This document shows, piece by piece, positions 1-64,000 of a stretch of DNA of 64,000 nt. Under the pieces are notes generated by a model, which saw nothing but the letters and a program-made list of their open reading frames with translations, did no database searches and had not been told where the DNA came from. Positions within the stretch are counted from its first letter, which is position 1. Each line of letters opens with the position of its first letter. The position numbers were made by a program, and so were the translations under genes. Where the stretch lies: the NCBI RefSeq assembly GCF_028369105.1, contig NZ_JAQNDO010000001.1:248001-312000 (forward strand), given 5' to 3'. Source of the stretch: Polyangium mundeleinium. Lineage in GTDB: Bacteria > Myxococcota_A > Polyangia > Polyangiales > Polyangiaceae.

Positions 1-1
1 C

Positions 2-1435
2 GATGACGGCACGGTGCAAGCGAAGGTCACGAAAGGCGAGGCGCGTGTGCTCTCGGCCCGCGTGCTCCGGCGCGCGCACGAGGAGCGGGCGCTCGGGCGT
101 GAGGAGATCGAGGCGCTCGAACGCGAAGCGCGCGCGGCGCGGGATCGCGTGGCCGCGGCCGACCGCGCGATCGAGCGTTCGCAGCGCGGTTTGCAGCACC
201 ATTACGAGCTCGCCACGCAATGGGTAAAGAGCGCCGCGCTCGGCCCACGCAAGGCGTCGGATCCGGACGTCGCAGGCGCGTACCGCGACGGCTGGCGCGC
301 GATCGACGGGGCCGCGAAGGCATCCCTCGACGAGGTCGCCCGCATCCGCGAGGAGCGCGCCCAGGCCGACCTCGATCGTCGCCGCGCCGAGGCGCGCCTC
401 GCCGAGGGACGCGCGGAGAAACCACGGTACGACGCTGTCGTCGAGGTCGAGATCGACGCGGCCGAGGCGGGTGATGTCGAGGTCGAGATCACCTACCGCC
501 TGCCCTGCGCGCTCTGGCGCCCCGAGCACCTCGCGCGCCTCGTCTCGGATGGGCCCGAGGCGACCGCGGGTACGGTCGAGATCGTCACGTACGCGACCGC
601 GTGGCAACGCACGGGTGAGGCGTGGGACGACGTCGATCTGCGCTTCTCCACGGCCCGGCCCACGCGCGCGGCCTCGCCGCCGCTGCTCGCCGACGACGTG
701 CTCGCGAGCCGCAAGAAGACCGAGGAGGAGCGCCGAAACATCGTCGTCGCCGCGCGCGAGCAATCGATCCAGCTCGCGGGCCTCGATCGCGGCGATCGTG
801 CCGCCTCCGAGATGCCCGGCGTCGACGACGGCGGCGAGCCGATCACCTACATCGGCAAGGAGCGCGCCTCACTCCCCTCGAACGGACGCCCTTGCCGCGT
901 GGAGATCGGCCGCGTGACCGTGAAGGCCGAACTCGCCCGTGTGGTCATCGCCGTTCGTTCGCCTGCCGCGCACCTTCGCGCCACGGCCACGCTCGAAGGC
1001 GCGGGGCCGCTGCTCGCGGGCCCGGTGCGTCTCGCGCGCGGGGCGAGCCTCGTCGGCCGCGCGCGCCTCGATTTCGTGGGCAAGGGCGAGCCCTTCGAGC
1101 TCGGCTTTGGCCCGGACGACGCGATCCGCGTGCGCCGCAGCGAGGACGAGAAGCGCGACACGCAAGCGATCACCGGCGCGCAACGCATCGAGCGCAAGGT
1201 CACGTTGTACCTCTCGAACCTGTCGAACAAGGCGCGGAAGGTCGTCGTCACCGAGCGGATCCCGGTCAGCGAGATCGAGGACGTCGAGATCCACCTCGCC
1301 GAGGCGGGCGGTTTTTCCCCGGACAAAGACGGCTTCCTGCGCGCGACGGTCGACGTTGGCGCGCACGCGACGCGCACGCTCGTGTACACGTTCGAGCTGC
1401 GCGCCGGCGCGCGCGTCATGCTGCCCGCGTTCTGA
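2..1435 (+). CDS. DUF4139 (MuiA-like) protein, 5' truncated
   Basis: The reading frame is open from the first bases of the window, so the N-terminus is missing. The visible part begins with two charged helical stretches (about residues 15-70 and 90-135, rich in Glu, Arg and Ala) that look like coiled coil. These are followed by a beta-rich region carrying the WRPEH and FSTARP motifs typical of DUF4139 domains in the mucoidy inhibitor A family. The C-terminal third (YLSNLSNKARKVVVTERIPV, then a final TLVYTFELRAG strand) fits the conserved end of that family. The biochemical role of the family is not established; members are usually bacterial proteins with an N-terminal DUF4140 domain, which would lie outside this window. 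The gene converges on the acetyltransferase gene with only 8 bases between stops. Family call is fairly sure, function unknown. Confidence 0.75.
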   Translation, partial: DDGTVQAKVTKGEARVLSARVLRRAHEERALGREEIEALEREARAARDRVAAADRAIERSQRGLQHHYELATQWVKSAALGPRKASDPDVAGAYRDGWRAIDGAAKASLDEVARIREERAQADLDRRRAEARLAEGRAEKPRYDAVVEVEIDAAEAGDVEVEITYRLPCALWRPEHLARLVSDGPEATAGTVEIVTYATAWQRTGEAWDDVDLRFSTARPTRAASPPLLADDVLASRKKTEEERRNIVVAAREQSIQLAGLDRGDRAASEMPGVDDGGEPITYIGKERASLPSNGRPCRVEIGRVTVKAELARVVIAVRSPAAHLRATATLEGAGPLLAGPVRLARGASLVGRARLDFVGKGEPFELGFGPDDAIRVRRSEDEKRDTQAITGAQRIERKVTLYLSNLSNKARKVVVTERIPVSEIEDVEIHLAEAGGFSPDKDGFLRATVDVGAHATRTLVYTFELRAGARVMLPAF

Positions 1436-1443
1436 CGTCGCGC

Positions 1444-1923
1444 TCAGCCGAGCACGAAATCGATCTCGAAAACGTCGTAATGCGCGGCGCGCATCCCCAT
1501 CGCCGCGTACGTCGCTTGCGCGCGATGATTCTCTTTGTCCACGTAGAGCCGCACGCCGCAGACGCCCTTGTCGGCCCGCGCCTTGCCGAGCACGTGATCG
1601 TGCAGCGCCCGGTAGACGCCCGTGCGCCGCGCGCCCTCGGCGACGTAGACCGACTGGATCCACCAGAACGTCCCGTTTCGCCAGTCGCTCCACTCGAACG
1701 TCACGAGGAGCTGCCCGACCGTCACGCCCTCGCGCTCGGCCACGAGGTAAAACCCTTTTGCCGAATCCTCGATCACCGCGCGCGTGCCCAGGATCGTCGT
1801 CTCCCGATCGAGGGTTTTCCCTTCGGTTTCGAGGGCCATCGCGCGGTGGTTCTGCGCGAGCGTCTCCACGTCCCCCGCGTGCGCGAGGCGAATCGACACG
1901 GTCTCCATCGGCGCTTGCCTCAT
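1444..1923 (-). CDS. GNAT family N-acetyltransferase
   Basis: A 159-residue protein with the GNAT fold pattern: an N-terminal IRLAHAGDVETLAQNH segment, a central strand (GVTVGQLLVTFEWSDW), the acetyl-CoA pyrophosphate-binding motif A around VYVAEGARRTGVYRAL, and the C-terminal LYVDKENHRAQATYAAMGM segment in which a Tyr commonly acts as general acid. The ATG overlaps the stop of the upstream phosphofructokinase gene as ATGA (1920-1923), which fixes the start and implies translational coupling. A second in-frame Met five residues later is possible. The substrate cannot be told from sequence. Pairing with a glycolytic kinase suggests, as inference only, a link to metabolic protein or small-molecule acetylation. 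Confidence 0.85.
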   Translation of the reverse strand: MRQAPMETVSIRLAHAGDVETLAQNHRAMALETEGKTLDRETTILGTRAVIEDSAKGFYLVAEREGVTVGQLLVTFEWSDWRNGTFWWIQSVYVAEGARRTGVYRALHDHVLGKARADKGVCGVRLYVDKENHRAQATYAAMGMRAAHYDVFEIDFVLG

Positions 1924-3242
1924 TTGCCCGGTGGCGCGATCGAGGGCTTCTGCCGTTCGTCGGGGTAGAACGTGCGGGGGATCGGCTCGTGCTCCACGAG
2001 GTAGCCGAACTCCTTCTGAAAGTCCTCGATCGAGATGTCGAGCACGTTCGCGAACCGGGCGAGCTGGCTCGAATCGTCGAAGTCGTCCTTGCGCAGCCGC
2101 AGCATGTATCTCCGCGCGATCATGTAGCGGTCGCTCGCGATGTCCACCATCCGCACGCGCATGCGGCCCGTCCTCGGGTCCATGATCATGTCGAATGGCA
2201 CGGCCTGGAACGAGCCCTGCACCATCGCCACGAGCGCGCCCGTGCCGCCCTCCGCGAGGTACTTCGCCGCGCAATACCCGAGGTCCCGCGCGTACTCCAT
2301 GTCGTACGGGATCGGATCGGCGCAGCGCAGCTCGTAGCCAATGTTCTTCGGGACGATCGTCGCTTTGACCCCGAACTGACGCAGCCGCTTCTGCACCTCG
2401 GCCTTCAAGATGTCGGCGAACGCGATCTCCGCGATCCGCACGTGCCCGTGCGCGTCGCGCTCCACGCCCGCGAGCCCTTCGAGGTCGTGCTCCTCCATGC
2501 GCTCGACGAGCCCCTCGGCGATCATGGCCACGCCGTCCGCGCGCCCCGCCGCGAGGCGCTTCACGATCGCGGCCGCGAGCAAATCCACCACGGTCTTCAG
2601 CCGCACGTGCCCCCCTTGCGGGAACTCCTCGGGGATCAGCGTGAGCGTCGCGCCCGCGGCCTTGCCGATGCCGAGCGCGAGGTGCCCGGCTTTGCGGCCC
2701 ATCGCGACCACGAAGTACCAGCGATGCGTGGTCTTCGCGTCGACCATCAGGTTTTCGACGAGCTCGACGCCGATGTGGCGCGCCGTCTGGAAGCCGAACG
2801 TATCGGCGTACCCCGGCAGATCGAGGTCGTTGTCGATCGTCTTCGGCACGTGCACCACGCGCAGGCGCCCCTTCGACTGGAGCGCGATCTGCGACGCCGA
2901 GAACGCCGTATCGTCGCCGCCGATCGTGATGAGCTTGTCCACTTCGAGCCGCAACAAGGACAAGACGGTCTCTTCGAGCAGCTCCTGCGACTTCGTGGGA
3001 TTCGCGCGCGCGATCCCGAGGTACGAGCCGCCGCGGAAATGGATGCGGCTCACGTCGTCGATGGACAGCGGGCGGGCGTGCTCCAGATCGCCCTTCATGA
3101 TCCACTGGAACCCGTCCTGGATCCCGACCACGTCGTAGCCGGAGAGGACCGCGCGGATCGTGGCCGCGCCGATGACCGCGTTGATGCCCGGCGCGGGCCC
3201 GCCGCCGACGAGGATACCGACCTTTTTCGGACCGTGGCTCAT
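1920..3242 (-). CDS. 6-phosphofructokinase, pyrophosphate-type
   Basis: Phosphorylates fructose 6-phosphate to fructose 1,6-bisphosphate in glycolysis, in the cytoplasm. The 440-residue protein opens with the phosphate-binding GILVGGGPAPGINAVIGA, then GGDDT (about residue 110), PKTIDNDLDLPG, and MGRKAGHLA with the substrate-binding Met-Gly-Arg. Known family rule: ATP-dependent enzymes have GGDG and PGTIDND, while an Asp in GGDD together with Lys in PKTIDN marks pyrophosphate-dependent enzymes, which would make the reaction reversible. Both markers are seen here. The start is placed at the ATG at 3242 because AGGGG sits about eight bases upstream; an upstream ATG at 3260 lacks a comparable site. 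The 3' end overlaps the GNAT gene by ATGA. Phosphodonor remains an inference from motifs. Confidence 0.93.
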   Translation of the reverse strand: MSHGPKKVGILVGGGPAPGINAVIGAATIRAVLSGYDVVGIQDGFQWIMKGDLEHARPLSIDDVSRIHFRGGSYLGIARANPTKSQELLEETVLSLLRLEVDKLITIGGDDTAFSASQIALQSKGRLRVVHVPKTIDNDLDLPGYADTFGFQTARHIGVELVENLMVDAKTTHRWYFVVAMGRKAGHLALGIGKAAGATLTLIPEEFPQGGHVRLKTVVDLLAAAIVKRLAAGRADGVAMIAEGLVERMEEHDLEGLAGVERDAHGHVRIAEIAFADILKAEVQKRLRQFGVKATIVPKNIGYELRCADPIPYDMEYARDLGYCAAKYLAEGGTGALVAMVQGSFQAVPFDMIMDPRTGRMRVRMVDIASDRYMIARRYMLRLRKDDFDDSSQLARFANVLDISIEDFQKEFGYLVEHEPIPRTFYPDERQKPSIAPPGK

Positions 3243-3289
3243 GGCTTCGGCCCCTAGCATCCCCGGAGGGCTTTCGCTAATCTGGATCG

Positions 3290-4231
3290 GTGACGAGGCG
3301 CTTTGGTTCGGTCGTCCTGCTGCTCGCGCTCCTCGCGTCGCCGCTCGCGACGTCCGGCTGCGCGTCGCAAGAGCAGACGCCCGAGGCGGCCACGCCGCCC
3401 GCGCCCAGGCCGAAAAACGCCGCCGAGATTGCGCGTTCGATCGTGGGCGCCCGCGTCGGCGTGATGGTCTGGCCCGAGCGGCTGAAAGGCCATCCCCTCG
3501 AGCTGCGCGTGCGCGTGATGAACCCGCTCCGGAGCATGCTCGAAGGCACGGGCATCGATGCGATCAACGACGTCGCCGCGGCCTACGTCGCCTCCACCGG
3601 CGTCACGCAGAGTGATCTCGCGGTGGCGATCGTGCAGCACAAGCTCGACGAACAGCGCGTGCGCCAGGGCCTCAACACGATGATCGCCCGCAGCCAGCCG
3701 CGCGGTGAGTGGATCACGACCGCGAGCGTGCCCTCGGCGCGCGTGACGGTGCGCGGACAAACCCGCGTCGTCGCGCTCGTCGAAGAGGGCTTCCTCGCGG
3801 TCTTGCCGGAGTCGATCGCGCTGCAGGCGGCGCGCTTCGAGGGCACGGGCGGTTTTCCGGATCCGCTGGGGCCCGAGGCCGTCGTCGCCACCGCCACGGA
3901 CCCTTCGCGGAGCCTCGCGGGCTCGCACGCGCCGCCCGTGCCGTCGACGATTCGCTCGGCCGAAGCGCGCTTGCGCCTCGCCGCGGACGGCGGCGTCGAC
4001 GTATCGAGCACGGGCGAGAGCACCGACCCGGTGCAGGCGGGCGCGGACGCGGCGGCGCTCACGGCCTCGGTGGATCGGGCGACCTCGCTGAACCTCGGCA
4101 TCGTGAAAGTTCGCCTCTTCGCGCCCGTCGTGTTCCGCGCCGAGGGCGCGCAGGTGAGGAGCGACCTGCATCTCACGCAGGCCGAGATCGATCGGCTCCT
4201 CACGCTCGCCGATACGTTGATGCCGCGGTAA
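3290..4231 (+). CDS. hypothetical lipoprotein
   Basis: A 313-residue protein starting at GTG, with a classic lipoprotein signal: Thr-Arg-Arg, a Leu/Ala-rich hydrophobic stretch, then the lipobox LATSGC with the acylated Cys near residue 24. The mature part starts with a Pro/Ala/Thr-rich linker (EEATPPAPRP-like) and continues as an alpha/beta region containing VSSTGE and TDPVQAGADAAALTASV. No family is recognised. It is divergent from the phosphofructokinase gene (about 47 bases between starts) and converges on the esterase-like gene across a strong hairpin terminator. Likely anchored in the cell envelope; function unknown. Confidence 0.75.
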   Translation: MTRRFGSVVLLLALLASPLATSGCASQEQTPEAATPPAPRPKNAAEIARSIVGARVGVMVWPERLKGHPLELRVRVMNPLRSMLEGTGIDAINDVAAAYVASTGVTQSDLAVAIVQHKLDEQRVRQGLNTMIARSQPRGEWITTASVPSARVTVRGQTRVVALVEEGFLAVLPESIALQAARFEGTGGFPDPLGPEAVVATATDPSRSLAGSHAPPVPSTIRSAEARLRLAADGGVDVSSTGESTDPVQAGADAAALTASVDRATSLNLGIVKVRLFAPVVFRAEGAQVRSDLHLTQAEIDRLLTLADTLMPR

Positions 4232-4236
4232 GGAAA

Positions 4237-4260
4237 GGACGCGGCGCGGGGGCCGCGTCC
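4237..4260. terminator. bidirectional hairpin terminator
   Basis: A perfect 9-bp stem (GGACGCGGC paired with GCCGCGTCC) around a 6-base loop lies between the convergent lipoprotein gene (stop 4231) and the pectinacetylesterase-like gene (stop 4268). There is no clear T tract, so factor-independent termination is inferred from stem strength and position. Confidence 0.6.
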
Positions 4261-4267
4261 CGCGGGT

Positions 4268-5554
4268 TCAGGGCGCGTCGGGAGGGGGCGCCTCGATGCG
4301 TCGCTGCGGCGTACAGGGCTGCCGGTAGAACGCGTCGATGGCGTCGCGCAGCACGGTGCCGTCGATCGTGCTCGTGCCCGCCGCGGGGCCGTGCGAGGTG
4401 ACGTGCTGCGAGTCGTAGTCGGCGAAGCACGAATGAATGGAGTCCGTGCTCGCGAGCAGCTCGCGCGTCCGCGCCGCGTAGCGCTCGGTGTAGCCGATCT
4501 CGCCCGCATCCATGTTGCTGTCGAGATCGACGCCGAGGTGCCCGAGGGGGTTGTGATCGTACTGGTTCTGGATGATGAGCAGCGGCGTGCGGATATGGCC
4601 GTGGGTCGTGAGCCAGCCGGGCTCGCGGCAGGACGCGTGTTCGTCCGAGGTCGTGGCCGCGGCATGGCAGCTCGCGTCGCCGCGACCTCCCCAGTTGCCC
4701 GCGGCGATCTCGATGAAGATCCGTTGATCCGTGGGAACGGCGGTGCTCTCCAGGCCCGTGTTCGGATCGTAGGACGGGTGATCGAAGCGGAAGCCGGCGT
4801 CCGGCATGCCCATGAAACGCGCGCCGGCGGGCATCTGCGCTCGCACGTCGTCGACCGTGAAATGAACGCCTCCGGCGCCCGCCGAGCCGCCCGCGTACAC
4901 GATGTCGGTCGCGGCCGGGAGGTTCTCGTGCAGCATCAACTCGCGGAACACGGCCTGGATGATCGCGCGGCCGCGGAAGTGCCAGTGCTTCACGTCGGTC
5001 ACGGGCAAGGACGGGTCGCCCGCGAGATCGCCCGACCAGACGTCGCTCGAACAGTAGGAAAGACGCACGACGTTGGCGTCATGGAAGGTCGGGTTTTCTG
5101 TCTGATCGACGGAGAAGACGCCCCGCGAGGGGAATTCGAGCGTGCCCTGCGCGAATCGGGTGGTGAGCTGCTTGGAGCTCATCAGCTTGGCTCCGCTGCT
5201 GTTCCAGCGCTGGGCACAGGTCGCCGAATCGTAGCAATTGCCTCCGCCCTCGAGCCAGATGAGCCACTTCGTGGACGCGGGGTTTCGGTGGATCATGTAC
5301 GTGCCCGGCGTGCCGTCGTTGCAGAGCGCCTTGGGATAGGTCGCGGTCGAGAGCTCGACGAGCTCCCATTCCTCGCTCGTGCTGGGGCCGTGCGTGACGG
5401 GCCGATCGGGCAGGGTGCAGCTCAGGGTCGCTTCCGCGCCTTGTGGCTCGGCCTCCAGCGCTTCGGAATGCGGTCCGGAGGAAAGGAGGTCGTTCGGAGA
5501 AACATCTCCGCAGCCGAAGAGGAGGAAGGCGAAGGCAAGGAGGGGCTGTCTCAT
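4268..5554 (-). CDS. pectinacetylesterase-family lipoprotein
   Basis: A 428-residue predicted extracytoplasmic hydrolase. The start ATG at 5554 gives a short lipoprotein signal (MRQPLLAFAFLLFGCG, Cys 15). Family hallmarks are all present: AT(Y)PKALCNDGTPG, LIWLEGGGNCYD (oxyanion-hole Gly stretch), VVRLSYCSSDVWSG, the nucleophile motif GGSAGAGG with Ser, and the acid/His region CFADYDSQHVTSHG. Known relatives are plant pectin acetylesterases and animal Notum deacylases, so de-esterification of an acylated polysaccharide or a protein lipid ester is plausible; the actual substrate cannot be inferred. Several paired Cys residues suggest disulfides. The gene stands alone and converges on the preceding lipoprotein gene. 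Confidence 0.85.
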   Translation of the reverse strand: MRQPLLAFAFLLFGCGDVSPNDLLSSGPHSEALEAEPQGAEATLSCTLPDRPVTHGPSTSEEWELVELSTATYPKALCNDGTPGTYMIHRNPASTKWLIWLEGGGNCYDSATCAQRWNSSGAKLMSSKQLTTRFAQGTLEFPSRGVFSVDQTENPTFHDANVVRLSYCSSDVWSGDLAGDPSLPVTDVKHWHFRGRAIIQAVFRELMLHENLPAATDIVYAGGSAGAGGVHFTVDDVRAQMPAGARFMGMPDAGFRFDHPSYDPNTGLESTAVPTDQRIFIEIAAGNWGGRGDASCHAAATTSDEHASCREPGWLTTHGHIRTPLLIIQNQYDHNPLGHLGVDLDSNMDAGEIGYTERYAARTRELLASTDSIHSCFADYDSQHVTSHGPAAGTSTIDGTVLRDAIDAFYRQPCTPQRRIEAPPPDAP

Positions 5555-5775
5555 GCTTGTGTGCTCCACGTGGAAAGGTTCCGCGCAGAGACACGCGAGC
5601 GCATGGGATGGGAAAAAAGAACGTGCGCGTGGCGCTCGTCTTGTGTGCCGTGGTTCTTTGGCTACGGACGGCTTTATCGGCCTCCACCAGCGCCTCGGGC
5701 CAGGTCTTCATGATATCGAGCTGCCCGCCGAGCGTGGGCCGCTTCAATTGAGGTCGTGCGCTCGGCGGACGACGA

Positions 5776-6118
5776 CATGCTCCCAGGCGCATGTGGACAT
5801 GCTCCCGGCGGATGACGACATGCTCCCAGGCGCATGCCGGCATGCTCTCGCCGGATGACGGCATGCTCCCAGGCGCATGTGGACATGCTCCCGGCGGATG
5901 ACGGCATGCTCTTGCCGGATGACGACATGCTCCCAGGCGCATGTCGACGTGCTCTCGCCGGATGCCGGCATGCTCTTGCCGGATGCCGGCATGCTCTTGC
6001 CGGATGACGACATGCTCCCAGGCGCATGACGGCATGCTCCCAGGCGCATGACGGCATGCTCTTGCCGGATGACGACATGCTCCCAGGCGCATGACGGCAT
6101 GCTCTCGCCGGATGATGG
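5776..6118. repeat. tandem 21/22-bp repeat block (16 units)
   Basis: Sixteen head-to-tail units fill exactly 343 bases, plus a decayed partial unit (6119-6130). Seven units are 22-bp type A (CATGCTCCCAGGCGCATG plus four variable bases) and nine are 21-bp type B or an A/B hybrid (CATGCTCTTGCCGGATG plus four bases). The A and B types are interspersed irregularly. The last four bases of each unit vary among a small set. Type A contains the short inverted repeat CATGC/GCATG, so each unit could form a small hairpin. All three minus-strand frames read through as Arg/His/Ala-rich peptides, which is a by-product of repeat composition. The block lies between the promoter side of the esterase gene and the next lipoprotein gene. 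Nothing else is seen in 5555-5775. Confidence 0.9.
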
Positions 6119-6355
6119 CGTGCCCATAGGAGCGCCGTGGTTTCGGCGAGGCGCGTGAGGTAGCGACGCGTCGACATTCCGATTCGGCCCGCGATGGGGG
6201 CTCAGGAGCTCGCGCTGTTTCAGAAGCGCGGCCGAAGGCGGGGCGGAGCTGGGTCGCGAACACGATTGGAGCGATCGAAATGGCGTGGCGAGCCGTCGCG
6301 GGACGACTTGCGGCATGTCGGCGCGTGAAACAGCGGGAAAACGCTGGGAAAGCGG
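6119..6355. other. intergenic sequence, no gene seen
   Basis: Between the tandem repeats and the promoter of the 6434 lipoprotein gene there is no ORF with credible protein features on either strand. A decayed half-unit of the repeat (to about 6130) is the only recognisable structure. Confidence 0.5.
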
Positions 6356-6385
6356 TTGACCGAGACGCCGCCGCCTCCGTACCGT
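6356..6385 (+). promoter_or_regulatory. possible sigma-70-like promoter
   Basis: TTGACC at 6356-6361 and TACCGT at 6380-6385 are separated by 18 bases and lie about 50 bases upstream of the lipoprotein start at 6434. The -10 match is imperfect. Confidence 0.3.
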
Positions 6386-6433
6386 GCCCTACCTGCGTCA
6401 CGAGGTTGCGCACGGGGACGGGGAAGGGGGCTC

Positions 6434-7090
6434 ATGAGGAAGCGGCGGCTTGCGGGGGCGACCTTGGTCGCTACGTGCATGGTGCCGATCGGGTGCGGGG
6501 CGAGCGACGAATACGCCGCCGCGCCCAGGCAGGGCAGCGGGCTCGCGCTCCCTCCGAGGACGGTCCAGGCGCTTCAAGCGTGCGTCAAAGAGGGGGGCCA
6601 GCGGCTTCGGCACAACGCGTACGAGATCGAGTTCGCGGTCGAGTTGACGGGCGACCGCGTCACGGCGGTAAAGCCCAAGGGCCCGCGGCTCGACGATACC
6701 GGCGTCCAGCAGTGCATGATCGAAGCGCTGCGGAGGATGGCGGACGCGGGGTTCTCGCCGGACCCCGACGAGCTGGTCTCGCGCGGCGGCCTCTTGCCTA
6801 CGCGAGGCATGCTGGCGAACACGTGGGCGCTGCCGCAGGTGATCAGGTTGATCCCGGTGGTCGTTGGGTCGGGCGGGACGATGATCGTCGTCGCGGTCGC
6901 GGTGCTCGTGGTGGTCGCGGCTGTGTCGTTGAAGGATGACAGGCCGAGCAAGGAAGAGTGCAAGAAGATCAAACAAATGTGCATTGAAGAATGCGCCGAC
7001 ACGGTGTTGCCCAGAGGGGATGACGGCTCGGCGTTCCGGTTGTGCCAACAAGAATGTCTCGAGCGGCATGGATGCCCCCGGCACTCCTGA
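6434..7090 (+). CDS. TonB-like C-terminal domain lipoprotein with Cys-rich tail
   Basis: A 218-residue protein. The start at 6434 is preceded by GGGAAGGGGG and gives a lipoprotein signal ending VPIGC (Cys 21). Residues about 35-105 (TVQALQACVKEGGQRLR, FAVELTGDRVTAVKPKGPRL, VQQCMIEALRRM) resemble the AgmX/PglI or TonB-C-like domain common in myxobacterial envelope proteins. A strong transmembrane segment follows (VVVGSGGTMIVVAVAVLVVV, about 145-165). The tail holds six regularly spaced Cys (KKIKQMCIEEC, RLCQQECLERHGC), suggesting disulfides or metal binding. A lipid anchor plus an internal transmembrane helix is an unusual topology. Function unknown. Confidence 0.65.
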   Translation: MRKRRLAGATLVATCMVPIGCGASDEYAAAPRQGSGLALPPRTVQALQACVKEGGQRLRHNAYEIEFAVELTGDRVTAVKPKGPRLDDTGVQQCMIEALRRMADAGFSPDPDELVSRGGLLPTRGMLANTWALPQVIRLIPVVVGSGGTMIVVAVAVLVVVAAVSLKDDRPSKEECKKIKQMCIEECADTVLPRGDDGSAFRLCQQECLERHGCPRHS

Positions 7091-7110
7091 TCGGAGAGAG
7101 GAAGCCACGT

Positions 7111-7752
7111 ATGGAGAAGGATACTGCGGAGCAGCTCTTGACGCGCGCGCGGGGTTGTATTCGTATTTTCAATGATATGATTGAATTTGCGCAATGTCAT
7201 TGCGACAAGGGCGAAGAACGTGTCGTTCGGCATGCTGTCGGCTATACTCTTTCGGAGCTGCTGGACAGGCTCATGGTCCCCATTTTCACCGATGACCCCG
7301 ACCTCGTTCCCGAGGGCCTCGACTATGGGCCGCTTGATGGTCCGAAGTTCTCGGAGCTGGCTGCGAAGATGAAGCAGGAGCCTCCTCCGAGTGAACCCCG
7401 GAGGGGCCACGAGCCGCAAGGATGTGAGAGAGGGACCCCATCGATGGACAAAGATACGGCGAAGCAGCTCATGGCACGAGCATTCGACTGCATGCGGCTC
7501 GTCAATGAGATGACCGAAGTTGCACTGTCCAATGGCGACGAAGACGAATTGCGAGTCGTTCGGCGCGCTGCCGGCCATACCATTGCGGAGATGTATGAGA
7601 GGCTCATTGATCCAGTTCTCCGCGAATACCCGGACCTCCTTCCCGAAGGCATCGACTATACGCCGTTGAAGGGTCCGACGTTCACGGAGCTCGCCGCACA
7701 GTTGAGGCCGGCGTCTCCTCCGAGCGAAACCGGGAGCCGTAAGAAACCATAA
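7111..7752 (+). CDS. small protein with two tandem homologous domains
   Basis: A 213-residue protein of unknown family. The start ATG at 7111 follows GGAGAGAGGAAG. It consists of two obviously homologous halves of about 87 residues: MEKDTAEQLLTRARGC...VPEGLDYGPLDGPKFSELAA and MDKDTAKQLMARAFDC...LPEGIDYTPLKGPTFTELAA. The second half begins with its own in-frame ATG at 7444, preceded by GAGAGAGGGA, almost the same ribosome binding sequence that precedes the first. The linker between halves (PPPSEPRRGHEPQG region) corresponds to the C-terminal tail plus the former intergenic leader. This looks like a tandem gene duplication in which the first copy lost its stop; either a fused protein or two products could be made. 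Base composition is slightly lower in GC than its neighbours. Function unknown. Confidence 0.65.
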   Translation: MEKDTAEQLLTRARGCIRIFNDMIEFAQCHCDKGEERVVRHAVGYTLSELLDRLMVPIFTDDPDLVPEGLDYGPLDGPKFSELAAKMKQEPPPSEPRRGHEPQGCERGTPSMDKDTAKQLMARAFDCMRLVNEMTEVALSNGDEDELRVVRRAAGHTIAEMYERLIDPVLREYPDLLPEGIDYTPLKGPTFTELAAQLRPASPPSETGSRKKP

Positions 7753-7931
7753 GCGCCCGACGAAGTACCTTTACGCGTTCCTCTCGCCGGGGGGCGACGG
7801 GTTCAACGACGTGGAGACCCGTTCCGTCGTCGGATGTGCTGGCCCGTGCTCCCTCAGCCCTCTCCGACCCGTCGCGTAGACCCTCGAACTCCATCCACCA
7901 TCGTCTCAACCCACTGCTACGCTCGGCCCCC

Positions 7932-9851
7932 ATGAGGCTCGTGAAGATCGGGGTTGCCAGCGTGAACGCGACCATCGGCGCCGTCCGCTCGAACGTGGAT
8001 CGGTGCATCCGCCTCGCGACGGCGATGGCCGAGGACGACGTCACGCTCGCGGTGTTCCCGGAGCAGGTCGTCGGCGGGTACGCGGCGGAGGACCTCGTGC
8101 AGTGGCAGGCGTTCGTCGAGAGCCAGCGGCGCGAGCTCGAGCGTTTCGCCGTGGAGACCGCGCGGTTCCGCACGGTGTTCGTCCTCGGCCTGACCGTCGG
8201 CGTCGACGGCGACCTCTTCAACGTCGGCGCGCTCGTGCACGGCGGGAAGATCCTCGCGTTCGTGCCGAAGGAAAAACTCCCGACGTACAACGTCTTCTAC
8301 GAGGCGCGCGTGTTCTCGCGCGGCGTGCCCGGCTTGAACCTCGATGCGCGCGGTGTGTTCTGCGGCGATCGGATCTTCCAGTTCGATTTCGGCCTCCTCG
8401 CGATCGAGGTCTGCGAGGACATCTGGTCGCCGGACGGCCCGATGCGCCGGCGTTGTTACTCGGGCGCGGAGATCGTCTGCAACCTCTCGGCCTCGCCGTT
8501 CCGCGCGGGCGTCGTGGGCACGCGGCGGGAGATGATCGCGACGCGGGCCTCGGACAACCAGTGCACGATCGCGTACGCGAACCTCGTCGGCGCCAATGAT
8601 GGCCTCGTCTTCGACGGCGGCGGGTTCGTCAACCAAAACGGCCGGCCCATGCTGGAGGCGACGCGCTTCCGCGAGGGATACGCGGCGACGGTCGTCGACC
8701 TCGATCGCACGATCCGCAGCCGCCGCGAGGCGAGCACCTGGAGAAGCGACCTCGAAGCCTTCCGGCGCGAGCAGGCGCCCGTGCCCGCGGCCGTGCTCCA
8801 CGAGAAGACGGCCGATCGCTCGAAGCTGCGTTACCCCGCGCCGCCGCCCGGGACCTCGTTCTTCTTGCCCTCGGCGAACCTGCCGGTGAAGACGCCGCGC
8901 GAGGAGCTGCTCGACGATTTTTACGACGCGCTCGCGCTCGGCGTCGCCGACTACTATCGCAAGATCGGCGCGTTCCGCCGCATCGGCCTCGCGCTCTCGG
9001 GCGGGCGGGACTCGCTGCTCACGTTGCTCGTCGCGCATCGCGCCGCCGCGCTGCTCCACCCCGAGCTCGAAGGCGCGGCGCTGCACGCGGCGGCGGGCGC
9101 CATGATCAGCGCGTTCTACATGCCGTCACGTTATTCGAGCGACGCCACGCAAAACGCGGCCGCGCGCATCTGCGCCGACCTCGGCGTCTCGTTCATGATC
9201 GTGCCGATCGAGGACGCGTTCGTGCGCGAGCTCGACGCGACGCGCACCCTGCTCGGACCGGACGGACCCGAGCCGACCGAGCTCACGAAGCAGAACGTGC
9301 AGGCGCGGATTCGTGGCCAGCGCATGTGGAACTGGTCGAACACGAGCGGCGCGCTCTTCCTGCAGACGGGGAACATGAGCGAGAAGGCGCTCGGGTACAC
9401 GACCGTCGGCGGTGACCTCGAGGGCGCCTTCAGCGTGATCGCGAACCTGCCGAAGACCGTGGTCATCGCGCTGCTCGAACGCCTGGAGAAGCGGTTTGGC
9501 TATCCGGGCATCCGCGCGACGCTGGACACCACGGCGGGCCCCGAGCTCGCGGCGAACCAGTCGGGCGAGGCCGAGCTCATGCCGTTCGAGGTGCTCGATG
9601 CGTGCCTCTACCTCTACGGCGCGGAGAAACTCGCGCCGAACGAGGTGGCGCTCGCGCTCACGAGCGTGTTCCCGGATCGGGATCCGGCGCAGCTCGCCCT
9701 GTGGGCGGAGAAGTTTGCGCGCCTCTTCACGCAATCGATCTTCAAGTGGGTGCAATCGCCGCTGGCGATTCACCTCGGCTCGCTCGACCTCGACCGCGAG
9801 CGCGCGTTGCAATTGCCTGTCGTGCAGCGGACGGAGTGGAAGGGCGGGTGA
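7932..9851 (+). CDS. nadE: glutamine-dependent NAD+ synthetase
   Basis: Catalyses the last step of NAD synthesis, amidating deamido-NAD with ammonia from glutamine. The 639-residue protein has both expected domains. The N-terminal nitrilase-type glutaminase carries Glu44 (FPEQVVGG), Lys113 (VPKEKLPTYNVFYE) and Cys161 (IEVCEDIW). The C-terminal synthetase has the PP-loop LALSGGRDSLLTLL (about residue 355), then QNVQARIRGQRMW and QTGNMSEKALGYTTVGGD. The usual SGGIDS is SGGRDS here, a small deviation at a normally hydrophobic position. The ATG at 7932 was chosen because it begins the conserved VKIGVASVNATIG strand. It appears monocistronic. Confidence 0.95.
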   Translation: MRLVKIGVASVNATIGAVRSNVDRCIRLATAMAEDDVTLAVFPEQVVGGYAAEDLVQWQAFVESQRRELERFAVETARFRTVFVLGLTVGVDGDLFNVGALVHGGKILAFVPKEKLPTYNVFYEARVFSRGVPGLNLDARGVFCGDRIFQFDFGLLAIEVCEDIWSPDGPMRRRCYSGAEIVCNLSASPFRAGVVGTRREMIATRASDNQCTIAYANLVGANDGLVFDGGGFVNQNGRPMLEATRFREGYAATVVDLDRTIRSRREASTWRSDLEAFRREQAPVPAAVLHEKTADRSKLRYPAPPPGTSFFLPSANLPVKTPREELLDDFYDALALGVADYYRKIGAFRRIGLALSGGRDSLLTLLVAHRAAALLHPELEGAALHAAAGAMISAFYMPSRYSSDATQNAAARICADLGVSFMIVPIEDAFVRELDATRTLLGPDGPEPTELTKQNVQARIRGQRMWNWSNTSGALFLQTGNMSEKALGYTTVGGDLEGAFSVIANLPKTVVIALLERLEKRFGYPGIRATLDTTAGPELAANQSGEAELMPFEVLDACLYLYGAEKLAPNEVALALTSVFPDRDPAQLALWAEKFARLFTQSIFKWVQSPLAIHLGSLDLDRERALQLPVVQRTEWKGG

Positions 9852-9900
9852 AGCGAGCGGCGCGAGGCGTCCCCCTCGGGACCAAAGCGCGGCGCGGGTT

Positions 9901-10416
9901 TTACTGGTTGCGCTTGATCACGTGAAACCCGAACGGCGTCTCCACCACGCCGCTCGTCTCGTCCACCTTCAGCGCGAACGCCGCGTCGCTGAAGGGTTTG
10001 ACCATTCCATCCGCCTTGAACTTCCCGAGGCTGCCGAGCCTCTCCGCCGTCGCCGCGTCGTCCGAATACTCCTTCACGAGCGCCGTGAAATCGTCGCCCG
10101 CCTTCGCTTTGGCGGCGACCTCGTCCGCCCGCTTTTTTGCGTCCGCCTTCGAGCGCGTCACCGTCTTCGGCGCGTTCTTCGCGCCCTTGTACGCGACGAG
10201 CACGTGCTGGGCCGCGATCCACTCCGGGGGTTTTTCCGGCGCGGCCGCGGCCTTCTCGGGCGTGGGCGCGGGCGCCGCCGTCGGCGTGGGCGTGGGTGCG
10301 GCCGCGGGCGCCGCGGACGTGGCGGGCGCGGGGGCCGGCGGCGGATCCTGGCAGGCGAGGAGCAGCGCGGGAACGAGCAAAAGCGCAGAGCGCGGGGAGA
10401 GCATGGGGATCCTCAT
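9901..10416 (-). CDS. parvulin-type peptidylprolyl isomerase lipoprotein
   Basis: A 171-residue envelope foldase candidate. It starts with a lipoprotein signal (lipobox ALLLAC, about residue 22) and then a Pro/Ala/Thr-rich spacer of about 40 residues. A single parvulin domain follows: AQHVLVAYKGA, a helix with KADAKKRADEVAAKAKAGDDF, LVKEYSDD, GSLGKFKADGMVKPF, AFALKVDETSGVVETPFGFHVIKRNQ. The conserved His of QHVLV and the Phe-Gly-Phe-His-Val-Ile end are present. Known role of such proteins is proline isomerisation during folding of exported proteins. The ATG at 10416 overlaps the stop of the upstream metallophosphoesterase gene (ATGA), supporting this start over an internal ATG at 10404. Confidence 0.9.
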   Translation of the reverse strand: MRIPMLSPRSALLLVPALLLACQDPPPAPAPATSAAPAAAPTPTPTAAPAPTPEKAAAAPEKPPEWIAAQHVLVAYKGAKNAPKTVTRSKADAKKRADEVAAKAKAGDDFTALVKEYSDDAATAERLGSLGKFKADGMVKPFSDAAFALKVDETSGVVETPFGFHVIKRNQ

Positions 10417-11594
10417 TTCGTCATCGTCTTCGAGAAGACCACGGCCCCGCTTCTGTCGATGAACTCGAACGAGAGCTTCGGCCCGTCGAACTCCAGGTAG
10501 GCGAACCCTTCGAAGTCGTCCGAGAAGTAGAGCTGCCTCTCGTCCTTCGGGACGAACTCGAACGTGTCGCGGGTCTTCGCGCCTGCGCCGCTCACCACGA
10601 AATGCGTGCCGGGGCAGTCGCCGTCGCGGCCCTTGTCGATGAACTCCAGGTTGTGGTCGTGCCCAGCCATGAACATGTCCGCGCCGCAATAGATCGCCTG
10701 CTGGAACGCGAACATCCCCGCGATGCCGAGCAGGTTGTTGTCCCAGAAATGCTCGCCCGAGGTGAAGCGCGGGTGGTGGCCGAAGACGAGCTTCCACGTC
10801 GCCTTCGAGGCTTTCACCTTGGCGCTCATCTGGTCCTTCTGCGTCCCGTTCAGGAAATCGACCGTGTCGAGCGCGAAGAGGTGCACGTGGCCGATCGTGA
10901 CGTCGTACCACGACGCGGGCATGTGCCATTTGTCGCTCGGCCGCATCCCGGGGCCGCTCCCGAGCGGCAAGGACGCGTAGTCGATCTGCGCTTGCTTGTT
11001 CCCGCTCGACGTGGGGCCGTGATCGTGGTTGCCGAGCACCGCGTAGAACGGCACCCCATGGAGGTTCGGCCGGTCGTAGGGCGCCTCGAACTTCTCGCCC
11101 CATTGCGGGTCGTTCACGCTCGCCACGCCGTTGTCGTAGAAGTTGTCGCCGTTCACGAGCACAGCGTCGCAGCCGCCCACCTTCTCGCATTTCTCGTTCA
11201 TTCGATCGGCGACGGCGTGCTGGGCCTCATTGCCCTCGCCCGTGTCGCCGATCGCGAGCAGACGGACCACCTTCGCCGCCGGGCCTCCGCCCGTGCCGCC
11301 ATTGCCCGTGCTCGACGTCGACGAGCTGCCCGTCCCGCCTGCACCACCCGCCGCGCCCGCCCCGCCCGCTCCGCCCGTGGCCCCGGCGCCGCCGCTCCCG
11401 GCGCCTCCATTCCCCGCGCCGCCGGCGCCCGCCGCGCCCGCGCCGGTGGTCGCCGTGCCGCCCGTGGTCGTGGACGTGTTCACCGCGTCCCCCGAGCTGC
11501 AGCTCACGATCGCCAGAGGCCCGAGACAGCCCAGGACGAGAGACGAGGCGACGAGGCGCCGCGTTCGCGAAAGAGAGCGTCCGAAGTCAGCCAT
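10413..11594 (-). CDS. purple acid phosphatase-like metallophosphoesterase lipoprotein
   Basis: A 393-residue exported calcineurin-fold phosphoesterase. The signal region ends in a lipobox (AIVSC), followed by a Gly/Ala/Thr linker of about 60 residues that is low complexity. The catalytic metal motifs are in order: LLAIGDTGEGN (GD), VNGDNFYDNG (GDN), AVLGNHDHG (GNHD), FGHHPRF and AGHDHN (GHxH). The pattern of GDNFYDNG is that of tartrate-resistant acid phosphatase-like proteins. The substrate is unknown. The start is placed at ATG 11594, six codons downstream of an alternative at 11609. It is coupled to the parvulin gene through a 4-base overlap. Confidence 0.88.
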   Translation of the reverse strand: MADFGRSLSRTRRLVASSLVLGCLGPLAIVSCSSGDAVNTSTTTGGTATTGAGAAGAGGAGNGGAGSGGAGATGGAGGAGAAGGAGGTGSSSTSSTGNGGTGGGPAAKVVRLLAIGDTGEGNEAQHAVADRMNEKCEKVGGCDAVLVNGDNFYDNGVASVNDPQWGEKFEAPYDRPNLHGVPFYAVLGNHDHGPTSSGNKQAQIDYASLPLGSGPGMRPSDKWHMPASWYDVTIGHVHLFALDTVDFLNGTQKDQMSAKVKASKATWKLVFGHHPRFTSGEHFWDNNLLGIAGMFAFQQAIYCGADMFMAGHDHNLEFIDKGRDGDCPGTHFVVSGAGAKTRDTFEFVPKDERQLYFSDDFEGFAYLEFDGPKLSFEFIDRSGAVVFSKTMTK

Positions 11595-11629
11595 GGGGCC
11601 AATGTACACAATTCGTTCGCGGATGTCGT

Positions 11630-11635
11630 TATGAT
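11630..11635 (+). promoter_or_regulatory. possible -10 element
   Basis: TATGAT lies 22 bases upstream of the start at 11657 in the 62-base divergent gap; no convincing -35 element is visible. Confidence 0.25.
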
Positions 11636-11656
11636 AGGCTCCGCCCTTCCGCCGTC

Positions 11657-12928
11657 ATGAGCGCAGAGCCCCTCGTCGTCGCGAGCTCCTCCATCGAACA
11701 CCGCCGCCCCCGGCTCGGCGGGTGGCTCATGCGCGCGGGATTCGGCGGCTTCGTCGGCTTCCCCGGGCTCATCGTGACGATCCTGGCGATCGTGGGGCCA
11801 GAGACGGCCGATGCGTCGGTGCCCCTCTCGGTGCTGATCTTCTTCCTCGCCGGTCTCGGGCTTCTCGTCGCGCCGTTCGTGTCGATCGCCGGCGCCGTCC
11901 TCGCGGCGTTATCGCTCCCGTTGCGGAACGTTGGCGTGCTTCGGGCCGATGGCCAGGGCCTCGTCGTCGTGCAGGGAGGAAAGGAGCGCCATCTCGCGCG
12001 TTCGGCGATCGAGGGCGGGATCGTCCTCCCGGGCACGCTCCTCGATGGGAAACGCCCGCGGGTCGAGCTTTACCTTCGCCGCGGCGTGGTGCTCACGGCC
12101 GAGGTCCCCGACGGCATTGCGGCGCATCGGATCCTCGACCGGCTCGGCATCGACGTCTCGCGGCGGCGCGTGGCCGTCCTGAGCGGCTCGGCGTATCGGC
12201 CGCTCGCCACGGGTTGCTTGAGCCTCCCCGTCGTTTGCTTCCTTTTGGCGATCCCCCTCGGCTACTTCATCACGGAATACCCTTCCGCCGATTGGCCCGT
12301 GCTCGTCTTCGCATGGGCCGTGATGCTCACGATGTTTTTCATCGTGCGGCTCGCGCGGCCGCGCGAGATCATCGTTGGCAGCGACGGGCTGCGCATCCGC
12401 CGGGGCGGCTTCGACGATCGATGGATCCCGCATTCGCGGGTCTGCACGGTCGAGGAGCAGCCACGCAGTTTGTTCCTCGTCGTGGGCGAGGCCGGAAGGC
12501 CCGGCGAACGGGTCGAGGTCGCGACGGGCGACCCGAGCTTCATCCTGGCGTTGGCCGGCCGGCTGCGGCTCGCGATTGCGCTCGGGTCGAACGGCGCGGA
12601 CGGCCCGCCCGTCGGGGCGGAGCTCGATCCGGCGGGCAAGTCGTTCACGGAATGGAAAGACAAACTCCAGTCCCTCCTGCTCCATGCGGGATACCGAAAA
12701 TCCGCCGTGACGTACGAGGAGCTGGTCGCCGTGGTCGACGATCCGGATTTGCCGCCGGGGCAGCGGCTCGGGGCGGCCATGGCGATCGGCATCGCCAAGC
12801 ACCCCGACGGGCGCGAGCGCATTCGCGTGGCCGCGGAGGCCTGCGCGGACGACGCGATGAAGTACGCGCTCGAAGAAGCGGCCGAGGGCGAGCTCGACGA
12901 GCGAACGCTGCGGCGCGTCCTCGATTGA
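11657..12928 (+). CDS. integral membrane protein of unknown function
   Basis: A 423-residue protein with four likely membrane segments in two pairs: about residues 30-50 (FGGFVGFPGLIVTILAIVG) and 57-85 (VLIFFLAGLGLLVAPFVSIA), then about 185-205 (LPVVCFLLAIPLGYFIT) and 212-230 (VLVFAWAVMLTMFFIVRL). After each pair there is a soluble beta-rich stretch with VLRADGQGLVVVQGG and VGSDGLRIRRGGFDDRWIPH, a layout like PH-type or bPH2 membrane proteins. The last 90 residues are helical and charged. It converges on the next gene with only four bases between stops. No catalytic motif is seen. Confidence 0.7.
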   Translation: MSAEPLVVASSSIEHRRPRLGGWLMRAGFGGFVGFPGLIVTILAIVGPETADASVPLSVLIFFLAGLGLLVAPFVSIAGAVLAALSLPLRNVGVLRADGQGLVVVQGGKERHLARSAIEGGIVLPGTLLDGKRPRVELYLRRGVVLTAEVPDGIAAHRILDRLGIDVSRRRVAVLSGSAYRPLATGCLSLPVVCFLLAIPLGYFITEYPSADWPVLVFAWAVMLTMFFIVRLARPREIIVGSDGLRIRRGGFDDRWIPHSRVCTVEEQPRSLFLVVGEAGRPGERVEVATGDPSFILALAGRLRLAIALGSNGADGPPVGAELDPAGKSFTEWKDKLQSLLLHAGYRKSAVTYEELVAVVDDPDLPPGQRLGAAMAIGIAKHPDGRERIRVAAEACADDAMKYALEEAAEGELDERTLRRVLD

Positions 12929-12932
12929 AGGG

Positions 12933-13400
12933 TCAGTTCACGTCGCGGTCCTGGAGCAGGATCGTCTCCGGGTCGCGCCGGTAGACGAGCTCGCCGTCGT
13001 CCGTGACGTCGAGCTTCGCGAGGTCGTCCCGCACGAGGCGGTCGAGCGCGCGCTCGGCTTCCCGCATGCTCGGCATGCAGAGCTTGGCCGCGACCTCGCG
13101 GGCCGTCGCGCCGCCGTCGCGCAGGGCGTCGAGCAGCGCCGCGCGGCTCACGACGTCCACGCGCCGCGCGGACTCGACCTCCTCGATCATGCCGAGCCCG
13201 CGCCACACGAGGGTGACGCCCAAAAGGACCGGGAGCATGCCATAAAGGACAAACCCGAGCGCGAGCGTCAGGATCGAGGGCGAACGCAGGGCGGAAAGCC
13301 AACCGACCGCCCCGAACGCGCTCGACAGCGCGCCCACCGTGACGAGGGTATTCCCGACCAGGTTCCTGCGTCCGCTCGTGGGCGTGCTCTGTGTACCCAT
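12933..13400 (-). CDS. membrane protein with C-terminal winged-helix-like domain
   Basis: A 155-residue protein. Two membrane segments (about 15-40, VGNTLVTVGALSSAFGAVGW; and 48-72, ILTLALGFVLYGMLPVLLGV) are followed by a cytoplasmic-looking domain from about residue 85: LLDALRDGGATAREVAAKL, SMREAERALDRLVRDDL, then ELVYRRD. That order of helix, helix-turn-helix and beta wing resembles a winged-helix DNA-binding or protein-interaction domain. The start at ATG 13400 was picked because upstream in-frame sequence belongs to shadow coding. Role unknown; a membrane-tethered regulator is a possible reading. Confidence 0.65.
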   Translation of the reverse strand: MGTQSTPTSGRRNLVGNTLVTVGALSSAFGAVGWLSALRSPSILTLALGFVLYGMLPVLLGVTLVWRGLGMIEEVESARRVDVVSRAALLDALRDGGATAREVAAKLCMPSMREAERALDRLVRDDLAKLDVTDDGELVYRRDPETILLQDRDVN

Positions 13401-13947
13401 GATCGCCTCGCCTGTCGCCGTGGGGCAACGGGCACGCCATTCGAGGCGAGCAGGCAGAAGATGGGTGAACGTCGCGCGGGGAACCTGGAAAGTGCTGATA
13501 TCGAGGCTTTGATTCCGGGATTGCGCCGCGTCGCGGGTGAACCTGGAAAGACCGGGGCCGGCAGCTTTCTGGAACGGGCGGCCGCGGCTGGCAGGCGGGG
13601 GACCCTTGGGCGTGCGTTCGCTCGCCGGGCCGGGGACGAGGTTCACCATGATCGAAGGGGAGGTACCGTCGCCGCGGGCTGCGGGCCAAATTCTTCTACG
13701 CGCCTCGCCGGCGGGGCTACGCGCCTCGCCGGCGGGGTTACGCGCTGCGCTGACGGGAGCGACGCACCGCGGCGGCGGGGCGGCGCGCTCACGCTTCGTG
13801 GCGTCGAGGGTGCTCGCCGCGGACATTTTCGACGACATCGACGGACGCATGGCCGAAGCGCGTCGTTTTTGTGACATCGCCCCGCTCACCAGGCTTGACG
13901 TGACGCCCGCTCGGCTGCTCCGATCCGCGGGTTCGGAGGGCAAAAGC
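13401..13947. other. intergenic region, 547 bases
   Basis: No credible gene is visible. The stretch contains two perfect-but-one copies of a 21-bp unit (listed separately) and a weak TTGACG/TCCGAT pair (13895-13924, 18-base spacing) upstream of the vWA lipoprotein gene. Confidence 0.5.
13697..13738. repeat. two tandem copies of a 21-bp unit
   Basis: The unit TACGCGCCTCGCCGGCGGGG plus one base occurs twice head to tail (13697-13717 and 13718-13738), followed by a decayed start of a third. It contains the palindrome CGCCGGCG. Confidence 0.7.
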
Positions 13948-15201
13948 ATGCGAAACGGGTGGTTCTCTTCGGGTGTTTCGAGGGTCGTTTGCGCGGCGGC
14001 GCTGTCCGGCGCGTGGATCGCGGCTTGCTCGGCGACGGGTGGCGACACGGAATTCAACAATTCGAGCGGCGACAATGGCTCCGGCGCGGCCAACGCCGGG
14101 GGCCATGGAGGCGACGGCGGCGGTTTCATCCCGGCTGGGGCCGGCGGCAGCGGCAACGCAGGCTCGGGCGGCGGCGATAGCTGCGCCGCCACGAAAAACA
14201 AGGCTCAGCAGGTGCCGCTCGACATGTACATCATGTTCGACCAGTCCTCCTCGATGAGCGACAACTCGAAGTGGACCTCGACGAAGGCGGCCCTCAAGGC
14301 GTTCGTCGAGCAGCCTGCCGCCGCGGGGATCGGCGTCGGTATCCAGTATTTCCCACAGTCGAGCGGGGTCGTCTGTCCCGTTATCCCATTCTGCAATACG
14401 GACGCCGATTGCGGGCCGGCCGCCTGCGGCCCCTGCGCCGCGCCCGCGCCCGGCTTCCCCATCAAGACCTGCTCGACCGCCGGCGGCGATTCGTGCAAGC
14501 CCTCCGACTACGCCGTGCCCGACGTGCCGATCGCCCCGCTGCCGGCGGTCGGGACGACGATCATGAACTCGATCAACGCCCATTCCCCGTCCGGGAGCAG
14601 CACGCCGACCGGGCCGGCGCTCCAGGGCGCGGTCGATTATGCCAAGCAATGGGCGACCTTGAACCCCACGCACACGACGGTCGTCGTGCTCGCGACGGAC
14701 GGGGAGCCGACCGGCTGCTCGGCCAGCATCACCTCCGTCAATGCCGCGGCGGATGCATTCAACGGCGTGCCCAGCATCAAGACCTTCGTCATCGGCGTCG
14801 GCGACATCGCGAGCCTGAACAGCGTCGCCGCGGCCGGCGGGACGGGGTCGGCGTTCATCGTCGACGGGAGCCAGGGTGCGACCGAGGAGTTCCTCAAGGC
14901 GATGAACGAGATTCGCGGCGCCGCGCTCTCGTGCTCGTACCTCATTCCGCAGCCGCCGCCCGGCGACGACATCGATTACAACGCGATCAACGTCGAGTAC
15001 ACGCCGGAGTCGGGGATCTCGGTCGTCATCCCGCAGGTGAAATCAGCGGCCGACTGCCCCGCGGCGGGTCTCGCCTGGTACTACGACGTCCCCGGGGCGC
15101 CGAAGCAGATCATGTTCTGCGACGCGACGTGCTCGCAGGTCGCGAAGGACACGAAGGCCGAGATCGACGTCCTTGTCGGCTGCGCGACCATCGTGAAGTG
15201 A
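13948..15201 (+). CDS. von Willebrand factor A domain lipoprotein
   Basis: A 417-residue exported protein. ATG 13948 is preceded by GGAGGG and starts a lipoprotein signal ending WIAACS. A Gly/Asn/Ser-rich spacer (about 30-75) leads to a vWA domain beginning PLDMYIMFDQSSSMSD, where DQSSS is the metal-ion-dependent adhesion site, and continuing with TTVVVLATDGEPTGC and KTFVIGVGDIASLNSVAA. Between them is a Cys-rich insertion (CPVIPFCNTDADCG, ACGPCAAPAPGFPIKTC). Known vWA roles are adhesion and protein interaction. The ending (CPAAGLAWYYDVPGAPKQIM, FCDATCSQV) is typical of a myxobacterial family of surface vWA lipoproteins. Partner unknown. Confidence 0.85.
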   Translation: MRNGWFSSGVSRVVCAAALSGAWIAACSATGGDTEFNNSSGDNGSGAANAGGHGGDGGGFIPAGAGGSGNAGSGGGDSCAATKNKAQQVPLDMYIMFDQSSSMSDNSKWTSTKAALKAFVEQPAAAGIGVGIQYFPQSSGVVCPVIPFCNTDADCGPAACGPCAAPAPGFPIKTCSTAGGDSCKPSDYAVPDVPIAPLPAVGTTIMNSINAHSPSGSSTPTGPALQGAVDYAKQWATLNPTHTTVVVLATDGEPTGCSASITSVNAAADAFNGVPSIKTFVIGVGDIASLNSVAAAGGTGSAFIVDGSQGATEEFLKAMNEIRGAALSCSYLIPQPPPGDDIDYNAINVEYTPESGISVVIPQVKSAADCPAAGLAWYYDVPGAPKQIMFCDATCSQVAKDTKAEIDVLVGCATIVK

Positions 15202-15220
15202 GATTCTCGGGAATCCGAGG

Positions 15221-15250
15221 TTGACAGTCGTCCCGCTTGCTTCGTAGCAT
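15221..15250 (+). promoter_or_regulatory. sigma-70-like promoter of the first RCC1 lipoprotein gene
   Basis: A perfect TTGACA (15221-15226) is followed after 18 bases by TAGCAT (15245-15250). A transcript starting about 7 bases later would have a 5' leader of only about 10 bases before ATG 15266. A 5-bp inverted repeat CTCGG/CCGAG (15206-15219) directly abuts the -35 element. Confidence 0.55.
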
Positions 15251-15265
15251 CCGAAAATACCCGAG

Positions 15266-17833
15266 ATGCATCGAAGCGCGCGTTCTTTCTTTCCTTTCCT
15301 CTGGGCAACGATCGTCCTCGCCGGGTGCTCCGGCGGGGGCGGGGAAGGCACGCCTTCGGGCGAGGGCGGCTCCGGCGCGGGCGGCTCCGGCGGCGCGGGC
15401 GGTTCGTCGTCGTCGACCGGCGGCGCGGGCGGCGCCGGGGGTCAAGGCGGCGCGACCTGCGGGCCCTGCGGCGAGAATGCGAGCTGCGACGCGAGCGGCG
15501 CGTGCGTCTGTGCCGCCGGATTCGTGAACGACGACGGCGATTGCGTGGACGTCGACGAGTGCACCGAGCAGCTCGACGATTGCCATTCGACCGCCGCTTG
15601 CGCGAATACGGTCGGCTCGTTCACGTGCGCCTGCCCTCCGGGCACCGTGGGGGATCCGAAGACCGGCTGCGCGGAGCGCTTCGTCGAGATCACCGCGGCG
15701 GCGTATCACACCTGCGCGCGCCGCATGGACAACTCGATCTTCTGCTTCGGCGCCGGCGGCGGCGGCCGGCTCGGCAATGGCCTCGGCGCGAACCAATCCG
15801 CGCCCGTGCGGGCTGGCGCGGCGGACAACTGGATTCGTGTCGTCGCGGGCTCGGCGCATACCTGCGGGATCAAAAAGACCGGCACGCTCTGGTGCTGGGG
15901 CACGAACAATTTCGGCCAGCTCGGGCTCGGGTATACCGACAACCAGACGCTCCCGGCGTTCCTCTCCCTCGAACGCACGTTCTCGAGCGTCGCCGCGGGC
16001 GACAACCATACCTGCGCCGTGGAGAGCGACGGCGGCCTCTTCTGCTTCGGGCGCAACCAGGCGGGGCAGCTCGGGATCAACAACCTCGACAACAAGCTCG
16101 AGCTCTCGCCCGTGAGCGTCGATCCGCTCGCGGCGACGCCGGACAAGGACTGGAAGGAGGTCTTTGCCGGCCGCGACACGACGTGCGCGACGAAGCAGGA
16201 CGGCCGGCTTTATTGCTGGGGGCAAAACAACGAGCTTCAGGTTTCGAAGGTCGGCGGCGGCTCCGTGAACGCGCCGTTCCTCGTGGAAACGGCGCCGATG
16301 GCGGCGGACGCCGATTGGGCGACGGCCGCGATCGGCTTCACCACGTGCGCCGTGAAGAAGGACGGGCGGCTGTATTGCTGGGGCCGCGGGAACGAAGGCC
16401 AGCTCGGGACCGCGCTCGGGCCGGCGACGGCGGCGCCCGTGGCGATTGGCGCGGGCAAGGTCTGGAAGCGCGTGCGCGCCAATGCCTTCCACCTCTGCGC
16501 GCTCGACGATCAGAACGCCCTGCATTGCTGGGGCCGCAACCAGGCCGCGCAGATCTCGGGTGAGGCGCCGGGCTGGGTGACCGCGCCGATCGACGTCGCG
16601 CCGGGGACGAAGTGGCTCGATTTCGCGGTCGGCGTCGTGCACAGCGGCGGCGTCACCACGGAGGGCCGCGTGGTCACCTGGGGATCGCGCATCTACGGCC
16701 AGCTCGGCGACGGCGCGATGAGCCTGTGGACCGCGACCGCCAACATCGGCGCGGACACGACCTATACGAACGTCGTCGCGTACGGCGAATCGGCCTGCGC
16801 CGTGAGCGGCGCGGGCGAGCTTCAATGCTGGGGCAACAACGAGAGCGGCCAGCTCGGCTTCGGCGACAACAAGACCCGCTCCGCCCCGGCGAAGGTCGAT
16901 TTCGAGGCCGTCGCGACGGCCGCCCCCGGCCGCCAGCACACCTGCATCCTCACGGCCACGGGCAAGCTCGCCTGCTCGGGCCGCAATGCGCAGGGCCAGC
17001 TCGGCCGGGGGACGAACACCCCGGCGACGTCGTTCGCCGAGATCCTGAAGACGGGCAAGCCTTACGAGGCGCTCCAGTGGAAGGAGCTCGCCGCGGGCGA
17101 GGAGCACAACTGCGGCATCGCGACGAATGGGACGCTCTGGTGCTGGGGGCGCAGCAACGAGGGGCAGGTGGGCATGAAAAATCCGGCCCTCGGCAACCTC
17201 ATCCAGCTCGAGCTCGTCGCCGGCGAGGCGCCGCCCACCGATTGGGTGAGCGTGGCGGCCGGTCAATACCACACGTGCGCTGCACGGGCCACGGGGTCGC
17301 TTTATTGCTGGGGTCGGAACGTGGAAGGGCAAATCGGCAATGGGACGCCGGCGGCCGGCAAGACCGCGCCGTATTCGCTGGGCGACGACTGGAAGGGGCC
17401 CGTGGCCGCCGGCGTCAACCATACCTGCGCGATCAAGAAGGACGGCACGCTCTGGTGCTGGGGCCGGAACGCGAACAACCAGATCGGGGACAACACAGCC
17501 GTCGATCGCCCGTCCCCCGTGCAGATCGGCTCGGCCACGGACTGGGCCTTCGTCGTCGCGGGCAACGCGTCGACGTGCGCCGGCAAGGTGGGCGGTGGCG
17601 TGCAATGCTGGGGCGCGAACAATGTCGGCCAGCTCGGGCTCGGGGACACGGGCCAGCGCAAGGTGCCGACCGCGCTCTCGGGGGTGTTCGTCGCGACGAC
17701 CCTCGGCTTCAGCCATGCCTGCGGCGTCACGCAGGCGGGCAACCTCGCGTGCTGGGGATCCGGGGAGATCGGTCAAAATGCGCGCGGCGACGGGCTCGCG
17801 TTCGCGCCCGTCCCCATCGCGGCGTCCTATTGA
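15266..17833 (+). CDS. EGF-RCC1 repeat surface lipoprotein (paralog 1)
   Basis: An 855-residue surface lipoprotein: signal with lipobox VLAGC (Cys 21), Gly/Ser linker (about 25-65), Cys-rich EGF-like units including a calcium-binding type DVDECTEQLDDC (about 70-135), then RCC1-type repeats to the C-terminus. Fourteen repeats can be counted by their signature (for example LWCWGTNNFGQLGLG, LYCWGRNVEGQIGNG), each about 50 residues and usually preceded by an HTCA-like Cys. Fourteen repeats fits two seven-bladed propellers. No enzymatic motif is seen; by family knowledge RCC1 propellers are interaction scaffolds. The next gene is a paralog of near-identical length, 25 bases downstream, so the two are probably co-transcribed. 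Confidence 0.88.
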   Translation: MHRSARSFFPFLWATIVLAGCSGGGGEGTPSGEGGSGAGGSGGAGGSSSSTGGAGGAGGQGGATCGPCGENASCDASGACVCAAGFVNDDGDCVDVDECTEQLDDCHSTAACANTVGSFTCACPPGTVGDPKTGCAERFVEITAAAYHTCARRMDNSIFCFGAGGGGRLGNGLGANQSAPVRAGAADNWIRVVAGSAHTCGIKKTGTLWCWGTNNFGQLGLGYTDNQTLPAFLSLERTFSSVAAGDNHTCAVESDGGLFCFGRNQAGQLGINNLDNKLELSPVSVDPLAATPDKDWKEVFAGRDTTCATKQDGRLYCWGQNNELQVSKVGGGSVNAPFLVETAPMAADADWATAAIGFTTCAVKKDGRLYCWGRGNEGQLGTALGPATAAPVAIGAGKVWKRVRANAFHLCALDDQNALHCWGRNQAAQISGEAPGWVTAPIDVAPGTKWLDFAVGVVHSGGVTTEGRVVTWGSRIYGQLGDGAMSLWTATANIGADTTYTNVVAYGESACAVSGAGELQCWGNNESGQLGFGDNKTRSAPAKVDFEAVATAAPGRQHTCILTATGKLACSGRNAQGQLGRGTNTPATSFAEILKTGKPYEALQWKELAAGEEHNCGIATNGTLWCWGRSNEGQVGMKNPALGNLIQLELVAGEAPPTDWVSVAAGQYHTCAARATGSLYCWGRNVEGQIGNGTPAAGKTAPYSLGDDWKGPVAAGVNHTCAIKKDGTLWCWGRNANNQIGDNTAVDRPSPVQIGSATDWAFVVAGNASTCAGKVGGGVQCWGANNVGQLGLGDTGQRKVPTALSGVFVATTLGFSHACGVTQAGNLACWGSGEIGQNARGDGLAFAPVPIAASY

Positions 17834-17858
17834 GTTCACCTGAAGGAGATCGGTGTTG

Positions 17859-20420
17859 ATGTTGCGAGGCGCAAGGGCTCGGGCGTGGTTTGTCCTCGTG
17901 TCGCTCGCCGCCGCCGCGTGCGGAGGCGGGGGCGCAGGCGCAGGCGGGAGCGGAGGAAGCGGCGGCGCAGGCGGAAGCGGTGGCGGAGCCGGGAGCGGCG
18001 GCACGGGCGGCGATCCCTTCGCCGTCGATGAATGCGCACTCGGCCTCGACGATTGCGCGCCCGACGCCCAATGCGTCGATACGCCAGGATTTTACACCTG
18101 CACGTGCAAGCCCGGGTACGAGGGCGATGGCAAGACGTGCGCGGACGTCGACGAATGCACGACGCTCTTCCACGACTGCGATACGAACGCCACCTGCACG
18201 AACCTGCCGGGCGCGTTCCAGTGCGCCTGCCCCGCGGGCTTCTCCGGGGACGGCAAGACCTGCGACGCGAAGTATTCGTCCGTGTCCGCCGGCCAATACC
18301 ACGCCTGCGCGATCCGCACCGACAAGACCCTGCATTGCTGGGGCCTCAACACGAGCGGGCAGGTCGGCACCGGCACGTCGGACCAGGTCTTCTTGCGCCC
18401 CGTGCCCGCCTCCGGCGCGACGAACTGGGTCTCCGTGAGCGCGGGCGGCACGTTCACCTGCGCGCTCGACGAGACCAAGCGCATCTCGTGTTTTGGCTCG
18501 GGGAGCGTCGGCCAGATCGGCGACGGCCTCGGCGTCGCGCAATCCACGCCGGCCATCGGCGCGGGCGGCTACGAAGACTGGGTGTCCTTCAGCGCCGGCT
18601 CGACCCACGCTTGCGGAATCCGGATGGGCGGCGCGTTGTATTGCTGGGGCCAGAACAACCGCGGCCAGATCGGCGACAACACCACGAACAACGCGCTCTC
18701 GCCCGTGCTCGTCGACGCGGGCCCGTGGTCGATGGTCTCGGCGGGGACGGAGTTCACCTGCGGCGTCAAGGAGAACGGGACGCTTCATTGCTGGGGCTTC
18801 AACAATGCCCGCCAGCTCGGCGACAACACGAACGCCGGCCAGCGGCTCGTGCCCACGCAGGAGTTCACCGCCGCCACCAACTGGGCGAGTGTATCGACGG
18901 GCAACGCGTTCACCTGCGCCGCGAAGACCGACGGGACGCGCCATTGCTGGGGCGCGAACTCCGTCGGGCAGGTCGGCGACGGCTTGCTCGTGACGGTCCT
19001 CACGCCCAAAGCCGCCGACATGGCCACGGATTGGTCCGCGAACCTGGAGCTCGGCGACCTCGCCGCCTGCGGCCAGAAGCAGAGCGGCGAGCTCCATTGC
19101 TGGGGGGATGGCAGCGTCGGACAAACCGGCCAGCCGGACAACGAGGCGCCGACCCTGACCCCCTTGCCCGCCTCCAGCATCACCGACTGGGTCTCGTTCT
19201 CCAGCGGCCTGCGCTTCGCCTGCGGCGTCCGGCAAACCGGCGACCTCCTCTGCTGGGGCTCGGCGAGCCGCGGCGCCCTCGGGTTGGGGTATTCCGCGGA
19301 CCGGACCGAGGTCACACCCGTCTCCGCCGATACCGACTGGGAGCGGGTCGACACGCAGCTCGACAATGGTTGCGGCATTCGCACCGGCGGAAAGCTCTTC
19401 TGCTGGGGCCGCAACGTCTACGGCCACCTCGGCGACGGCACGACGCGCACGCGCGTCACGCCCGTGGAGATCGGCGCGGGCAAGGTCTGGAAGCGGATCA
19501 CGCTCGGCCGCACGCACTCCTGCGGCATCGCGAGCGACGGCGGCGGCCCGGATGTCCCGTATTGCTGGGGCCTCGACGGAAACGGCGAGCTCGGCAATGG
19601 GCCGGTCGTGACGGCCCAGCTCCTCCCCACGGCCGTGAATGCCACCGCCGGCAATGAATCGCCCTGGGTCGAGATCGCGGCGGGATACAACCACACCTGC
19701 GCCGTGCGTCAGGACAAGACCCTCTGGTGCTGGGGCCGCAACGCGAGCGGCCAGCTCGGCGACGCCTCCACGGCGAACCGGCCGGATCCGAAGCAGGTCG
19801 CCCCGGCCGAGCCCGCCGATTGGCTCGACGTCGTGGCGGGCGGCGATTTCACCTGCGGCCTCCGCGAAGGCGGCAACGTGTCTTGCTGGGGCCTGAACAA
19901 CCTCGGCCACCTCGGGCAGGGCGACATCGTCTCCCCCGTGAACGTGCCGAAGCCCGTCCCGGGGACGTACGCGGCGATCGACGCGGGCGCGAATCACACC
20001 TGCGGCGTGCGCCTCGACGGCACCCTCTGGTGCTGGGGCCGCAACAACAACGGCGAGCTCGGCCTCGGCAATGCCATCACCCCGATGATGACACCCATGC
20101 AGGTCGGCAATGCGACCGACTGGGCGCGGCCGTTCCTCGGGCAAGGGTTGTCCACCTGCGCCACGAAGAAAAACGGCGACCTTTATTGCTGGGGCGTCGG
20201 CTCCTTCGGCCAGCTCGCCCTCGGCAACCTGACGAGCTTCAACGCGCCGCAGAAGGTGCCGAGCCTCGGCCCGTGGAAAGTCCTCTCCCTCGGCAACGAG
20301 CACACCTGCGGCATCGCGCAGGACGGCGTGCTCTCCTGCTGGGGCGCGGCGTATTACGGGCAGCTCGGCAGCGGCCTGCCGTTCCTCTCGACGCCGACGC
20401 CCGTGCTCGATCCCATCTGA
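17859..20420 (+). CDS. EGF-RCC1 repeat surface lipoprotein (paralog 2)
   Basis: An 853-residue paralog of the preceding protein. The ATG at 17859 was chosen over the GTG at 17853 because AGGAGA at 17844-17849 is then about nine bases away. The lipobox Cys is residue 21 (SLAAAAC), followed by a Gly/Ser/Ala linker and two calcium-binding EGF-like units ([25 protein letters not shown]). Fourteen RCC1-type repeats follow, such as [30 protein letters not shown] and [15 protein letters not shown]. Nearly every repeat keeps one Cys in the CWG motif and another about 12 residues earlier, a likely disulfide per blade. Predicted to be displayed on the outer membrane or exported. It ends in a strong terminator shared with the convergent DUF1501 gene. 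Confidence 0.88.
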
Positions 20421-20427
20421 AATGAAA

Positions 20428-20466
20428 AAGGGCCTCGCCCGGGCGAATCACCCGCGCGAGGCCCTT
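20428..20466. terminator. bidirectional intrinsic terminator
   Basis: A perfect 11-bp stem (AAGGGCCTCGC, 20428-20438, with GCGAGGCCCTT, 20456-20466) has a 17-base loop and an A tract on its left arm, which acts as a T tract for minus-strand transcripts. It separates the RCC1 gene from the convergent DUF1501 gene. Confidence 0.8.
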
Positions 20467-20482
20467 GTCCACCGTCAGGCCT

Positions 20483-21934
20483 TCAGGGGTTCTTCAGCAT
20501 CGCCTTGATGAGCTTGGGATCCTGGTTCGAGATGTGATCGTAGGGCAAACCCGCGGCCGTGAGGATGGTCGCGTGCACGTCCGACGGTTTTACGATCGTG
20601 CCCATTTCGTCGTCCGGCGCGCCGGTGTCGAGGTTGATCGGGCGCACGTCGTAGTTCGCGTCTCTCGTCGCGCCGATCGCCATGTTGCCCCGGATGCCCT
20701 TGCCCGCGACGAGGCACGACGACGCGAGGTGGTGATCACGGCCGCCTTGCTGGTTGATCCGCGGCGTGCGCGCGAACTCCGAGAAGCAGAGCAGCGTCGT
20801 CCGATCCCAGTAGGGCTTGCCGCTTCCATCGAGCGTGTTCTTCAGGTACGTGATGAGATCACTCACCGCGTCGAAGCCCGCCCGCTGCCGTGCCGGGTGG
20901 TTCGACGGCCAATCGTCGTCGAAATGGGCGTCCGTGACGTTGACGAGTCGCAGGAGGACCACCTGCGAAATGCCATTCACGAGCGCCTGCGCCGCGAGCG
21001 CGGCCTGGCCCTTCGGCTGCCCCGCGAGCGTCGCGCCCGGGTTCGCCGGGTTCACGCCGAACGTCTCGTAGAGCTTCGCGAGCTGGCTCGTGGCGGGCGG
21101 GTTCGGCTTGAAATCGAAATGCTTCCAGAGCCCGCCGTTCGCCAGCGTCTGCGCCGAGCGCCACGCCGACAGGTGCGTCGAGATCTGCTTGCCCCGGGCG
21201 TCGAGTTGCTGGTGCAGGCAATACTCGTCGTGGTGGAACTTGGACGCGGCCTGCTCCACCTTGCCGTCGAGCGAGAGCGACGCATTGAGCGGCCGCAGCA
21301 CCTGCAGCATCTCGTTGTAGCTCGGCACCGAGAGCCCGCTCGCGAGCGGCGAGAGCCCCTCGTTGTACGTCTCCGCGCCGCCCGCGACGAGGTTCGGGAT
21401 CTCGTGATGGTCGAGCAGGCCCGAGGCCGCCGCCCACCACGTCTCCAGGGAGCTGCCGCTCGCGGCGAGGCCCCGCGGGAACTTGCCCGTGAGGAAATAC
21501 CGCCGCCCGACCTCGTGCGTCAGCGTGCCCATGCTCATGCCACGCACGACGCAGAGATCCTTGGAATGCGTGTTCGCGAGCTTCGACATCGTGGGCCCGT
21601 AGGCGACGCTCGAACCCACGGGCTTCACGAGGCCCGTGCCGCCCGTCTCGTCCTCGATGACCTTCTTCGTCGGCCCGTCGGTCACCATGTCGAAGCCCGT
21701 ATAAATGCCTCCTGCGGGCTCGCCGAAATCGTGGTGGTTGCGCGGGTCGAGGGAATACAGCGTGTCCCATCCGCCCGTGAACTCGCACATCACGAGGAGC
21801 GGGGCGCTGTCCGGATCGACGTTGTCCGCGCGCGCGTGGCGCAGGCCGAGCAGACCGTCGAGGAGGAGCGCGCCGCTCGCGGCGCCGAGCGCGCCGAGGA
21901 GCGTGCGTCGTGAAAACTGGCCTTTTTGGCTCAT
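20483..21934 (-). CDS. DUF1501 domain protein with Tat signal
   Basis: A 483-residue exported protein. The N-terminus has a twin-arginine signal (SRRTLLGALGAASGALLLDG) ending near HARA. The DUF1501 core is clear: LLVMCEFTGGWDTLYSLDPR, RGMSMGTLTHEVGRRYFLTG, LLCFSEFARTPRINQQGGRD and DHHLASSCLVAGKGIRGNMA. The family is related to alkaline phosphatase/sulfatase folds and in planctomycetes and myxobacteria is typically encoded next to DUF1549/DUF1553 or DUF1592 heme proteins, as here, but no reaction is established. It is the last gene of a three-gene minus-strand operon, 13 bases after the preceding stop. Tat export suggests folding or cofactor loading in the cytoplasm. Confidence 0.88.
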   Translation of the reverse strand: MSQKGQFSRRTLLGALGAASGALLLDGLLGLRHARADNVDPDSAPLLVMCEFTGGWDTLYSLDPRNHHDFGEPAGGIYTGFDMVTDGPTKKVIEDETGGTGLVKPVGSSVAYGPTMSKLANTHSKDLCVVRGMSMGTLTHEVGRRYFLTGKFPRGLAASGSSLETWWAAASGLLDHHEIPNLVAGGAETYNEGLSPLASGLSVPSYNEMLQVLRPLNASLSLDGKVEQAASKFHHDEYCLHQQLDARGKQISTHLSAWRSAQTLANGGLWKHFDFKPNPPATSQLAKLYETFGVNPANPGATLAGQPKGQAALAAQALVNGISQVVLLRLVNVTDAHFDDDWPSNHPARQRAGFDAVSDLITYLKNTLDGSGKPYWDRTTLLCFSEFARTPRINQQGGRDHHLASSCLVAGKGIRGNMAIGATRDANYDVRPINLDTGAPDDEMGTIVKPSDVHATILTAAGLPYDHISNQDPKLIKAMLKNP

Positions 21935-21947
21935 GGCGTGTTCCTCC

Positions 21948-22664
21948 TCAATCGTTGTGGAAAAGGGGAGACTCGAAGAGCGTGACGCACACGCCCCGCC
22001 ATCCCTCGGCTGCGGCCGTGATCTCGCTGCCGTTCGGCGACGCGACGCTCGAAACCCCCGCGTCGTAGACGGCGCGCAGGTTCGTGACCATCGCATCGTC
22101 CGCGGTTACGCGCAGGCCGAGGAAGCGGAGCACGACGTATTGCAGGTTCTCCGTCACCTCGGCGTCCGTCGCGGTCCCGTCCACGGGCGCCTTCGGGAAG
22201 AGCGCGCGGGAAGCGCCCGAGCGCTTCATGTCGTTCTTCGCCATTTGCATGCAGATGTCGCGCGCCGCGTCCCCGACGAACTTGAGGTAGAGCGCGTTCG
22301 AGACCGTGCTCTCCTCCGTCGAGGTCTGGTAATCGGGCCGGCCGAGCGCCTTGCCGAAGGCGAGGTCGCTGAACCCGTCACGGTTGTTGACCCGCCAGAA
22401 GATCGGAGCGCCGTACACGTCGTTCCCGGCGACCTTCGTCATCGCGGCCTGGAGTGTGTCGATGCGCAGGCGCCGCACCCCGCGCGCGGGGCCCGGGAGC
22501 TCGCCGCCGCCGAGGTCTGCGGGGACCTTTTCGGTGTCGCCGTTCGCCGCAACCTCGGGTGTTTCCCAGGGCTCGGTCGTGCCGGCCGACGGCGCTTCTT
22601 TCGTGCACGCGGCCGCGGCGAGCGCGGCGAGCGCGCAGAGGTACGTGAGGCGAGACGCGCTCAT
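21948..22664 (-). CDS. hypothetical lipoprotein of the DUF1501 cluster
   Basis: A 238-residue protein with lipobox LAAAACT (Cys about 20). The body has an N-terminal GVRRLRIDTLQAAMTKVAG, NRDGFSDLAFGKALGRPDY, then LYLKFVGDAARDICMQM and helices up to RGVCVTLFESPLFHND. The LFESPLFHN ending and LRVTADD motif look like the repeat-containing tail of planctomycete/myxobacterial cytochrome-associated proteins, but no heme-binding CxxCH is present. Its ATG overlaps the stop of the upstream heme protein gene (ATGA at 22661-22664) and it is followed closely by the DUF1501 gene, so it is probably a subunit of the same exported system. Function unknown. Confidence 0.7.
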   Translation of the reverse strand: MSASRLTYLCALAALAAAACTKEAPSAGTTEPWETPEVAANGDTEKVPADLGGGELPGPARGVRRLRIDTLQAAMTKVAGNDVYGAPIFWRVNNRDGFSDLAFGKALGRPDYQTSTEESTVSNALYLKFVGDAARDICMQMAKNDMKRSGASRALFPKAPVDGTATDAEVTENLQYVVLRFLGLRVTADDAMVTNLRAVYDAGVSSVASPNGSEITAAAEGWRGVCVTLFESPLFHND

Positions 22665-24319
22665 GGCATCCTCCGGTAGGCGGGCAGCTTGACGAGGTCC
22701 CGGACCGCCTGACGAATGTCGTCGTGGACCCGGAAGTCCGCGGCGATCTTGGCGAGCGCGTCGCCCTCGTAATCACTCGTCGTCGGATCGAGGTTCGGCT
22801 CGCGTTTCATGAGGTACGAGAAGAGGTGCTCGGTGGCCACCTCGTGGAACCGCCCGCTCTCGATGTCGGCCTTCACCAGATCGGCCGGGCCCGCATCGAA
22901 ATGCGGCTTGATCTCCGGATGCTCGTCGTCGGCATACTGGAGCGCCTTCAGCGTGTACGGCCTCAGATCGGGGTCCGTATCGTCCGGGATCGCCACGTAA
23001 TGGCGGTCGCACCAGCCCGCGTTCTGCGGCGCGATGCCCTTGGCGCAGGCCTTGCGGGTCGGGTATTCGCGGGCGAAATCACGCAGGGACATGCTGCCGG
23101 CCTCCGTGAATTGCCCGAAATACGCGGCGATCGGCTCCAGCGTCAGGTGGCAGTTCCGGCAGACGCAGCGGCGCGTGAGGTCGTCGCTTTCCTTCGCGCA
23201 GTTCGTGTCCTTCGTGCTCGGCGGTTGGAAGTATTGCCCGAGGAACGCGATCCGGTACCGATTCGCCCGGCCGCGGTTCGTCTGGAAGCGCAGGAGGAAC
23301 GCGGGCAGGGTCAAGAGCCCCGCGTGCGGCGCCTCGCGCTCCACCGCGACCCAGGTATCCACGTCCGTGAACGCGAGGTCGGGCAGCGGGCCGTCCGACG
23401 CCTGGTGCTCGTTCTGGGTACGCGAGAACGTCTGCCGCTGCGCGTGATACTTGAAGTAAAACGCGAGAGGTCCATTGTAATGAACGCGCTTCGTCGTGAG
23501 CAGCCCCGAATACGGCTGCTTCCCGTCCGTGTGCTCGTCGATGAGCCGGAGCATCTGCTCGCGCAGCGCGGCGTGCACGAGCGGCTGCACGACGCCGGCC
23601 GGCATGCAATAGCTGAGCTCCGGGCCGCAGCCGCAGGACTTCGCCTTGTTCGTGGCGAGCAGATGATCACACGAATGGGTCCCCGCGTCCGGATCCCCGG
23701 GCGGCAGGGTGTACGTCGCCGCTGTCTGGGCGTCGAACGCGCAGACCTTCACCTTTTTCGCCGGGTCGGCCTCCCAGTACGGATGCACCTCGACCCAGCC
23801 TTCGGCGGACCACGCGCCTGCGGCGTCGGTGCCCATGGGCTCGGTGATCGGCATTCCGGTCACGGGGTCGTAACCGAGGGCTTCCTGGGACTTGTTCTGG
23901 CAGGTATGCGTGCCGTCACCGCCGCGGAAGAGCGCGGACTTGCCCTGTCCGGGGACGTAATAGACCGGGCTCCCGTCGTAGGCGACGGTGCTCAGCGAGA
24001 AACCCACGTCGGCGAGGGCCGGGGCCGGGTTCGTCCAGAGCAGGCTCTCGTGATAACGACGTATCTGCACGCGGAACGCGTCGCTCGCGAGGTACTCGTC
24101 GAGCAACGCGTCGGGCAGCTCCGAGAGCCCCGCGACCGCGTCGTACTCGGCGACGTCGGGCACGGTCCCGCGTAGATCGATCGAGAGGCGTCGGAGCTGC
24201 CGTTCGACGGGGAGCTCCCGGTGCAAAAAACATTGCTCACCCTCGTCGGCGAGCGCCACGGAGGGCGCAGCCGCGAGGAGGGCAAAGCATAACACTTGCC
24301 AGTGTCGTTTGCTTTTCAT
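22661..24319 (-). CDS. DUF1549-like exported heme protein
   Basis: A 552-residue protein. The start ATG 24319 gives a Sec signal (VLCFALLAAAPSVALA). Just after it, RRLSIDLRGTVPDVAEYDAV matches the conserved start of DUF1549/DUF1592-type proteins (a leucine-rich LxGxxP motif). About residue 400 a single CRNCH heme-c motif (RRCVCRNCHLTLEPIAAYFG) is followed by a long helical region, the layout of the cytochrome-type partner of DUF1501 proteins. A Cys-rich insertion lies at about 215-245 (SCGCGPELSYC). It heads the operon that continues with the 22664 lipoprotein and the DUF1501 gene. An electron-transfer or polysaccharide-related role is speculation. Confidence 0.75.
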   Translation of the reverse strand: MKSKRHWQVLCFALLAAAPSVALADEGEQCFLHRELPVERQLRRLSIDLRGTVPDVAEYDAVAGLSELPDALLDEYLASDAFRVQIRRYHESLLWTNPAPALADVGFSLSTVAYDGSPVYYVPGQGKSALFRGGDGTHTCQNKSQEALGYDPVTGMPITEPMGTDAAGAWSAEGWVEVHPYWEADPAKKVKVCAFDAQTAATYTLPPGDPDAGTHSCDHLLATNKAKSCGCGPELSYCMPAGVVQPLVHAALREQMLRLIDEHTDGKQPYSGLLTTKRVHYNGPLAFYFKYHAQRQTFSRTQNEHQASDGPLPDLAFTDVDTWVAVEREAPHAGLLTLPAFLLRFQTNRGRANRYRIAFLGQYFQPPSTKDTNCAKESDDLTRRCVCRNCHLTLEPIAAYFGQFTEAGSMSLRDFAREYPTRKACAKGIAPQNAGWCDRHYVAIPDDTDPDLRPYTLKALQYADDEHPEIKPHFDAGPADLVKADIESGRFHEVATEHLFSYLMKREPNLDPTTSDYEGDALAKIAADFRVHDDIRQAVRDLVKLPAYRRMP

Positions 24320-24411
24320 GGGGGGTACGGCTCGGGGTCTGAGGGGGGCACCGCGGGCGCAGCGGGCCAGACTCCAGTGGAACCGAGCCATAACGCTTCG
24401 TCAACCATCTC

Positions 24412-24440
24412 TTGGGAGTGGGGACGAAATTTGTTATCCT
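24412..24440 (+). promoter_or_regulatory. sigma-70-like promoter
   Basis: TTGGGA (24412-24417) and TATCCT (24435-24440) with a 17-base spacer lie 45 bases upstream of ATG 24485, in the divergent gap between the two heme-protein genes. Confidence 0.4.
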
Positions 24441-24484
24441 GCCAGGCCGTGCTCGACTCCCTCCATCTACAGTCCCATCGAAGA

Positions 24485-25777
24485 ATGCCGCGCAGGCACC
24501 TCCCGCATCTCGTCGCGATGCTCTCCGTGATCACAACGGCGGCTTGCGGCGAGGCACCTCCCACGAATGCCGGCCCGAGCGGCGGCCCGCCCGAGCTCGC
24601 CGTCGTCTATGGCGCGCCCACGACCTCGAACACCGAACCCGAGAGCGCCACGTTCACGATCGAGGGATACTCGACCGCGATGGGCAGCCAGGGCGCGCTC
24701 GTCACCGTGGGCACGACGACGGGCGTTTACGAGCTCGCGGCGGCGGGCCCGACGCTCCTGCCCATCGTCGGCGACGCGTCCGATTTGCCGAGCGAGACCG
24801 GCGCGGTGCGCGCGATGGTCGGGTATGAAAACGGCGTGCTCGTCGCGGCCGAGGCCGGCGTGTTTTTCACGCCGGGCGGCGTGCTCCAGCGATCGCTCGG
24901 CACCGCGGAGCTCGCGCCGCTCGGCATTCAGGCGATGCGCGCGCGTGTGGCCGACGACGACGGCGACGGCACGGCCGAGACGCACCTCGCGATTCGCGCG
25001 GAACAAGGCGCTTACGAGCTCGGCGGCGGCGCGCTCGTGGCGTGGACCGTCGAGGGCGAGGCGGCGAGGCCCACGGCCATCCTCGCGCAGAAGGAGCGCG
25101 TGTTTCTGGCGTATGGCGAACGCGTGTACGAGATTGACAAGGCGAGCGGCAAGGCGTACCCGCTCGTCTTCGACGTAGGGTTCGTCCGGGCGATGGCGTG
25201 CGGCAGCCTCGCGTGCGAGGACGGCTCGCTCGTGTATTTCGCCTCCGACGCGGGGCTCGTCGAGCGCTCGCCGAGCGGCGAGTATTCGCTCTATCCGCTC
25301 GCCGCCGAGGGCGGGTCCGCGATGGGGATCGACGCGTTCGCGCTCGACGCGAGCAAGCAGCGCCTTTATGCGCTCGCGGGCGATTGGGTCCTCCGCGTGC
25401 GCGCGGGCGAGGTGCCGGAGGTCGTGGCGACGCTCGGACCGGCGGAGGCGCCGCGCGCGCTCGCCGTCGACAAGATCGGCGACGTGTGGACGGGCGAGGG
25501 GAAGACGACGCGCAAGCTCGCGCTCGGCACGCCGCTCTCCTTCCTCACGGACGTGAAGCCCCTCATGCGCGAGTATTGCGCCGATTGCCACGCGTCGGCG
25601 ACGCGCGGCGCGCCGAAGATCGATTTCGAGAACTACGACGTCGTGCTCGGCCTCGTCGACCGCGTGATCGCGCGCGTCGCCGACGAACGATCGATGCCGC
25701 CGCCGAACTACGAGAAGAAGCTCCCGGCGGACAAGATCGGGATCTTGAAGGAGTGGGCGATCACGAAGGCGCCTTGA
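24485..25777 (+). CDS. lipoprotein with C-terminal cytochrome c-like motif
   Basis: A 430-residue lipoprotein (lipobox TTAACG). Residues about 40-340 are beta-rich with repeated short blades (VTVGTTTGVYELAAAGPTLL, VGFVRAMACGSLACEDGSLV, RLYALAGDWVLRVRAGEV), consistent with a propeller. The C-terminal 80 residues carry one heme-c motif (REYCADCHASA) followed by a distal Met region (DERSMPPPNYEKKLPADK), the arrangement of the planctomycete-type cytochrome domain. It is divergent from the DUF1549-like gene, 166 bases apart, and is probably functionally tied to it. Substrate or electron partner unknown. Confidence 0.8.
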   Translation: MPRRHLPHLVAMLSVITTAACGEAPPTNAGPSGGPPELAVVYGAPTTSNTEPESATFTIEGYSTAMGSQGALVTVGTTTGVYELAAAGPTLLPIVGDASDLPSETGAVRAMVGYENGVLVAAEAGVFFTPGGVLQRSLGTAELAPLGIQAMRARVADDDGDGTAETHLAIRAEQGAYELGGGALVAWTVEGEAARPTAILAQKERVFLAYGERVYEIDKASGKAYPLVFDVGFVRAMACGSLACEDGSLVYFASDAGLVERSPSGEYSLYPLAAEGGSAMGIDAFALDASKQRLYALAGDWVLRVRAGEVPEVVATLGPAEAPRALAVDKIGDVWTGEGKTTRKLALGTPLSFLTDVKPLMREYCADCHASATRGAPKIDFENYDVVLGLVDRVIARVADERSMPPPNYEKKLPADKIGILKEWAITKAP

Positions 25778-25823
25778 GGCGCCTCACGGGCGATGGGTCC
25801 CGCGGGCCCACGAGACGGAGTCG

Positions 25824-28118
25824 TCAGGAACGGTACCGCGCGTCGTAGAGGAACGCACGCTTCGTCACGGCCTCTTTGCCGTCGGGATTGCGCACGACGA
25901 CGTCGACCATCTCGCCATTCTTGCCCGGCGGCGTCTTGACCTCGAGTGTCGAGGCCGAGACGAACTTGACGCGCTGAGCTGGCTTGCCGCCGAAGAGCAC
26001 GGCCGACTCGGCGACGAAGTTTTTCCCTTCGATGCTGACCTCGGTGCCGCCCTCGACCGAGCCTTTGTTCGGCGCCACGGAGTCGATCGCGGGGGCGGGC
26101 GAGGGGTCGTAGCGGAACGCATTCTTCACGACCGTGTTGCCCGCGTCGCCGCGACCGACCTCGATGTCGACGAACCCCGACGCGCGCGACGGCGGCGTCA
26201 CGGCTTCGATCGTCGTGGTCGAGCGGACGACGGCGCGCTTCGGCGCTTGCCCGCCGATCCGCACGAACACGTGCTCGTCGAAATAGTCGCCTTCGAGGAC
26301 GATCTTCGTGCCGCCGACCATGGGGCCATTGCGCGGCGTGACGCCGTCGACGCGCGGCGCCGGGCGTGATTCGTACGTGAACACATCCTCGCGGCGCACG
26401 ACGACGCCGAACCTGTCGACGAGCTCGATCGCGACGAGGCCCGGCTGCGTCCTTTGCGGCAGCTCCACCTCGATCTCGTGCCGCGAGCGCGTCCGCGAAA
26501 TGGCTCGCACCTCGCCGATGCGCACCACCGTATCCGCCTCGAAATTGTCACCGACGAGCCGGATCGTCTGCCCGCCCGCGCAATAGCCGCGGTCGGGGCG
26601 CACCTCGACGAGCAGCGGCGGCGTGGGCTCGGCCTCGTACGTGAAGGCGCCTTCGAGCTTGGTGACTTGCCCGTCGGGGTTCTCGATTTCGAGGTCCACC
26701 AGGCCCGGCTCGTTTGCCCGCGGCGTCACGAGCTCCAGCGACTCGGCGCTGCGGAACGTGACGGTCGCCTGCTTGCCGCCGAGGCGCGCCACGCATTGCG
26801 GATGGAAATCGACGCCCGTCACGGCGACGCGCTTCGAGCCGCCGACGAGGCCCGACGCGGGCGAGACCTCGCGCACGTACGGCGTCGCGAGCCGATAGGT
26901 GAAGAGCTCGGCCGCGAGCGCGGAGAGGCCGTCGGGGTTCGTCACGCGCAGCTCGCCGTGGAAGAGCTGCTCCTGCGGCGGCGTCACGAACCGGATGCGC
27001 GAGGGGCTCTCGAAGATGACCTCGGGCGCGCGGTTTCCGAAAAACGTGACGCGGCAGCCCTCCTCGAAGTTGCGGCCTTCGACCACGACCTCGGTGTCGC
27101 CGCGCGGCGAGCCTTCGAGCGGGGAGAACCGCTCGATCGACGGCCCCTCGTCGTACACGATCTGGATGACGGAGCGCTGCCCGTCGGGGTTCTCGATCAC
27201 GACCTCGACCGACCCCGGCGCGTGCTGCGGCGCCTCGATCTCCAGCGTGAAATCGTCGAGCCGCTTCGGGTTCGTACAATCGTCGCCGTCGACGAGCACG
27301 CGGCAGCCGTCGGCGAAGTTCGCGCCGTAAAGCGAGATCTTCGTGCCGCCTTGGGTCGAGACCTTCGCCGGCCGCGCCGCGGTGACCACCGGCCCCGGCG
27401 CGCCCATCATCGGCGGCGGCGGAGGTGGCTCGGTCCCGCGCTTCTTCTCGGTGGCGGCGTCCTCGCCTTCGGCTTTCGTCGCGCTCTCGGTCGCTGCCGC
27501 TGCCTCCTTTTCGAGGTCGAGCGCCGAATGCATCTCCAGGCGCACCGGCGGCACCTCCACGAGGGCGGGCGGCGCGACGATCGCGGGTTTGTCGACGATC
27601 GCAGGCGTCTCCCCGGGCGCAGGCGTCTCCACCAGCGCCGACAGATCGGACGGCAGCGGCACCGGCGGGGGCGGGAGCGGGGGCGGCGCGATACGCGCGG
27701 GCTCCTGCGTGGCCAGCGTCGGCTTGTCCACGAGCGGCGGCGGCGCGACGCTCACGGGTTTGGCGCGGGGCTCCCATAACTCGACGTCACGCCCGTCCGG
27801 GTCCTTGAGCGACGCGAAGACGCCCGAGGGCCTTTCGAGGATCGGGCCCACGTCGATGCCGTCCTCGCGCAGGCTCGACGCGACGGCCTGGAGGTTTGGC
27901 ACGCGCAGCGAGAGCGCGCATTCCCTGCGGCCTCGCGGGAGGGGTTCGAGCGCGAGGTCGACGACGAGCGAGGTCCCGCCCGTGCTCATCGACTCGTAGC
28001 GCCGTGTCCCCTCCACCCGATCGAACGAGAGCCCCGCGGCGCGCGCATAAAAGGCGCTCACGGCTTCGGGGTCCCCTGCGTAGAGGACGATCTTGCCGAG
28101 CCCGAACGTTGCCATCAT
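25824..28118 (-). CDS. VOC domain protein fused to six IPT/TIG repeats
   Basis: A 764-residue protein with no signal peptide. Residues about 1-125 form a glyoxalase/bleomycin-resistance (VOC) domain: FGLGKIVLYAGDPEAVSAFY, a middle strand LVVDLALEPLP, and FASLKDPDGRDVELWEPR. A Pro/Ala-rich linker (about 130-260) leads to six IPT/TIG immunoglobulin-like repeats, each opening with a Pro-x-(I/V)-x-x-(V/F)-x-P-x-x-G pattern (PSIERFSPLEGSPRGDT, PYVREVSPASGLVGGS, PRVDGVTPRNGPMVGGT, PAIDSVAPNKGSVEGGT). VOC domains usually bind metal and small thiol or antibiotic substrates; TIG repeats are usually extracellular or in transcription factors. The pairing is uncommon. The start is the first of two adjacent Met at 28118 and 28115. 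Confidence 0.8.
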   Translation of the reverse strand: MMATFGLGKIVLYAGDPEAVSAFYARAAGLSFDRVEGTRRYESMSTGGTSLVVDLALEPLPRGRRECALSLRVPNLQAVASSLREDGIDVGPILERPSGVFASLKDPDGRDVELWEPRAKPVSVAPPPLVDKPTLATQEPARIAPPPLPPPPVPLPSDLSALVETPAPGETPAIVDKPAIVAPPALVEVPPVRLEMHSALDLEKEAAAATESATKAEGEDAATEKKRGTEPPPPPPMMGAPGPVVTAARPAKVSTQGGTKISLYGANFADGCRVLVDGDDCTNPKRLDDFTLEIEAPQHAPGSVEVVIENPDGQRSVIQIVYDEGPSIERFSPLEGSPRGDTEVVVEGRNFEEGCRVTFFGNRAPEVIFESPSRIRFVTPPQEQLFHGELRVTNPDGLSALAAELFTYRLATPYVREVSPASGLVGGSKRVAVTGVDFHPQCVARLGGKQATVTFRSAESLELVTPRANEPGLVDLEIENPDGQVTKLEGAFTYEAEPTPPLLVEVRPDRGYCAGGQTIRLVGDNFEADTVVRIGEVRAISRTRSRHEIEVELPQRTQPGLVAIELVDRFGVVVRREDVFTYESRPAPRVDGVTPRNGPMVGGTKIVLEGDYFDEHVFVRIGGQAPKRAVVRSTTTIEAVTPPSRASGFVDIEVGRGDAGNTVVKNAFRYDPSPAPAIDSVAPNKGSVEGGTEVSIEGKNFVAESAVLFGGKPAQRVKFVSASTLEVKTPPGKNGEMVDVVVRNPDGKEAVTKRAFLYDARYRS

Positions 28119-28219
28119 CACACCCGAAACGCCCTTTCGCCGCGCATGGTAACAGAGCCGCGGGGGCATGGGAGGCTCTTCCCTTGACGGCGCGCGACAA
28201 GGCTGGCCTCCTCCGGGAC

Positions 28220-29056
28220 ATGTCATCGCTCGAATCGTATTTCCCGACACTCGACACGGCGCGCGCGCGGCTGCCGCTGCCGGCGGGGGAGCCGGTCTCG
28301 GTGGAGCGGCTCGCGATGCTGGTCGTGCACGCGGCGTTGATCCGGCGCACGAGCTGGGCGGAGGACGTGGAGAGCGCGCCTGCGGGGCTCGAGAGCGGCG
28401 AACCCCCGCCGCCCGACGACCTGGAGGTCCACCACCACGTGCGCATCGACGCGAGCCTCGGGGGCGGCGAATGCACGGCGTGCACGGCGAACCCGGGACA
28501 GCGGCGCTGCCGCATCTGCGGCGGCGCGGGCACGCTCTTCAACGGCAAGACGCGCTGCTCGTGCGACGAGGGATTCATCCCGTGCCCGACGTGCGGCGGC
28601 ACGGCGGAGGCGAGCCGGGTCCGGCTCCGTTATTACACGGACACGCCGGCCTTCTTGAGCGAGGCCTACATGCCCACGCACATCACGGCGGTGCCGGCGC
28701 TCTTCGGGCTGGAGAGCCGCATGGAGCAGGACGTCCAGTTCCAGCAGGCGTTACCCGAAGAGCTGCGCTGCCACGACCTCACGGGCCGCGTCACCGGTTC
28801 GGCCTATCGCGGCGGCGAGAAAATCGTTCGGCCCGACTTCCACGGGCACGATTTCGGAGACGCGATCGACAAGGCGCTCGCGGGCCTCACGGCGATCGGC
28901 GCCGGCGCGAGCGTGGTGCGCCACGTGGTCCGGGCCTATGCGTGGCCGTTCTTGCGGCTCCAGTGGGGGACGGGGTTGGACGTGGCGATTTACGTGGACC
29001 GGATCGGGAGCCTCAAGGTGTTCGCGGGGGCCGGCGGCCTGCCGTCGCGCGATTGA
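28220..29056 (+). CDS. DnaJ-type zinc-finger domain protein without J domain
   Basis: A 278-residue cytoplasmic-looking protein. Residues about 80-135 contain a Cys cluster of the DnaJ central-domain type: CTACTANPGQRRCRICGGAG, TRCSCDEGF and CPTCGGT. The CxxCxGxG spacing in the middle pairs is intact, though the first pair lacks the glycines. A DnaJ J domain (HPD) is absent. The remainder is alpha/beta with DLTGRVTGSAYRGGEK and RHVVRAYAWPFLRLQWGTG. No other family is recognised. It is divergent from the VOC-TIG gene, about 100 bases apart. A zinc-binding protein, possibly a protein-interaction module, is as far as the sequence allows. Confidence 0.65.
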   Translation: MSSLESYFPTLDTARARLPLPAGEPVSVERLAMLVVHAALIRRTSWAEDVESAPAGLESGEPPPPDDLEVHHHVRIDASLGGGECTACTANPGQRRCRICGGAGTLFNGKTRCSCDEGFIPCPTCGGTAEASRVRLRYYTDTPAFLSEAYMPTHITAVPALFGLESRMEQDVQFQQALPEELRCHDLTGRVTGSAYRGGEKIVRPDFHGHDFGDAIDKALAGLTAIGAGASVVRHVVRAYAWPFLRLQWGTGLDVAIYVDRIGSLKVFAGAGGLPSRD

Positions 29057-29143
29057 CGGCTCCCGTTCCACCCTGGAAACCCCCCCAAACTTTTCCCGCT
29101 CCCTGGAGCCGCGCTCTCTTGCCGGCCGGGCTGGGCGTCCACT

Positions 29144-30025
29144 ATGACGCACGGCACCATGACCCGCGTGCTGACCGAGCTGATCGAGCTGCTCTCGCTG
29201 GAGAGGATCGAAACCAACCTGTTTCGGGGCCAGAGCCAGGACCTCGGCTGGGGCCAGGTCTTTGGCGGTCAGGTACTCGGCCAGGCGCTCTCGGCCGCCG
29301 CGCAGACCGTGCCCCCCGAGCGCCAGGTCCATTCGCTCCACGCGTACTTCCTCCGCCCCGGCGACGCGCGCAAGCCGATCGTCTACGACGTCGATCGCAT
29401 CCGCGACGGACAGAGCTTCACGACCCGCCGCGTGGTGGCCATCCAGAATGGCCAGCCCATCTTCAACATGTCCGCCTCTTTCCAGATCGAGGAGGAGGGA
29501 TTGGACCACGCGGACAGCATGGAGAACGTCCCCGGTCCGGACGGGCTTTCGAGCCAGCGCGAGATCTGGAGCCGCCTGGCGCACAAGATCCCCGAGCCTT
29601 TCCGTACCCGCGCCGTCGCCGAGCAGCCGATCGAGATTCGCCACGTGAGCCCGATCGATCCCTTTCATCCGGAGAAAAAAGAGGCCCACGAGGCCATCTG
29701 GATCCGCGCGGCCGGCGCCCTGCCCGACGATCCGGCGCTGCACCGGTACTTGCTCGCGTACGCGTCGGACCACGCCTTCGTCACGACGGCGCTACGCCCC
29801 CACGGCGTCACGTGGTTCGATTTCTCGATGCAGGTCGCCAGCATCGATCACGTGATGTGGTTCCACCGGCCTTTCCGGATGGATGACTGGCTCTTGCACG
29901 TGATCCACAGCCCGTCGGCGTCGGGGGCCCGTGGGCTCGTGCGGGGCAGCGTCTTTTCGCGAGATGGTCGGCTCGTCGCGTCCACCGCCCAGGAAGGGCT
30001 TTTGCGTCGGCGAACGCGGGGGTAG
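29144..30025 (+). CDS. tesB: acyl-CoA thioesterase II (TesB family)
   Basis: Hydrolyses acyl-CoA to free acid and CoA in the cytoplasm; TesB enzymes act on medium- to long-chain substrates. The 293-residue double-hotdog protein has the N-terminal DLGWGQVFGGQVLGQALSAA and HSLHAYFLRPGD, and in the C-terminal hotdog the catalytic set recognised for E. coli TesB: Asp in LLAYASDHAF, Ser/Thr in SIDHVMWFHRPF, and Gln in STAQEGLLRRR. An alternative start at ATG 29159 would remove five residues. It lies just before the remnant of cas6 and the CRISPR array, and is not obviously linked to them. Confidence 0.93.
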   Translation: MTHGTMTRVLTELIELLSLERIETNLFRGQSQDLGWGQVFGGQVLGQALSAAAQTVPPERQVHSLHAYFLRPGDARKPIVYDVDRIRDGQSFTTRRVVAIQNGQPIFNMSASFQIEEEGLDHADSMENVPGPDGLSSQREIWSRLAHKIPEPFRTRAVAEQPIEIRHVSPIDPFHPEKKEAHEAIWIRAAGALPDDPALHRYLLAYASDHAFVTTALRPHGVTWFDFSMQVASIDHVMWFHRPFRMDDWLLHVIHSPSASGARGLVRGSVFSRDGRLVASTAQEGLLRRRTRG

Positions 30026-30049
30026 GGGGCCCTTCTGCTCTCCGCGTTC

Positions 30050-30353
30050 TCTCCGGGGCCTGCGCTCACGCCTCCGCGTCTCTCCGACCGGCCCGAGCAC
30101 CCCGCAGCCCGTCCGTTGCCACCCGCCGATTCCGGCCCGTTGTACGGCGAGCGATCCATCCTCGGAGAGCCCTCGCAGCGTCGTCCTGAAGCCGACCACC
30201 TTGTTCCCGGCGATCGTCACGATTCTCCGCCGCCCACCTCGATCGACGCCGTCACGCCGAGCGCATCAAGCTGCCTTTTCACGGCCTCGGCGAACGGCTC
30301 CGGCTTCTGGAAGCCCTTGAACACTACCATTCTCGCCGTCAGCGCCTCGGTGG
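30050..30353 (-). pseudogene. truncated, frameshifted copy of the 3' end of cas6
   Basis: This stretch aligns with the last about 290 bases of the intact cas6 gene (39171-39460), same orientation, with about nine positions in ten identical by eye. The translated remnant preserves FKGFQKPEPFAEAVKRQLDA, then after a one-base deletion near 30230 a frame change, then TIAGNKVVGF, TTLRGLSEDGSLAVQRAGIG and QRTGCGVLGPVG, equivalent to the glycine-rich end of the intact protein. The 5' two-thirds of the gene is missing; similarity stops abruptly at about 30353, 23 bases before the first (degenerate) CRISPR repeat. The intact copy ends at the start of cas3, whereas this remnant ends next to tesB. It indicates an ancient duplication of part of the locus. 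No functional product is expected. Confidence 0.85.
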
Positions 30354-30375
30354 CATAACAAAACAACGAATAACC

Positions 30376-31224
30376 GCCCTCAACGCCTTATCGGCATCCC
30401 AGCAGAACTCGGCAAGACCCCGCAGCGAGCAATCGACCGGGCGCACACGTGCTCAACGCCTTATCGGCATCCCAGCAGAACTCGGTTCGCGTCGCCCATC
30501 GGAGTCTATGCCCTGGAAGGCACGTGCTCAACGCCTTATCGGCATCCCAGCAGAACTCGGCCACAGTTCGGCGGCTGGGCTCGTCGGCTCGGACGAGGCG
30601 TGCTCAACGCCTTATCGGCATCCCAGCAGAACTCGGCGTCCTGCTCGCCTACGACGAGCGGCTGCGCGGCAGGTGCTCAACGCCTTATCGGCATCCCAGC
30701 AGAACTCGGCGAGCACGCGCGAGCGCGTCGGCACCGAATTCGATCGGTGCTCAACGCCTTATCGGCATCCCAGCAGAACTCGGAACGGAATCAAGTCATC
30801 CAAGGCATCGTCGAGGTGTGCTCAACGCCTTATCGGCATCCCAGCAGAACTCGGAACGTGGGCCGTTGGCTTCAATCGCACACGCGAGGAGTGCTCAACG
30901 CCTTATCGGCATCCCAGCAGAACTCGGAGGTAGCGTTCCCGTCCACGACGCGCCCTCCAGTACTAGTGCTCAACGCCTTATCGGCATCCCAGCAGAACTC
31001 GGCCTACCGTGATGTCTGCCAGCGTGTTTTCGGCTCGGAAGTGCTCAACGCCTTATCGGCATCCCAGCAGAACTCGGATTGTGCCGCTGGCCGTGAACAA
31101 CAATGCGATGTTGTGCTCAACGCCTTATCGGCATCCCAGCAGAACTCGGTCCGTTACGGGCAAGCCGTTGCGTTCCAGTTGGTCGAGGTGCTCAACGCCT
31201 TATCGGCATCCCAGCAGAACTCGG
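30376..31224 (-). CRISPR. CRISPR array, 12 repeats of 37 bp and 11 spacers
   Basis: Twelve copies of a 37-bp repeat occur at starts 30376, 30449, 30524, 30600, 30673, 30747, 30818, 30891, 30966, 31041, 31113 and 31188. Eleven are identical by eye; the first (30376) differs at its second and third bases, the usual sign of the leader-distal end. The 11 spacers are 36, 38, 39, 36, 37, 34, 36, 38, 38, 35 and 38 bases and all differ. Read on the minus strand, the repeat starts CCGAGTTCTGCTGGG, contains the hairpin ATGCC/GGCGT around a GATAA loop, and ends TTGAGCAC, which would be an 8-base 5' handle after Cas6 cleavage. This orientation agrees with cas2 being upstream (31510-31803) and the leader at 31225-31509. 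Confidence 0.97.
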
Positions 31225-31509
31225 TCCCCACCCCCGTAGCCCTGGAAACTCCACGGGAATCTGGACCCCTTTGCAAGCACCTTCGCTCCTACCGGCTCCT
31301 CGCCCTCTCCACCGTGCTCCACCACCGCGCAACCCTCCGTCTTCACGCCTCTTCTCTCTGATCAAGCACCTCCGCGCCTCCATCTTGGTTGTCAAACACC
31401 AACGAGATCGGACACTTGACGCTCTGCATGGACCTTCCCGGGGGCCGGTTGGTACCCACCCCCGGAGATCCTTGATCCGCCCGATCCCTCCGTCCACGCT
31501 CCTCCCCTC
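31225..31509 (-). promoter_or_regulatory. probable CRISPR leader
   Basis: The 285 bases between cas2 and the repeat at 31188-31224 hold no credible gene and lie at the end where repeats are perfect, so they are the likely leader. A TTGACA hexamer on the minus strand (31395-31390) is present but no good -10 follows at 16-18 bases, so the promoter is not firmly placed. Confidence 0.5.
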
Positions 31510-31803
31510 CTACACGATCTTGGCCGGGGCGTCATCCACCACCCACACGTCCTTCCGGTTTCGCATCACCATCCTCGCCACGCATGCCGAGCACAGCGGC
31601 ACGAACAGAAGACTGTCCTCCGCGTCCAGCACCTTCTCCAGCTCCCACCGCAGCTCCTCCAGCCGCCGCACCGACAGCCAGCACCGGAACACCGAGTATT
31701 GAACCCGCGTCCCGTACCCCCGCAGCACCTTGTATCCCTTGCGCCATCGCTTCGGATCTCGGATGTCGTACGACACCAGATACCATGACTTCGCCTCGCT
31801 CAT
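31510..31803 (-). CDS. cas2: CRISPR-associated endoribonuclease Cas2
   Basis: A 97-residue adaptation protein. It has the Cas2 ferredoxin-like pattern: WYLVSYDIRDPKRWRKGYKV with the conserved first-strand Asp (VSYDIRDPKR), GYGTRVQYSVFRCWLS, a helix LEELRWELEKVL, and DSLLFVPLCSACV. It works as a dimer with Cas1 in spacer acquisition. The C-terminal residues (VWVVDDAPAKIV) match the tail of the myxobacterial group. It is the last gene of the cas operon, 24 bases after the cas4-cas1 gene, and adjoins the leader of the array. Confidence 0.96.
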   Translation of the reverse strand: MSEAKSWYLVSYDIRDPKRWRKGYKVLRGYGTRVQYSVFRCWLSVRRLEELRWELEKVLDAEDSLLFVPLCSACVARMVMRNRKDVWVVDDAPAKIV

Positions 31804-31827
31804 CGCGCCCTTCTTTCCCCCGCGGCC

Positions 31828-33480
31828 TCACCGCAGCCTGAATTTCGCGAACAACCCCGGCGCCCCGCACCACTCCTTCTCCAGGAGCCTCGCCTCCAGC
31901 TCGATCATTCGGCCGTACGACAGCGAATACCCCACCACCGAATGCTTCCACTCCTCCGCTCGTCGCCGCTCGTACACCTCCACGAGCTTCCGTTTCCCCG
32001 CCGCGCTCAGCCATATCCGCGGACCCGTCACTGAAAAATCTTCCTCCGGGTCCCATTGCCCCCGCCGGATCGACCCCAGCACCGCCATGTCCACCAGCGG
32101 CACCCGGAACAGCTCCATCAGGTCCAGCGAGAGCGGCGGCGCCGAGCTTCTCGGCCGATGATAAAACCCGAACGCCGGCTCCAGCCCCACGCTCGTCAGC
32201 GCCGTCGTCACGTCCGAAAGTAGAAGCGCATAACCGAACCCGAGCAGCGCGCTCACCCGGTCTCGCGGTGGCCTCCGCGTCCGCCCCGCGTACCGCAGCC
32301 GCTCATCCACCTCCCCGAGCAGCACGTTCCACGTCGAGAAATACGCCGCGGCCCCGGCGCCCTCGTTTCCGAGCAGCTCCTCCACCGTCCCTGCGGCGTG
32401 CGCTCCTCGAACCGCCCGCCGCATCCCGTCGAGCATTTCCTCCACCGCGGCCGGCCTCGCCCTCTCTCCTCGCGTCGACCGCAGCACGAACCGGAGCTGA
32501 CCTTCGAGCTTCGCGCCCACCAGCCGCCGCGCCAGATCCAGCGCGAAGCCCTCTTTTCCGAGGGCCTCGTATTGACGGATGCGCCGCTGCACCGACCCCG
32601 CCCCGGCGGAGAGCGAACCGATGAACCGCCCCCCTGTCGTCACCCATGACACCCCCACCTCCCGCTCCGCGCAGAGGTGCAGCGCTTGCGTCGAGATCTG
32701 CGCGCCGCCGTGCAGCACCACGTGCCTCGTCGACCTCGACGGCACGCGCGTCTCCTCGCCCTCGCGTGGCGTCACCACGAGCTCGTCACCACTTCGGCCC
32801 ACGCGCGCGCCGTGCGTCGTCACGTGCAGCGCTTGCCGGTCATCGTCCTTGGGTGTGAGACGCGGAGGCTCGCGCGCCTCGTCTTTTGCCAGCCGCTCCT
32901 CCTCTGGCAGGCATACCGGCGCGAGCGAGCAATGCGTGCAGAGCCGCTCGTTTGGCGTCACCGGCGGCCGCTCCACCGTCCCGCGCAGCGCCCTTCCTCG
33001 CTGGATCGCCGCGCGCACCTCCGCCCGGAGCGCCTCGTCCACCGCGACGCGCACGGTCACGTTGTCCGCGTGGTATCGCAGCCGCCCCTCGGGGACGACC
33101 TCGCCGGTCGCCTCCTCCACGAGCATTGCGTAGGCCCCGACCTGCAATCGATCCGAGGGCCACGCTTCTGGCGCCTCCTTGCCCTCGCCCCGCTTGCAGC
33201 GCCCTCGTTTGTGCTCGTAGGGGATCCACCGCCCGTCGCGCCGCCGCAGCGCGTCCACCTCCCCGCGCAACCCGAGCGCTTCGCTCTCCAGCACGAACCT
33301 CTCCGAGGGCCCGTCCCCCTCCTCCCGCGCGAGCTCCGCGTGCAGCGTCCGCCCGGCATACACGCGCGCGTCCGCGACGCGGATCTCCTCCACCTCTTCC
33401 AGAAAAAACAATCGCTCACAATACGCGAGCGCGTGCAGCGCCATCACGCGCAGCGGCGCGCCGTCCCCCGAACCATCCAT
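31828..33480 (-). CDS. cas1: Cas4-Cas1 fusion protein
   Basis: A 550-residue adaptation protein joining a Cas4 exonuclease to the Cas1 integrase. Cas4 (about 1-200): Cys21 in AYCERLFFLEEV, active-site Asp in GEVDALRR, Glu and Lys in PYEHKRG, and the C-terminal iron-sulfur Cys triplet CTHCSLAPVC (181, 184, 190). Cas1 (about 215-550): Glu373 in GNEGAGAAAYF, His441 in GFYHRPRSSAPPLSLDL and Asp in SLDLMELFR, the metal-binding set for spacer integration. Cas4 trims pre-spacers and helps select the PAM in related systems. Cas4-Cas1 fusions are known in the GSU0054 (I-U/I-G) and Myxococcus-type systems. Start is ATG 33480; the gap to cas5 is 81 bases. Confidence 0.96.
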   Translation of the reverse strand: MDGSGDGAPLRVMALHALAYCERLFFLEEVEEIRVADARVYAGRTLHAELAREEGDGPSERFVLESEALGLRGEVDALRRRDGRWIPYEHKRGRCKRGEGKEAPEAWPSDRLQVGAYAMLVEEATGEVVPEGRLRYHADNVTVRVAVDEALRAEVRAAIQRGRALRGTVERPPVTPNERLCTHCSLAPVCLPEEERLAKDEAREPPRLTPKDDDRQALHVTTHGARVGRSGDELVVTPREGEETRVPSRSTRHVVLHGGAQISTQALHLCAEREVGVSWVTTGGRFIGSLSAGAGSVQRRIRQYEALGKEGFALDLARRLVGAKLEGQLRFVLRSTRGERARPAAVEEMLDGMRRAVRGAHAAGTVEELLGNEGAGAAAYFSTWNVLLGEVDERLRYAGRTRRPPRDRVSALLGFGYALLLSDVTTALTSVGLEPAFGFYHRPRSSAPPLSLDLMELFRVPLVDMAVLGSIRRGQWDPEEDFSVTGPRIWLSAAGKRKLVEVYERRRAEEWKHSVVGYSLSYGRMIELEARLLEKEWCGAPGLFAKFRLR

Positions 33481-33561
33481 GTGGAACCTCCCCGTGAGGA
33501 ATAGGTTTTACTGGAGGGTACGGGCGCTTGCGGCGGAGGCCAAGTTTGTCGGCGGGGTTTG

Positions 33562-34251
33562 TCAGGGAGCCCAGGGCGTCCACGTCCACGCCTCGTCGGG
33601 CGGGAACGCACACGCCTCCTCGATCGGCGCGAAGAGCTGCGACGTCGTCCTGCTGCTGTCCTCGCGGTCGATCCCGATCGTCAACCGGCACGAACCTCGG
33701 CGCGGCCGGTCTCCCGGCGCGAGGGGCGTGTACCAGCGCGCCACGACGGGCGTATCCAGCGCCTCGATCCGATCGAAGAGCAAGTTGTTATCGCCCGCGA
33801 AGGGCAGGCCGTACCGTGCGTCCGCCAGCTCTCCCCGCAGACCTCGCCGCACCCGCTCGCAGAGCGCCGCCTCCGCCTCGACCCCGATCATTACGTCGAG
33901 GTCCACGACGAGCTCCCGCCGCGCCGGCGCGATCCAGTATTTCGCCCCGTGCGTCCGCGCCTTGTGCTCCTGCCCCGACGCCCCCACGGGATACGAGTGG
34001 AGCTGCTGATACAAAGTCGCCGTCTCCGTCGGCGAGACAGCCCCGATTGCGATACGCAATCGCGGCACGTCCCTCCGGATGCGCGTCGTCGGCGTGGGCT
34101 CCGGGTCGCGCATCTCGATCCCCGCGCAGTTCAGCACGAGCCCGAATGCGGCCGACGGCGGCATCGTCGGCGCGCTCGGCCGGTACACGCCTGCCTGCAT
34201 CGCCCGGTACGCCGCGAAGGGCGCGCGTGCACGCAGCCAGAGCCGCTCCAT
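33562..34251 (-). CDS. cas5: Cas5 (DevS-like)
   Basis: A 229-residue Cascade subunit that caps the crRNA 5' handle. The N-terminus (RLWLRARAPFAAYR, then QAGVYRPSAPTMPPSAAFGL, LVLNCAGIEMRD) is the Cas5 RAMP ferredoxin fold with the conserved Pro-Ser-Ala-Ala-Phe-Gly, and the later TATLYQQLHSYPVG, KYWIAPARRELVVD and GLPFAGDNNLLFDRIE segments match DevS of Myxococcus. Known: in M. xanthus devS is part of the developmental dev operon. The start ATG overlaps the last base of the cas7 stop (TGATG), indicating coupling. Confidence 0.92.
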   Translation of the reverse strand: MERLWLRARAPFAAYRAMQAGVYRPSAPTMPPSAAFGLVLNCAGIEMRDPEPTPTTRIRRDVPRLRIAIGAVSPTETATLYQQLHSYPVGASGQEHKARTHGAKYWIAPARRELVVDLDVMIGVEAEAALCERVRRGLRGELADARYGLPFAGDNNLLFDRIEALDTPVVARWYTPLAPGDRPRRGSCRLTIGIDREDSSRTTSQLFAPIEEACAFPPDEAWTWTPWAP

Positions 34252-35147
34252 CACGCCTCCCCGAAGGCCGCCGCGCCGATCTTTTCGAGCAGCACCTGCG
34301 GGTTCTCGAAGAGCCGCGCGCCCTCTTTCTTCAGCCGCTCCTTCTCCTCCGCCTTCATGCCCCGCACGATCTCCCCGCCGATCCACATCTCCCGACCCGG
34401 CAGATCGTCCGCGTGGATACGCGCGAGCTCCGCGAACTTCCCCTCCGCGTCGAAGCCGTACGTATCGAACCCGGCGACGAGCCTCGGCGACAGCCGCGCC
34501 ACGATGCTCCGCGGCGCCATCTCGAAGTACGCGCGCGCGTGTCCACCCGCCACGTTCGACAGCTCCCCGATCGCCCGCAGCAGAGCCTTCGTCCATGCCT
34601 TGCCCTCCTTGGCCTTCAGGCAATCCTCGATCGAGAGCGCGAACGGATACTGGTAGGCGGTGTGATTCACCTCCCGGTGCAGCAGCGCGGACGTCGTCGC
34701 ATTCTTCCAGGGGCTCGCTCCGGCGTTCAGGGGCGATTGATGAAACGTCGCGTCGAAACGATACGGCGACGTCGCCACGGCGAGATTCATCCGCAGCACG
34801 CTGTCGCGCTTCGCCGGGCGCTTCTCCTTTTTCATCGTCGCGCCGTCGGCGACCATGTAACCGAACAGGAAATCGTCCGCGTACGCCTCCGCGTTCGGGA
34901 AACTCTTGAACTCCACCGCGAGCTGATCCTCGTCGTGCAGCCTTCGCCGGTTCATCGGCAGCTCGTATCCTGCGAGGATCTCCCGCAGCGCGTTGCGCAT
35001 CGACTCCGGGCTGATGACCGTGTACTCCTCGTTCTTGCGCGTAATCTTCTGGAGGACCGTTCGGTTCTCCTCGCTCTCGCCCCTGTAATTCGAGCTCGGC
35101 GCGGCGTAGGTGAGGACGGTGGCGAACAGATTCAATCGCTGGGACAT
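34251..35147 (-). CDS. cas7: Cas7 (DevR-like)
   Basis: A 298-residue Cascade backbone protein that coats the crRNA. It has the DevR/Cas7 signature: RLNLFATVLTYAAPSSNYRG, NRTVLQKITRKNEEYTVISP, SMRNALREIL, then NHTAYQYPFALSIED and a Gly-rich loop in the C-terminal RAMP region (LSNVAGGHARAYFEMAP). Several copies are expected per complex. DevR is a known regulator of fruiting in M. xanthus, where the system was first identified genetically. The start at ATG 35147 is two bases after the cas8 stop. Followed by cas5 with a one-base overlap. Confidence 0.95.
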   Translation of the reverse strand: MSQRLNLFATVLTYAAPSSNYRGESEENRTVLQKITRKNEEYTVISPESMRNALREILAGYELPMNRRRLHDEDQLAVEFKSFPNAEAYADDFLFGYMVADGATMKKEKRPAKRDSVLRMNLAVATSPYRFDATFHQSPLNAGASPWKNATTSALLHREVNHTAYQYPFALSIEDCLKAKEGKAWTKALLRAIGELSNVAGGHARAYFEMAPRSIVARLSPRLVAGFDTYGFDAEGKFAELARIHADDLPGREMWIGGEIVRGMKAEEKERLKKEGARLFENPQVLLEKIGAAAFGEA

Positions 35148-35149
35148 GA

Positions 35150-36835
35150 TCAGGACTCCTTCGCGGGGATGGACCAGGCGTTCGCGGAGAGGGCGAGCAA
35201 CGTCAGCGTGCGGACTTTGCCTGTGTCGCCTTGCAGGGCGTGCGTGAGCCGGCTGTATCGCTTCGTATCCAGGAATTGAGGCACCGAGCAGAGCGTGCCG
35301 GCGAAGTACGAGACGAAGTCCTGCTCGGGCCTCGCCCGTACCGCGAGGAACGCCTCTTTCGCGACCTTCTCCTTCTTCTCCTCGTAGTCTTTCTTGGATT
35401 TCTTGCCGGCCTTCACATCCTCCCAGGCGAGGTTGTATTTGGCCTTCAGCTTCCCGCGCACGTAGCCGCTGACCACCGCGTACACGATGGCCTCGATGCT
35501 GTCGTCTCGCGTGTTCTCCGGTGTCTCGTTCTCTTCTTGCATCTCTGCTGCCTCGTTCGACGTGATCTCGAAATACTTGCGCGCGTCGTGGCGGAATGCG
35601 TTTGAGCCGAATGTCATCGTGGAGAGCGGGCTCGTCGCGATGAGACGATCGAAAGCGACATGGCGCGGACGGCCGTGGATCAGGTTCGAGAGCCAGACCT
35701 GGCGGAAGGGCGGATGCCTGAACGCCTTGCGGTTCCGCGCGTAGTGGTCGACCGTGTCCGCGTCCGGCTCGACCCGCGACGACGAGAGCACACGCACGTT
35801 GTTGCCCTCCTTCGTCACGTGATGGACCTCGTAGCCGAGCACGAGATCCGCCGTGTCTTTCCTCCCTTCCCGTGCGGCAATTCGCTCCCGGAGACGCCTC
35901 GCCGTGTCGAGCGCCCCCTCGATCGCCAGATCCAGCACGGCCGCCTCCGGCAACGATTTTCCGATGGCCCGCGTCTCGCGAGCTTTCAGCACGTACGGTA
36001 GCTCCTCGCAGAACGACGCGAGCGCGGCCACGTCGGGCACCACGATCGCGTACGGCACGTATTCGCGTTTCCCGTCCTGTGGTTTCACGTGCGCAGGGAC
36101 GTAGATCGACGCGACGAAGGGCCAGAAATGCAGGAGGAATTGATACCGCGCTCGATCGAAGAACGGCACCCCGTCCGCCGAATTCGCCTGCGCGCCCAGG
36201 TAATACGTGCTCGGCAGCCGCACCGCGTGCTCCGGCGGACGGCACAGGTCCTTCCACGTATCCTCGGCGAGCCCGCACGCCCTCTTCGCCGCGCGCTCCT
36301 CGAATGGCGCGCGCGTCGCCGGCACGCCGCGGAATGTCTCCCACAACATGCGCCGGAACAGCGCCGTCCACTCCCCGCCTTTCGAGCCGTTCCCCGAGGG
36401 GTCATACGAGACGAGCCACGCGCCGCTCGGCACGATCCTCGGGTACACGTAATACGTCTTCGTCTTGACCTTCCCCTTCTTGTCGACCTCCTCCTTTTGC
36501 ACCTCGCGGATCGGCGCTTTGTTTTTCCACGGGCTCGGGTACTCCTCCTCCTCGCTCGCCGCCTCGTATGTCGCGTCGAGCAGGCTCCCGAGCCCCGCGA
36601 GATCGATCAAAAGCGAAAGGCCCGCCTCGTCGATACGCGTGATCCGACACGTCCCCGCGAAGCCTCCCGGCTGCCCTTCGAGCCAGCGCACCATGAGCAC
36701 GAGCCCGGCGAGCCCCGCCCGGTGTTGCGCCGAGGGCAGCTCCGCGAGCGACCATTCCAGCGCAAGCACCGAAGGCGCTTCGTCCTTCTTCGCCGCCTTG
36801 CCCCGCGACGCTTTGGCGTTCGTCGTCTCCGTCAT
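35150..36835 (-). CDS. cas8: Cas8-type large subunit (Cmx8-like)
   Basis: A 561-residue Cascade large subunit for PAM recognition and Cas3 recruitment. The N-terminal segment (SVLALEWSLAELPSAQHRAG, LAGLVLMVRWLEGQPGGF) and middle (PYAIVVPDVAALASFCEELP, FRHPPFRQVWLSNLIHGRPR) match Cmx8 proteins of the I-MYXAN subtype, as recalled, not searched. No nuclease motif is visible. Lys/Glu-rich stretches (PIREVQKEEVDKKGKVKTK and a C-terminal KSKKDYEEKKEKV) suggest nucleic acid contact. Its ATG overlaps the stop of cas3 as ATGA at 36832-36835, so translation is coupled. The corresponding dev gene in M. xanthus is devT or its neighbour; which one is not resolved here. Confidence 0.85.
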   Translation of the reverse strand: MTETTNAKASRGKAAKKDEAPSVLALEWSLAELPSAQHRAGLAGLVLMVRWLEGQPGGFAGTCRITRIDEAGLSLLIDLAGLGSLLDATYEAASEEEEYPSPWKNKAPIREVQKEEVDKKGKVKTKTYYVYPRIVPSGAWLVSYDPSGNGSKGGEWTALFRRMLWETFRGVPATRAPFEERAAKRACGLAEDTWKDLCRPPEHAVRLPSTYYLGAQANSADGVPFFDRARYQFLLHFWPFVASIYVPAHVKPQDGKREYVPYAIVVPDVAALASFCEELPYVLKARETRAIGKSLPEAAVLDLAIEGALDTARRLRERIAAREGRKDTADLVLGYEVHHVTKEGNNVRVLSSSRVEPDADTVDHYARNRKAFRHPPFRQVWLSNLIHGRPRHVAFDRLIATSPLSTMTFGSNAFRHDARKYFEITSNEAAEMQEENETPENTRDDSIEAIVYAVVSGYVRGKLKAKYNLAWEDVKAGKKSKKDYEEKKEKVAKEAFLAVRARPEQDFVSYFAGTLCSVPQFLDTKRYSRLTHALQGDTGKVRTLTLLALSANAWSIPAKES

Positions 36836-39174
36836 GCCTTCCCCTTCGCCGCTTCGGCCAGAAAGCCAATCCGCTCGTCGTACGCCGCGCCGTCCGCGAC
36901 GCCGTAATACCCGGGCAACCACGAGGGCCGACCCTCGCTCGGGAGCACCGACGTGAAGGGCACGGGCACCACGAGCCCATCGAGCGGCTCCCTCGCGCGG
37001 TAGAGCGCTCGCGCCTCCTCCAGATCCCCGTCCAGGATGCAGGGCCGCGAGCGCTCCTCGATGTCGCGGAAGGTCCCCGGCGTCGCGTAGTACCCCTCGT
37101 GAAGGAACCGCGCCCAGGCGTCGGGCATCCGCTCCGCGTTCGCGTGGATCTCGAACAGCCCCGCGAGCAAGCGCTGGCTCGTGTCGCCCGACCCGATCGC
37201 GTCGAGGAAACGCTTCGTTGCGTCGAGCTCCGACGCATCGTACGGAAGCGTGTTTTCGGGCGGCACGACGATCACACGCGCGCGGAACGCCTCGCCTCGC
37301 GCGAGCTTCCGGTTGGCTCGCCCGAACCGCTGCACGAGCGCCGGGATCGGCGCGAGCTCCGTGATCAGGAGGTCCGCGTCGAGGTCGAGGCTCATCTCGC
37401 AGACCTGCGTCGTCACGGCGAGCGCCGCCTGGCTCTCCTGCTGGAACGCCTCCACCGTCGCTGTGTGGACCGCTTGCCGATCGCGGAGCTTGAAGCGGCT
37501 GTGATAACAGAGCGGCGCCGCGCCGAGCGCCGCTTCGAGCTGGCGCGTGAGCACTTGCGCGCGCCGCACCTGGTTGACGACGCAGAGCACGCGTCGACCT
37601 TCGCGGAACGCGTTCGCCGCGATCTCCACGCAGGCGCTCGTGTTCGCCGCCTGCTCGATCCGGTAGCGCGGATGCCCCTCGGCCCGCTCCAGATCCTCGA
37701 GCTCGGCGCGGTGCTCCTCGCGCGGGTACGTCACGAGCCCTCGCGCTTCGAGCGCCCTCCGCCGCGCGGGCGGCAGCGTCGCCGTCATGCAGAGGACGGG
37801 CACGTCGAAGTGATCGAGCAGCGCCAGCAGGGCCTCGAACATGCGCGGATCGAAGCTGTGCACCTCGTCGATGATCACGGCCGCGTCGGCGAGCACGGGC
37901 ACGAGGCACAGGCTCCTGTACGCGTGCTCCAGGAAGCCGAGGAATTGATCGACCGTCGCGCTGAAGTACGTGCGCGACCAGAGCCCAAGCGCGAACAGCC
38001 GCTCGTCCGCTTCGTTCAGGTGGTGCCGCGTGGCCTTGTCGTGATCGGCGGGGTTGTCCCGCATCGCCTCGATCTCGTAGCGGCTCGACGCGTGCACGAG
38101 CGCGCCCTCTCCTTCCGGCGCCGCGCCCACGTAGTCGCGGAAGCCTTCGGTCGCGGTGCCGCGCGTCGGGTAGAGGAAAACGACCCGCCCGATGGGCCGC
38201 GTGCGTGCTTGCGCCTCGGCCCACTTCCACGCGGCGAGCGTCTTGCCCGCGCCGCACGCCGCGCGAAGGAGCGCGCGCGGGCCGAGCTCCGCGGCGGCTT
38301 CCTGAAAGCGATGCGGTTTGTAGGGCTGCCGCTTCTCGATCTCCTGGATGCGCGGCGCGATCACCGCGGCGTGGATCTCCTCCGGCGTGAGCGCCGGGCG
38401 CCGCGCGACCTCGTCGATCCATGCCTCGAAAGACAGCCCTTCCCGCACGACGGCCGAGGCCACCGCGTCCGCCGCGATCAAGCCGGCCTTCGTCGCGAGC
38501 AGGAGCGCGCGCCGCGCGCGGGACGCCTCGTCTTGTGCGCGCAGCGCCCTCTGGAGCGCCTTCGCGGCGTCCCTTCCGCGCTTCAGCGCCTCCCCAAAGG
38601 GTGGCGCATGGCTCCATCGTCGAGCGGGCAACTCCGGCGCATCGTCGAGCGAAAGCAGCTCGCGGACGCGCGAAAGGATCGCGCGGACCTCCGCGTGCTG
38701 GAGGTAAAGCGCGACGCTCTTCTTGCCGTCTTGCGGCTCGCACCAACGGTGGTCCCCGTCCTGACCCGCCTTCACGTGATGCGAGAGCACGGCGGCCGTG
38801 ACCACGTCGTGATCGAGCGCGGCGTTTTTTGCGAGCCACGCCTTCACCTCGGGCAGGTGCAACACGAGCGCGGAGAGGTGCTCGTGCCGCACCGTCTGCG
38901 GCTCCGTGCGTGTGCGCGTGACGGCCGCGAGGAAATCCTCGTTGGCCTTGCCCAGGTCGTGAAAGAGCGCGGCGACGCGCAGGTGCAGGAGGAAACGCGG
39001 GCGCGCCTCCTCGGCGATCCGAAAGAACCGACAGAACGACGTCCCCCAGCGACTCTCGGGCCCGAAGAGGCGCGCGGCGGCGCGCTCGGTGTCGTTCGCG
39101 TGCGCCTCCAGCGTGACCGGATCACGCCCGCTGCGAATGCTCTTGGCGAGGAGCCTGTCCGGGCTCCCGCTCAC
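36832..39174 (-). CDS. cas3: HD-Cas3 nuclease-helicase
   Basis: A 780-residue interference enzyme that unwinds and degrades target DNA recruited by Cascade. The N-terminal HD nuclease is recognised by His72-Asp73 in ALFHDLGKANED, His97-Glu-His99 in VRHEHLSAL and LSHHV (about 131). The helicase has Walker A CGAGKT (about 308-313), DEVH (436-439), TAT (464-466) and motif VI QRFGRANR (615-622). DEVH replaces the more usual DEAH. The GTG at 39174 overlaps the TGA of cas6 (GTGA), which fixes the start; the upstream in-frame sequence is shadow. The 3' end overlaps cas8. Confidence 0.96.
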   Translation of the reverse strand: MSGSPDRLLAKSIRSGRDPVTLEAHANDTERAAARLFGPESRWGTSFCRFFRIAEEARPRFLLHLRVAALFHDLGKANEDFLAAVTRTRTEPQTVRHEHLSALVLHLPEVKAWLAKNAALDHDVVTAAVLSHHVKAGQDGDHRWCEPQDGKKSVALYLQHAEVRAILSRVRELLSLDDAPELPARRWSHAPPFGEALKRGRDAAKALQRALRAQDEASRARRALLLATKAGLIAADAVASAVVREGLSFEAWIDEVARRPALTPEEIHAAVIAPRIQEIEKRQPYKPHRFQEAAAELGPRALLRAACGAGKTLAAWKWAEAQARTRPIGRVVFLYPTRGTATEGFRDYVGAAPEGEGALVHASSRYEIEAMRDNPADHDKATRHHLNEADERLFALGLWSRTYFSATVDQFLGFLEHAYRSLCLVPVLADAAVIIDEVHSFDPRMFEALLALLDHFDVPVLCMTATLPPARRRALEARGLVTYPREEHRAELEDLERAEGHPRYRIEQAANTSACVEIAANAFREGRRVLCVVNQVRRAQVLTRQLEAALGAAPLCYHSRFKLRDRQAVHTATVEAFQQESQAALAVTTQVCEMSLDLDADLLITELAPIPALVQRFGRANRKLARGEAFRARVIVVPPENTLPYDASELDATKRFLDAIGSGDTSQRLLAGLFEIHANAERMPDAWARFLHEGYYATPGTFRDIEERSRPCILDGDLEEARALYRAREPLDGLVVPVPFTSVLPSEGRPSWLPGYYGVADGAAYDERIGFLAEAAKGKA

Positions 39175-39854
39175 GCCCTCGCCTCCCTCCCGACCGGCCC
39201 GAACACCCCGCAGCCCATCCGTTGCCGCCCACCGATCCCCGCCCTTTGCACGACGAGCGATCCTTCCTCGGAGAGCCCTCGCAGCGTCGTCCCGAAGCCG
39301 ACCACCTTGTCCCCGGCGATCGTCACGATCCTCCGCCGCCCCACCTCGATCGACGCCATCACGCCGAGCGCATCGAGCTGCCTTTTCACGGCCTCTGCGA
39401 ACGGCTCCGGCTCCTGGAAACCCTTGATCACCACCATTCTTGCCGTCAGCGCTTCGGCGGGCCGGAGCGGATACACGCGGGACACGCCGACGTGCACGCG
39501 ATATCCATCGACATCGAGCGCCTTCCCCGCGAGCGCGAGCACGCGCGGGATCTCGGCGGGCACCACGCGCAATTGCAGCGAGCCGCGCCGTGGATGCAAC
39601 GCGAGCAATCCATCCGGCCGCGGGATCCCCCCGAGCGGGTGCACCGCGAGCCACGATGCGCCGTGCAGATCCCCGAGCACCCGCGCGAGGGCGCCGAAGA
39701 GCGCGTACCCGTGATCGCGTGGCACGAGCGTGCCTGCGAGCGGGAAGACGATGTCGACACGGTCGGGCGGCGAGGACGGCGCGGACAGAGTCACGTGCAG
39801 GCTCCGTGGGCTGGAAGGGTACGCGTGCAACCCTATCGGAAGCCTGCCGCTCAT
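39171..39854 (-). CDS. cas6: Cas6 (Cmx6-like) crRNA endoribonuclease
   Basis: A 227-residue RAMP nuclease that cuts the pre-crRNA in the repeat. The sequence DIVFPLAGTLVPRDHGYALF, GDLHGASWLAVHPLGGIPRP, DGYRVHVGVSRVYPL and IKGFQEPEPFAEAVKRQLDA runs into the glycine-rich loop and end GIGGRQRMGCGVFGPVG, matching the Myxococcus Cmx6 group. The candidate active-site His is in RDHGY. The start at ATG 39854 (SGRLPIG) lacks a clear ribosome binding site; an open frame continues upstream through the 43-bp repeats, so the true start is uncertain by 10-20 residues. First gene of the cas operon; cas3 overlaps its stop. Confidence 0.9.
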   Translation of the reverse strand: MSGRLPIGLHAYPSSPRSLHVTLSAPSSPPDRVDIVFPLAGTLVPRDHGYALFGALARVLGDLHGASWLAVHPLGGIPRPDGLLALHPRRGSLQLRVVPAEIPRVLALAGKALDVDGYRVHVGVSRVYPLRPAEALTARMVVIKGFQEPEPFAEAVKRQLDALGVMASIEVGRRRIVTIAGDKVVGFGTTLRGLSEEGSLVVQRAGIGGRQRMGCGVFGPVGREARA

Positions 39855-39930
39855 GGATACAGCAACTTTGCGCTCCCCTTGTCGCCCTTCACGGCCGCGG
39901 CGCGTCCCCCCGTTTCCCCGCCTCCTTCCC
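39855..39930. other. upstream region of cas6
   Basis: Seventy-six bases between the cas6 start and the 43-bp repeats. No convincing minus-strand promoter is visible; a weak GCGACA / TGTATC pair is present. Transcription could start here or beyond the repeats (40230-40356). Confidence 0.3.
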
Positions 39931-40229
39931 CCTCGCCACGCGGCGACCCCCTCGCGCAAGGTCCACGCGCGTCCCTCGCCCCGTGGCGACCCCCTCATGC
40001 AACGCTGACCCGTCCCCCTCGCCACGCGGCGACCCCCTCCTGCAACGCTGCCCCGTCCCCCTCGCCACGCGGCGACCCCCTCCTGCAACGCTGACCCGTC
40101 CCCCTCGCCGCGCGGCGACCCCCTCGCGTCACGTTCTCCACGACCCCTCGCCATGCGGCGACCCCCTCGCGCCACGACGACGCGTCCCCATTGCCACGCG
40201 GCGACCCCCGCGCGCGCCTCCGGCGTCGA
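39931..40229. repeat. seven 43-bp tandem repeats with a dyad, upstream of the cas operon
   Basis: Seven units with a 23-base core (CCTCGCCACGCGGCGACCCC plus CTC) start at 39931, 39974, 40017, 40060, 40103, 40144 and 40187; six spacings are 43, 43, 43, 43, 41 and 43 bases. The core is strongly kept, while the other 20 bases drift from unit to unit. Each core contains the inverted repeat TCGCC/GGCGA about a 4-base loop. Unlike a CRISPR array, the intervals between cores also resemble each other (ATGCAACGCTGACCCGTCCC in units 2-4). The seventh unit is decayed. The position between the first cas gene and the divergent gene at 40357 suggests a regulatory role, but nothing in the sequence proves it. 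Confidence 0.9.
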
Positions 40230-40356
40230 ACTCCTGCTTTCTTTTTTGCCCCAATGAAAACGCCCCATCTCCGTTCAACGTGCACCCGCCGGCGCGACGC
40301 GCTCGGCTGGGTTGTCGGAACCAACCAGACCGGGCCATGGGCCCAGGGAAGAGACC

Positions 40357-41061
40357 ATGCGCAGTTATCGCAGCAATGCCGCGTCGGACGTCCGTATCGA
40401 GTATGGCATCGAGCTTGGCGAGGGCCTCGCGTTGTTCCCCGAGCTGACCTCGGCGGCCTCGGATATCAGCACGATCAATGGCGCGCTCGCGGCCCGGTAC
40501 GAGAGCCGCCGCGCCCTCCGCATTCCGGTCCTCCGGACCCGCGCCGCGCTTCGCTTCGCCGAATACAGCGTCGAGCGCGTCGTTCGCTCCGCGCTCCGCG
40601 CCGCCGAGATCGAGGATGGCGGCAGGCGCGCGCGCATCTGCGCGAGCGTCTTTCCGAAAGGATCCAACCCGATCCTCAAGCCCGTCGGAAAGCGCCAGGT
40701 CAAGCCACTGAAGGACCTCGTCGAGCGGCTGGCGAAATCGCAGGTCGCCGGCATCGACGCGTATCGCGCCGTGTGGCTCCCGAAGCTCCAGGACGCGCTC
40801 GCGAGCTTCGAGGTGGCGGTCGCCACGCACCTCGCCGCCCTCGCGGCGTATGACGACGTATTCAAGGCCGAGCTCGCGCTCCGCGACGCGCACCATGACG
40901 CCGTCGACCGGATCATGGGCCAGGTCCGCGCGGCATTCCCGCGCGACCGCGCCCTGCAGGACGTCCTCTTCCCGCCCGTCGACGAGGCCGACGCCACCAC
41001 CAGCGAGGACGGCGCGGAAGAACCGCTCCCCTCGCATCCGCTCCCGCCCACCGACGCCTGA
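40357..41061 (+). CDS. hypothetical helical protein
   Basis: A 234-residue soluble protein of unknown family. It starts at ATG 40357 after GGGAAGAGACC. The N-terminal 40 residues (IEYGIELGEGLALFPELT) are followed by long helices (residues about 55-85 and 110-205) rich in Ala, Arg, Glu and Leu, with VAGIDAYRAVWLPKLQDA and FEVAVATHLAALAAYDDV. The C-terminus is acidic and Pro/Glu-rich. No signal peptide or membrane helix. It is divergent from the cas operon, with the 43-bp repeats in the shared intergenic space, and ends in a strong terminator. Function unknown; no CRISPR-linked family was recognised. Confidence 0.65.
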   Translation: MRSYRSNAASDVRIEYGIELGEGLALFPELTSAASDISTINGALAARYESRRALRIPVLRTRAALRFAEYSVERVVRSALRAAEIEDGGRRARICASVFPKGSNPILKPVGKRQVKPLKDLVERLAKSQVAGIDAYRAVWLPKLQDALASFEVAVATHLAALAAYDDVFKAELALRDAHHDAVDRIMGQVRAAFPRDRALQDVLFPPVDEADATTSEDGAEEPLPSHPLPPTDA

Positions 41062-41069
41062 CCTCGACC

Positions 41070-41104
41070 GGCGCGGGCTCGCTCCGCTCGGTCGAGCCCG
41101 CGCC
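41070..41104 (+). terminator. hairpin terminator
   Basis: A perfect 12-bp stem (GGCGCGGGCTCG, 41070-41081, with CGAGCCCGCGCC, 41093-41104) with an 11-base loop is followed by a pyrimidine-rich run, immediately after the stop at 41061. Confidence 0.75.
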
Positions 41105-41175
41105 TCCTCCTCTCTCTTCCCCGCCGCTTCCCCCTCGCCTCGACATACCCGACCGTCTTCGGTAAGATCTCGCTC

Positions 41176-41802
41176 ATGAGCTTCGTCGCTCACGACGCCG
41201 ACCGCGCGTCCCCTCGGCGCATGACGCTCGAGGAGTGGGCCGCGCTGCCCGAGGACGAGCCGGGGGAGCTCGTCGACGGCGAGCTCGTCGAGGAAGAGAT
41301 GGCCGGGTACGTCCACGAGGTCGTCGTCATTTGGCTCGCGCACCTGCTTCGATCCTGGGCGATCGCGCATGGAGCGCGGGTGGCCGGGTCCGCGGGGAAG
41401 TTTGCCGTGTCGGCCACACGGGGGCGCATGCCGGACCTCACGGTGTACCTCGCCGGATCACGCCGCCCGCCCGCGGAAGGACCGATCCGCGTGCCCCCGA
41501 GCATCGCCGTCGAGGTCGTCTCGGCGACCCCCCGGGATGCCCGGCGCGACCGCGTGGAGAAATTGAAGGAGTACGCTGCGTTCGGCGTGAAATGGTACTG
41601 GATCGTCGATCCTGCGCTTCAATCGTTCGAGATCCTCGAGCTCGGACCGGAGAGCGAATACATCCACAAGGTCACGTCGACCGACGGGCGGATTGAATCG
41701 GTTCCGGGATGCGCCGGGCTCCTGATCGATATCGATGCCCTGTGGGCGGAGGTCGCCGAGGTGCGGGCCGAGGGCGAGGGCGAGGCGCCGGAGAAAACCT
41801 GA
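41176..41802 (+). CDS. Uma2-family (DUF820) endonuclease-like protein
   Basis: A 208-residue protein with the Uma2/DUF820 pattern: the MTLEEWAALPEDEPGELVDG start with a conserved Glu-Leu-Val-Asp-Gly, a middle RMPDLTVYL with the Pro-Asp-(L/V) motif, PPSIAVEVVSATPRDARRDRVEKLKEYAAFGVKWYWIVDP with the PD-(D/E)XK-type Glu...Lys pair (Val-Glu-Val-Val-Ser; Glu-Lys-Leu-Lys). Family members are restriction-fold nucleases of poorly known purpose, common in large bacterial genomes. The preceding gene does not share a transcript (terminator between). Confidence 0.85.
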   Translation: MSFVAHDADRASPRRMTLEEWAALPEDEPGELVDGELVEEEMAGYVHEVVVIWLAHLLRSWAIAHGARVAGSAGKFAVSATRGRMPDLTVYLAGSRRPPAEGPIRVPPSIAVEVVSATPRDARRDRVEKLKEYAAFGVKWYWIVDPALQSFEILELGPESEYIHKVTSTDGRIESVPGCAGLLIDIDALWAEVAEVRAEGEGEAPEKT

Positions 41803-41814
41803 TCCAGATGCCCG

Positions 41815-42720
41815 TCACCGCGGCCGGTCGCCCACGATCGTGGCCCGCTCCATCTTGCGCACCCCCGGCCAGTAATCCTGGACCGCATAATGCTGCGTGC
41901 AGCGATTGTCCCAGATCGCCACGCTGTTCTTCTTCCACCGAAATCGAACCTGATACTCGGGGATCTGCGCCTGGCTGATCAGGTAGTTCAGCAGATGGCT
42001 CGCCCCAGGCGTGAAGTCCTGGCCAAAGCGCACGTTGTCCGGCGTGTGGAAGTTGACGAAGTGCGTGGTGAACGCATTGACGAACAGCGTCTTTTCGCCG
42101 GTCTCCGGATGGGTGCGCACCACCGGGTGCTCCGCGTCGGGGAAACGAGCCTTGAGCGCGTGGCGTTTCTCCAACGGCATGACCGCGCCGAACGTGGCCT
42201 CGATGCTGTGCCTGGCGCGCAGCCCCGCGATTTGCTGCTGGATGGGCTCGGGCAGGCGGCGGTAGGCCTCGACCATGTTGACCCAGATCGTGTCACCGCC
42301 GACGGCTGGCGTCTCCACGCAGCGCAGGACGCAGCCCATCGGCGGCGCTTCGCGAAAGGTCGTGTCGCAGTGATAGGCGTTCTCGTAGTGCTCCGGCGGG
42401 CTGTTCAGGTCCTTGTAAATGAGGACCAGCCCCGGATGGTCGGGATCGCTGCTGGCGACGGGGTGGTCTTCGAGCTCGCCGAAGCGCCTCGCGAACGCGA
42501 CGTGGTCGGCGCGCGTGATGTCCTGATCACGCAGGAACAGCACCCGGTGTTTCAGCAGGAGCGCGCGGATCTCCGCGAAGAGCCCGTCGTCGCGCACAGC
42601 GTCGGCCAGGCTCACGTGCTCGAGCTCGGCTCCGATCGTGCAGGTCAACGGCGCGACCTTGATGGAGTCGTGGGTCGCATGGCGAGGGATCGTCGATCGG
42701 GTCCGTGCTGCGCTCGTCAT
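41815..42720 (-). CDS. TauD/TfdA-family Fe(II)/2-oxoglutarate dioxygenase
   Basis: A 301-residue oxygenase. The iron-binding facial triad is visible: His117 and Asp119 in AYHCDTTFREAP, and His277 in NRCTQHYAVQDYWPG; Arg292 in KMERATI probably binds 2-oxoglutarate. Other family marks are VLFLRDQDITRADHVAFARR and NAFTTHFVNFH. Known reactions are hydroxylation of taurine, chlorophenoxyacetates or related compounds; the substrate here is unclear. It is the last of a three-gene minus-strand operon with a quinone oxidoreductase and a DUF849 enzyme. It converges on the Uma2 gene with 12 bases between stops. Confidence 0.92.
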   Translation of the reverse strand: MTSAARTRSTIPRHATHDSIKVAPLTCTIGAELEHVSLADAVRDDGLFAEIRALLLKHRVLFLRDQDITRADHVAFARRFGELEDHPVASSDPDHPGLVLIYKDLNSPPEHYENAYHCDTTFREAPPMGCVLRCVETPAVGGDTIWVNMVEAYRRLPEPIQQQIAGLRARHSIEATFGAVMPLEKRHALKARFPDAEHPVVRTHPETGEKTLFVNAFTTHFVNFHTPDNVRFGQDFTPGASHLLNYLISQAQIPEYQVRFRWKKNSVAIWDNRCTQHYAVQDYWPGVRKMERATIVGDRPR

Positions 42721-42739
42721 GGCGGCGTCTCCTGGTGGG

Positions 42740-43720
42740 TCAGGCGATGAAGATCGACGAACCGGTCGTCCTGCGTGCTTCGAGATCGCGGTGCGCCAGC
42801 GCCGCGTCCTCCAGCCGGTAGCGCTGGTTGATTTCGATCCGGATCCGCCCCGCGGCGACGTGGTCGAACAGCTCTCCGGCGAGCTCGGCCTTCTCCGCGG
42901 GATCGGCGATGTAATCGGCGAGCGCCGGGCGCGTGACGAAGACGGACCCTTTGACCGCGAGCTTCGATACGTCGAGCGGCGGCACCGGGCCCGAGCTCGT
43001 GCCCACGCAGACGAGCAGCCCGCGCCGCTTCAGGGAATCGAGCGAGCCCGTGAACGTGTCCTTTCCGACGCTGTCGTACACGACCGAGACGCCGGCTCCC
43101 CCCGTCAAGTCGCGCACGCGCCGGGCCACGTCCTCGCGGCCGTAATGGATGATGTGATCGCAGCCGTGCGCGCGGGCGATCTCCGCCTTGGCCTCGGTCG
43201 ACACCGTGCCGATCACCGTGAGGCCGAGGAGCTTCGCCCATTGCGACACGATCAGGCCCACGCCGCCCGCCGCCGCGTGGAGCAGGATGACGTCGCCGGC
43301 CTTCAAGGGCCAGATACGGCGCATCAGGTAGGCCGCCGTGAGGCCCCGCATGGTCATGGCCGCGGCGGTCTCGTAGCGGATGCCCTCGGGCAATCGAATC
43401 AACGGCGCCGCGGGCAGGGTTCGCTCGGTGCTGTAGGCGCCGAGCGTGTCCAGAAAGCCGGTGTACGTCACGCGGTCGCCCGGCGCGACGTTCGTGACGC
43501 CTTTTCCGACGGCCTCCACCACGCCGGCGGCCTCCACGCCAATGCCGCTCGGGAGCGGCACGGGATAAAGCCCCGTGCGAAAATAGGTATCTGCAAAGTT
43601 GAGCCCGACGGCGACGTGCCGGACCCGAGCCTCGAAAGGACCCGGATCACCGACGGTGACCTCCTCCCAGCGCAGGACCTCCGGTCCGCCGGTCTCGTGA
43701 AATCGAACCGCATGGGCCAT
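42740..43720 (-). CDS. zinc-free quinone oxidoreductase (MDR family)
   Basis: A 326-residue NADPH-dependent reductase. The N-terminal GroES-like domain (RFHETGGPEVLRWEEV, GLNFADTYFRTGLYP) is followed by the Rossmann motif HAAAGGVGLIVSQWAKLLG, ending with DLEARRTTGSSIFIA. These match quinone/zeta-crystallin-like oxidoreductases of the QOR1 type, which lack the catalytic zinc ligands. Family activity is reduction of quinones or enones. It lies between the DUF849 and TauD genes with about 20 bases on each side, supporting one operon and a shared catabolic path. Confidence 0.93.
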   Translation of the reverse strand: MAHAVRFHETGGPEVLRWEEVTVGDPGPFEARVRHVAVGLNFADTYFRTGLYPVPLPSGIGVEAAGVVEAVGKGVTNVAPGDRVTYTGFLDTLGAYSTERTLPAAPLIRLPEGIRYETAAAMTMRGLTAAYLMRRIWPLKAGDVILLHAAAGGVGLIVSQWAKLLGLTVIGTVSTEAKAEIARAHGCDHIIHYGREDVARRVRDLTGGAGVSVVYDSVGKDTFTGSLDSLKRRGLLVCVGTSSGPVPPLDVSKLAVKGSVFVTRPALADYIADPAEKAELAGELFDHVAAGRIRIEINQRYRLEDAALAHRDLEARRTTGSSIFIA

Positions 43721-43743
43721 GGGAATGCCCCCCTTCGGTGGCG

Positions 43744-44802
43744 CTAGGCCGCCCTGCGCCGCGGGACCCCGCGCTCGCCCGCCTCGCGATTGGGCGCAAA
43801 CCCGAGCTTTGCCAGGGTCTCGTCGGCGTCCTTGTAAAACGTGCCGATCTTGTAGATGCGGCGGGCCTCCTTGCCATCCGCCACGTCGCGGCCGAGCTCG
43901 CGCGCGATGCGGACGAGCTGCTCGATTTGCTGCACGGAGGTCATGCGCTGCCCCTTGCGCCCCCACAACGTATCCTCGATGCCGCACCGGGTGTGCAGCC
44001 CCATCGCGATGGCCATCGTGTTGATGGGGAGCACGTTTCGCATGACGCTCTCCAGCGTCAGGCAGGCGCCGTTCGGCACGCGGCGGATGAACTCCATCAT
44101 GTTGCAAGGGTTCGGCCCGTCGAATCCGCCGCCGATGGCGACCCAGGTGAGGTTGAGCGGCCCGGCGTAGGCGCCGTGGCGGATCAGGCGCTCCACCGTT
44201 TCGAGCTGGGGGACGCTGGCGAGCTGAAAATGGGTCTGGATGCCGGCGGCCGAGAGCCGCCGGAGGTGCTCCTCGACCCAGGCCGGGCCGGCCGGCACGG
44301 TCATCTCGCGGTAGGCTTTGTAGACATCGGGCCGCGCGAACGAGCTGCCGGCATAGTCGTCCTCGGTCATCAGCTCGACGATGTTCATCTGGCTCGTATT
44401 GATCGCGATCGTGACCTGATCGGGCTTCGGCGAGAGCTCGGCCAGCATGTGGCGCGTATCGTCGCTCAGCCATTTCGCCTTCTCCCCTTCGCCCTCCGGG
44501 GAGAAGGAGATCGAGCCGCCGACCTGCAGGATCATGTCGGGCACCGCGTCGCGCAGGCCCGCGAGGAGCTCGTTGAACCTGGACAGGCGCTTGGAGCCCT
44601 TGCCGTCCGCCTCGCGCGCGTGCACGTGCAGCACCGTGGCGCCGGCGTTGTAGCAATCCACGGCCTTCTGAACCTGCTCGGCCATCGTCACCGCGATGTC
44701 TTCGGGGAAATCGGTCGGCTCCCACTCCGGCCCGTACGGCGCGACCGTGATGACGAGCTTTTCCTGGTTCTCGGGGAACAGAGAGTCGTCGAGAAAGTCC
44801 AT
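43744..44802 (-). CDS. BKACE (DUF849) beta-keto acid cleavage enzyme
   Basis: A 352-residue enzyme of the 3-keto-5-aminohexanoate cleavage family, which uses acetyl-CoA to split a beta-keto acid into acetoacetate and a new CoA ester in a zinc-dependent reaction. Visible marks are AGATVLHVHAREADG (His59, His61), VTIAINTSQMNIVELMTEDD, PLNLTWVAIGGG and MAIAMGLHTRCGIEDTLWG. Substrate varies between members: 3-keto-5-aminohexanoate, dehydrocarnitine and beta-keto amino acids are known. The gene leads the operon with the quinone oxidoreductase and TauD-like genes. The specific substrate is not inferable from motifs. Confidence 0.92.
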   Translation of the reverse strand: MDFLDDSLFPENQEKLVITVAPYGPEWEPTDFPEDIAVTMAEQVQKAVDCYNAGATVLHVHAREADGKGSKRLSRFNELLAGLRDAVPDMILQVGGSISFSPEGEGEKAKWLSDDTRHMLAELSPKPDQVTIAINTSQMNIVELMTEDDYAGSSFARPDVYKAYREMTVPAGPAWVEEHLRRLSAAGIQTHFQLASVPQLETVERLIRHGAYAGPLNLTWVAIGGGFDGPNPCNMMEFIRRVPNGACLTLESVMRNVLPINTMAIAMGLHTRCGIEDTLWGRKGQRMTSVQQIEQLVRIARELGRDVADGKEARRIYKIGTFYKDADETLAKLGFAPNREAGERGVPRRRAA

Positions 44803-44927
44803 GGGACCTTCGTGGTTCCCGGCCGTTTCGAGCGCAAGCGCGGCGATCTCCTCACGTCGCCCGTCAGTGCACGAGGCTCACCCACGTCCCGTTGCGCGAG
44901 GTGTCCGGAGCCGATCCGATCCGTTCC

Positions 44928-44957
44928 TGGACATTTTCCGAGCTTCGATCGTACGAT
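44928..44957 (+). promoter_or_regulatory. possible sigma-70-like promoter
   Basis: TGGACA (44928-44933) and TACGAT (44952-44957), 18 bases apart, lie 57 bases upstream of the barrel-protein start at 45015. The -35 has one mismatch to TTGACA. Confidence 0.35.
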
Positions 44958-45014
44958 GCCTGAAGACCGCTTCCGAGCGCCCACGTACACGCCGCCAGGA
45001 GAAATGGCCACGCC

Positions 45015-46637
45015 GTGAACCAGCTCCCCCCATTTCCGCGAAACGGCCGCGCCTTCCATCCCCTCACGGGCGCGCGCTTCGTGGCCCTTTCGCTCGCCGG
45101 GCTGCTCTTCGCCGCGCCCGCCCTCGCCCAGTCGACCCCGCCTGCGGCGCCGAAGCGCACCTCCGGAATGTCCGTTCAGGATCAGCTCGACATGGATATC
45201 ACGCCCCTGCCCACCGGGTACGGGGCCGTATTCGTGCCGAGCCCCGCGGGGAGGTTGCCCGGCGCGAGCGTGCTCGTGCAATACGAGGGGGAGACGGTCG
45301 CGCGGGGATACATCGGCGAGCGGATCCCCGTGCCGCCGGGCCAGTATCGCGTGCTCGTGGGCTCCGGGCCCGAGGCGCTCCGGGCTTCGAGCGAGGTGAC
45401 GGTGGTCAAAGGAATGACCGTCACCGCGGCGCAGAACTTCGGCGTGCTCCGCGTGAGCCTCGTCGATGACCGAAAAGCGCCGATCGAGGACAAGTACGTC
45501 GTCGCGTCCGCGGACGGGGCCCGCGTGTATGGCCCCGTGGCGACCTCGGTCGACAAGGCGGCGAAGCCGGAGGCGCTCATCCTGCCGCCGGGCAGGTACA
45601 TCCTCGCGCTCGGCACGAATCCAAACGCGACCGTGAATTCGATCGCGATCCAGGTCGGCGGCGGCGAGCTCATCGAATACCGCGTCGTCATCGAGGACGG
45701 CAAGATCGTCCGCACCGAGTTCGGTCGTCCCGAGGCCGAGTACGAACCGAGCCCGTGGCGCGTGCAATGGGTCGTCGGCGGCGACGTGTCGTTCGCCCAG
45801 CGGATGAACCAGTTCTCCACGTACAACGGCGACGTCTTCATGGCGGGCGGGTTCACGAGCTTCGAGGGCGCCTACGACTCCGGCCGCCACCTCGCCCAGC
45901 TCAATGTCGGCATCGACGAGATGGTCCTCTCCTTGACCTCGCCCGTCGAGCAGGCATTTCCGCTCCGCAAGGTCGTCGACGAGGTGAGCGCGGAGCTGCT
46001 CTACAATTATCGCGTCGTCGGCATCCTCGGCCCTTACGCCCACGCCATGGGGTATGCGACGCTTTTCAACACCACCTATCGCGACGAGCAGCCGTACCGG
46101 GCGACGACGCGCGACGTGCAGGGGAAGGTGGTGAAGCAGGGGGATTATTTCGCCGGCGACGAGCTCGAGACGTTCGCCGGGGGCTTTCCCCTGTTCCTCC
46201 AGGAGGGCGCGGGGTTCGGGACACGCGTCGATTTCCTGGGCATCACGCTGGGCTTCCGCGCCGGGGCCGCGATGCGGCAATCGTTTTACGGCGGCGGGCG
46301 CTACGTGCAGGGGCGCTCGGGCGCGAACCTCGATCTGATCACGCTGCCGGACGCCTTCGATTACGGCGCGGAGGCGTCGGGGCTCGTCGGGTTCACGCTC
46401 TTCAAGGTGCTCTCCGTGAAGAGCCGCCTCGACCTGTTCGTGGACACGGATCAGTTCAGCGGGTTCCTCGGCGCGACGTACCGGCCCATTTATCGATGGG
46501 ACAACATCGCGAGCCTGCGCCTCTCGCGTTTCGCCTCCGTGGTGTACACGGCCGTCCTCAGGCGCGACGCTGCCGCGGTCGTGCCGAACCAGTTCGCCCA
46601 CACGTTCCGCCTGCGGCTCCAGGCGGCCATCTTCTGA
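45015..46637 (+). CDS. outer membrane beta-barrel-like exported protein
   Basis: A 540-residue protein. The first methionines start a Sec signal (SLAGLLFAAPALA), cleaved near AQS. Residues about 60-215 hold two or three small beta domains of PEGA/carboxypeptidase-regulatory type (VPPGQYRVLVGSGPEAL, LPPGRYILALGTNP). Residues about 240-540 alternate short amphipathic strands and turns (VVGGDVSFAQRMNQ, YALGYATLF-like, FGTRVDFLGITLGFRAG, VKSRLDLFVDTDQFSGF) and end with FRLRLQAAIF, the aromatic C-terminus of an outer membrane barrel. It opens a four-gene envelope operon. Specific ligand unknown. Confidence 0.65.
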   Translation: MNQLPPFPRNGRAFHPLTGARFVALSLAGLLFAAPALAQSTPPAAPKRTSGMSVQDQLDMDITPLPTGYGAVFVPSPAGRLPGASVLVQYEGETVARGYIGERIPVPPGQYRVLVGSGPEALRASSEVTVVKGMTVTAAQNFGVLRVSLVDDRKAPIEDKYVVASADGARVYGPVATSVDKAAKPEALILPPGRYILALGTNPNATVNSIAIQVGGGELIEYRVVIEDGKIVRTEFGRPEAEYEPSPWRVQWVVGGDVSFAQRMNQFSTYNGDVFMAGGFTSFEGAYDSGRHLAQLNVGIDEMVLSLTSPVEQAFPLRKVVDEVSAELLYNYRVVGILGPYAHAMGYATLFNTTYRDEQPYRATTRDVQGKVVKQGDYFAGDELETFAGGFPLFLQEGAGFGTRVDFLGITLGFRAGAAMRQSFYGGGRYVQGRSGANLDLITLPDAFDYGAEASGLVGFTLFKVLSVKSRLDLFVDTDQFSGFLGATYRPIYRWDNIASLRLSRFASVVYTAVLRRDAAAVVPNQFAHTFRLRLQAAIF

Positions 46638-46657
46638 CCGGAGGCCTCGCGACGCCC

Positions 46658-47065
46658 ATGCCATCGCTCGTTCGTCGCTCCCGAGGAATCATCCTGGCCG
46701 CGCTCCTCGGCGTCTCTCTGGCCGCGCTCTCGGGCTGCGGGCGCAATTACGGGCCTTATCCGGCCACGGCGCTCGAAGTGAACGAGCGGATCCTCCGCAT
46801 CCGGGGGGCCTTCGAGAAGGTGAAGGCCGATCCGCTCGCGAACGAGGTCCGGCTCGATTTGCAGCGGGCCGAGACGTGGATCGTCACGGCGGAGGCCGAG
46901 GCCAAGGACGGGAAGGTCGACGAGCGGGCCGACCTGTACCTGACGACCGCCGAGGGGCAGCTCTCGATGATCCAGACGCATTACGCGCGGCGCCGGGCGG
47001 AGGAAAAGCTGGCGAAGCGCAGGGAGCAGGCGCTCGCGCCGACGGCCGATGAAACCTCGGAGTGA
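46658..47065 (+). CDS. DUF4398-like small lipoprotein
   Basis: A 135-residue lipoprotein (lipobox ALSGC, Cys about 27). The mature region is helical: PATALEVNERILRIRGAFEK, RLDLQRAETWIVTAEAEAKD, and ADLYLTTAEGQLSMIQTHYA, RRRAEEKLAKRREQALAPT. The pattern of Ala-rich helices with Tyr-Leu-Thr and Glu-Ala resembles DUF4398-type lipoproteins often encoded before OmpA-like proteins. ATG 46658 follows the barrel stop by 20 bases; its stop at 47065 is 4 bases before the next start. Likely an accessory factor of the adjacent OmpA-like lipoprotein. Confidence 0.65.
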   Translation: MPSLVRRSRGIILAALLGVSLAALSGCGRNYGPYPATALEVNERILRIRGAFEKVKADPLANEVRLDLQRAETWIVTAEAEAKDGKVDERADLYLTTAEGQLSMIQTHYARRRAEEKLAKRREQALAPTADETSE

Positions 47066-47069
47066 TGGC

Positions 47070-49817
47070 ATGAGACGAACACGCATTCTTTTGCGGCTCC
47101 CGGGTGCCCTCTTCCTCGCGGCGCGCTTCGCGCCTGCGCTTTTCGTCGCGGCGTGCGCGTCGGCGCCGCCTCCGGCCCCGCTCACCGAGGCGGACCGGCT
47201 GCTCGCGCGCAAGGACACCGGGGATATCAAGATCGCCCGGCCCGAGCTCGTGGCCGAGGCGCGTGATTTGTTGCGTCGGGCAAAGGCGGCGCACAACATC
47301 GGCGACTCCGAGCGCGCGGCGCTCTATGCGTACCAGGCCATCCAGCTCTTCACGACGGCGAAAAACCTGGCCGAGCGCGACGAGGCGGAGCGGCTCTTGC
47401 GGGTCGTCGACAAGGCGGCGGGCGAGAGCGAGGAGGAGCGGCGAAAGGCCGAGCTGGAGGCGCGGCTCAAAAACCTCGAAGAGCAAAGCAAGAGCTCACC
47501 CGAGGCAGCGCGGGCGATGCGGGCCATCGACCGGGCGCACGAGAAGCAATTGGCGGCGCTCGAAAAAGGCGCGACCGGGGGCTCCGCGGGTGTTTACTTC
47601 CAGCAGGGGCAGGCCTTGCTGGAGGTCGCCCTCGACGCCTTCGAGGTGAAATCGTACGCGGAGGCGGCGAATGCGGGCCAGTCCGCGGCGGCTTCGTTCG
47701 TGTCGGCGATCGGCAGCGTGACGGAAAAGGACAAGGAGGCGGCGGCGGCGCCCGGCGGCGAAACGCCCGTGGAGCCGAGGCGAGCGGAGGAGACGAATGC
47801 AACACGGGCGGGCACGGCGAACGTCGAGGCGCCCCGCGCCGCCCCGCCGCGTCCGCGTGCAGGCGGGACGCGCGCGGCCGCGCCGTCGATCGAGGAGCTC
47901 GCGGACAGGACGCTCGTCTCGCTGGAGCTGCGGCGCGCGGAGGCGCTCGGCGAGCAGAAGGATCAGCGATGCCCGGGGCCGTTCCGCGAGATGGACGCGA
48001 TGCTCGTGCTGGCGCAGAAGCGGTTCCAGGTCGCCGATTACGAGCACGCGTACGAATATGCGCTGCGCGCCGACGAGCGGCTCCGTGCTTGTGACAAACT
48101 CGGGCTGGTCGCGGCTGCGATGCCGGCCGCAGCGACGCAGGCGGGCCAGAAGCGGGCGGAGGACGCGGAGGAGACAGCGCGCAAGAAGGCCGTCGTGGCG
48201 ATTCAGAAGGCCCAGGTCGAGAGCGCGCGGGCGCAGGTCGCGAACCCGAACGATCCGGGGGTGTTGCAAGGCAATCTGCTGCTCTCGAATGCGGATGCCT
48301 GGCTCGGGCGAAGATCGTACGAGGAGGCGGAGGACTTCGCCAACCGCGCGCTCGCCGTGCTCTCCAAGGTGAAGGCGCCGGAGCCCGCGAAGGTCGCCGC
48401 GAAGCCCGCCGCGCCGGCCGCGTCGGCCGCATCGAAGCCCGCGCCCGCGCCTCCGAGCGCGACGCAACCCACGCAGCCGCAGCCGCCGCAGCCCACGCAG
48501 CCCCAGGCCCCCGTGTACGTCGTCCAATCGCCGCCGCCCGTGCCCCCGGCGCCGCCGGGGACGACGGTGCGGATCGTCGACGAAAGGTCGGCGGCGCGCG
48601 AAGAGCAATTCCTCGCGGCCCGCTTGCAGCAAATGGAGCAAGCGCTCGCGCAGATGCAGCAGCAGAAGCAAGGGCCGGTCGATGCGTCCTGGCGGCCGGC
48701 CTACGAGCGGGTGTTCCGGGCGCTCTCGCTGCGGGATCGGGCGAGGCTCCGGTCGCCGGACGCAAAGAAGCGCCTGGACGAGGCGGATGCGCTCCTCGCG
48801 CAATCCCGCGCGGCCTGGCAGGCGAAACGTCATGCCGACGCGATGCGCCTCGCCGACGACGCGTCCGCCCTTCTCGAACCCCTCGCGGAGGTGACGGCGG
48901 ATCGGGGCAGCCCCGAGGAGCTCGAAGAGCGCACGAGGAAGGCCGACGCGCTCATTCGGGAGGCGAGCGTGGGGCAGCAGGTTTGCGAGAAAGAGGCGTG
49001 CGGCGACCGTGATCTCGCGGGGCATGCGAGCGCGAAGGAGCTGCTCGCCTCGGCGCGCCAGGCGTATGTCGACAGGCGCTTCGGGTATGCGATCGAGCTC
49101 GCGGGCAAGGCCAAGGAGCAATTCTCGGCCGCGCTGCAGAAGCCCCGGAAGGACGCGTCCGATCCGAAGATCGCAGCCGAGAAGCTCGAAGCCTTGCGGG
49201 AGGCGGCAGACAGCTCGCTCCGCGAGGCGAACATCACGAAGAAGATCTGCGAGACCCGCAATTGCCGCGCGATCGACGGCGAGGCGTGGATCCGCGCGAC
49301 CGAATACATGGTCTCCGCGCAAGCGGCCTACGTCGACAAACGTTACGAGGTGGTGAAAGATCTCGCCGACAAGGCGGACAAGATCTTCAAGGACACGATC
49401 GCCAAGCAGCCGGAGTTCCTCCTGCCCGCCGGCGTGACGCGGGTGGCGCGCTTCGGGTCGCAGCTCCGATTGAATCCGCCCGTGAAGTTCTCGAAGGGGA
49501 CGACGCTCACGCCCGCGAGCGAGGTCTCCCTCGACGAGCTCGCCAAGGTGCTGATCGAAAACAAGGCGGTGTACAAGCGGGTGTCGCTGATCGGGTTCAC
49601 GGATGGCTGGGGCGCCGCCGCGACGAACAAGAAGCTCTCGGCCGACCGCGCCGCGGCCGTGCGCGACGCGCTCATCCAGCGCGGCGTGTCCGCGGAGCTC
49701 CTGAGCTCGGAGGGGCGGGGCGCGGAGAGCCCGATCGCGAACAACAACACCCCGCAGGGCCGCGAGGACAATCGACGGATCGAGATCCACATGGAGCTCG
49801 TCGAGGGCATCAAATGA
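47070..49817 (+). CDS. OmpA-like lipoprotein with long helical repeat region
   Basis: A 915-residue protein. The start ATG 47070 follows GGAG and gives a lipoprotein signal (FVAACAS). The body (about 40-780) is helical, with repeated Glu/Arg/Ala-rich TPR-like helices (EARDLLRRAKAAHNIGDSER, EGEAWIRATEYMVSAQAAYV) and two Pro/Gln/Ala-rich linkers (about 440-490). The C-terminus (about 795-915) is an OmpA peptidoglycan-binding domain: ISLIGFTDGWGAAATNKKLS-like, SADRAAAVRDALIQRG and NNTPQGREDNRRIEIHMEL, with the conserved Asp and Arg. It probably links the outer membrane to peptidoglycan. The stop overlaps the next ATG (ATGA). Confidence 0.85.
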   Translation: MRRTRILLRLPGALFLAARFAPALFVAACASAPPPAPLTEADRLLARKDTGDIKIARPELVAEARDLLRRAKAAHNIGDSERAALYAYQAIQLFTTAKNLAERDEAERLLRVVDKAAGESEEERRKAELEARLKNLEEQSKSSPEAARAMRAIDRAHEKQLAALEKGATGGSAGVYFQQGQALLEVALDAFEVKSYAEAANAGQSAAASFVSAIGSVTEKDKEAAAAPGGETPVEPRRAEETNATRAGTANVEAPRAAPPRPRAGGTRAAAPSIEELADRTLVSLELRRAEALGEQKDQRCPGPFREMDAMLVLAQKRFQVADYEHAYEYALRADERLRACDKLGLVAAAMPAAATQAGQKRAEDAEETARKKAVVAIQKAQVESARAQVANPNDPGVLQGNLLLSNADAWLGRRSYEEAEDFANRALAVLSKVKAPEPAKVAAKPAAPAASAASKPAPAPPSATQPTQPQPPQPTQPQAPVYVVQSPPPVPPAPPGTTVRIVDERSAAREEQFLAARLQQMEQALAQMQQQKQGPVDASWRPAYERVFRALSLRDRARLRSPDAKKRLDEADALLAQSRAAWQAKRHADAMRLADDASALLEPLAEVTADRGSPEELEERTRKADALIREASVGQQVCEKEACGDRDLAGHASAKELLASARQAYVDRRFGYAIELAGKAKEQFSAALQKPRKDASDPKIAAEKLEALREAADSSLREANITKKICETRNCRAIDGEAWIRATEYMVSAQAAYVDKRYEVVKDLADKADKIFKDTIAKQPEFLLPAGVTRVARFGSQLRLNPPVKFSKGTTLTPASEVSLDELAKVLIENKAVYKRVSLIGFTDGWGAAATNKKLSADRAAAVRDALIQRGVSAELLSSEGRGAESPIANNNTPQGREDNRRIEIHMELVEGIK

Positions 49818-50572
49818 CGAGAAGGATGAAGCGGCTCACCGGAAGCGCGCTCGCCTACGCGGCCTGCGCCGCCGTTTCGCTCACGGCCGCGGCGCAGCCG
49901 GATCCTTTCGCCGATTACGAGGCGATGAAGCGCGGCCAGACGCCGCCGCCCCCGCCCGCGGCGTCGTTGCCCGCCGCCCTGCCGATCCCGTCGCCCGAGC
50001 CCGAGATCTCCACGGCGCCGTGGAAATGGAGCTTTGGGGGCCGGAGCGCGTTCAGCTACACGGGCATCTCGAACGATACGCTCCTCGCCGAGGAGCAGAG
50101 CAATACGACGCTCTTCTTCCGGCTGACGCCCACGGTGGGATTGACGGTGTACGAGCGGGTGCTCGTCTCCGCCTCGTTCGGCCTGCTCGGCAACAACCTC
50201 ACGCGCGAGGACGGCAGCAATGCGACCTCGGTCGCGGCGCTGCTCGAGTTCACCGGCCATTACATCCTGCCCGTCACGCGGCGGCTCGCGTTTATGCCTG
50301 GCCTCGGCATCGGTCCCTATTTCGGGTCGAACGACCGCAGGCTTCGGCTGCCCGACGGGCGCAAGGTCGACGAGGCTTCGAGCACGGTCGGCGTCGCGAT
50401 GTCGATGTATGCAATGTTCGGGTATCAGCTCTCGCCAAACCTCTCGGTGCGGACGGGCATCGCGCTCTACAGCCTGTTCCAGACCGAGCGCGTCGAGAGC
50501 GCGAACAAGAGCCTCGGGGCCTCGGCGGTGCACGTCGGCCTGCCGATCGAGCTCCATTTTCACGTTCTCTAG
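49814..50572 (+). CDS. outer membrane beta-barrel protein
   Basis: A 252-residue protein. The Sec signal ends near LTAAAQ, a Pro-rich linker runs about 45-65, and a barrel-like part follows with alternating strands (KWSFGGRSAFSYTGI, TTLFFRLTPTVGLTVYE, RVLVSASFGLLGNNLT, SVAALLEFTGHYILPVTR, LAFMPGLGIGPYFGS, AMFGYQLSPNLSVRTGIALY, HVGLPIELHFHVL). The aromatic strands and final LHFHVL fit an outer membrane barrel. The ATG overlaps the OmpA-like stop by four bases. It ends about 40 bases before the MoxR-type gene, which may be a separate transcript. Confidence 0.7.
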   Translation: MTRRMKRLTGSALAYAACAAVSLTAAAQPDPFADYEAMKRGQTPPPPPAASLPAALPIPSPEPEISTAPWKWSFGGRSAFSYTGISNDTLLAEEQSNTTLFFRLTPTVGLTVYERVLVSASFGLLGNNLTREDGSNATSVAALLEFTGHYILPVTRRLAFMPGLGIGPYFGSNDRRLRLPDGRKVDEASSTVGVAMSMYAMFGYQLSPNLSVRTGIALYSLFQTERVESANKSLGASAVHVGLPIELHFHVL

Positions 50573-50612
50573 CCTTTACCTCGGCCCCCGCGAGCCGCTA
50601 CCCTCGGCCGCG

Positions 50613-53258
50613 ATGGTCGATCCGATCCGCCTCGAAGCCGCCTCCAATCGCTTCCGCGCCTTCTTCGACGAGCTCCATCACCTTTTCCTCGAGCGCGACG
50701 ACGTGCTCCTCCAGCTCACGCTCGCGCTGCTCTCGCGCGAGCACCTGCTCGTCACCGGCCCGCCGGGGACCGCGAAGAGCCAGCTCGCCTCGGCGGTCTT
50801 CGGGCGAATCCTCGACGAGGAGACGGGCGAGCCGAGCCTGTACGCGCGGCAGATCGGCGAGAGCACGGTCCAGACCGACCTCATCGGCCCCATCGATTTC
50901 AAGACGCTGATGGAGACGGGGCGCACCGAGCATTTCACCGACGAGGGGATGCTCGGCGCCGTCCACGCCTTCCTCGACGAGATCTTCGACGGCCGCGACA
51001 TGCTGCTCCGCTCGGCGCTGAACGTGCTGCACGAGCGGGAGGTGAAGCAAGGCGGGCGGGTGAAGCGGGGGCGCATCGAGTGCGCATTGATGACGACGAA
51101 CCGGTACATCGCCGACGTGCTCGAAAGCTCGCGGGAGACGCTGCTCGCGTTCGTCGATCGTATCGCGTTCGTCTCGTTCGTCCCGCGCGGGTTCGCCGAT
51201 CCGAATCAGCTCGGGCTCGTGCTGCGACGTCACGTCGGGGGGTCGTCCCGGGCGCTGCTCGAATCCACGCTGAGCGTCCAGGACCTCGACGCTTTGCAGC
51301 ACCTCGTCGACGAGGTCTACGTCTCCGATCCGGTCTGCGATGGCCTCGCGACCCTGCTCGAACGTTTCGATCGCGAGCTCAACGCCGCCGTGCGCGCCGA
51401 TCCGGCGTTCGTGCCGACGCGCTACATCTCCACACGCACGGCCGTTCGTTCGGGCCGCGTCCTGCGGGCGGCCGTGGTCGCGGACCGTATCCTGCACAAT
51501 CCGAAGCGCTCGCTCGAGGTGCTGCCTTCCGATTTCAAATGGCTGCGGCTGCACCTCTTGCTCTCGGGCCCCACGCCGGACCAGACCGAGGCGCTGATCG
51601 GCCGCGAGAGTGATCCGAACGAGCGGCGGCAGCTCGGAATCGTGCGCACGGAGCGCTCGATCTTCGAATCGTGCCTCGCGCAGATGCCGCCCATTCACGT
51701 AAAACCCCGGCCCGCCACGGTCGATGCGCCGCGGCCCGACGCTGTGACCGTGCCGGCGGATACGGGCACAAAGAAGAAGCGCAAATCCGAGCCGCCCCCG
51801 CCCGAGGACAAGCCTCGCGTGATGGTCGATCAAGCCATCGCCTCGAAAGACGCGACACGCTTGCTCGCCGCCATGCGGGAGCTCGGGGCGCAGGCGCGCA
51901 CGGGCTCGATCGACGCGGCGCGCGCAGGGCTGCTCGTGAAGGAGGCGACCGGGGCGCTGACGGCGCTCGTGCTGCGCCGCGGGATCGACGCGGCCGCGGG
52001 CGGAGAGACGCGGCCGATCGGCGAGGTCGTGAAGGATCTGTCGCGGCTCGCCGCCGAGATCGAGGACGGCACGGCGGGGACACGCGCCGTCGCGCGGTGG
52101 CTGCGCGGTCGGGCGCTCGTGATGGTCGACGAGGCCGCGGGGCACGCGGCGGGCGCGTCGTCGACGGATATCGTCGCGTCGATCATCGACGACGGCACCG
52201 AGGCGCAAAAAAGGGCGCGCGCGCGGATCGAGGCGCTCGAATCGCTCTACGAGCTGCGGCGCGAGCTGCTCGGCCAGGGCGCGGTGCACGAGACCGGCGA
52301 GGAAAAAGCCTGGCAGCGCGCGGTGGCCGCGGCCGAGGACGACATCACGATCCTGCTCGACATCTCGCTGCGCAGCGTGGTCACGAGCGCCTTGAAGAGC
52401 GCGCCCGCGCGCAGGCTCGCCGAGGTGCTCGCGGCGATCGCGCCCGAGCTCGATCGGCTCGACGTGATGGCCGCGCGCCTCGCAGGCGTGCGGGGCGCGC
52501 CCTCGTCGCTGAAGGAGAAGGTCACGGGGCCGCGCCTCGGCGCGCTGATCGAGGTGGTGTTCAAGGGCTTCGACGCGCGCGATCGCACCGCGCTCGTGCG
52601 CGAGGTCGAAGCGCTCGTCTCCGTGCTCGGGAAGGCCGGGCTCGCGCGGGCGATCGCCGCCGAGGCGTTCCTCGGCTGGTCGGCCGAGGCGCTTCTGCGC
52701 GGGGACGTGGCGCCGAATGTCGGCGAAGGACAAATCCACGATTACGACGGGTATCGCCGCGTCCGCGCGGCCGAGCGGCGGGTCTCCTCGGCTTACACGC
52801 TCGCGGAGATCGCACTCCTCGTCGCCGGTGAGGGCGTGCGGGACGCGTCCTCGCCCGCGGAGGCGGCGGCGGCGATCGCGGCCGCGTGCGGCAAGCTGCC
52901 GGAGGCGGTGCGCGGGCGGGTCGTCGCCGGGGATCTCGCGCGGATCGGGCGGTCGCTCGATTACCTCGAACGATTCTGGCGAGACCTCGAAAACCACGCG
53001 GGCGGCGCGGAGGCGAGCCTGCGCGCGATCGTGCAATCGCGGTTCTTCGATCTCCTGTGGGACGAGGGGGCGCTCACGCGGTTCGCCCTCGAAGCGCGGA
53101 ACGTCGCCGAGGTGTTCCCCGCGCACGCGGCCGAGGTCGACGCCGTGCGCCACCGCATCGACGCGCTCGACGCGAGGACACGCACGGCCGTGACCGAGCT
53201 CTTCCGGCAGCGCTCGGATGCCGCGTGGGCGCAAGCGCTGCGTACCGGGAACGCATGA
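50613..53258 (+). CDS. MoxR-type AAA+ ATPase with long C-terminal extension
   Basis: An 881-residue protein. The AAA+ core (about 1-330) has Walker A GPPGTAKS (49-56), Walker B FLDEIFDG (about 116-123), sensor 1 MTTNRYIA and the sensor 2 region ISTRTAVRSGRVLRAA. The N-terminal LLTLALLSREHLLVTG arrangement is that of MoxR/RavA proteins. A Pro/Lys-rich linker (about 380-415) precedes a 460-residue helical C-terminal region with no known domain. MoxR ATPases work with vWA proteins as chaperones that assemble or activate multi-subunit complexes. The next gene is such a vWA protein, overlapping by ATGA, which strongly supports joint action. Confidence 0.9.
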   Translation: MVDPIRLEAASNRFRAFFDELHHLFLERDDVLLQLTLALLSREHLLVTGPPGTAKSQLASAVFGRILDEETGEPSLYARQIGESTVQTDLIGPIDFKTLMETGRTEHFTDEGMLGAVHAFLDEIFDGRDMLLRSALNVLHEREVKQGGRVKRGRIECALMTTNRYIADVLESSRETLLAFVDRIAFVSFVPRGFADPNQLGLVLRRHVGGSSRALLESTLSVQDLDALQHLVDEVYVSDPVCDGLATLLERFDRELNAAVRADPAFVPTRYISTRTAVRSGRVLRAAVVADRILHNPKRSLEVLPSDFKWLRLHLLLSGPTPDQTEALIGRESDPNERRQLGIVRTERSIFESCLAQMPPIHVKPRPATVDAPRPDAVTVPADTGTKKKRKSEPPPPEDKPRVMVDQAIASKDATRLLAAMRELGAQARTGSIDAARAGLLVKEATGALTALVLRRGIDAAAGGETRPIGEVVKDLSRLAAEIEDGTAGTRAVARWLRGRALVMVDEAAGHAAGASSTDIVASIIDDGTEAQKRARARIEALESLYELRRELLGQGAVHETGEEKAWQRAVAAAEDDITILLDISLRSVVTSALKSAPARRLAEVLAAIAPELDRLDVMAARLAGVRGAPSSLKEKVTGPRLGALIEVVFKGFDARDRTALVREVEALVSVLGKAGLARAIAAEAFLGWSAEALLRGDVAPNVGEGQIHDYDGYRRVRAAERRVSSAYTLAEIALLVAGEGVRDASSPAEAAAAIAAACGKLPEAVRGRVVAGDLARIGRSLDYLERFWRDLENHAGGAEASLRAIVQSRFFDLLWDEGALTRFALEARNVAEVFPAHAAEVDAVRHRIDALDARTRTAVTELFRQRSDAAWAQALRTGNA

Positions 53259-55831
53259 CGGAGGAAGCGCTCTCGTCGTTCGGCGAGCGGATCGAGCAGC
53301 TCACGGCGCGGCCGCACGACGTGCGCGCCCCGCTCGTGCGTCTCGCGCGGCCTTTGCTTCGAGCGCTCGGTTATCGTCCGCCGCTGCGCACGGCCCGCGT
53401 CACGGCGCTGCTCGATGCGCTGCGCGCGCCGGGGGGCAAACCCGTGCCCGAGGAGCTGCTCACGGGCGCCGTGCGCGAGCTCGAAGACAACGTGATCGCG
53501 CTCGAACGAACGCTCGTGGTGCACGGGCGGGTTCCCCTCGCGCACGCCGCGTGGGTGCGCCGGCTCTACGAGGTCACGGTGCGGGCCGCGCGCGCCGCGA
53601 GCGATCAGAAAAACGAGGCCGCGCGGCGTGTCGCCGCCGCGATCGATCCGGTGCGGATCGCGCCGCCGCTCGCGATCACGCCCCGCACGCCCGGGGATAC
53701 GGGCGAGAAGGACAAATCCAAGGGGGCCGGGAAAGGGGAGGCGGCCACGGCGGAGGCCGACAGCTTCTTCGAAAAACCCCTTTCGGCCGAGGAGGAGCGC
53801 CTCGTCGAGGTCGAGCTGCTCGCGATCGATCACCTGCTCGACGCGGCGCGGGGCGAGACGGAGTTTCTCTCGCGCAAACGCCGCCTGCTCGAAGCCGCGC
53901 GCAAGCTCCTGCTCGACGCATCCGCGGCGCTGCCGCTCGGCAAGGAAGGCGTGGAGGTGCGCAGGCGGCACCTCGCCATGGAGATCGCGCGGATCGATCG
54001 GCTCGAAGCCGCGGGGCTTTCGGCGCACCGCGGGCTCTTGCACCAGGCGAAGGACGCCCTCGCGCGGGGCGAACGGCAGAGGCTGCACGCCGCGCTCGTC
54101 GCGCTCGACGGCGCCTCGCTCGCGGCCGGTGACGAGGCGCTCTCCGCCGCGTCGTCGCGCGCGCGCCAGAAGCTCGGCGACGGCGAGGGCGAGGATCCCG
54201 AGGGGGACAAACTGCGCAGCCTGCGTCGGTCGAGCGAGGAGATGTTCGGCGGCGCGGCGATGACCGCGATCGCGGAAGGATACGGGAAGGCGCGCCGCGT
54301 GCAGGCGAAGGCGCCGAAAGGCGAGAGCGACGAGGATAAAAAATACCGCCTGCTTGCCTTGCAATGGCTCGCGCCCGAGAACGAGGCCGAGACACACGCG
54401 GCGCTTTGCGCGATCGACGGCACGGTCGACGTCGGCGTTCCGCTCGCGCCCGTGCGCGTGACCGAAGTCGAGACACGCGCGCGCCTCGTCCGTCACCCGA
54501 CGCAGGATCTCTTGCTCATGCCCGCGCGCGACGTGATGGACCTCCCGCACGCCGTCATCGAGGAGCCACGCACGGTCTTGCTCGCGCTCGCCGAGGGGCG
54601 GCTGCTCGCGCGGCGGTACGTCGAGCAAGAGGTCAAGAAGCGGACGCGGACGCGCCTCGTGGGTGAGGCGCGCGTCTACGTGCTCGACGGGTCGAGCTCG
54701 ATGCTGGAAGACGGCAAGAAGGGCGCGCGTGCGCGGGTGCGGGACGCGATCCTGCTCGCCGAGCTCGGCATGCTGGTGAAGCGATTTGCCGAGGGGGATC
54801 GGTCGACGCGCCTCACGCTGCATTATCGATACTTCACGAAGAAGATCGGGCCGATCACGCGGATCGAGAATGGGAAGGCCGCGATCACGGCGATGGCCGA
54901 CGTCGTTGGCACCGTGCGCAAGGGCGGCACGGACATCGAGAATGCGCTTCTGTCGAGCTTCGAGCAGATCCGGGCGGCGAAGGACGAGGATCCGGACCTC
55001 GCGCGGGCGCAGATCGTGCTCGTGACCGACGGCGACGCCGTGGTGCGCGAGGACGTGATCCAGGCGGCGCGGGAGAAGGTCGGCGATGTGCCGATCGCCG
55101 TGAGCGTGGTCGCGCTCGGGGAGGAGAACGAGGCGCTGCGGGCGCTCGTCGCGCGGCAGCGGGCGCGCGGGGAGCGGGCCTTTTATCATTTCCTCGACGA
55201 CGACGCGCTCGTCGAGATCTGCGAGGGCAAGCTCTTCAAGGGGCCGAAGATCCACGTGGAAGGTCTGCCGGACGAGAAGAACCTCTCGGTCGAGGTGCGG
55301 GCAGCGCGGCTCCGGGCCGAGCTCGGCGGGCTCGTGGATGAGCTCGGGGCGCTCGCGGAGAAACGAAGCGCGGCGGCGATCGAAGCGCTCGCGGCGGAGG
55401 CGGAAGCGAGCGCGGAGGCGGCGCGCGCGGAGGCGGCGCTCGGGGTCGCAGCAGACACGGCGGCGAAGGGGGAGGGGCCGCGGGCGCTGCGCGAGGCGAT
55501 CGAAAAGGATCGGCGCGCGCTCGAAGGGCGATTTTTGCGATGGTTTCCAGCGCCGGCGGCCGAACCCGGCGAGAATGCATCCACGGGGCGTTCGTCCGAT
55601 TGCGAGGCCGTGGTCGTCGTGCTCTCGACGATCGCCGAGGTGGTGGCCGATTTCGGCGGATCCGATCTCTCGCGGCGGGCCGAGGCGATCGATTTGCTGG
55701 AGCGGCTCCTGCCGGACTCGATGCTCACGCCGGCGCGGTGGTTCGCGGTGATGCGGGACGAGGCAGGCGCGGTCGCAGAGGCGATGCGGGCGGTGCACGC
55801 GGCCGTGACGGGCACGCGACGCGTGTTTTAG
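53255..55831 (+). CDS. vWA domain protein, MoxR partner
   Basis: An 858-residue protein. The N-terminal 430 residues are helical, with a Lys/Gly/Asp-rich stretch about 150-175. The vWA domain starts at about 470 (RVYVLDGSSSMLEDG; DGSSS is the metal-binding site, Asp478) and continues with KGGTDIENALLSSFEQI and IVLVTDGDAVVRED, ending with FYHFLDDDALVEICEGKLF. The final helical region (about 660-858) contains Ala/Glu coiled coil. MIDAS residues are intact. Its start overlaps the MoxR stop by four bases. No signal peptide, so cytoplasmic. The client complex is not identified, but the type VI-like module follows. Confidence 0.9.
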   Translation: MTEEALSSFGERIEQLTARPHDVRAPLVRLARPLLRALGYRPPLRTARVTALLDALRAPGGKPVPEELLTGAVRELEDNVIALERTLVVHGRVPLAHAAWVRRLYEVTVRAARAASDQKNEAARRVAAAIDPVRIAPPLAITPRTPGDTGEKDKSKGAGKGEAATAEADSFFEKPLSAEEERLVEVELLAIDHLLDAARGETEFLSRKRRLLEAARKLLLDASAALPLGKEGVEVRRRHLAMEIARIDRLEAAGLSAHRGLLHQAKDALARGERQRLHAALVALDGASLAAGDEALSAASSRARQKLGDGEGEDPEGDKLRSLRRSSEEMFGGAAMTAIAEGYGKARRVQAKAPKGESDEDKKYRLLALQWLAPENEAETHAALCAIDGTVDVGVPLAPVRVTEVETRARLVRHPTQDLLLMPARDVMDLPHAVIEEPRTVLLALAEGRLLARRYVEQEVKKRTRTRLVGEARVYVLDGSSSMLEDGKKGARARVRDAILLAELGMLVKRFAEGDRSTRLTLHYRYFTKKIGPITRIENGKAAITAMADVVGTVRKGGTDIENALLSSFEQIRAAKDEDPDLARAQIVLVTDGDAVVREDVIQAAREKVGDVPIAVSVVALGEENEALRALVARQRARGERAFYHFLDDDALVEICEGKLFKGPKIHVEGLPDEKNLSVEVRAARLRAELGGLVDELGALAEKRSAAAIEALAAEAEASAEAARAEAALGVAADTAAKGEGPRALREAIEKDRRALEGRFLRWFPAPAAEPGENASTGRSSDCEAVVVVLSTIAEVVADFGGSDLSRRAEAIDLLERLLPDSMLTPARWFAVMRDEAGAVAEAMRAVHAAVTGTRRVF

Positions 55832-55901
55832 AGCATCGATCGGGCGGCGGGTTTTCCCTTTTCATGCGGCTCGGGGGTGACCTATCCTCCCGTCCGACCT
55901 T

Positions 55902-58304
55902 ATGGCGGACCTCATCACCCTGGAATCGAGCGCACTTCCCGAGAACAGTCGCGTCGCCACGTTTCGAGGCGTGGAGGGCATGTCGCGGCCCTACGAGTTC
56001 GAGGTCATGGTCGTGGTCGAGGAGGCCGACGGCGAGGAAATCGATCTCGCGGACGGCATCGGCGGCAAGGCGCGGCTCGTGATCGACCGCGCGGACGACA
56101 AGCTCCCGCCCTATATCTTTGCGGGGATCCTCGGCAGCCTGGAGCATCTGCACAGCTTCGGCGGCCGCTCGCTCGTCCGCGCCGTGATCGTGCCGCGTCT
56201 CTGGACGCTCGGGCTCTCGCGCCACTCGCGCAACTTCACGAAAAAGAGCGTGCCCGAGATCCTCCAGGCGATCCTCGAAGACAATGGCTTCACCTCGGAG
56301 GACTTCGAGATCCGGCTCTCGGGGTACGCCAAGGAAGAGCACGTCTGCCAGTACCACGAGAGCGATCTCGCGTTCATCTCGCGGTGGATGGAGCGCGAGG
56401 GCATTTATTATTATTTCGAGCACGCGGAGAACGGCGAGAAGCTCATCATCTGCGACGCGGAAGGCTACCCCGACGAGCCGCTGGGCGCGCCGGTGCGGTA
56501 TTTCCCGCAGACGGGCATGGATCGCAGCGCGGGCCCCTCGTTCCGCACGTTCCGGGCGCGCCACGCCTCGCTGCCGGCCGTGGTCAAGCTGAAGGACTAC
56601 GATTACGCCAAGCCGAACCTCGACGTGTCGGGGCAGGCGAACGTCTCGCAGCACGGAACGGCGGAGGTGACGGTCCACGGCGCCCGGTTCTTCTCGCCGA
56701 GCGACGGCAAGCGGCTCGCGCAGATCCGCGCCGAAGAGATGCTCGCGCGCGAGGTGGTCTTCCGGGCGACGGGGACGCGCTCGCACCTGCGGAGCGGCCA
56801 TACCTTCGAGCTCGACGAGCACCCGAAGGCTTCGTTCAACAAGAAGTACCTGGCGATCGAGGTGCACCACCACGGCAACCAGGCCGCGGGGCATACGCAG
56901 TGGAAAGAGCTGATGGAGATCGAGCACGACGAGGTGTACTTCGTCGAGGTCGACGCGATTCCTGCCGACACGCAGTTCCGGCCTGAATGCCGCACGCCGT
57001 GGCCGCGCATCTTCGGCGTGGAGAACGCGATCATCGACGGCCCGGCCGACAGCGAGTACGCGCAGATCGACGATCAGGGGCGATACCTCGTCAAGTTCAA
57101 GTACGACGAGAGCAACCTGAAGCAGGGCAACGCCTCGACGTACGTGCGCATGATGCAGCCGCACGGCGGCGGCATCGAAGGGTTTCATTTCCCGCTGCGC
57201 AAGGGCACCGAGGTGGTGCTCACGTTCCTCGGCGGCGACCCGGATCGTCCGGTGATCAGCGGCGTCGTGCCGAACGCGCTCACGCCGAGCCCGGTGACGA
57301 GCGGCAACCATACGAAAAACGTCATTCAGACGGGCGGCAGGAACCGGCTCGAGCTCGAGGACCTCGCCGGGCAGCAGCGCGTGACGTTGTCGACGCCGTA
57401 TTCGAATTCGTACCTGCGGATGGGCTCGCCGAACGACGGTCACGAGATCATCTTGAGGACCGACGACAACACGCTGCTCGACTTCGGGAAGAACTTCGAC
57501 CTCGACGTGGGACTCATGGGCGGCGGGAACTGGACGGTCGACGTGGCGACCGACTGGAAATCGCACATCCAGGGCGGCATGGCGCTCGGCGTGGGCGTCG
57601 GGTATGGCCCGGCCGGGGCCGGATGCATCGGGATCACGGCGAACCAGAGCATCAGCATGACGGCGAACCACGGCAGCTACTCGCTCACCGTGACGGAAGG
57701 GCCGTGGACGACGCGCGTGCCCGCGAACACGATGACGACGACGACGAAGGGCGATTACACGGTCACCGTCACGACGAACAACACGAAGTTCGATACGAAT
57801 GGCAAGACCGAGATCCTGAGCAAGGGGCTGGTCAAGGTCGAATCGAGCAACGCGACGATGGACCTCCTGAGCAAGGGGCTCATGCACATCCACGGAGACG
57901 CCGGCGTCAACGTGGATACGCCCCAGGGGATGGAGATCAAAGCCACGAAGGACATCCTGATCGAGGCCAACAAGGTCGACGTGAAGAGCAAGTCCGAGTG
58001 GAAATGGGAGGTGCTCGGCGCCGAGGTGAGCGTGAAGGGCTCGCAGTCGGAGACCTATCTCGGGATCAAGAACGAGAACATCCTCGGCCTGCAGGTGGAG
58101 TCGCTCGTGGGCGGCAAGATCGAGGGCGTCCTCGCCGCGGAGATCCGGTTCGGCGCGACGTTGTCGCTCGTCGACAAGGTCGCCGAGTTCGAGCTCAAGA
58201 AGGGCAAGATCGTCAAGAAAGAGGCCGAGCTCGGTTCGGTGAGCATCACGCTCATCCAGCAGAGCGTGACGATCACCCAGGTCGGCATTTTCATGCTCGC
58301 ATGA
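55902..58304 (+). CDS. vgrG: VgrG-type type VI secretion tip protein
   Basis: An 800-residue spike protein. The N-terminal gp27-like domain (about 5-380) begins LESSALPENSRVATFRGVEG and contains HLHSFGGRS, CQYHESDLAFISRWMEREGI and VYFVEVDAIP. The gp5-like OB fold (about 385-460) has the VgrG motif QIDDQGRYLVKFKYDESN, MMQPHGGGIEGFHFPLRKGT, VVLTFLGGDPDRPVISG. The rest is a triple-helix-like beta stalk (about 480-760). It has no obvious extra toxin domain beyond the stalk. The stop overlaps the next ATG (ATGA). Together with the downstream PAAR-like gene it can form a complete tip. No other core T6SS gene is in the window. Confidence 0.93.
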   Translation: MADLITLESSALPENSRVATFRGVEGMSRPYEFEVMVVVEEADGEEIDLADGIGGKARLVIDRADDKLPPYIFAGILGSLEHLHSFGGRSLVRAVIVPRLWTLGLSRHSRNFTKKSVPEILQAILEDNGFTSEDFEIRLSGYAKEEHVCQYHESDLAFISRWMEREGIYYYFEHAENGEKLIICDAEGYPDEPLGAPVRYFPQTGMDRSAGPSFRTFRARHASLPAVVKLKDYDYAKPNLDVSGQANVSQHGTAEVTVHGARFFSPSDGKRLAQIRAEEMLAREVVFRATGTRSHLRSGHTFELDEHPKASFNKKYLAIEVHHHGNQAAGHTQWKELMEIEHDEVYFVEVDAIPADTQFRPECRTPWPRIFGVENAIIDGPADSEYAQIDDQGRYLVKFKYDESNLKQGNASTYVRMMQPHGGGIEGFHFPLRKGTEVVLTFLGGDPDRPVISGVVPNALTPSPVTSGNHTKNVIQTGGRNRLELEDLAGQQRVTLSTPYSNSYLRMGSPNDGHEIILRTDDNTLLDFGKNFDLDVGLMGGGNWTVDVATDWKSHIQGGMALGVGVGYGPAGAGCIGITANQSISMTANHGSYSLTVTEGPWTTRVPANTMTTTTKGDYTVTVTTNNTKFDTNGKTEILSKGLVKVESSNATMDLLSKGLMHIHGDAGVNVDTPQGMEIKATKDILIEANKVDVKSKSEWKWEVLGAEVSVKGSQSETYLGIKNENILGLQVESLVGGKIEGVLAAEIRFGATLSLVDKVAEFELKKGKIVKKEAELGSVSITLIQQSVTITQVGIFMLA

Positions 58305-60940
58305 AGACGATCAAGCCCCTCCGCCTCGGCGTCATGACGGGCGTGTTCGAGGCGCGCCGCGAACCCCATTTCGTCGTCTCGCTCCTCGCGGGCTTCACGC
58401 TCGACGAGGAGCCCTCGCTCGTCCCCGAGGCCGCGCTCTGGCTCTCCATCACGAAGGAGCTCGGCCCGAACGTGCCCCTCGACGTGTGCCGGCCCAAGCC
58501 GAACGGCGAGGTGCTGCTCAGCGGAAAAGCGTATCCGCCCGGAGGTCCGGCGCCGGTTTGTCCGGTGCGGCTCAAGGTCGGCTCCGTCGACAAGCGGCTC
58601 GCCGTGTTCGGGGATCGCGCTTGGAAGCTCGGCGTGCCCTCGCAACCCGCGCCATTCACCGAGATGCCTCTTACGTGGTCGAGGTCGTTCGGCGGCAAGG
58701 GGTTCACGAAAAATCCCGTGGGCCGAGGATATGCGCCGGAGAAGACCGAGGGCGGCGGCGAGGTGCATTTCCTGCCGAACGTGGAGAACCCGAAGCGGCT
58801 CGTGAAGGCGCCCGGGGATCGGCCCGAGCCGGCGACGTTTGGCCCGGCAGACCTCACGTTGCCGGAGCGGTGGGCGAACTCGGGCACGTACGACAAGAAA
58901 TGGCTCGACAACGAGGCGCCCGGGATGCCGAGCGATTTCGACTGGAGCTTCTTCAACGTCGCCCCGCCCGATCAACGCATCGAAGGGTTTTTCTCGGGCG
59001 GCGAGGCGATCGAGCTGGAGAACGTGCACCCTGAGCGGGCGCGGATCGTCTCCCGTGTCCCCGAGGTCGTGGGCCGCGCATTCATCACCCAGCGGAAGGC
59101 CAGCGGCGAGGAATGGGTCGAGGTGCCGTTGCGCATGGAGACGGTGCACCTCTTGCCCGGCGCGCTCCTCGGGATCCTGATCTTTCGCGGGGTCGTGCGG
59201 ATCGCGGAGGACGACGCGAAGGACGTGCTTCATTTCCTCGGCGCGCTCGACGCGAAGGAGCAGAAGCGCGGTTCCGCGTATTACCGGGAGGTCTTCGCGC
59301 GCCGCATCGACAAGGAGAAGGGGCATTTGCACGCGCTGCGCGACCGCGAGCTTTTGCCCATCGGCGCATCGTATGCGGCGTTTCGCGCGGACGAGGTGGG
59401 GCTGCCGGGGACGACGACCGAGCGGCTCGTTTCGAAAAACCTGCGCGCCGGCATGGAGGCGCGGCTCGCCGCGGTGGACGAGGGCCTCGACGATTTCCCC
59501 GACAGCAAGAAGAACGCGAACGTGCCGAAGGCACTGCCGCCCGAGGCCCCCCTGCCCGACGTCGACGACATGGCCGAGCACGTCGAGCAGATGGAAAAGG
59601 AAATGGAGAAGGCCCGCGAGCAGGTGAAGAAGCAGCGGGAGGAGGCCATCGCGAACGTGCGCGCGCGGTGCGAGGCGGCCGGGCTCGATTACGACGAGCA
59701 GATGCGCAAGGCCCAAGCGGAGGCGGCCGGGCCGCCGAAGTTCTCCGCAGACGCGCAGTTCGCCGAGCTTCGGGCCCTCGCGACCCGCTATCGCGCCGAG
59801 GGGACGCCGAACGCGTCGCTTGAAGCGTATCTCGTGGATCCCGAGTTCGAAAAAAAGCTCCGGTTCACCGAGCATAAATTGCGGGAGATGTACCAGCGGT
59901 TCGCCCATCATTTCCCGCCGGCAGGCGCGCTCGCCGACGAGCCGATGGCGCGGGTGCGCGCGGTCGTGCTCGAAGCGCGGGCGACGGGGCAATCGCTCGC
60001 GGGGAGGGATCTCACGGGCGCGTCGCTCGAAGGAATGGATCTCTCGGGCATGGATCTCGAAGGCGCCATGCTCGAAAACGCGAACCTGCGGGGGACGGTG
60101 CTGCGAAAAGCCAGGCTCGGCGGCGCGGTGCTCGCGCGGGCGGACCTCACCGGGGCCGATCTGGAAGAGGCGCAGCTCGTCGAGACGAACTTCGGCGCGG
60201 CCACGCTCACGGGTGCGAAGCTCGGCAAGGCCGTGCTCGCGCAAGCCACGCTGGACAAGGCCGACCTCGCGGCCGCCGATTTCTCGGGCGCGGATCTTTC
60301 GGGCGCGTCGCTCCACGAGGCGAGCTTCGGCGATGTCGTGTTGCGGCGGGCCACGCTCGCGGGCGCGCGGCTGCTCGAAGCGAAGCTCGCCGCGGTGGAC
60401 TTCTCCGAGGCGGATCTCTCGGGCGTGACGTTCCTCGAATGTGATCTCTCGGGGGCGCGGCTTTCGGGGGCGAAGCTCGTCTCGGCCGTGTTTTTGCGCT
60501 GCAAGGCGAATGGCGCGAACCTGGAGAAGGCGGCGCTCGACAATGCTCGGTTCGTCGAGGAGAGCGATTTTTCGGGCGCCTCGTTCAAGGGAGCCACGTT
60601 CGTTGAGGCAAACTTGCGCGGGACGTCGCTCGTCGAGGCGGATCTCACGGAGGCCAAGATCGATCGGGGTGACCTCAGTGAGTGTGATCTGCGGGGCGCG
60701 AAGCTCGATCGGATTCGCGCCCGCGAGTCGCGCTGGGTGCGGACGAACCTCGACAAGGCGACGTTGCGAGGGGCGGACCTGATGCACGCCGTCATGCAAA
60801 AGGCCAACGTGGCCGGGGCCGATTTCCGCGGGGCGAGCCTGTTCCGGGCCGATCTCGCGCGAATGAAGGGCGACGACAAGACGAGCTTCGACGCGGCGAA
60901 CGTCACCCAGGTGCGCTTTTCACGGGAGGGCGGCGCGTGA
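58301..60940 (+). CDS. DUF2169 protein fused to pentapeptide repeats
   Basis: An 879-residue protein. Residues about 1-330 form a DUF2169 domain (KPLRLGVMTGVFEARREPHF, FGGKGFTKNPVGRGYAPEK, FNVAPPDQRIEGFF), known as a T6SS effector-loading adaptor. A coiled-coil segment with a Lys/Glu/Arg pattern follows at about 420-470. From about 560 to 870 there are many pentapeptide repeats of the A(D/N)LxG type (LEGADL-like, DLSGASLHEASFGD, ARADLTGADLEEAQ). Such repeats form a right-handed beta-helix. No catalytic residue is seen. Start overlaps the VgrG stop; its stop overlaps the next GTG. A fused adaptor and cargo is one reading. Confidence 0.88.
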   Translation: MKTIKPLRLGVMTGVFEARREPHFVVSLLAGFTLDEEPSLVPEAALWLSITKELGPNVPLDVCRPKPNGEVLLSGKAYPPGGPAPVCPVRLKVGSVDKRLAVFGDRAWKLGVPSQPAPFTEMPLTWSRSFGGKGFTKNPVGRGYAPEKTEGGGEVHFLPNVENPKRLVKAPGDRPEPATFGPADLTLPERWANSGTYDKKWLDNEAPGMPSDFDWSFFNVAPPDQRIEGFFSGGEAIELENVHPERARIVSRVPEVVGRAFITQRKASGEEWVEVPLRMETVHLLPGALLGILIFRGVVRIAEDDAKDVLHFLGALDAKEQKRGSAYYREVFARRIDKEKGHLHALRDRELLPIGASYAAFRADEVGLPGTTTERLVSKNLRAGMEARLAAVDEGLDDFPDSKKNANVPKALPPEAPLPDVDDMAEHVEQMEKEMEKAREQVKKQREEAIANVRARCEAAGLDYDEQMRKAQAEAAGPPKFSADAQFAELRALATRYRAEGTPNASLEAYLVDPEFEKKLRFTEHKLREMYQRFAHHFPPAGALADEPMARVRAVVLEARATGQSLAGRDLTGASLEGMDLSGMDLEGAMLENANLRGTVLRKARLGGAVLARADLTGADLEEAQLVETNFGAATLTGAKLGKAVLAQATLDKADLAAADFSGADLSGASLHEASFGDVVLRRATLAGARLLEAKLAAVDFSEADLSGVTFLECDLSGARLSGAKLVSAVFLRCKANGANLEKAALDNARFVEESDFSGASFKGATFVEANLRGTSLVEADLTEAKIDRGDLSECDLRGAKLDRIRARESRWVRTNLDKATLRGADLMHAVMQKANVAGADFRGASLFRADLARMKGDDKTSFDAANVTQVRFSREGGA

Positions 60941-61983
60941 ACAAGGAAGAGCTCGAGCGCCTCGTCGGGCGCGGAGACGTTCTCAATCGGCTGGATTTCT
61001 CGGGGCTCGATCTGCGGGGCGCGTCCATCGGGGGCCTCATCGCCGAGGAGAGCAAGTTCTCCGGGGCGAACCTCGCGGGGGCGAACCTGCGCGAGGTCAT
61101 CGTGCATCGCAGTGATCTGCGGGGCGTGAACCTCGCGGGCGTGGACGCGCGCCACGCGTCGTTCGTGGAGTGCAACCTCGAAGGTGTCTCGTTCGAGGAC
61201 ACGAATCTCTCGTTCGCGAATTTCAACAAATGCAACCTCGCGGGCGCGAAGTTCGAGCGCACGAAGGTGCACAATACGAACATCCTCGAAGGGAAGCTCG
61301 AAGGCGCGAGCTTCGTGGACGTCGTGCTCGACCGGTCGGCCCTGGTCGCGTGTGACCTCTCGGGGCTGCGGTTCACGCGCAGCGTGATCAAACAAACGGC
61401 CGTGCTGAAGACGGATCTGCGCAAGGTCCTGCTGGAAAAGGCGCGCTTCGAGACGGCCGTGCTCGTCGGCTCGAACCTCGCCGGGATGTCGCTCGCTGGC
61501 GTGGAGCTTGGCCTGACGCAGCTCATGGAGTGTGATCTCCGCGGGACCGATCTCTCGGGCGCGCACCTCGTGCAGGCGAATTTCAAGGGCGCCGATCTCT
61601 CGGGGGCAAACCTCGACGACGTGAACGCGAAGAACGCGCTCTTCGTGGAGGTGAAGCTCGTCTCCGCGCGGGCGCGCCGCGGCGATTTTCATCAGGCGGT
61701 CTTCGCCGATGCGGATCTCTCCGGGGCGAATTTCGCGAAGGCGAAGCTCGGTCAGTGCAACTTCCACCGCGCTCGCTGCGTGGGCGCGCTCCTGCCCGCC
61801 GCGGACCTCACGTACGCCGATTTCTCGAACGCCGACGTGTCGAAGGCCGACTTCTCCGGCGCGACCCTGTTCCGGGCCAAGTTCCACCGCACCGTGGAGA
61901 CCCAGGCCATTTTTACGGATCGTGCGCTCGCGCTGGGCGACGATCGTGAGCTCGCAAAGGCGGAGAGCTTCGTTCCAAGCTGA
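60937..61983 (+). CDS. pentapeptide repeat protein
   Basis: A 348-residue protein that is nearly all pentapeptide repeats from about residue 15 (RLDFSGLDLRGASIGGLIA, SGANLAGANLREVIVH) to about 320 (DLTYADFSNADVSKADFSG). The GTG at 60937 overlaps the previous stop (GTGA) and so is translationally coupled to the DUF2169 protein. The repeats closely resemble those of the fusion partner upstream, suggesting duplication. Pentapeptide helices act as DNA mimics in some proteins (MfpA, Qnr) but here the T6SS context points to a role in the tip or cargo. Not demonstrable. Confidence 0.88.
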   Translation: MNKEELERLVGRGDVLNRLDFSGLDLRGASIGGLIAEESKFSGANLAGANLREVIVHRSDLRGVNLAGVDARHASFVECNLEGVSFEDTNLSFANFNKCNLAGAKFERTKVHNTNILEGKLEGASFVDVVLDRSALVACDLSGLRFTRSVIKQTAVLKTDLRKVLLEKARFETAVLVGSNLAGMSLAGVELGLTQLMECDLRGTDLSGAHLVQANFKGADLSGANLDDVNAKNALFVEVKLVSARARRGDFHQAVFADADLSGANFAKAKLGQCNFHRARCVGALLPAADLTYADFSNADVSKADFSGATLFRAKFHRTVETQAIFTDRALALGDDRELAKAESFVPS

Positions 61984-61997
61984 AGGAGTGGTTTGTC

Positions 61998-62660
61998 ATG
62001 AATTTCGAGCCGCAACGAAAGCGAGCAAAATCACCCCGAGGCCGCGCCGTCCAGGAAGTCGGGACGGTACACGCCATCGAGGGAGAGCTCATCCGGGTCG
62101 AGGTCGCCGACGACATTCTCATCGCGCGGCGCGCCGCGAGCTGTCTGCTCGCGCCGGCGGCGGGCGACGCCGTGCTCGTCGTGCTCCTGGAGAGCGGCGC
62201 GGCGTACGTGCTCGCGGTGCTCGAGCGGGACGCCGAGGCGAGCTCGCGGATCGTCTTGGAAGGGGATGCCTCGATCGAGGCGCCTTCGGGCAAGGTGCGC
62301 GTGCTCTCGCGCGAGGGCGTGGAGGTCGTGACCGAGCAGGAGATCAGCCTGATCGCCGGGCGCGCGACGATTCAAGCGGCCGACACCGCCGTGTCCGCCG
62401 AGCGCCTCGGCGTCTTCAGCTCCGCGGTGCATGCCGAGGTCGGCGTGGTGAAGGTCGTGGCCGAGGCGCTCGATTCGATCGCGGATCGGATCTTCCAGAA
62501 GGCGAAGCGCGTCTATCGGGTCGTGACCGAGCAGGACAACCTCCGCGCTGAGAGCATCGACCACGCGGCCAAGCGCACGCTGAGCATGCGCGCCGAGCAC
62601 GCGATCGTGATGGCGAAGGAGCTCGTGAAGGTCGACGGCGAGCAGATCCACCTGGGGTGA
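61998..62660 (+). CDS. DUF3540 domain protein
   Basis: A 220-residue protein. It has the features of DUF3540: GTVHAIEGELIRVEVADD, ARRAASCLLAPAAGDAVLV, LVVLLESGAAYVLAVLERD (an OB-like barrel about 20-90) and a helical tail with REGVEVVTEQEISLIAGRAT and VEKVDGEQIHL-like end. DUF3540 is regularly encoded in VgrG/DUF2169/PAAR-type gene clusters, consistent with the neighbours. The ribosome binding site GAAGGAG precedes ATG 61998. Biochemical role unknown, probably part of the tip assembly. Confidence 0.85.
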   Translation: MNFEPQRKRAKSPRGRAVQEVGTVHAIEGELIRVEVADDILIARRAASCLLAPAAGDAVLVVLLESGAAYVLAVLERDAEASSRIVLEGDASIEAPSGKVRVLSREGVEVVTEQEISLIAGRATIQAADTAVSAERLGVFSSAVHAEVGVVKVVAEALDSIADRIFQKAKRVYRVVTEQDNLRAESIDHAAKRTLSMRAEHAIVMAKELVKVDGEQIHLG

Positions 62661-62664
62661 TGCC

Positions 62665-63057
62665 ATGTTCGCGAATACGCAGATGATGGGAATGGATCTC
62701 GGGTTTCCCGACGTGTGCCTCACGCCCGTGCCCGCGCCCACGCCGATCCCTTATCCGAACATCGCTGTCGGGGTGATGGCCGTGTCGGCCTGTTACAAGG
62801 TCCTCTTCACGTGCACGCCCTCGCACAACATGACCACGTGTATTCCCATGACGAATGGCGACAACGCCGGCGTGGCCATGGGCGTGGCGTCAGGGACGGT
62901 GATGGGGCCGGCGCGGCACCTGACGGCCGCGTTCCGTGTCCTCGTGGGCGGAATGCCCGCCACACGCATGACCAGCATGGCCCTGCAGAATTCGACGAAT
63001 TGCCCCGGCATGCGGATCGTGCCGAGCCAGCCGAAGGTGCTGCTCCTCGCGCCGTGA
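62665..63057 (+). CDS. PAAR-like DUF4150 protein
   Basis: A 130-residue spike tip. It matches DUF4150 (PAAR-like): the start FANTQMMGMDLGFPDVCLTP, PNIAVGVMAVSACYKVLFTC, AGVAMGVASGTVMGPARH and LVGGMPATRMTSMALQNSTN. Repeated His, Cys and Thr fit a cone-forming PAAR-like fold with metal at the tip. No C-terminal toxin extension is present. ATG 62665 follows the DUF3540 stop by 4 bases. The set VgrG, adaptor, pentapeptide protein, DUF3540 and PAAR-like protein appears to be one co-transcribed unit. Confidence 0.9.
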   Translation: MFANTQMMGMDLGFPDVCLTPVPAPTPIPYPNIAVGVMAVSACYKVLFTCTPSHNMTTCIPMTNGDNAGVAMGVASGTVMGPARHLTAAFRVLVGGMPATRMTSMALQNSTNCPGMRIVPSQPKVLLLAP

Positions 63058-63066
63058 GGCGTGGGA

Positions 63067-63558
63067 TCAGGGCTTCTTGACGCGCGGGGCGCCGTCGGGC
63101 GCGAAATCACCCTCGATCAGGATGCCCGCGCCTTCGGCCTTGTACGAGCCGCCTTCGAGGACCTGCCGCCCTTCCGTCGTCACCGAGAACGTGCCCGCCC
63201 AGCCCTGGCCGTCGTGGTTCTGCGCGCTGAGCCGGAACCAGGCTTCGCCCTTCGGGCCCGATGCTTTCGCGAGCACCGTCACGTTGTCCTGACCCTGCAT
63301 CGCGCGGACGAAGTCGCGACGGAGGGTCTTCGTCACGGCCAGCGAGACCGAGACCGGGCTCCCGAGCGCTGCCGCCACGGCCGGATCCTTCTCCACGAGC
63401 TCGACCGTCCGGGTGATCGGCGGCGCCGAGACCGTCCAGAGGTGCTTGCCCACGCACGAGGACAGGACGAGCGCGAAGAGAAGGACCACGCCGAGGGTGA
63501 CCATGACCTTGCCGGCAGACGACTTCGCAGGCTGGCGGACAGGCTGCATGCCGTCCAT
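63067..63558 (-). CDS. Coa1-like lipoprotein
   Basis: A 163-residue protein. A transmembrane/lipoprotein segment (VMVTLGVVLLFALVLSSC, Cys about 35) is followed by a compact alpha/beta domain: ELVEKDPAVAAALGSPVSVS, GQDNVTVLAKASGPKGEAWF and HDGQGWAGTFSVTTEGRQVL. The pattern of acidic helix, Gly-Ser-Pro, beta strands and Gly-Lys-Gly resembles the cytochrome oxidase assembly factor Coa1 family found in mitochondria and some bacteria. There is no cytochrome oxidase gene nearby, so the role is inferred. It converges on the PAAR-like gene with 9 bases between stops. Confidence 0.6.
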   Translation of the reverse strand: MDGMQPVRQPAKSSAGKVMVTLGVVLLFALVLSSCVGKHLWTVSAPPITRTVELVEKDPAVAAALGSPVSVSLAVTKTLRRDFVRAMQGQDNVTVLAKASGPKGEAWFRLSAQNHDGQGWAGTFSVTTEGRQVLEGGSYKAEGAGILIEGDFAPDGAPRVKKP

Positions 63559-63844
63559 GAAAGGCGCGCTGGCGAGTCGGTGTCAAGCGCCCTCGACGTG
63601 CGCCCCAGGACCGGACATTCTCGGTCCCATCCAGGGGGTCAATTTCGTTGCCATTCCAGGTTGGATCCCGTAATGATCGAATCCACCGAGCGTTGACGTC
63701 CGCAGCGCCCGGCCACAATCGAATGCAGCACCCGCGGGGCTGGGAGACCTTGCCCCGATAGCGCCTCTCCGGGGGCGCACGCCTCTTCGGAGGCTATTTC
63801 GCCAGGCAATGCCTGAACACGGACGAACTTGAAAGGCGGCCCTC
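63559..63844. other. intergenic region, no gene seen
   Basis: 286 bases between the Coa1-like gene and a possible partial gene at 63845. Nothing recognisable is seen on either strand. Confidence 0.4.
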
Positions 63845-64000
63845 ATGAGCGCCCTCGCTCTTGCATGGCCAGCCGCCCCGGGCGGCGGGCCGAGCGCTTT
63901 TCTTTGCGACGAATTCCTGGCCCCGCGCGAAAGGTCGCCGCGCGGGCCGATCGAGCCCGCGTGCGTGGAGATCACCACGCGCCTCGATCGCGCCCTCGAA
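63845..64000 (+). CDS. possible partial gene, 3' truncated by window end
   Basis: An ATG at 63845 opens a frame that stays open to the last base (52 codons). An AAAGGCGG ribosome binding sequence lies about 8 bases upstream. The N-terminal residues (MSALALAWPAAPGGGPSAFL, then ERSPRGPIEPACVEITTRLD) give no recognisable family. It could be a real gene running off the window or a chance open frame in GC-rich DNA. Confidence 0.35.
   Translation, partial: MSALALAWPAAPGGGPSAFLCDEFLAPRERSPRGPIEPACVEITTRLDRALE

What the first reader, a model, noticed from the sequence alone, without database searches (positions are those of the whole stretch)
30050..39460. CRISPR-Cas locus bounded by direct copies of cas6, one truncated
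The 3' end of cas6 (39171-39460) recurs as a frameshifted remnant at 30050-30353, on the same strand and next to the leader-distal end of the array. The two stretches are about 300 bases, roughly nine in ten identical by eye, and the 9.1 kb between them holds cas3 to the array. This is the geometry left by tandem duplication of the whole locus followed by loss of one copy. It also means homologous recombination between the two copies could excise the module or rebuild a chimeric cas6. The remnant lies where a second locus would begin.
Basis: seen in the sequence. Interest (0 to 1): 0.75.

Follow-up and report, generated by a model that had tools for sequence, protein, structure and literature searches.

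The report
Cas6 scar beside a swapped CRISPR locus
A broken piece of the CRISPR gene cas6 lies at the far end of a bacterial CRISPR-Cas locus, and a sister species carries a different set of target-cutting genes between the same neighbouring genes, so the piece may be a scar of how such gene sets are rebuilt in place.

Summary
Window 30063-30353 is a 5'-truncated, twice-frameshifted copy of the 3' end of cas6 (39168-39460), same strand: 264/293 identical, E 6e-112. These are the only two places found in the 13.25 Mb genome. The locus is a complete single-copy type I-MYXAN (Cmx8/Cas8b) system with a 12-repeat array.

"Tandem duplication, then loss" is possible but unproven. The remnant differs from cas6 about as much as the host's cas6 differs from that of Polyangium fumosum, and its changes look roughly neutral.

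Its Cas6, Cas4-Cas1 and Cas2 are 94-97% identical and its repeat is the same, but cas3-cas8-cas7-cas5 is a far diverged Cas8a1-type module. The difference begins about 10 bases past the cas6 stop. P. fumosum lacks the 3' remnant but has its own stray 5' cas6 piece and relics of another array. Three other species of the genus have an empty site.

Best reading: scar of a two-locus stage recombining at cas6, a known exchange anchor. A lone inserted fragment is a serious rival.

The parts
30063..30353 (-). cas6 remnant: 3' part of cas6 including the stop, 5'-truncated, two one-base deletions
   Evidence: blastn 264/293 to 39168-39460; codon positions and gaps; only two places in the genome
30376..31224 (-). 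CRISPR array, 12 repeats of 37 nt, 11 spacers, leader on the right; terminal repeat (30376-30412) degenerate
31225..31509 (-). leader region between cas2 and the array
   Evidence: by position only; the 250 bases from 31251 are 84% like P. fumosum
31510..31803 (-). cas2
   Evidence: Pfam PF09827
31828..33480 (-). cas4-cas1 fusion, MYXAN type
   Evidence: Pfam, TIGR03983
33562..34254 (-). cas5 (Cmx5/DevS)
34251..35147 (-). cas7 (DevR family)
   Evidence: TIGR02585 above cut-off; Pfam DevR below cut-off
35150..36835 (-). cas8, Cmx8/Cas8b type
   Evidence: Cas8b_N/C, TIGR04413 E 3.8e-163
36832..39174 (-). cas3, GTG start overlapping the cas6 stop
39171..39854 (-). intact cas6 (Cmx6); 39168-39460 is the stretch shared with the remnant
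   Evidence: PF09559 E 2.4e-56, TIGR02807
33571..39160 (-). interference module with no nucleotide match in P. fumosum at the same site (exchanged block)
   Evidence: blastn and identity profile; protein identities
29144..30025 (+). acyl-CoA thioesterase II gene, left border of the insertion site
   Evidence: Pfam; found in 5 of 6 genus genomes
39927..40215 (.). 43-bp tandem repeats at the right border; the empty site of G004 also has 43-bp units
40357..41061 (+). right border gene, no Pfam match

Best explanation
The remnant is the scar of a stage at which two MYXAN loci lay in tandem at this site. The likeliest course: a second MYXAN locus (from a relative or from the cell's own lineage) joined the resident one by recombination at cas6, giving cas6-locus-array-cas6-locus-array. 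The copy next to the thioesterase was then deleted except for the 3' end of its cas6. Such two-locus stages are one way in which the interference genes (cas3-cas8-cas7-cas5) could be exchanged while cas6, cas4-cas1, cas2 and the repeat stay. Shown: the remnant, the different interference modules of two sister species at one site, the borders of that difference at cas6 and cas4-cas1, and recurrence of such swaps on trees. Inferred: the tandem stage, its origin by recombination at cas6, and its link to the swap. Today the remnant is most likely inert; it is also a weak homology arm.
For: Same strand, 3' half, and a position exactly where a downstream locus would begin. P. fumosum holds at the same site a MYXAN locus with Cas6 97%, Cas4-Cas1 94% and Cas2 97% identical and the same repeat, but Cas3 33%, Cas7 30%, Cas5 21% and no blastp match for Cas8. 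That difference starts within about 10 bases of the cas6 stop, the same gene end at which the remnant's similarity stops. Among 18 MYXAN loci the two module types form one split on the cas7 tree but need at least 6 changes on the cas4-cas1 tree (AU p 2e-5) and 7 on the cas6 tree (p 1.6e-31), so exchange between cas6 and cas4-cas1 is frequent. The literature names cas6 and cas1/2/4 as attractor genes of in situ module exchange (PMC6452270, passages). Degenerate repeats of a different MYXAN array lie at the same site in P. fumosum. Remnant-only changes fall at codon positions 8/3/9, unlike 0/1/5 and 3/0/7 in the two working genes, which suggests that the copies were nearly alike when the remnant died.
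Against: No other gene piece of a second locus was found beside the remnant. P. fumosum lacks the remnant, although the remnant is about as old as the split of the two cas6 genes. P. fumosum shows that a short internal cas6 piece can land near the locus among non-CRISPR genes. No genome with both module types was found: 6 and 4 of 183, no overlap. The remnant's place among the cas6 sequences is unresolved (bootstrap 61 with P. fumosum on all sites, 60 on positions 1+2, 25 with the window gene on position 3). The codon-position contrast is modest (Fisher p 0.096; P of 9 or fewer third-position changes of 20 at the working-gene rate 12/17 is 0.015). In M. xanthus, repair after CRISPR self-targeting was reported as end joining, not homology-directed (PMC11237760, abstract).
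Confidence: 0.42

Rival explanations
1. Lone ectopic fragment: a ~290-base piece of cas6 was copied by break repair (end joining with filler DNA or template switching) into the gap between array and thioesterase gene; no second locus ever existed.
For: P. fumosum carries a 141-base internal cas6 piece, 98.6% identical to its own cas6, 9.1 kb from the gene amid non-CRISPR DNA, so such copies do arise at this locus. Microhomology end joining after CRISPR self-targeting is reported for Myxococcus xanthus (PMC11237760, abstract and passages). Both ends of the remnant are abrupt and nothing else of a second locus was found.
Against: Orientation and place are those a downstream locus would give, and the 3' end coincides with the end of cas6, where the interference modules of the two species also part.
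Confidence: 0.3
2. Plain tandem duplication of this same locus followed by deletion of the downstream copy, unrelated to any module exchange.
For: Geometry; nearly neutral change of the remnant since the copies parted.
Against: Similarity stops at the cas6 stop: the 38 bases after it match neither this locus's cas3 start (shuffle p 0.49) nor that of P. fumosum (p 0.94). It leaves the sister species' different module to a separate event.
Confidence: 0.18
3. Differential loss: the common ancestor carried two tandem MYXAN loci with different interference modules; this species kept the Cmx8 locus and a cas6 3' relic of the other, P. fumosum kept the Cas8a1 locus and a cas6 5' relic of the first.
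For: Explains the different modules and stray cas6 pieces on opposite flanks; the best tree on all sites joins remnant and P. fumosum cas6, bootstrap only 61.
Against: P. fumosum's 5' piece is 98.6% like its own cas6 and about 90% like this one, the reverse of the prediction unless gene conversion intervened. Cas6 and the cas4 half look orthologous between the species (third-position difference 0.12 and 0.11; 5 of 6 flanking genes 0.08-0.18, the 40357 gene 0.28).
Confidence: 0.1

Closest known systems
Type I-MYXAN (MxI-B) CRISPR-Cas of myxobacteria
   Same: Gene order cas6-cas3-cas8-cas7-cas5-cas4/cas1-cas2-array; NCBIfam MYXAN models hit Cas6, Cas8, Cas5 and Cas1 above cut-off; both Cas8a1 and Cas8b3 signatures are described for the subtype (PMC11237760, passages).
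   Different: A cas6 remnant at the array end, seen in this locus only (1 of 6 loci whose array end is visible).
In situ exchange of CRISPR effector modules at attractor genes (cas6, cas1, cas2, cas4)
   Same: cas6, adaptation genes and array kept, interference genes different between close relatives at one site (PMC6452270, passages). PMC12669027 (passages) counts such swaps by near-identical Cas1 with differing effectors.
   Different: Here a possible physical by-product, a partial second cas6, lies at the locus; the passages I read do not mention such a scar.
Single-crossover (Campbell-type) merodiploids
   Same: Direct partial copies of one gene flanking a module (recalled knowledge).
   Different: No backbone or second module was found; the event is inferred.

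Membership tests
Type I-MYXAN CRISPR-Cas | Cas6 of the Cmx6 family | tested here: met
   TIGR02807 183.8 bits, cut-off 98.85
Type I-MYXAN CRISPR-Cas | MYXAN Cas8 (Cmx8 or Cas8a1/Cmx1) | tested here: met
   TIGR04413 544 bits, cut-off 150
Type I-MYXAN CRISPR-Cas | Cas4-Cas1 fusion of MYXAN type, cas2, array | tested here: met
   TIGR03983 497 bits, cut-off 358; cas2; 12 repeats
Type I-MYXAN CRISPR-Cas | Active interference | not testable with these tools
   needs a plasmid-interference assay
In situ interference-module exchange | Same genomic site in close relatives | tested here: met
   window and P. fumosum loci both lie between the thioesterase and the 40357 gene
In situ interference-module exchange | cas6, adaptation genes and repeat conserved while cas3-cas8-cas7-cas5 differ | tested here: met
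   Cas6/Cas4-Cas1/Cas2 97/94/97%; Cas3/Cas8/Cas7/Cas5 33%/no match/30%/21%; profile
In situ interference-module exchange | Direction and donor of the exchange known | tested here: inconclusive
   nearest modules of either type in the loci compared are 47-73% identical proteins from other genera; ancestral state unresolved
Tandem duplication of a CRISPR-Cas locus | Direct partial copies flanking the unit | tested here: met
Tandem duplication of a CRISPR-Cas locus | More than one gene of the second copy detectable | tested here: not met
   only the cas6 3' end; the bases after it match no cas3 start
Tandem duplication of a CRISPR-Cas locus | Intact two-locus state in a relative | tested here: not met
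   in 183 order genomes and 377 phylum genomes (overlapping sets) one genome, G065, has two full-length cas6, on different contigs; contig ends limit this

The most novel reading that the evidence does not exclude
The remnant is a physical footprint of interference-module exchange: MYXAN loci are rebuilt through two-locus intermediates that recombine at cas6, so partial cas6 copies at locus edges mark sites where a CRISPR system has changed its cutting machinery while keeping its spacer-acquisition genes, repeat and repeat processing.
Probability: 0.25. Interest if true: 0.6.

Novelty: new member of a known kind. Interest (0 to 1): 0.42.

Why it matters
Exchange of CRISPR interference modules is well documented from trees, but its molecular steps are seldom visible. 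A sister pair about 95% identical in long flanking blocks, with an empty site in other species of the genus, different modules between conserved borders, and stray cas6 pieces on the locus edges, offers a concrete place to ask how the exchange happens and whether a two-locus intermediate is needed. If the remnant is only a lone fragment, the sister-species swap remains a clean example of a known process.

Tried and rejected
Dispersed repeat or chance similarity: rejected (two places in the genome; E 6e-112).

Second intact locus or cas6 in the genome: none found.

Remnant dated by tree: unresolved. Star-like branching; third-position differences 14/97, 12/98, 16/97.

Similarity of the bases after the remnant's stop to either cas3 start: none above shuffles.

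Shared spacers with P. fumosum (11 against 50): none; best w7/f42, 14 of 15 bases. Spacers aimed at either locus, arrays masked: only matches of 13-18 bases. One search had dropped the rows of P. fumosum spacers against their own locus; one search mends that. One search also gave 16-20 base matches of spacers to other loci, not pursued.

L020 (partial cas6 at a contig end) was left out. The array end with at least 500 bases beyond it is visible in 6 loci (window, P. fumosum, G036, G202, L018, G221), so absence elsewhere is mostly untested.

Mobile carriers: no cas6 match in 50,697 phage records and no close relative in the viral contigs; Cas7 relatives on 8 of 72,556 plasmid records, all of them cyanobacterial by genus name.

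Codon positions of the cas1 half of cas4-cas1 were counted in a shifted frame; the 93/347 printed as position 2 is position 3.

Two patterns used to confirm the P. fumosum relic repeats were taken from that very sequence, so their zero chance expectation is circular. The independent evidence is the G036 repeat as blastn query (E 2.4e-4) and its core with one mismatch there against 6-7 in the window outside the array and in G001, G002, G004, G005.

Full report
Observation. Window 30063-30353 aligns with 39168-39460 on the same strand, 264 of 293 positions identical with two one-base gaps (E 6e-112). The right-hand stretch is the 3' end of cas6 (39171-39854, - strand; PF09559 E 2.4e-56; TIGR02807). 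The left-hand stretch is a remnant: it lacks about 131 of 227 codons and has two one-base deletions opposite 39342 and 39191. Its similarity ends three bases beyond the cas6 stop. It lies 22 bases from the degenerate terminal repeat of the array and 37 bases from the stop of a thioesterase gene. A whole-genome search with 30020-30378 gives these two places only.

The locus. Between them lie cas3, cas8, cas7, cas5, a cas4-cas1 fusion, cas2 and an array of 12 repeats and 11 spacers. NCBIfam calls Cas6, Cas8 (Cmx8), Cas5 and Cas1 type I-MYXAN, each above its cut-off. The genome (13.25 Mb, 2 contigs) has one intact cas6 and one array of this repeat.

Sister genomes. Long flanking blocks are 94.7% (14516-30027) and 95.1% (44887-54874) identical between these two; near the locus 13 of 16 windows of 250 bases on the left and 10 of 14 on the right reach 92%, but 40001-41250 on the right border only 63-81%. 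G004, G005 and G002 have the thioesterase gene and the 40357 gene about 470-480 bases apart and no cas6 match, which is the empty site; G004 has the same 43-base type of tandem repeat there. Similarity of the window's thioesterase flank runs to 30027, 30029 and 30040 in G005, G004 and G002, so the insertion begins between there and 30063. G001 has the 40357 gene but no match to the thioesterase at the limit used.

The sister locus differs inside. P. fumosum has the same gene order at the same site. Cas6 is 97% identical, Cas4-Cas1 94% and Cas2 97%, and the array has the same 37-base repeat (51 repeats). Its Cas3, Cas7 and Cas5 are only 33, 30 and 21% identical, and Cas8 gives no blastp match; its Cas8 is of the Cas8a1/Csx13 family (TIGR03485). 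Nucleotide similarity stops at 39161, about 10 bases past the cas6 stop, and resumes at 33570, at the end of cas5. So a whole four-gene interference module differs between borders at cas6 and cas4-cas1. The cas1 half of the fusion is 87% identical, cas4 95%, cas2 94% and cas6 94%.

Recurrence. I labelled 18 MYXAN loci by the module whose proteins matched better (11 Cmx8-like, 7 Cas8a1-like). On the cas7 tree the labels form one split. On the cas4-cas1 tree they need 6 changes (at least 5 forced by well-supported branches; shuffled labels average 5.8), and on the cas6 tree 7 (at least 3 forced; AU p 2e-5 and 1.6e-31 against one clade; quick trees). One cas4-cas1 row (G041) is only 24% filled. 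Module type is thus uncoupled from the cas6 and adaptation genes. In 183 genomes of the order, 6 match Cmx8 and 4 Cas8a1, none both. [quoted passage not shown]

Age of the remnant. Over the shared 293 bases, third-position differences are 14/97 (window cas6 against remnant), 12/98 (window against P. fumosum) and 16/97 (remnant against P. fumosum). Changes private to one sequence fall at codon positions 0/1/5 (window), 3/0/7 (P. fumosum) and 8/3/9 (remnant), with one site differing in all three. The remnant's changes look neutral (9 or more third-position changes of 20 at rate 1/3: P 0.19; 9 or fewer at the working-gene rate 12/17: P 0.015; Fisher test against the two genes p 0.096). The remnant is therefore about as old as the split of the two species, not recent, and decayed for most of that time; this is an estimate from 20 changes. 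Trees do not place it (bootstrap 61 with P. fumosum on all sites, 60 on positions 1+2, 25 with the window gene on position 3).

P. fumosum has its own oddities. It lacks the 3' remnant: its array ends 72 bases from the thioesterase stop in sequence that matches neither the window nor, by eye, the empty sites. On the opposite flank, between the 43-base repeats and cas6, lies an insertion of about 9.8 kb. It holds a 141-base internal piece of cas6 that is 98.6% identical to its own cas6, two degenerate MYXAN-type repeats about 69 bases apart and inverted to the live array, closest to the G036 repeat, an RHS/AHH reading frame, and an Imm11-type gene in a stretch that is present twice. So this site has held another array, and cas6 pieces have been copied here more than once.

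Reading. Two-locus scar with recombination at cas6 (0.42), lone ectopic fragment (0.30), plain duplication and loss (0.18), differential loss (0.10). The first has the geometry, the shared breakpoint at the end of cas6 and the evident exchange at this site in its favour. Against it: no second gene of another locus was found, P. fumosum shows that cas6 pieces can be copied into non-CRISPR DNA, and a reported repair route after self-targeting in M. xanthus is end joining rather than homologous repair (PMC11237760, abstract).

Context counts. A second cas6 piece was found in 2 of 27 entries (25 distinct loci), window and P. fumosum. The array end with at least 500 bases beyond it is visible in 6 of these; a cas6 piece lies there in 1, the window. 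cas6 of this family occurs in 15 of 183 genomes of the order and in 10 of 377 sampled from the phylum.

Novelty. The system is MYXAN and the exchange is a known kind. My searches for a prior report of such a cas6 scar, of Polyangium CRISPR loci or of tandem cas duplications (one search listed 15 of 29 papers) showed no paper whose title or abstract start describes it. I read passages of four papers (PMC6452270, PMC11237760, PMC12669027, PMC3150331), not whole texts, and subscription papers are mostly not held.

Noticed in passing
L011 180-9964 (G003:C123 about 334232-344016), P. fumosum: About 9.8 kb inserted just upstream of cas6, with an RHS/FG-GAP/AHH polymorphic-toxin-like reading frame, an Imm11-type gene in a stretch present twice (L011 1565-2706 and 2740-3881, 90.6% identical) and a stray cas6 piece; not present at this place in the window genome.
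   Followed up: partly
G003:C123 334285-334305 and 334348-334371 (L021 16286-16306 and 16349-16372): Two degenerate MYXAN-type CRISPR repeats, starts about 69 bases apart, inverted to the live array and nearest the G036 repeat: relic of another array at the same site.
   Followed up: yes
window 40357-41058: Right border gene without Pfam match; 70% identical to P. fumosum but 83% to G004, unlike its neighbours, with 2 further matches in the genome.
   Followed up: no
window 31828-32867: The cas1 half of cas4-cas1 differs more from P. fumosum (87%) than cas4, cas2 or cas6: possible mosaic.
   Followed up: partly
L018 and L019; L012 and L045: Two further pairs of loci that are sisters by cas6 and cas4-cas1 but carry different interference module types.
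   Followed up: partly
L045/L064 (G036): MYXAN locus flanked by arrays on both sides, 51 and at least 63 repeat matches, with slightly different repeats.
   Followed up: no
L049, L051, L054, L055, L056, L058: MYXAN-family cas6 without recognisable MYXAN interference genes in the DNA fetched; what they serve was not examined.
   Followed up: no
window 5749-6123 and about 15500-20500: Local repeats seen in the window self-comparison, not examined.
   Followed up: no
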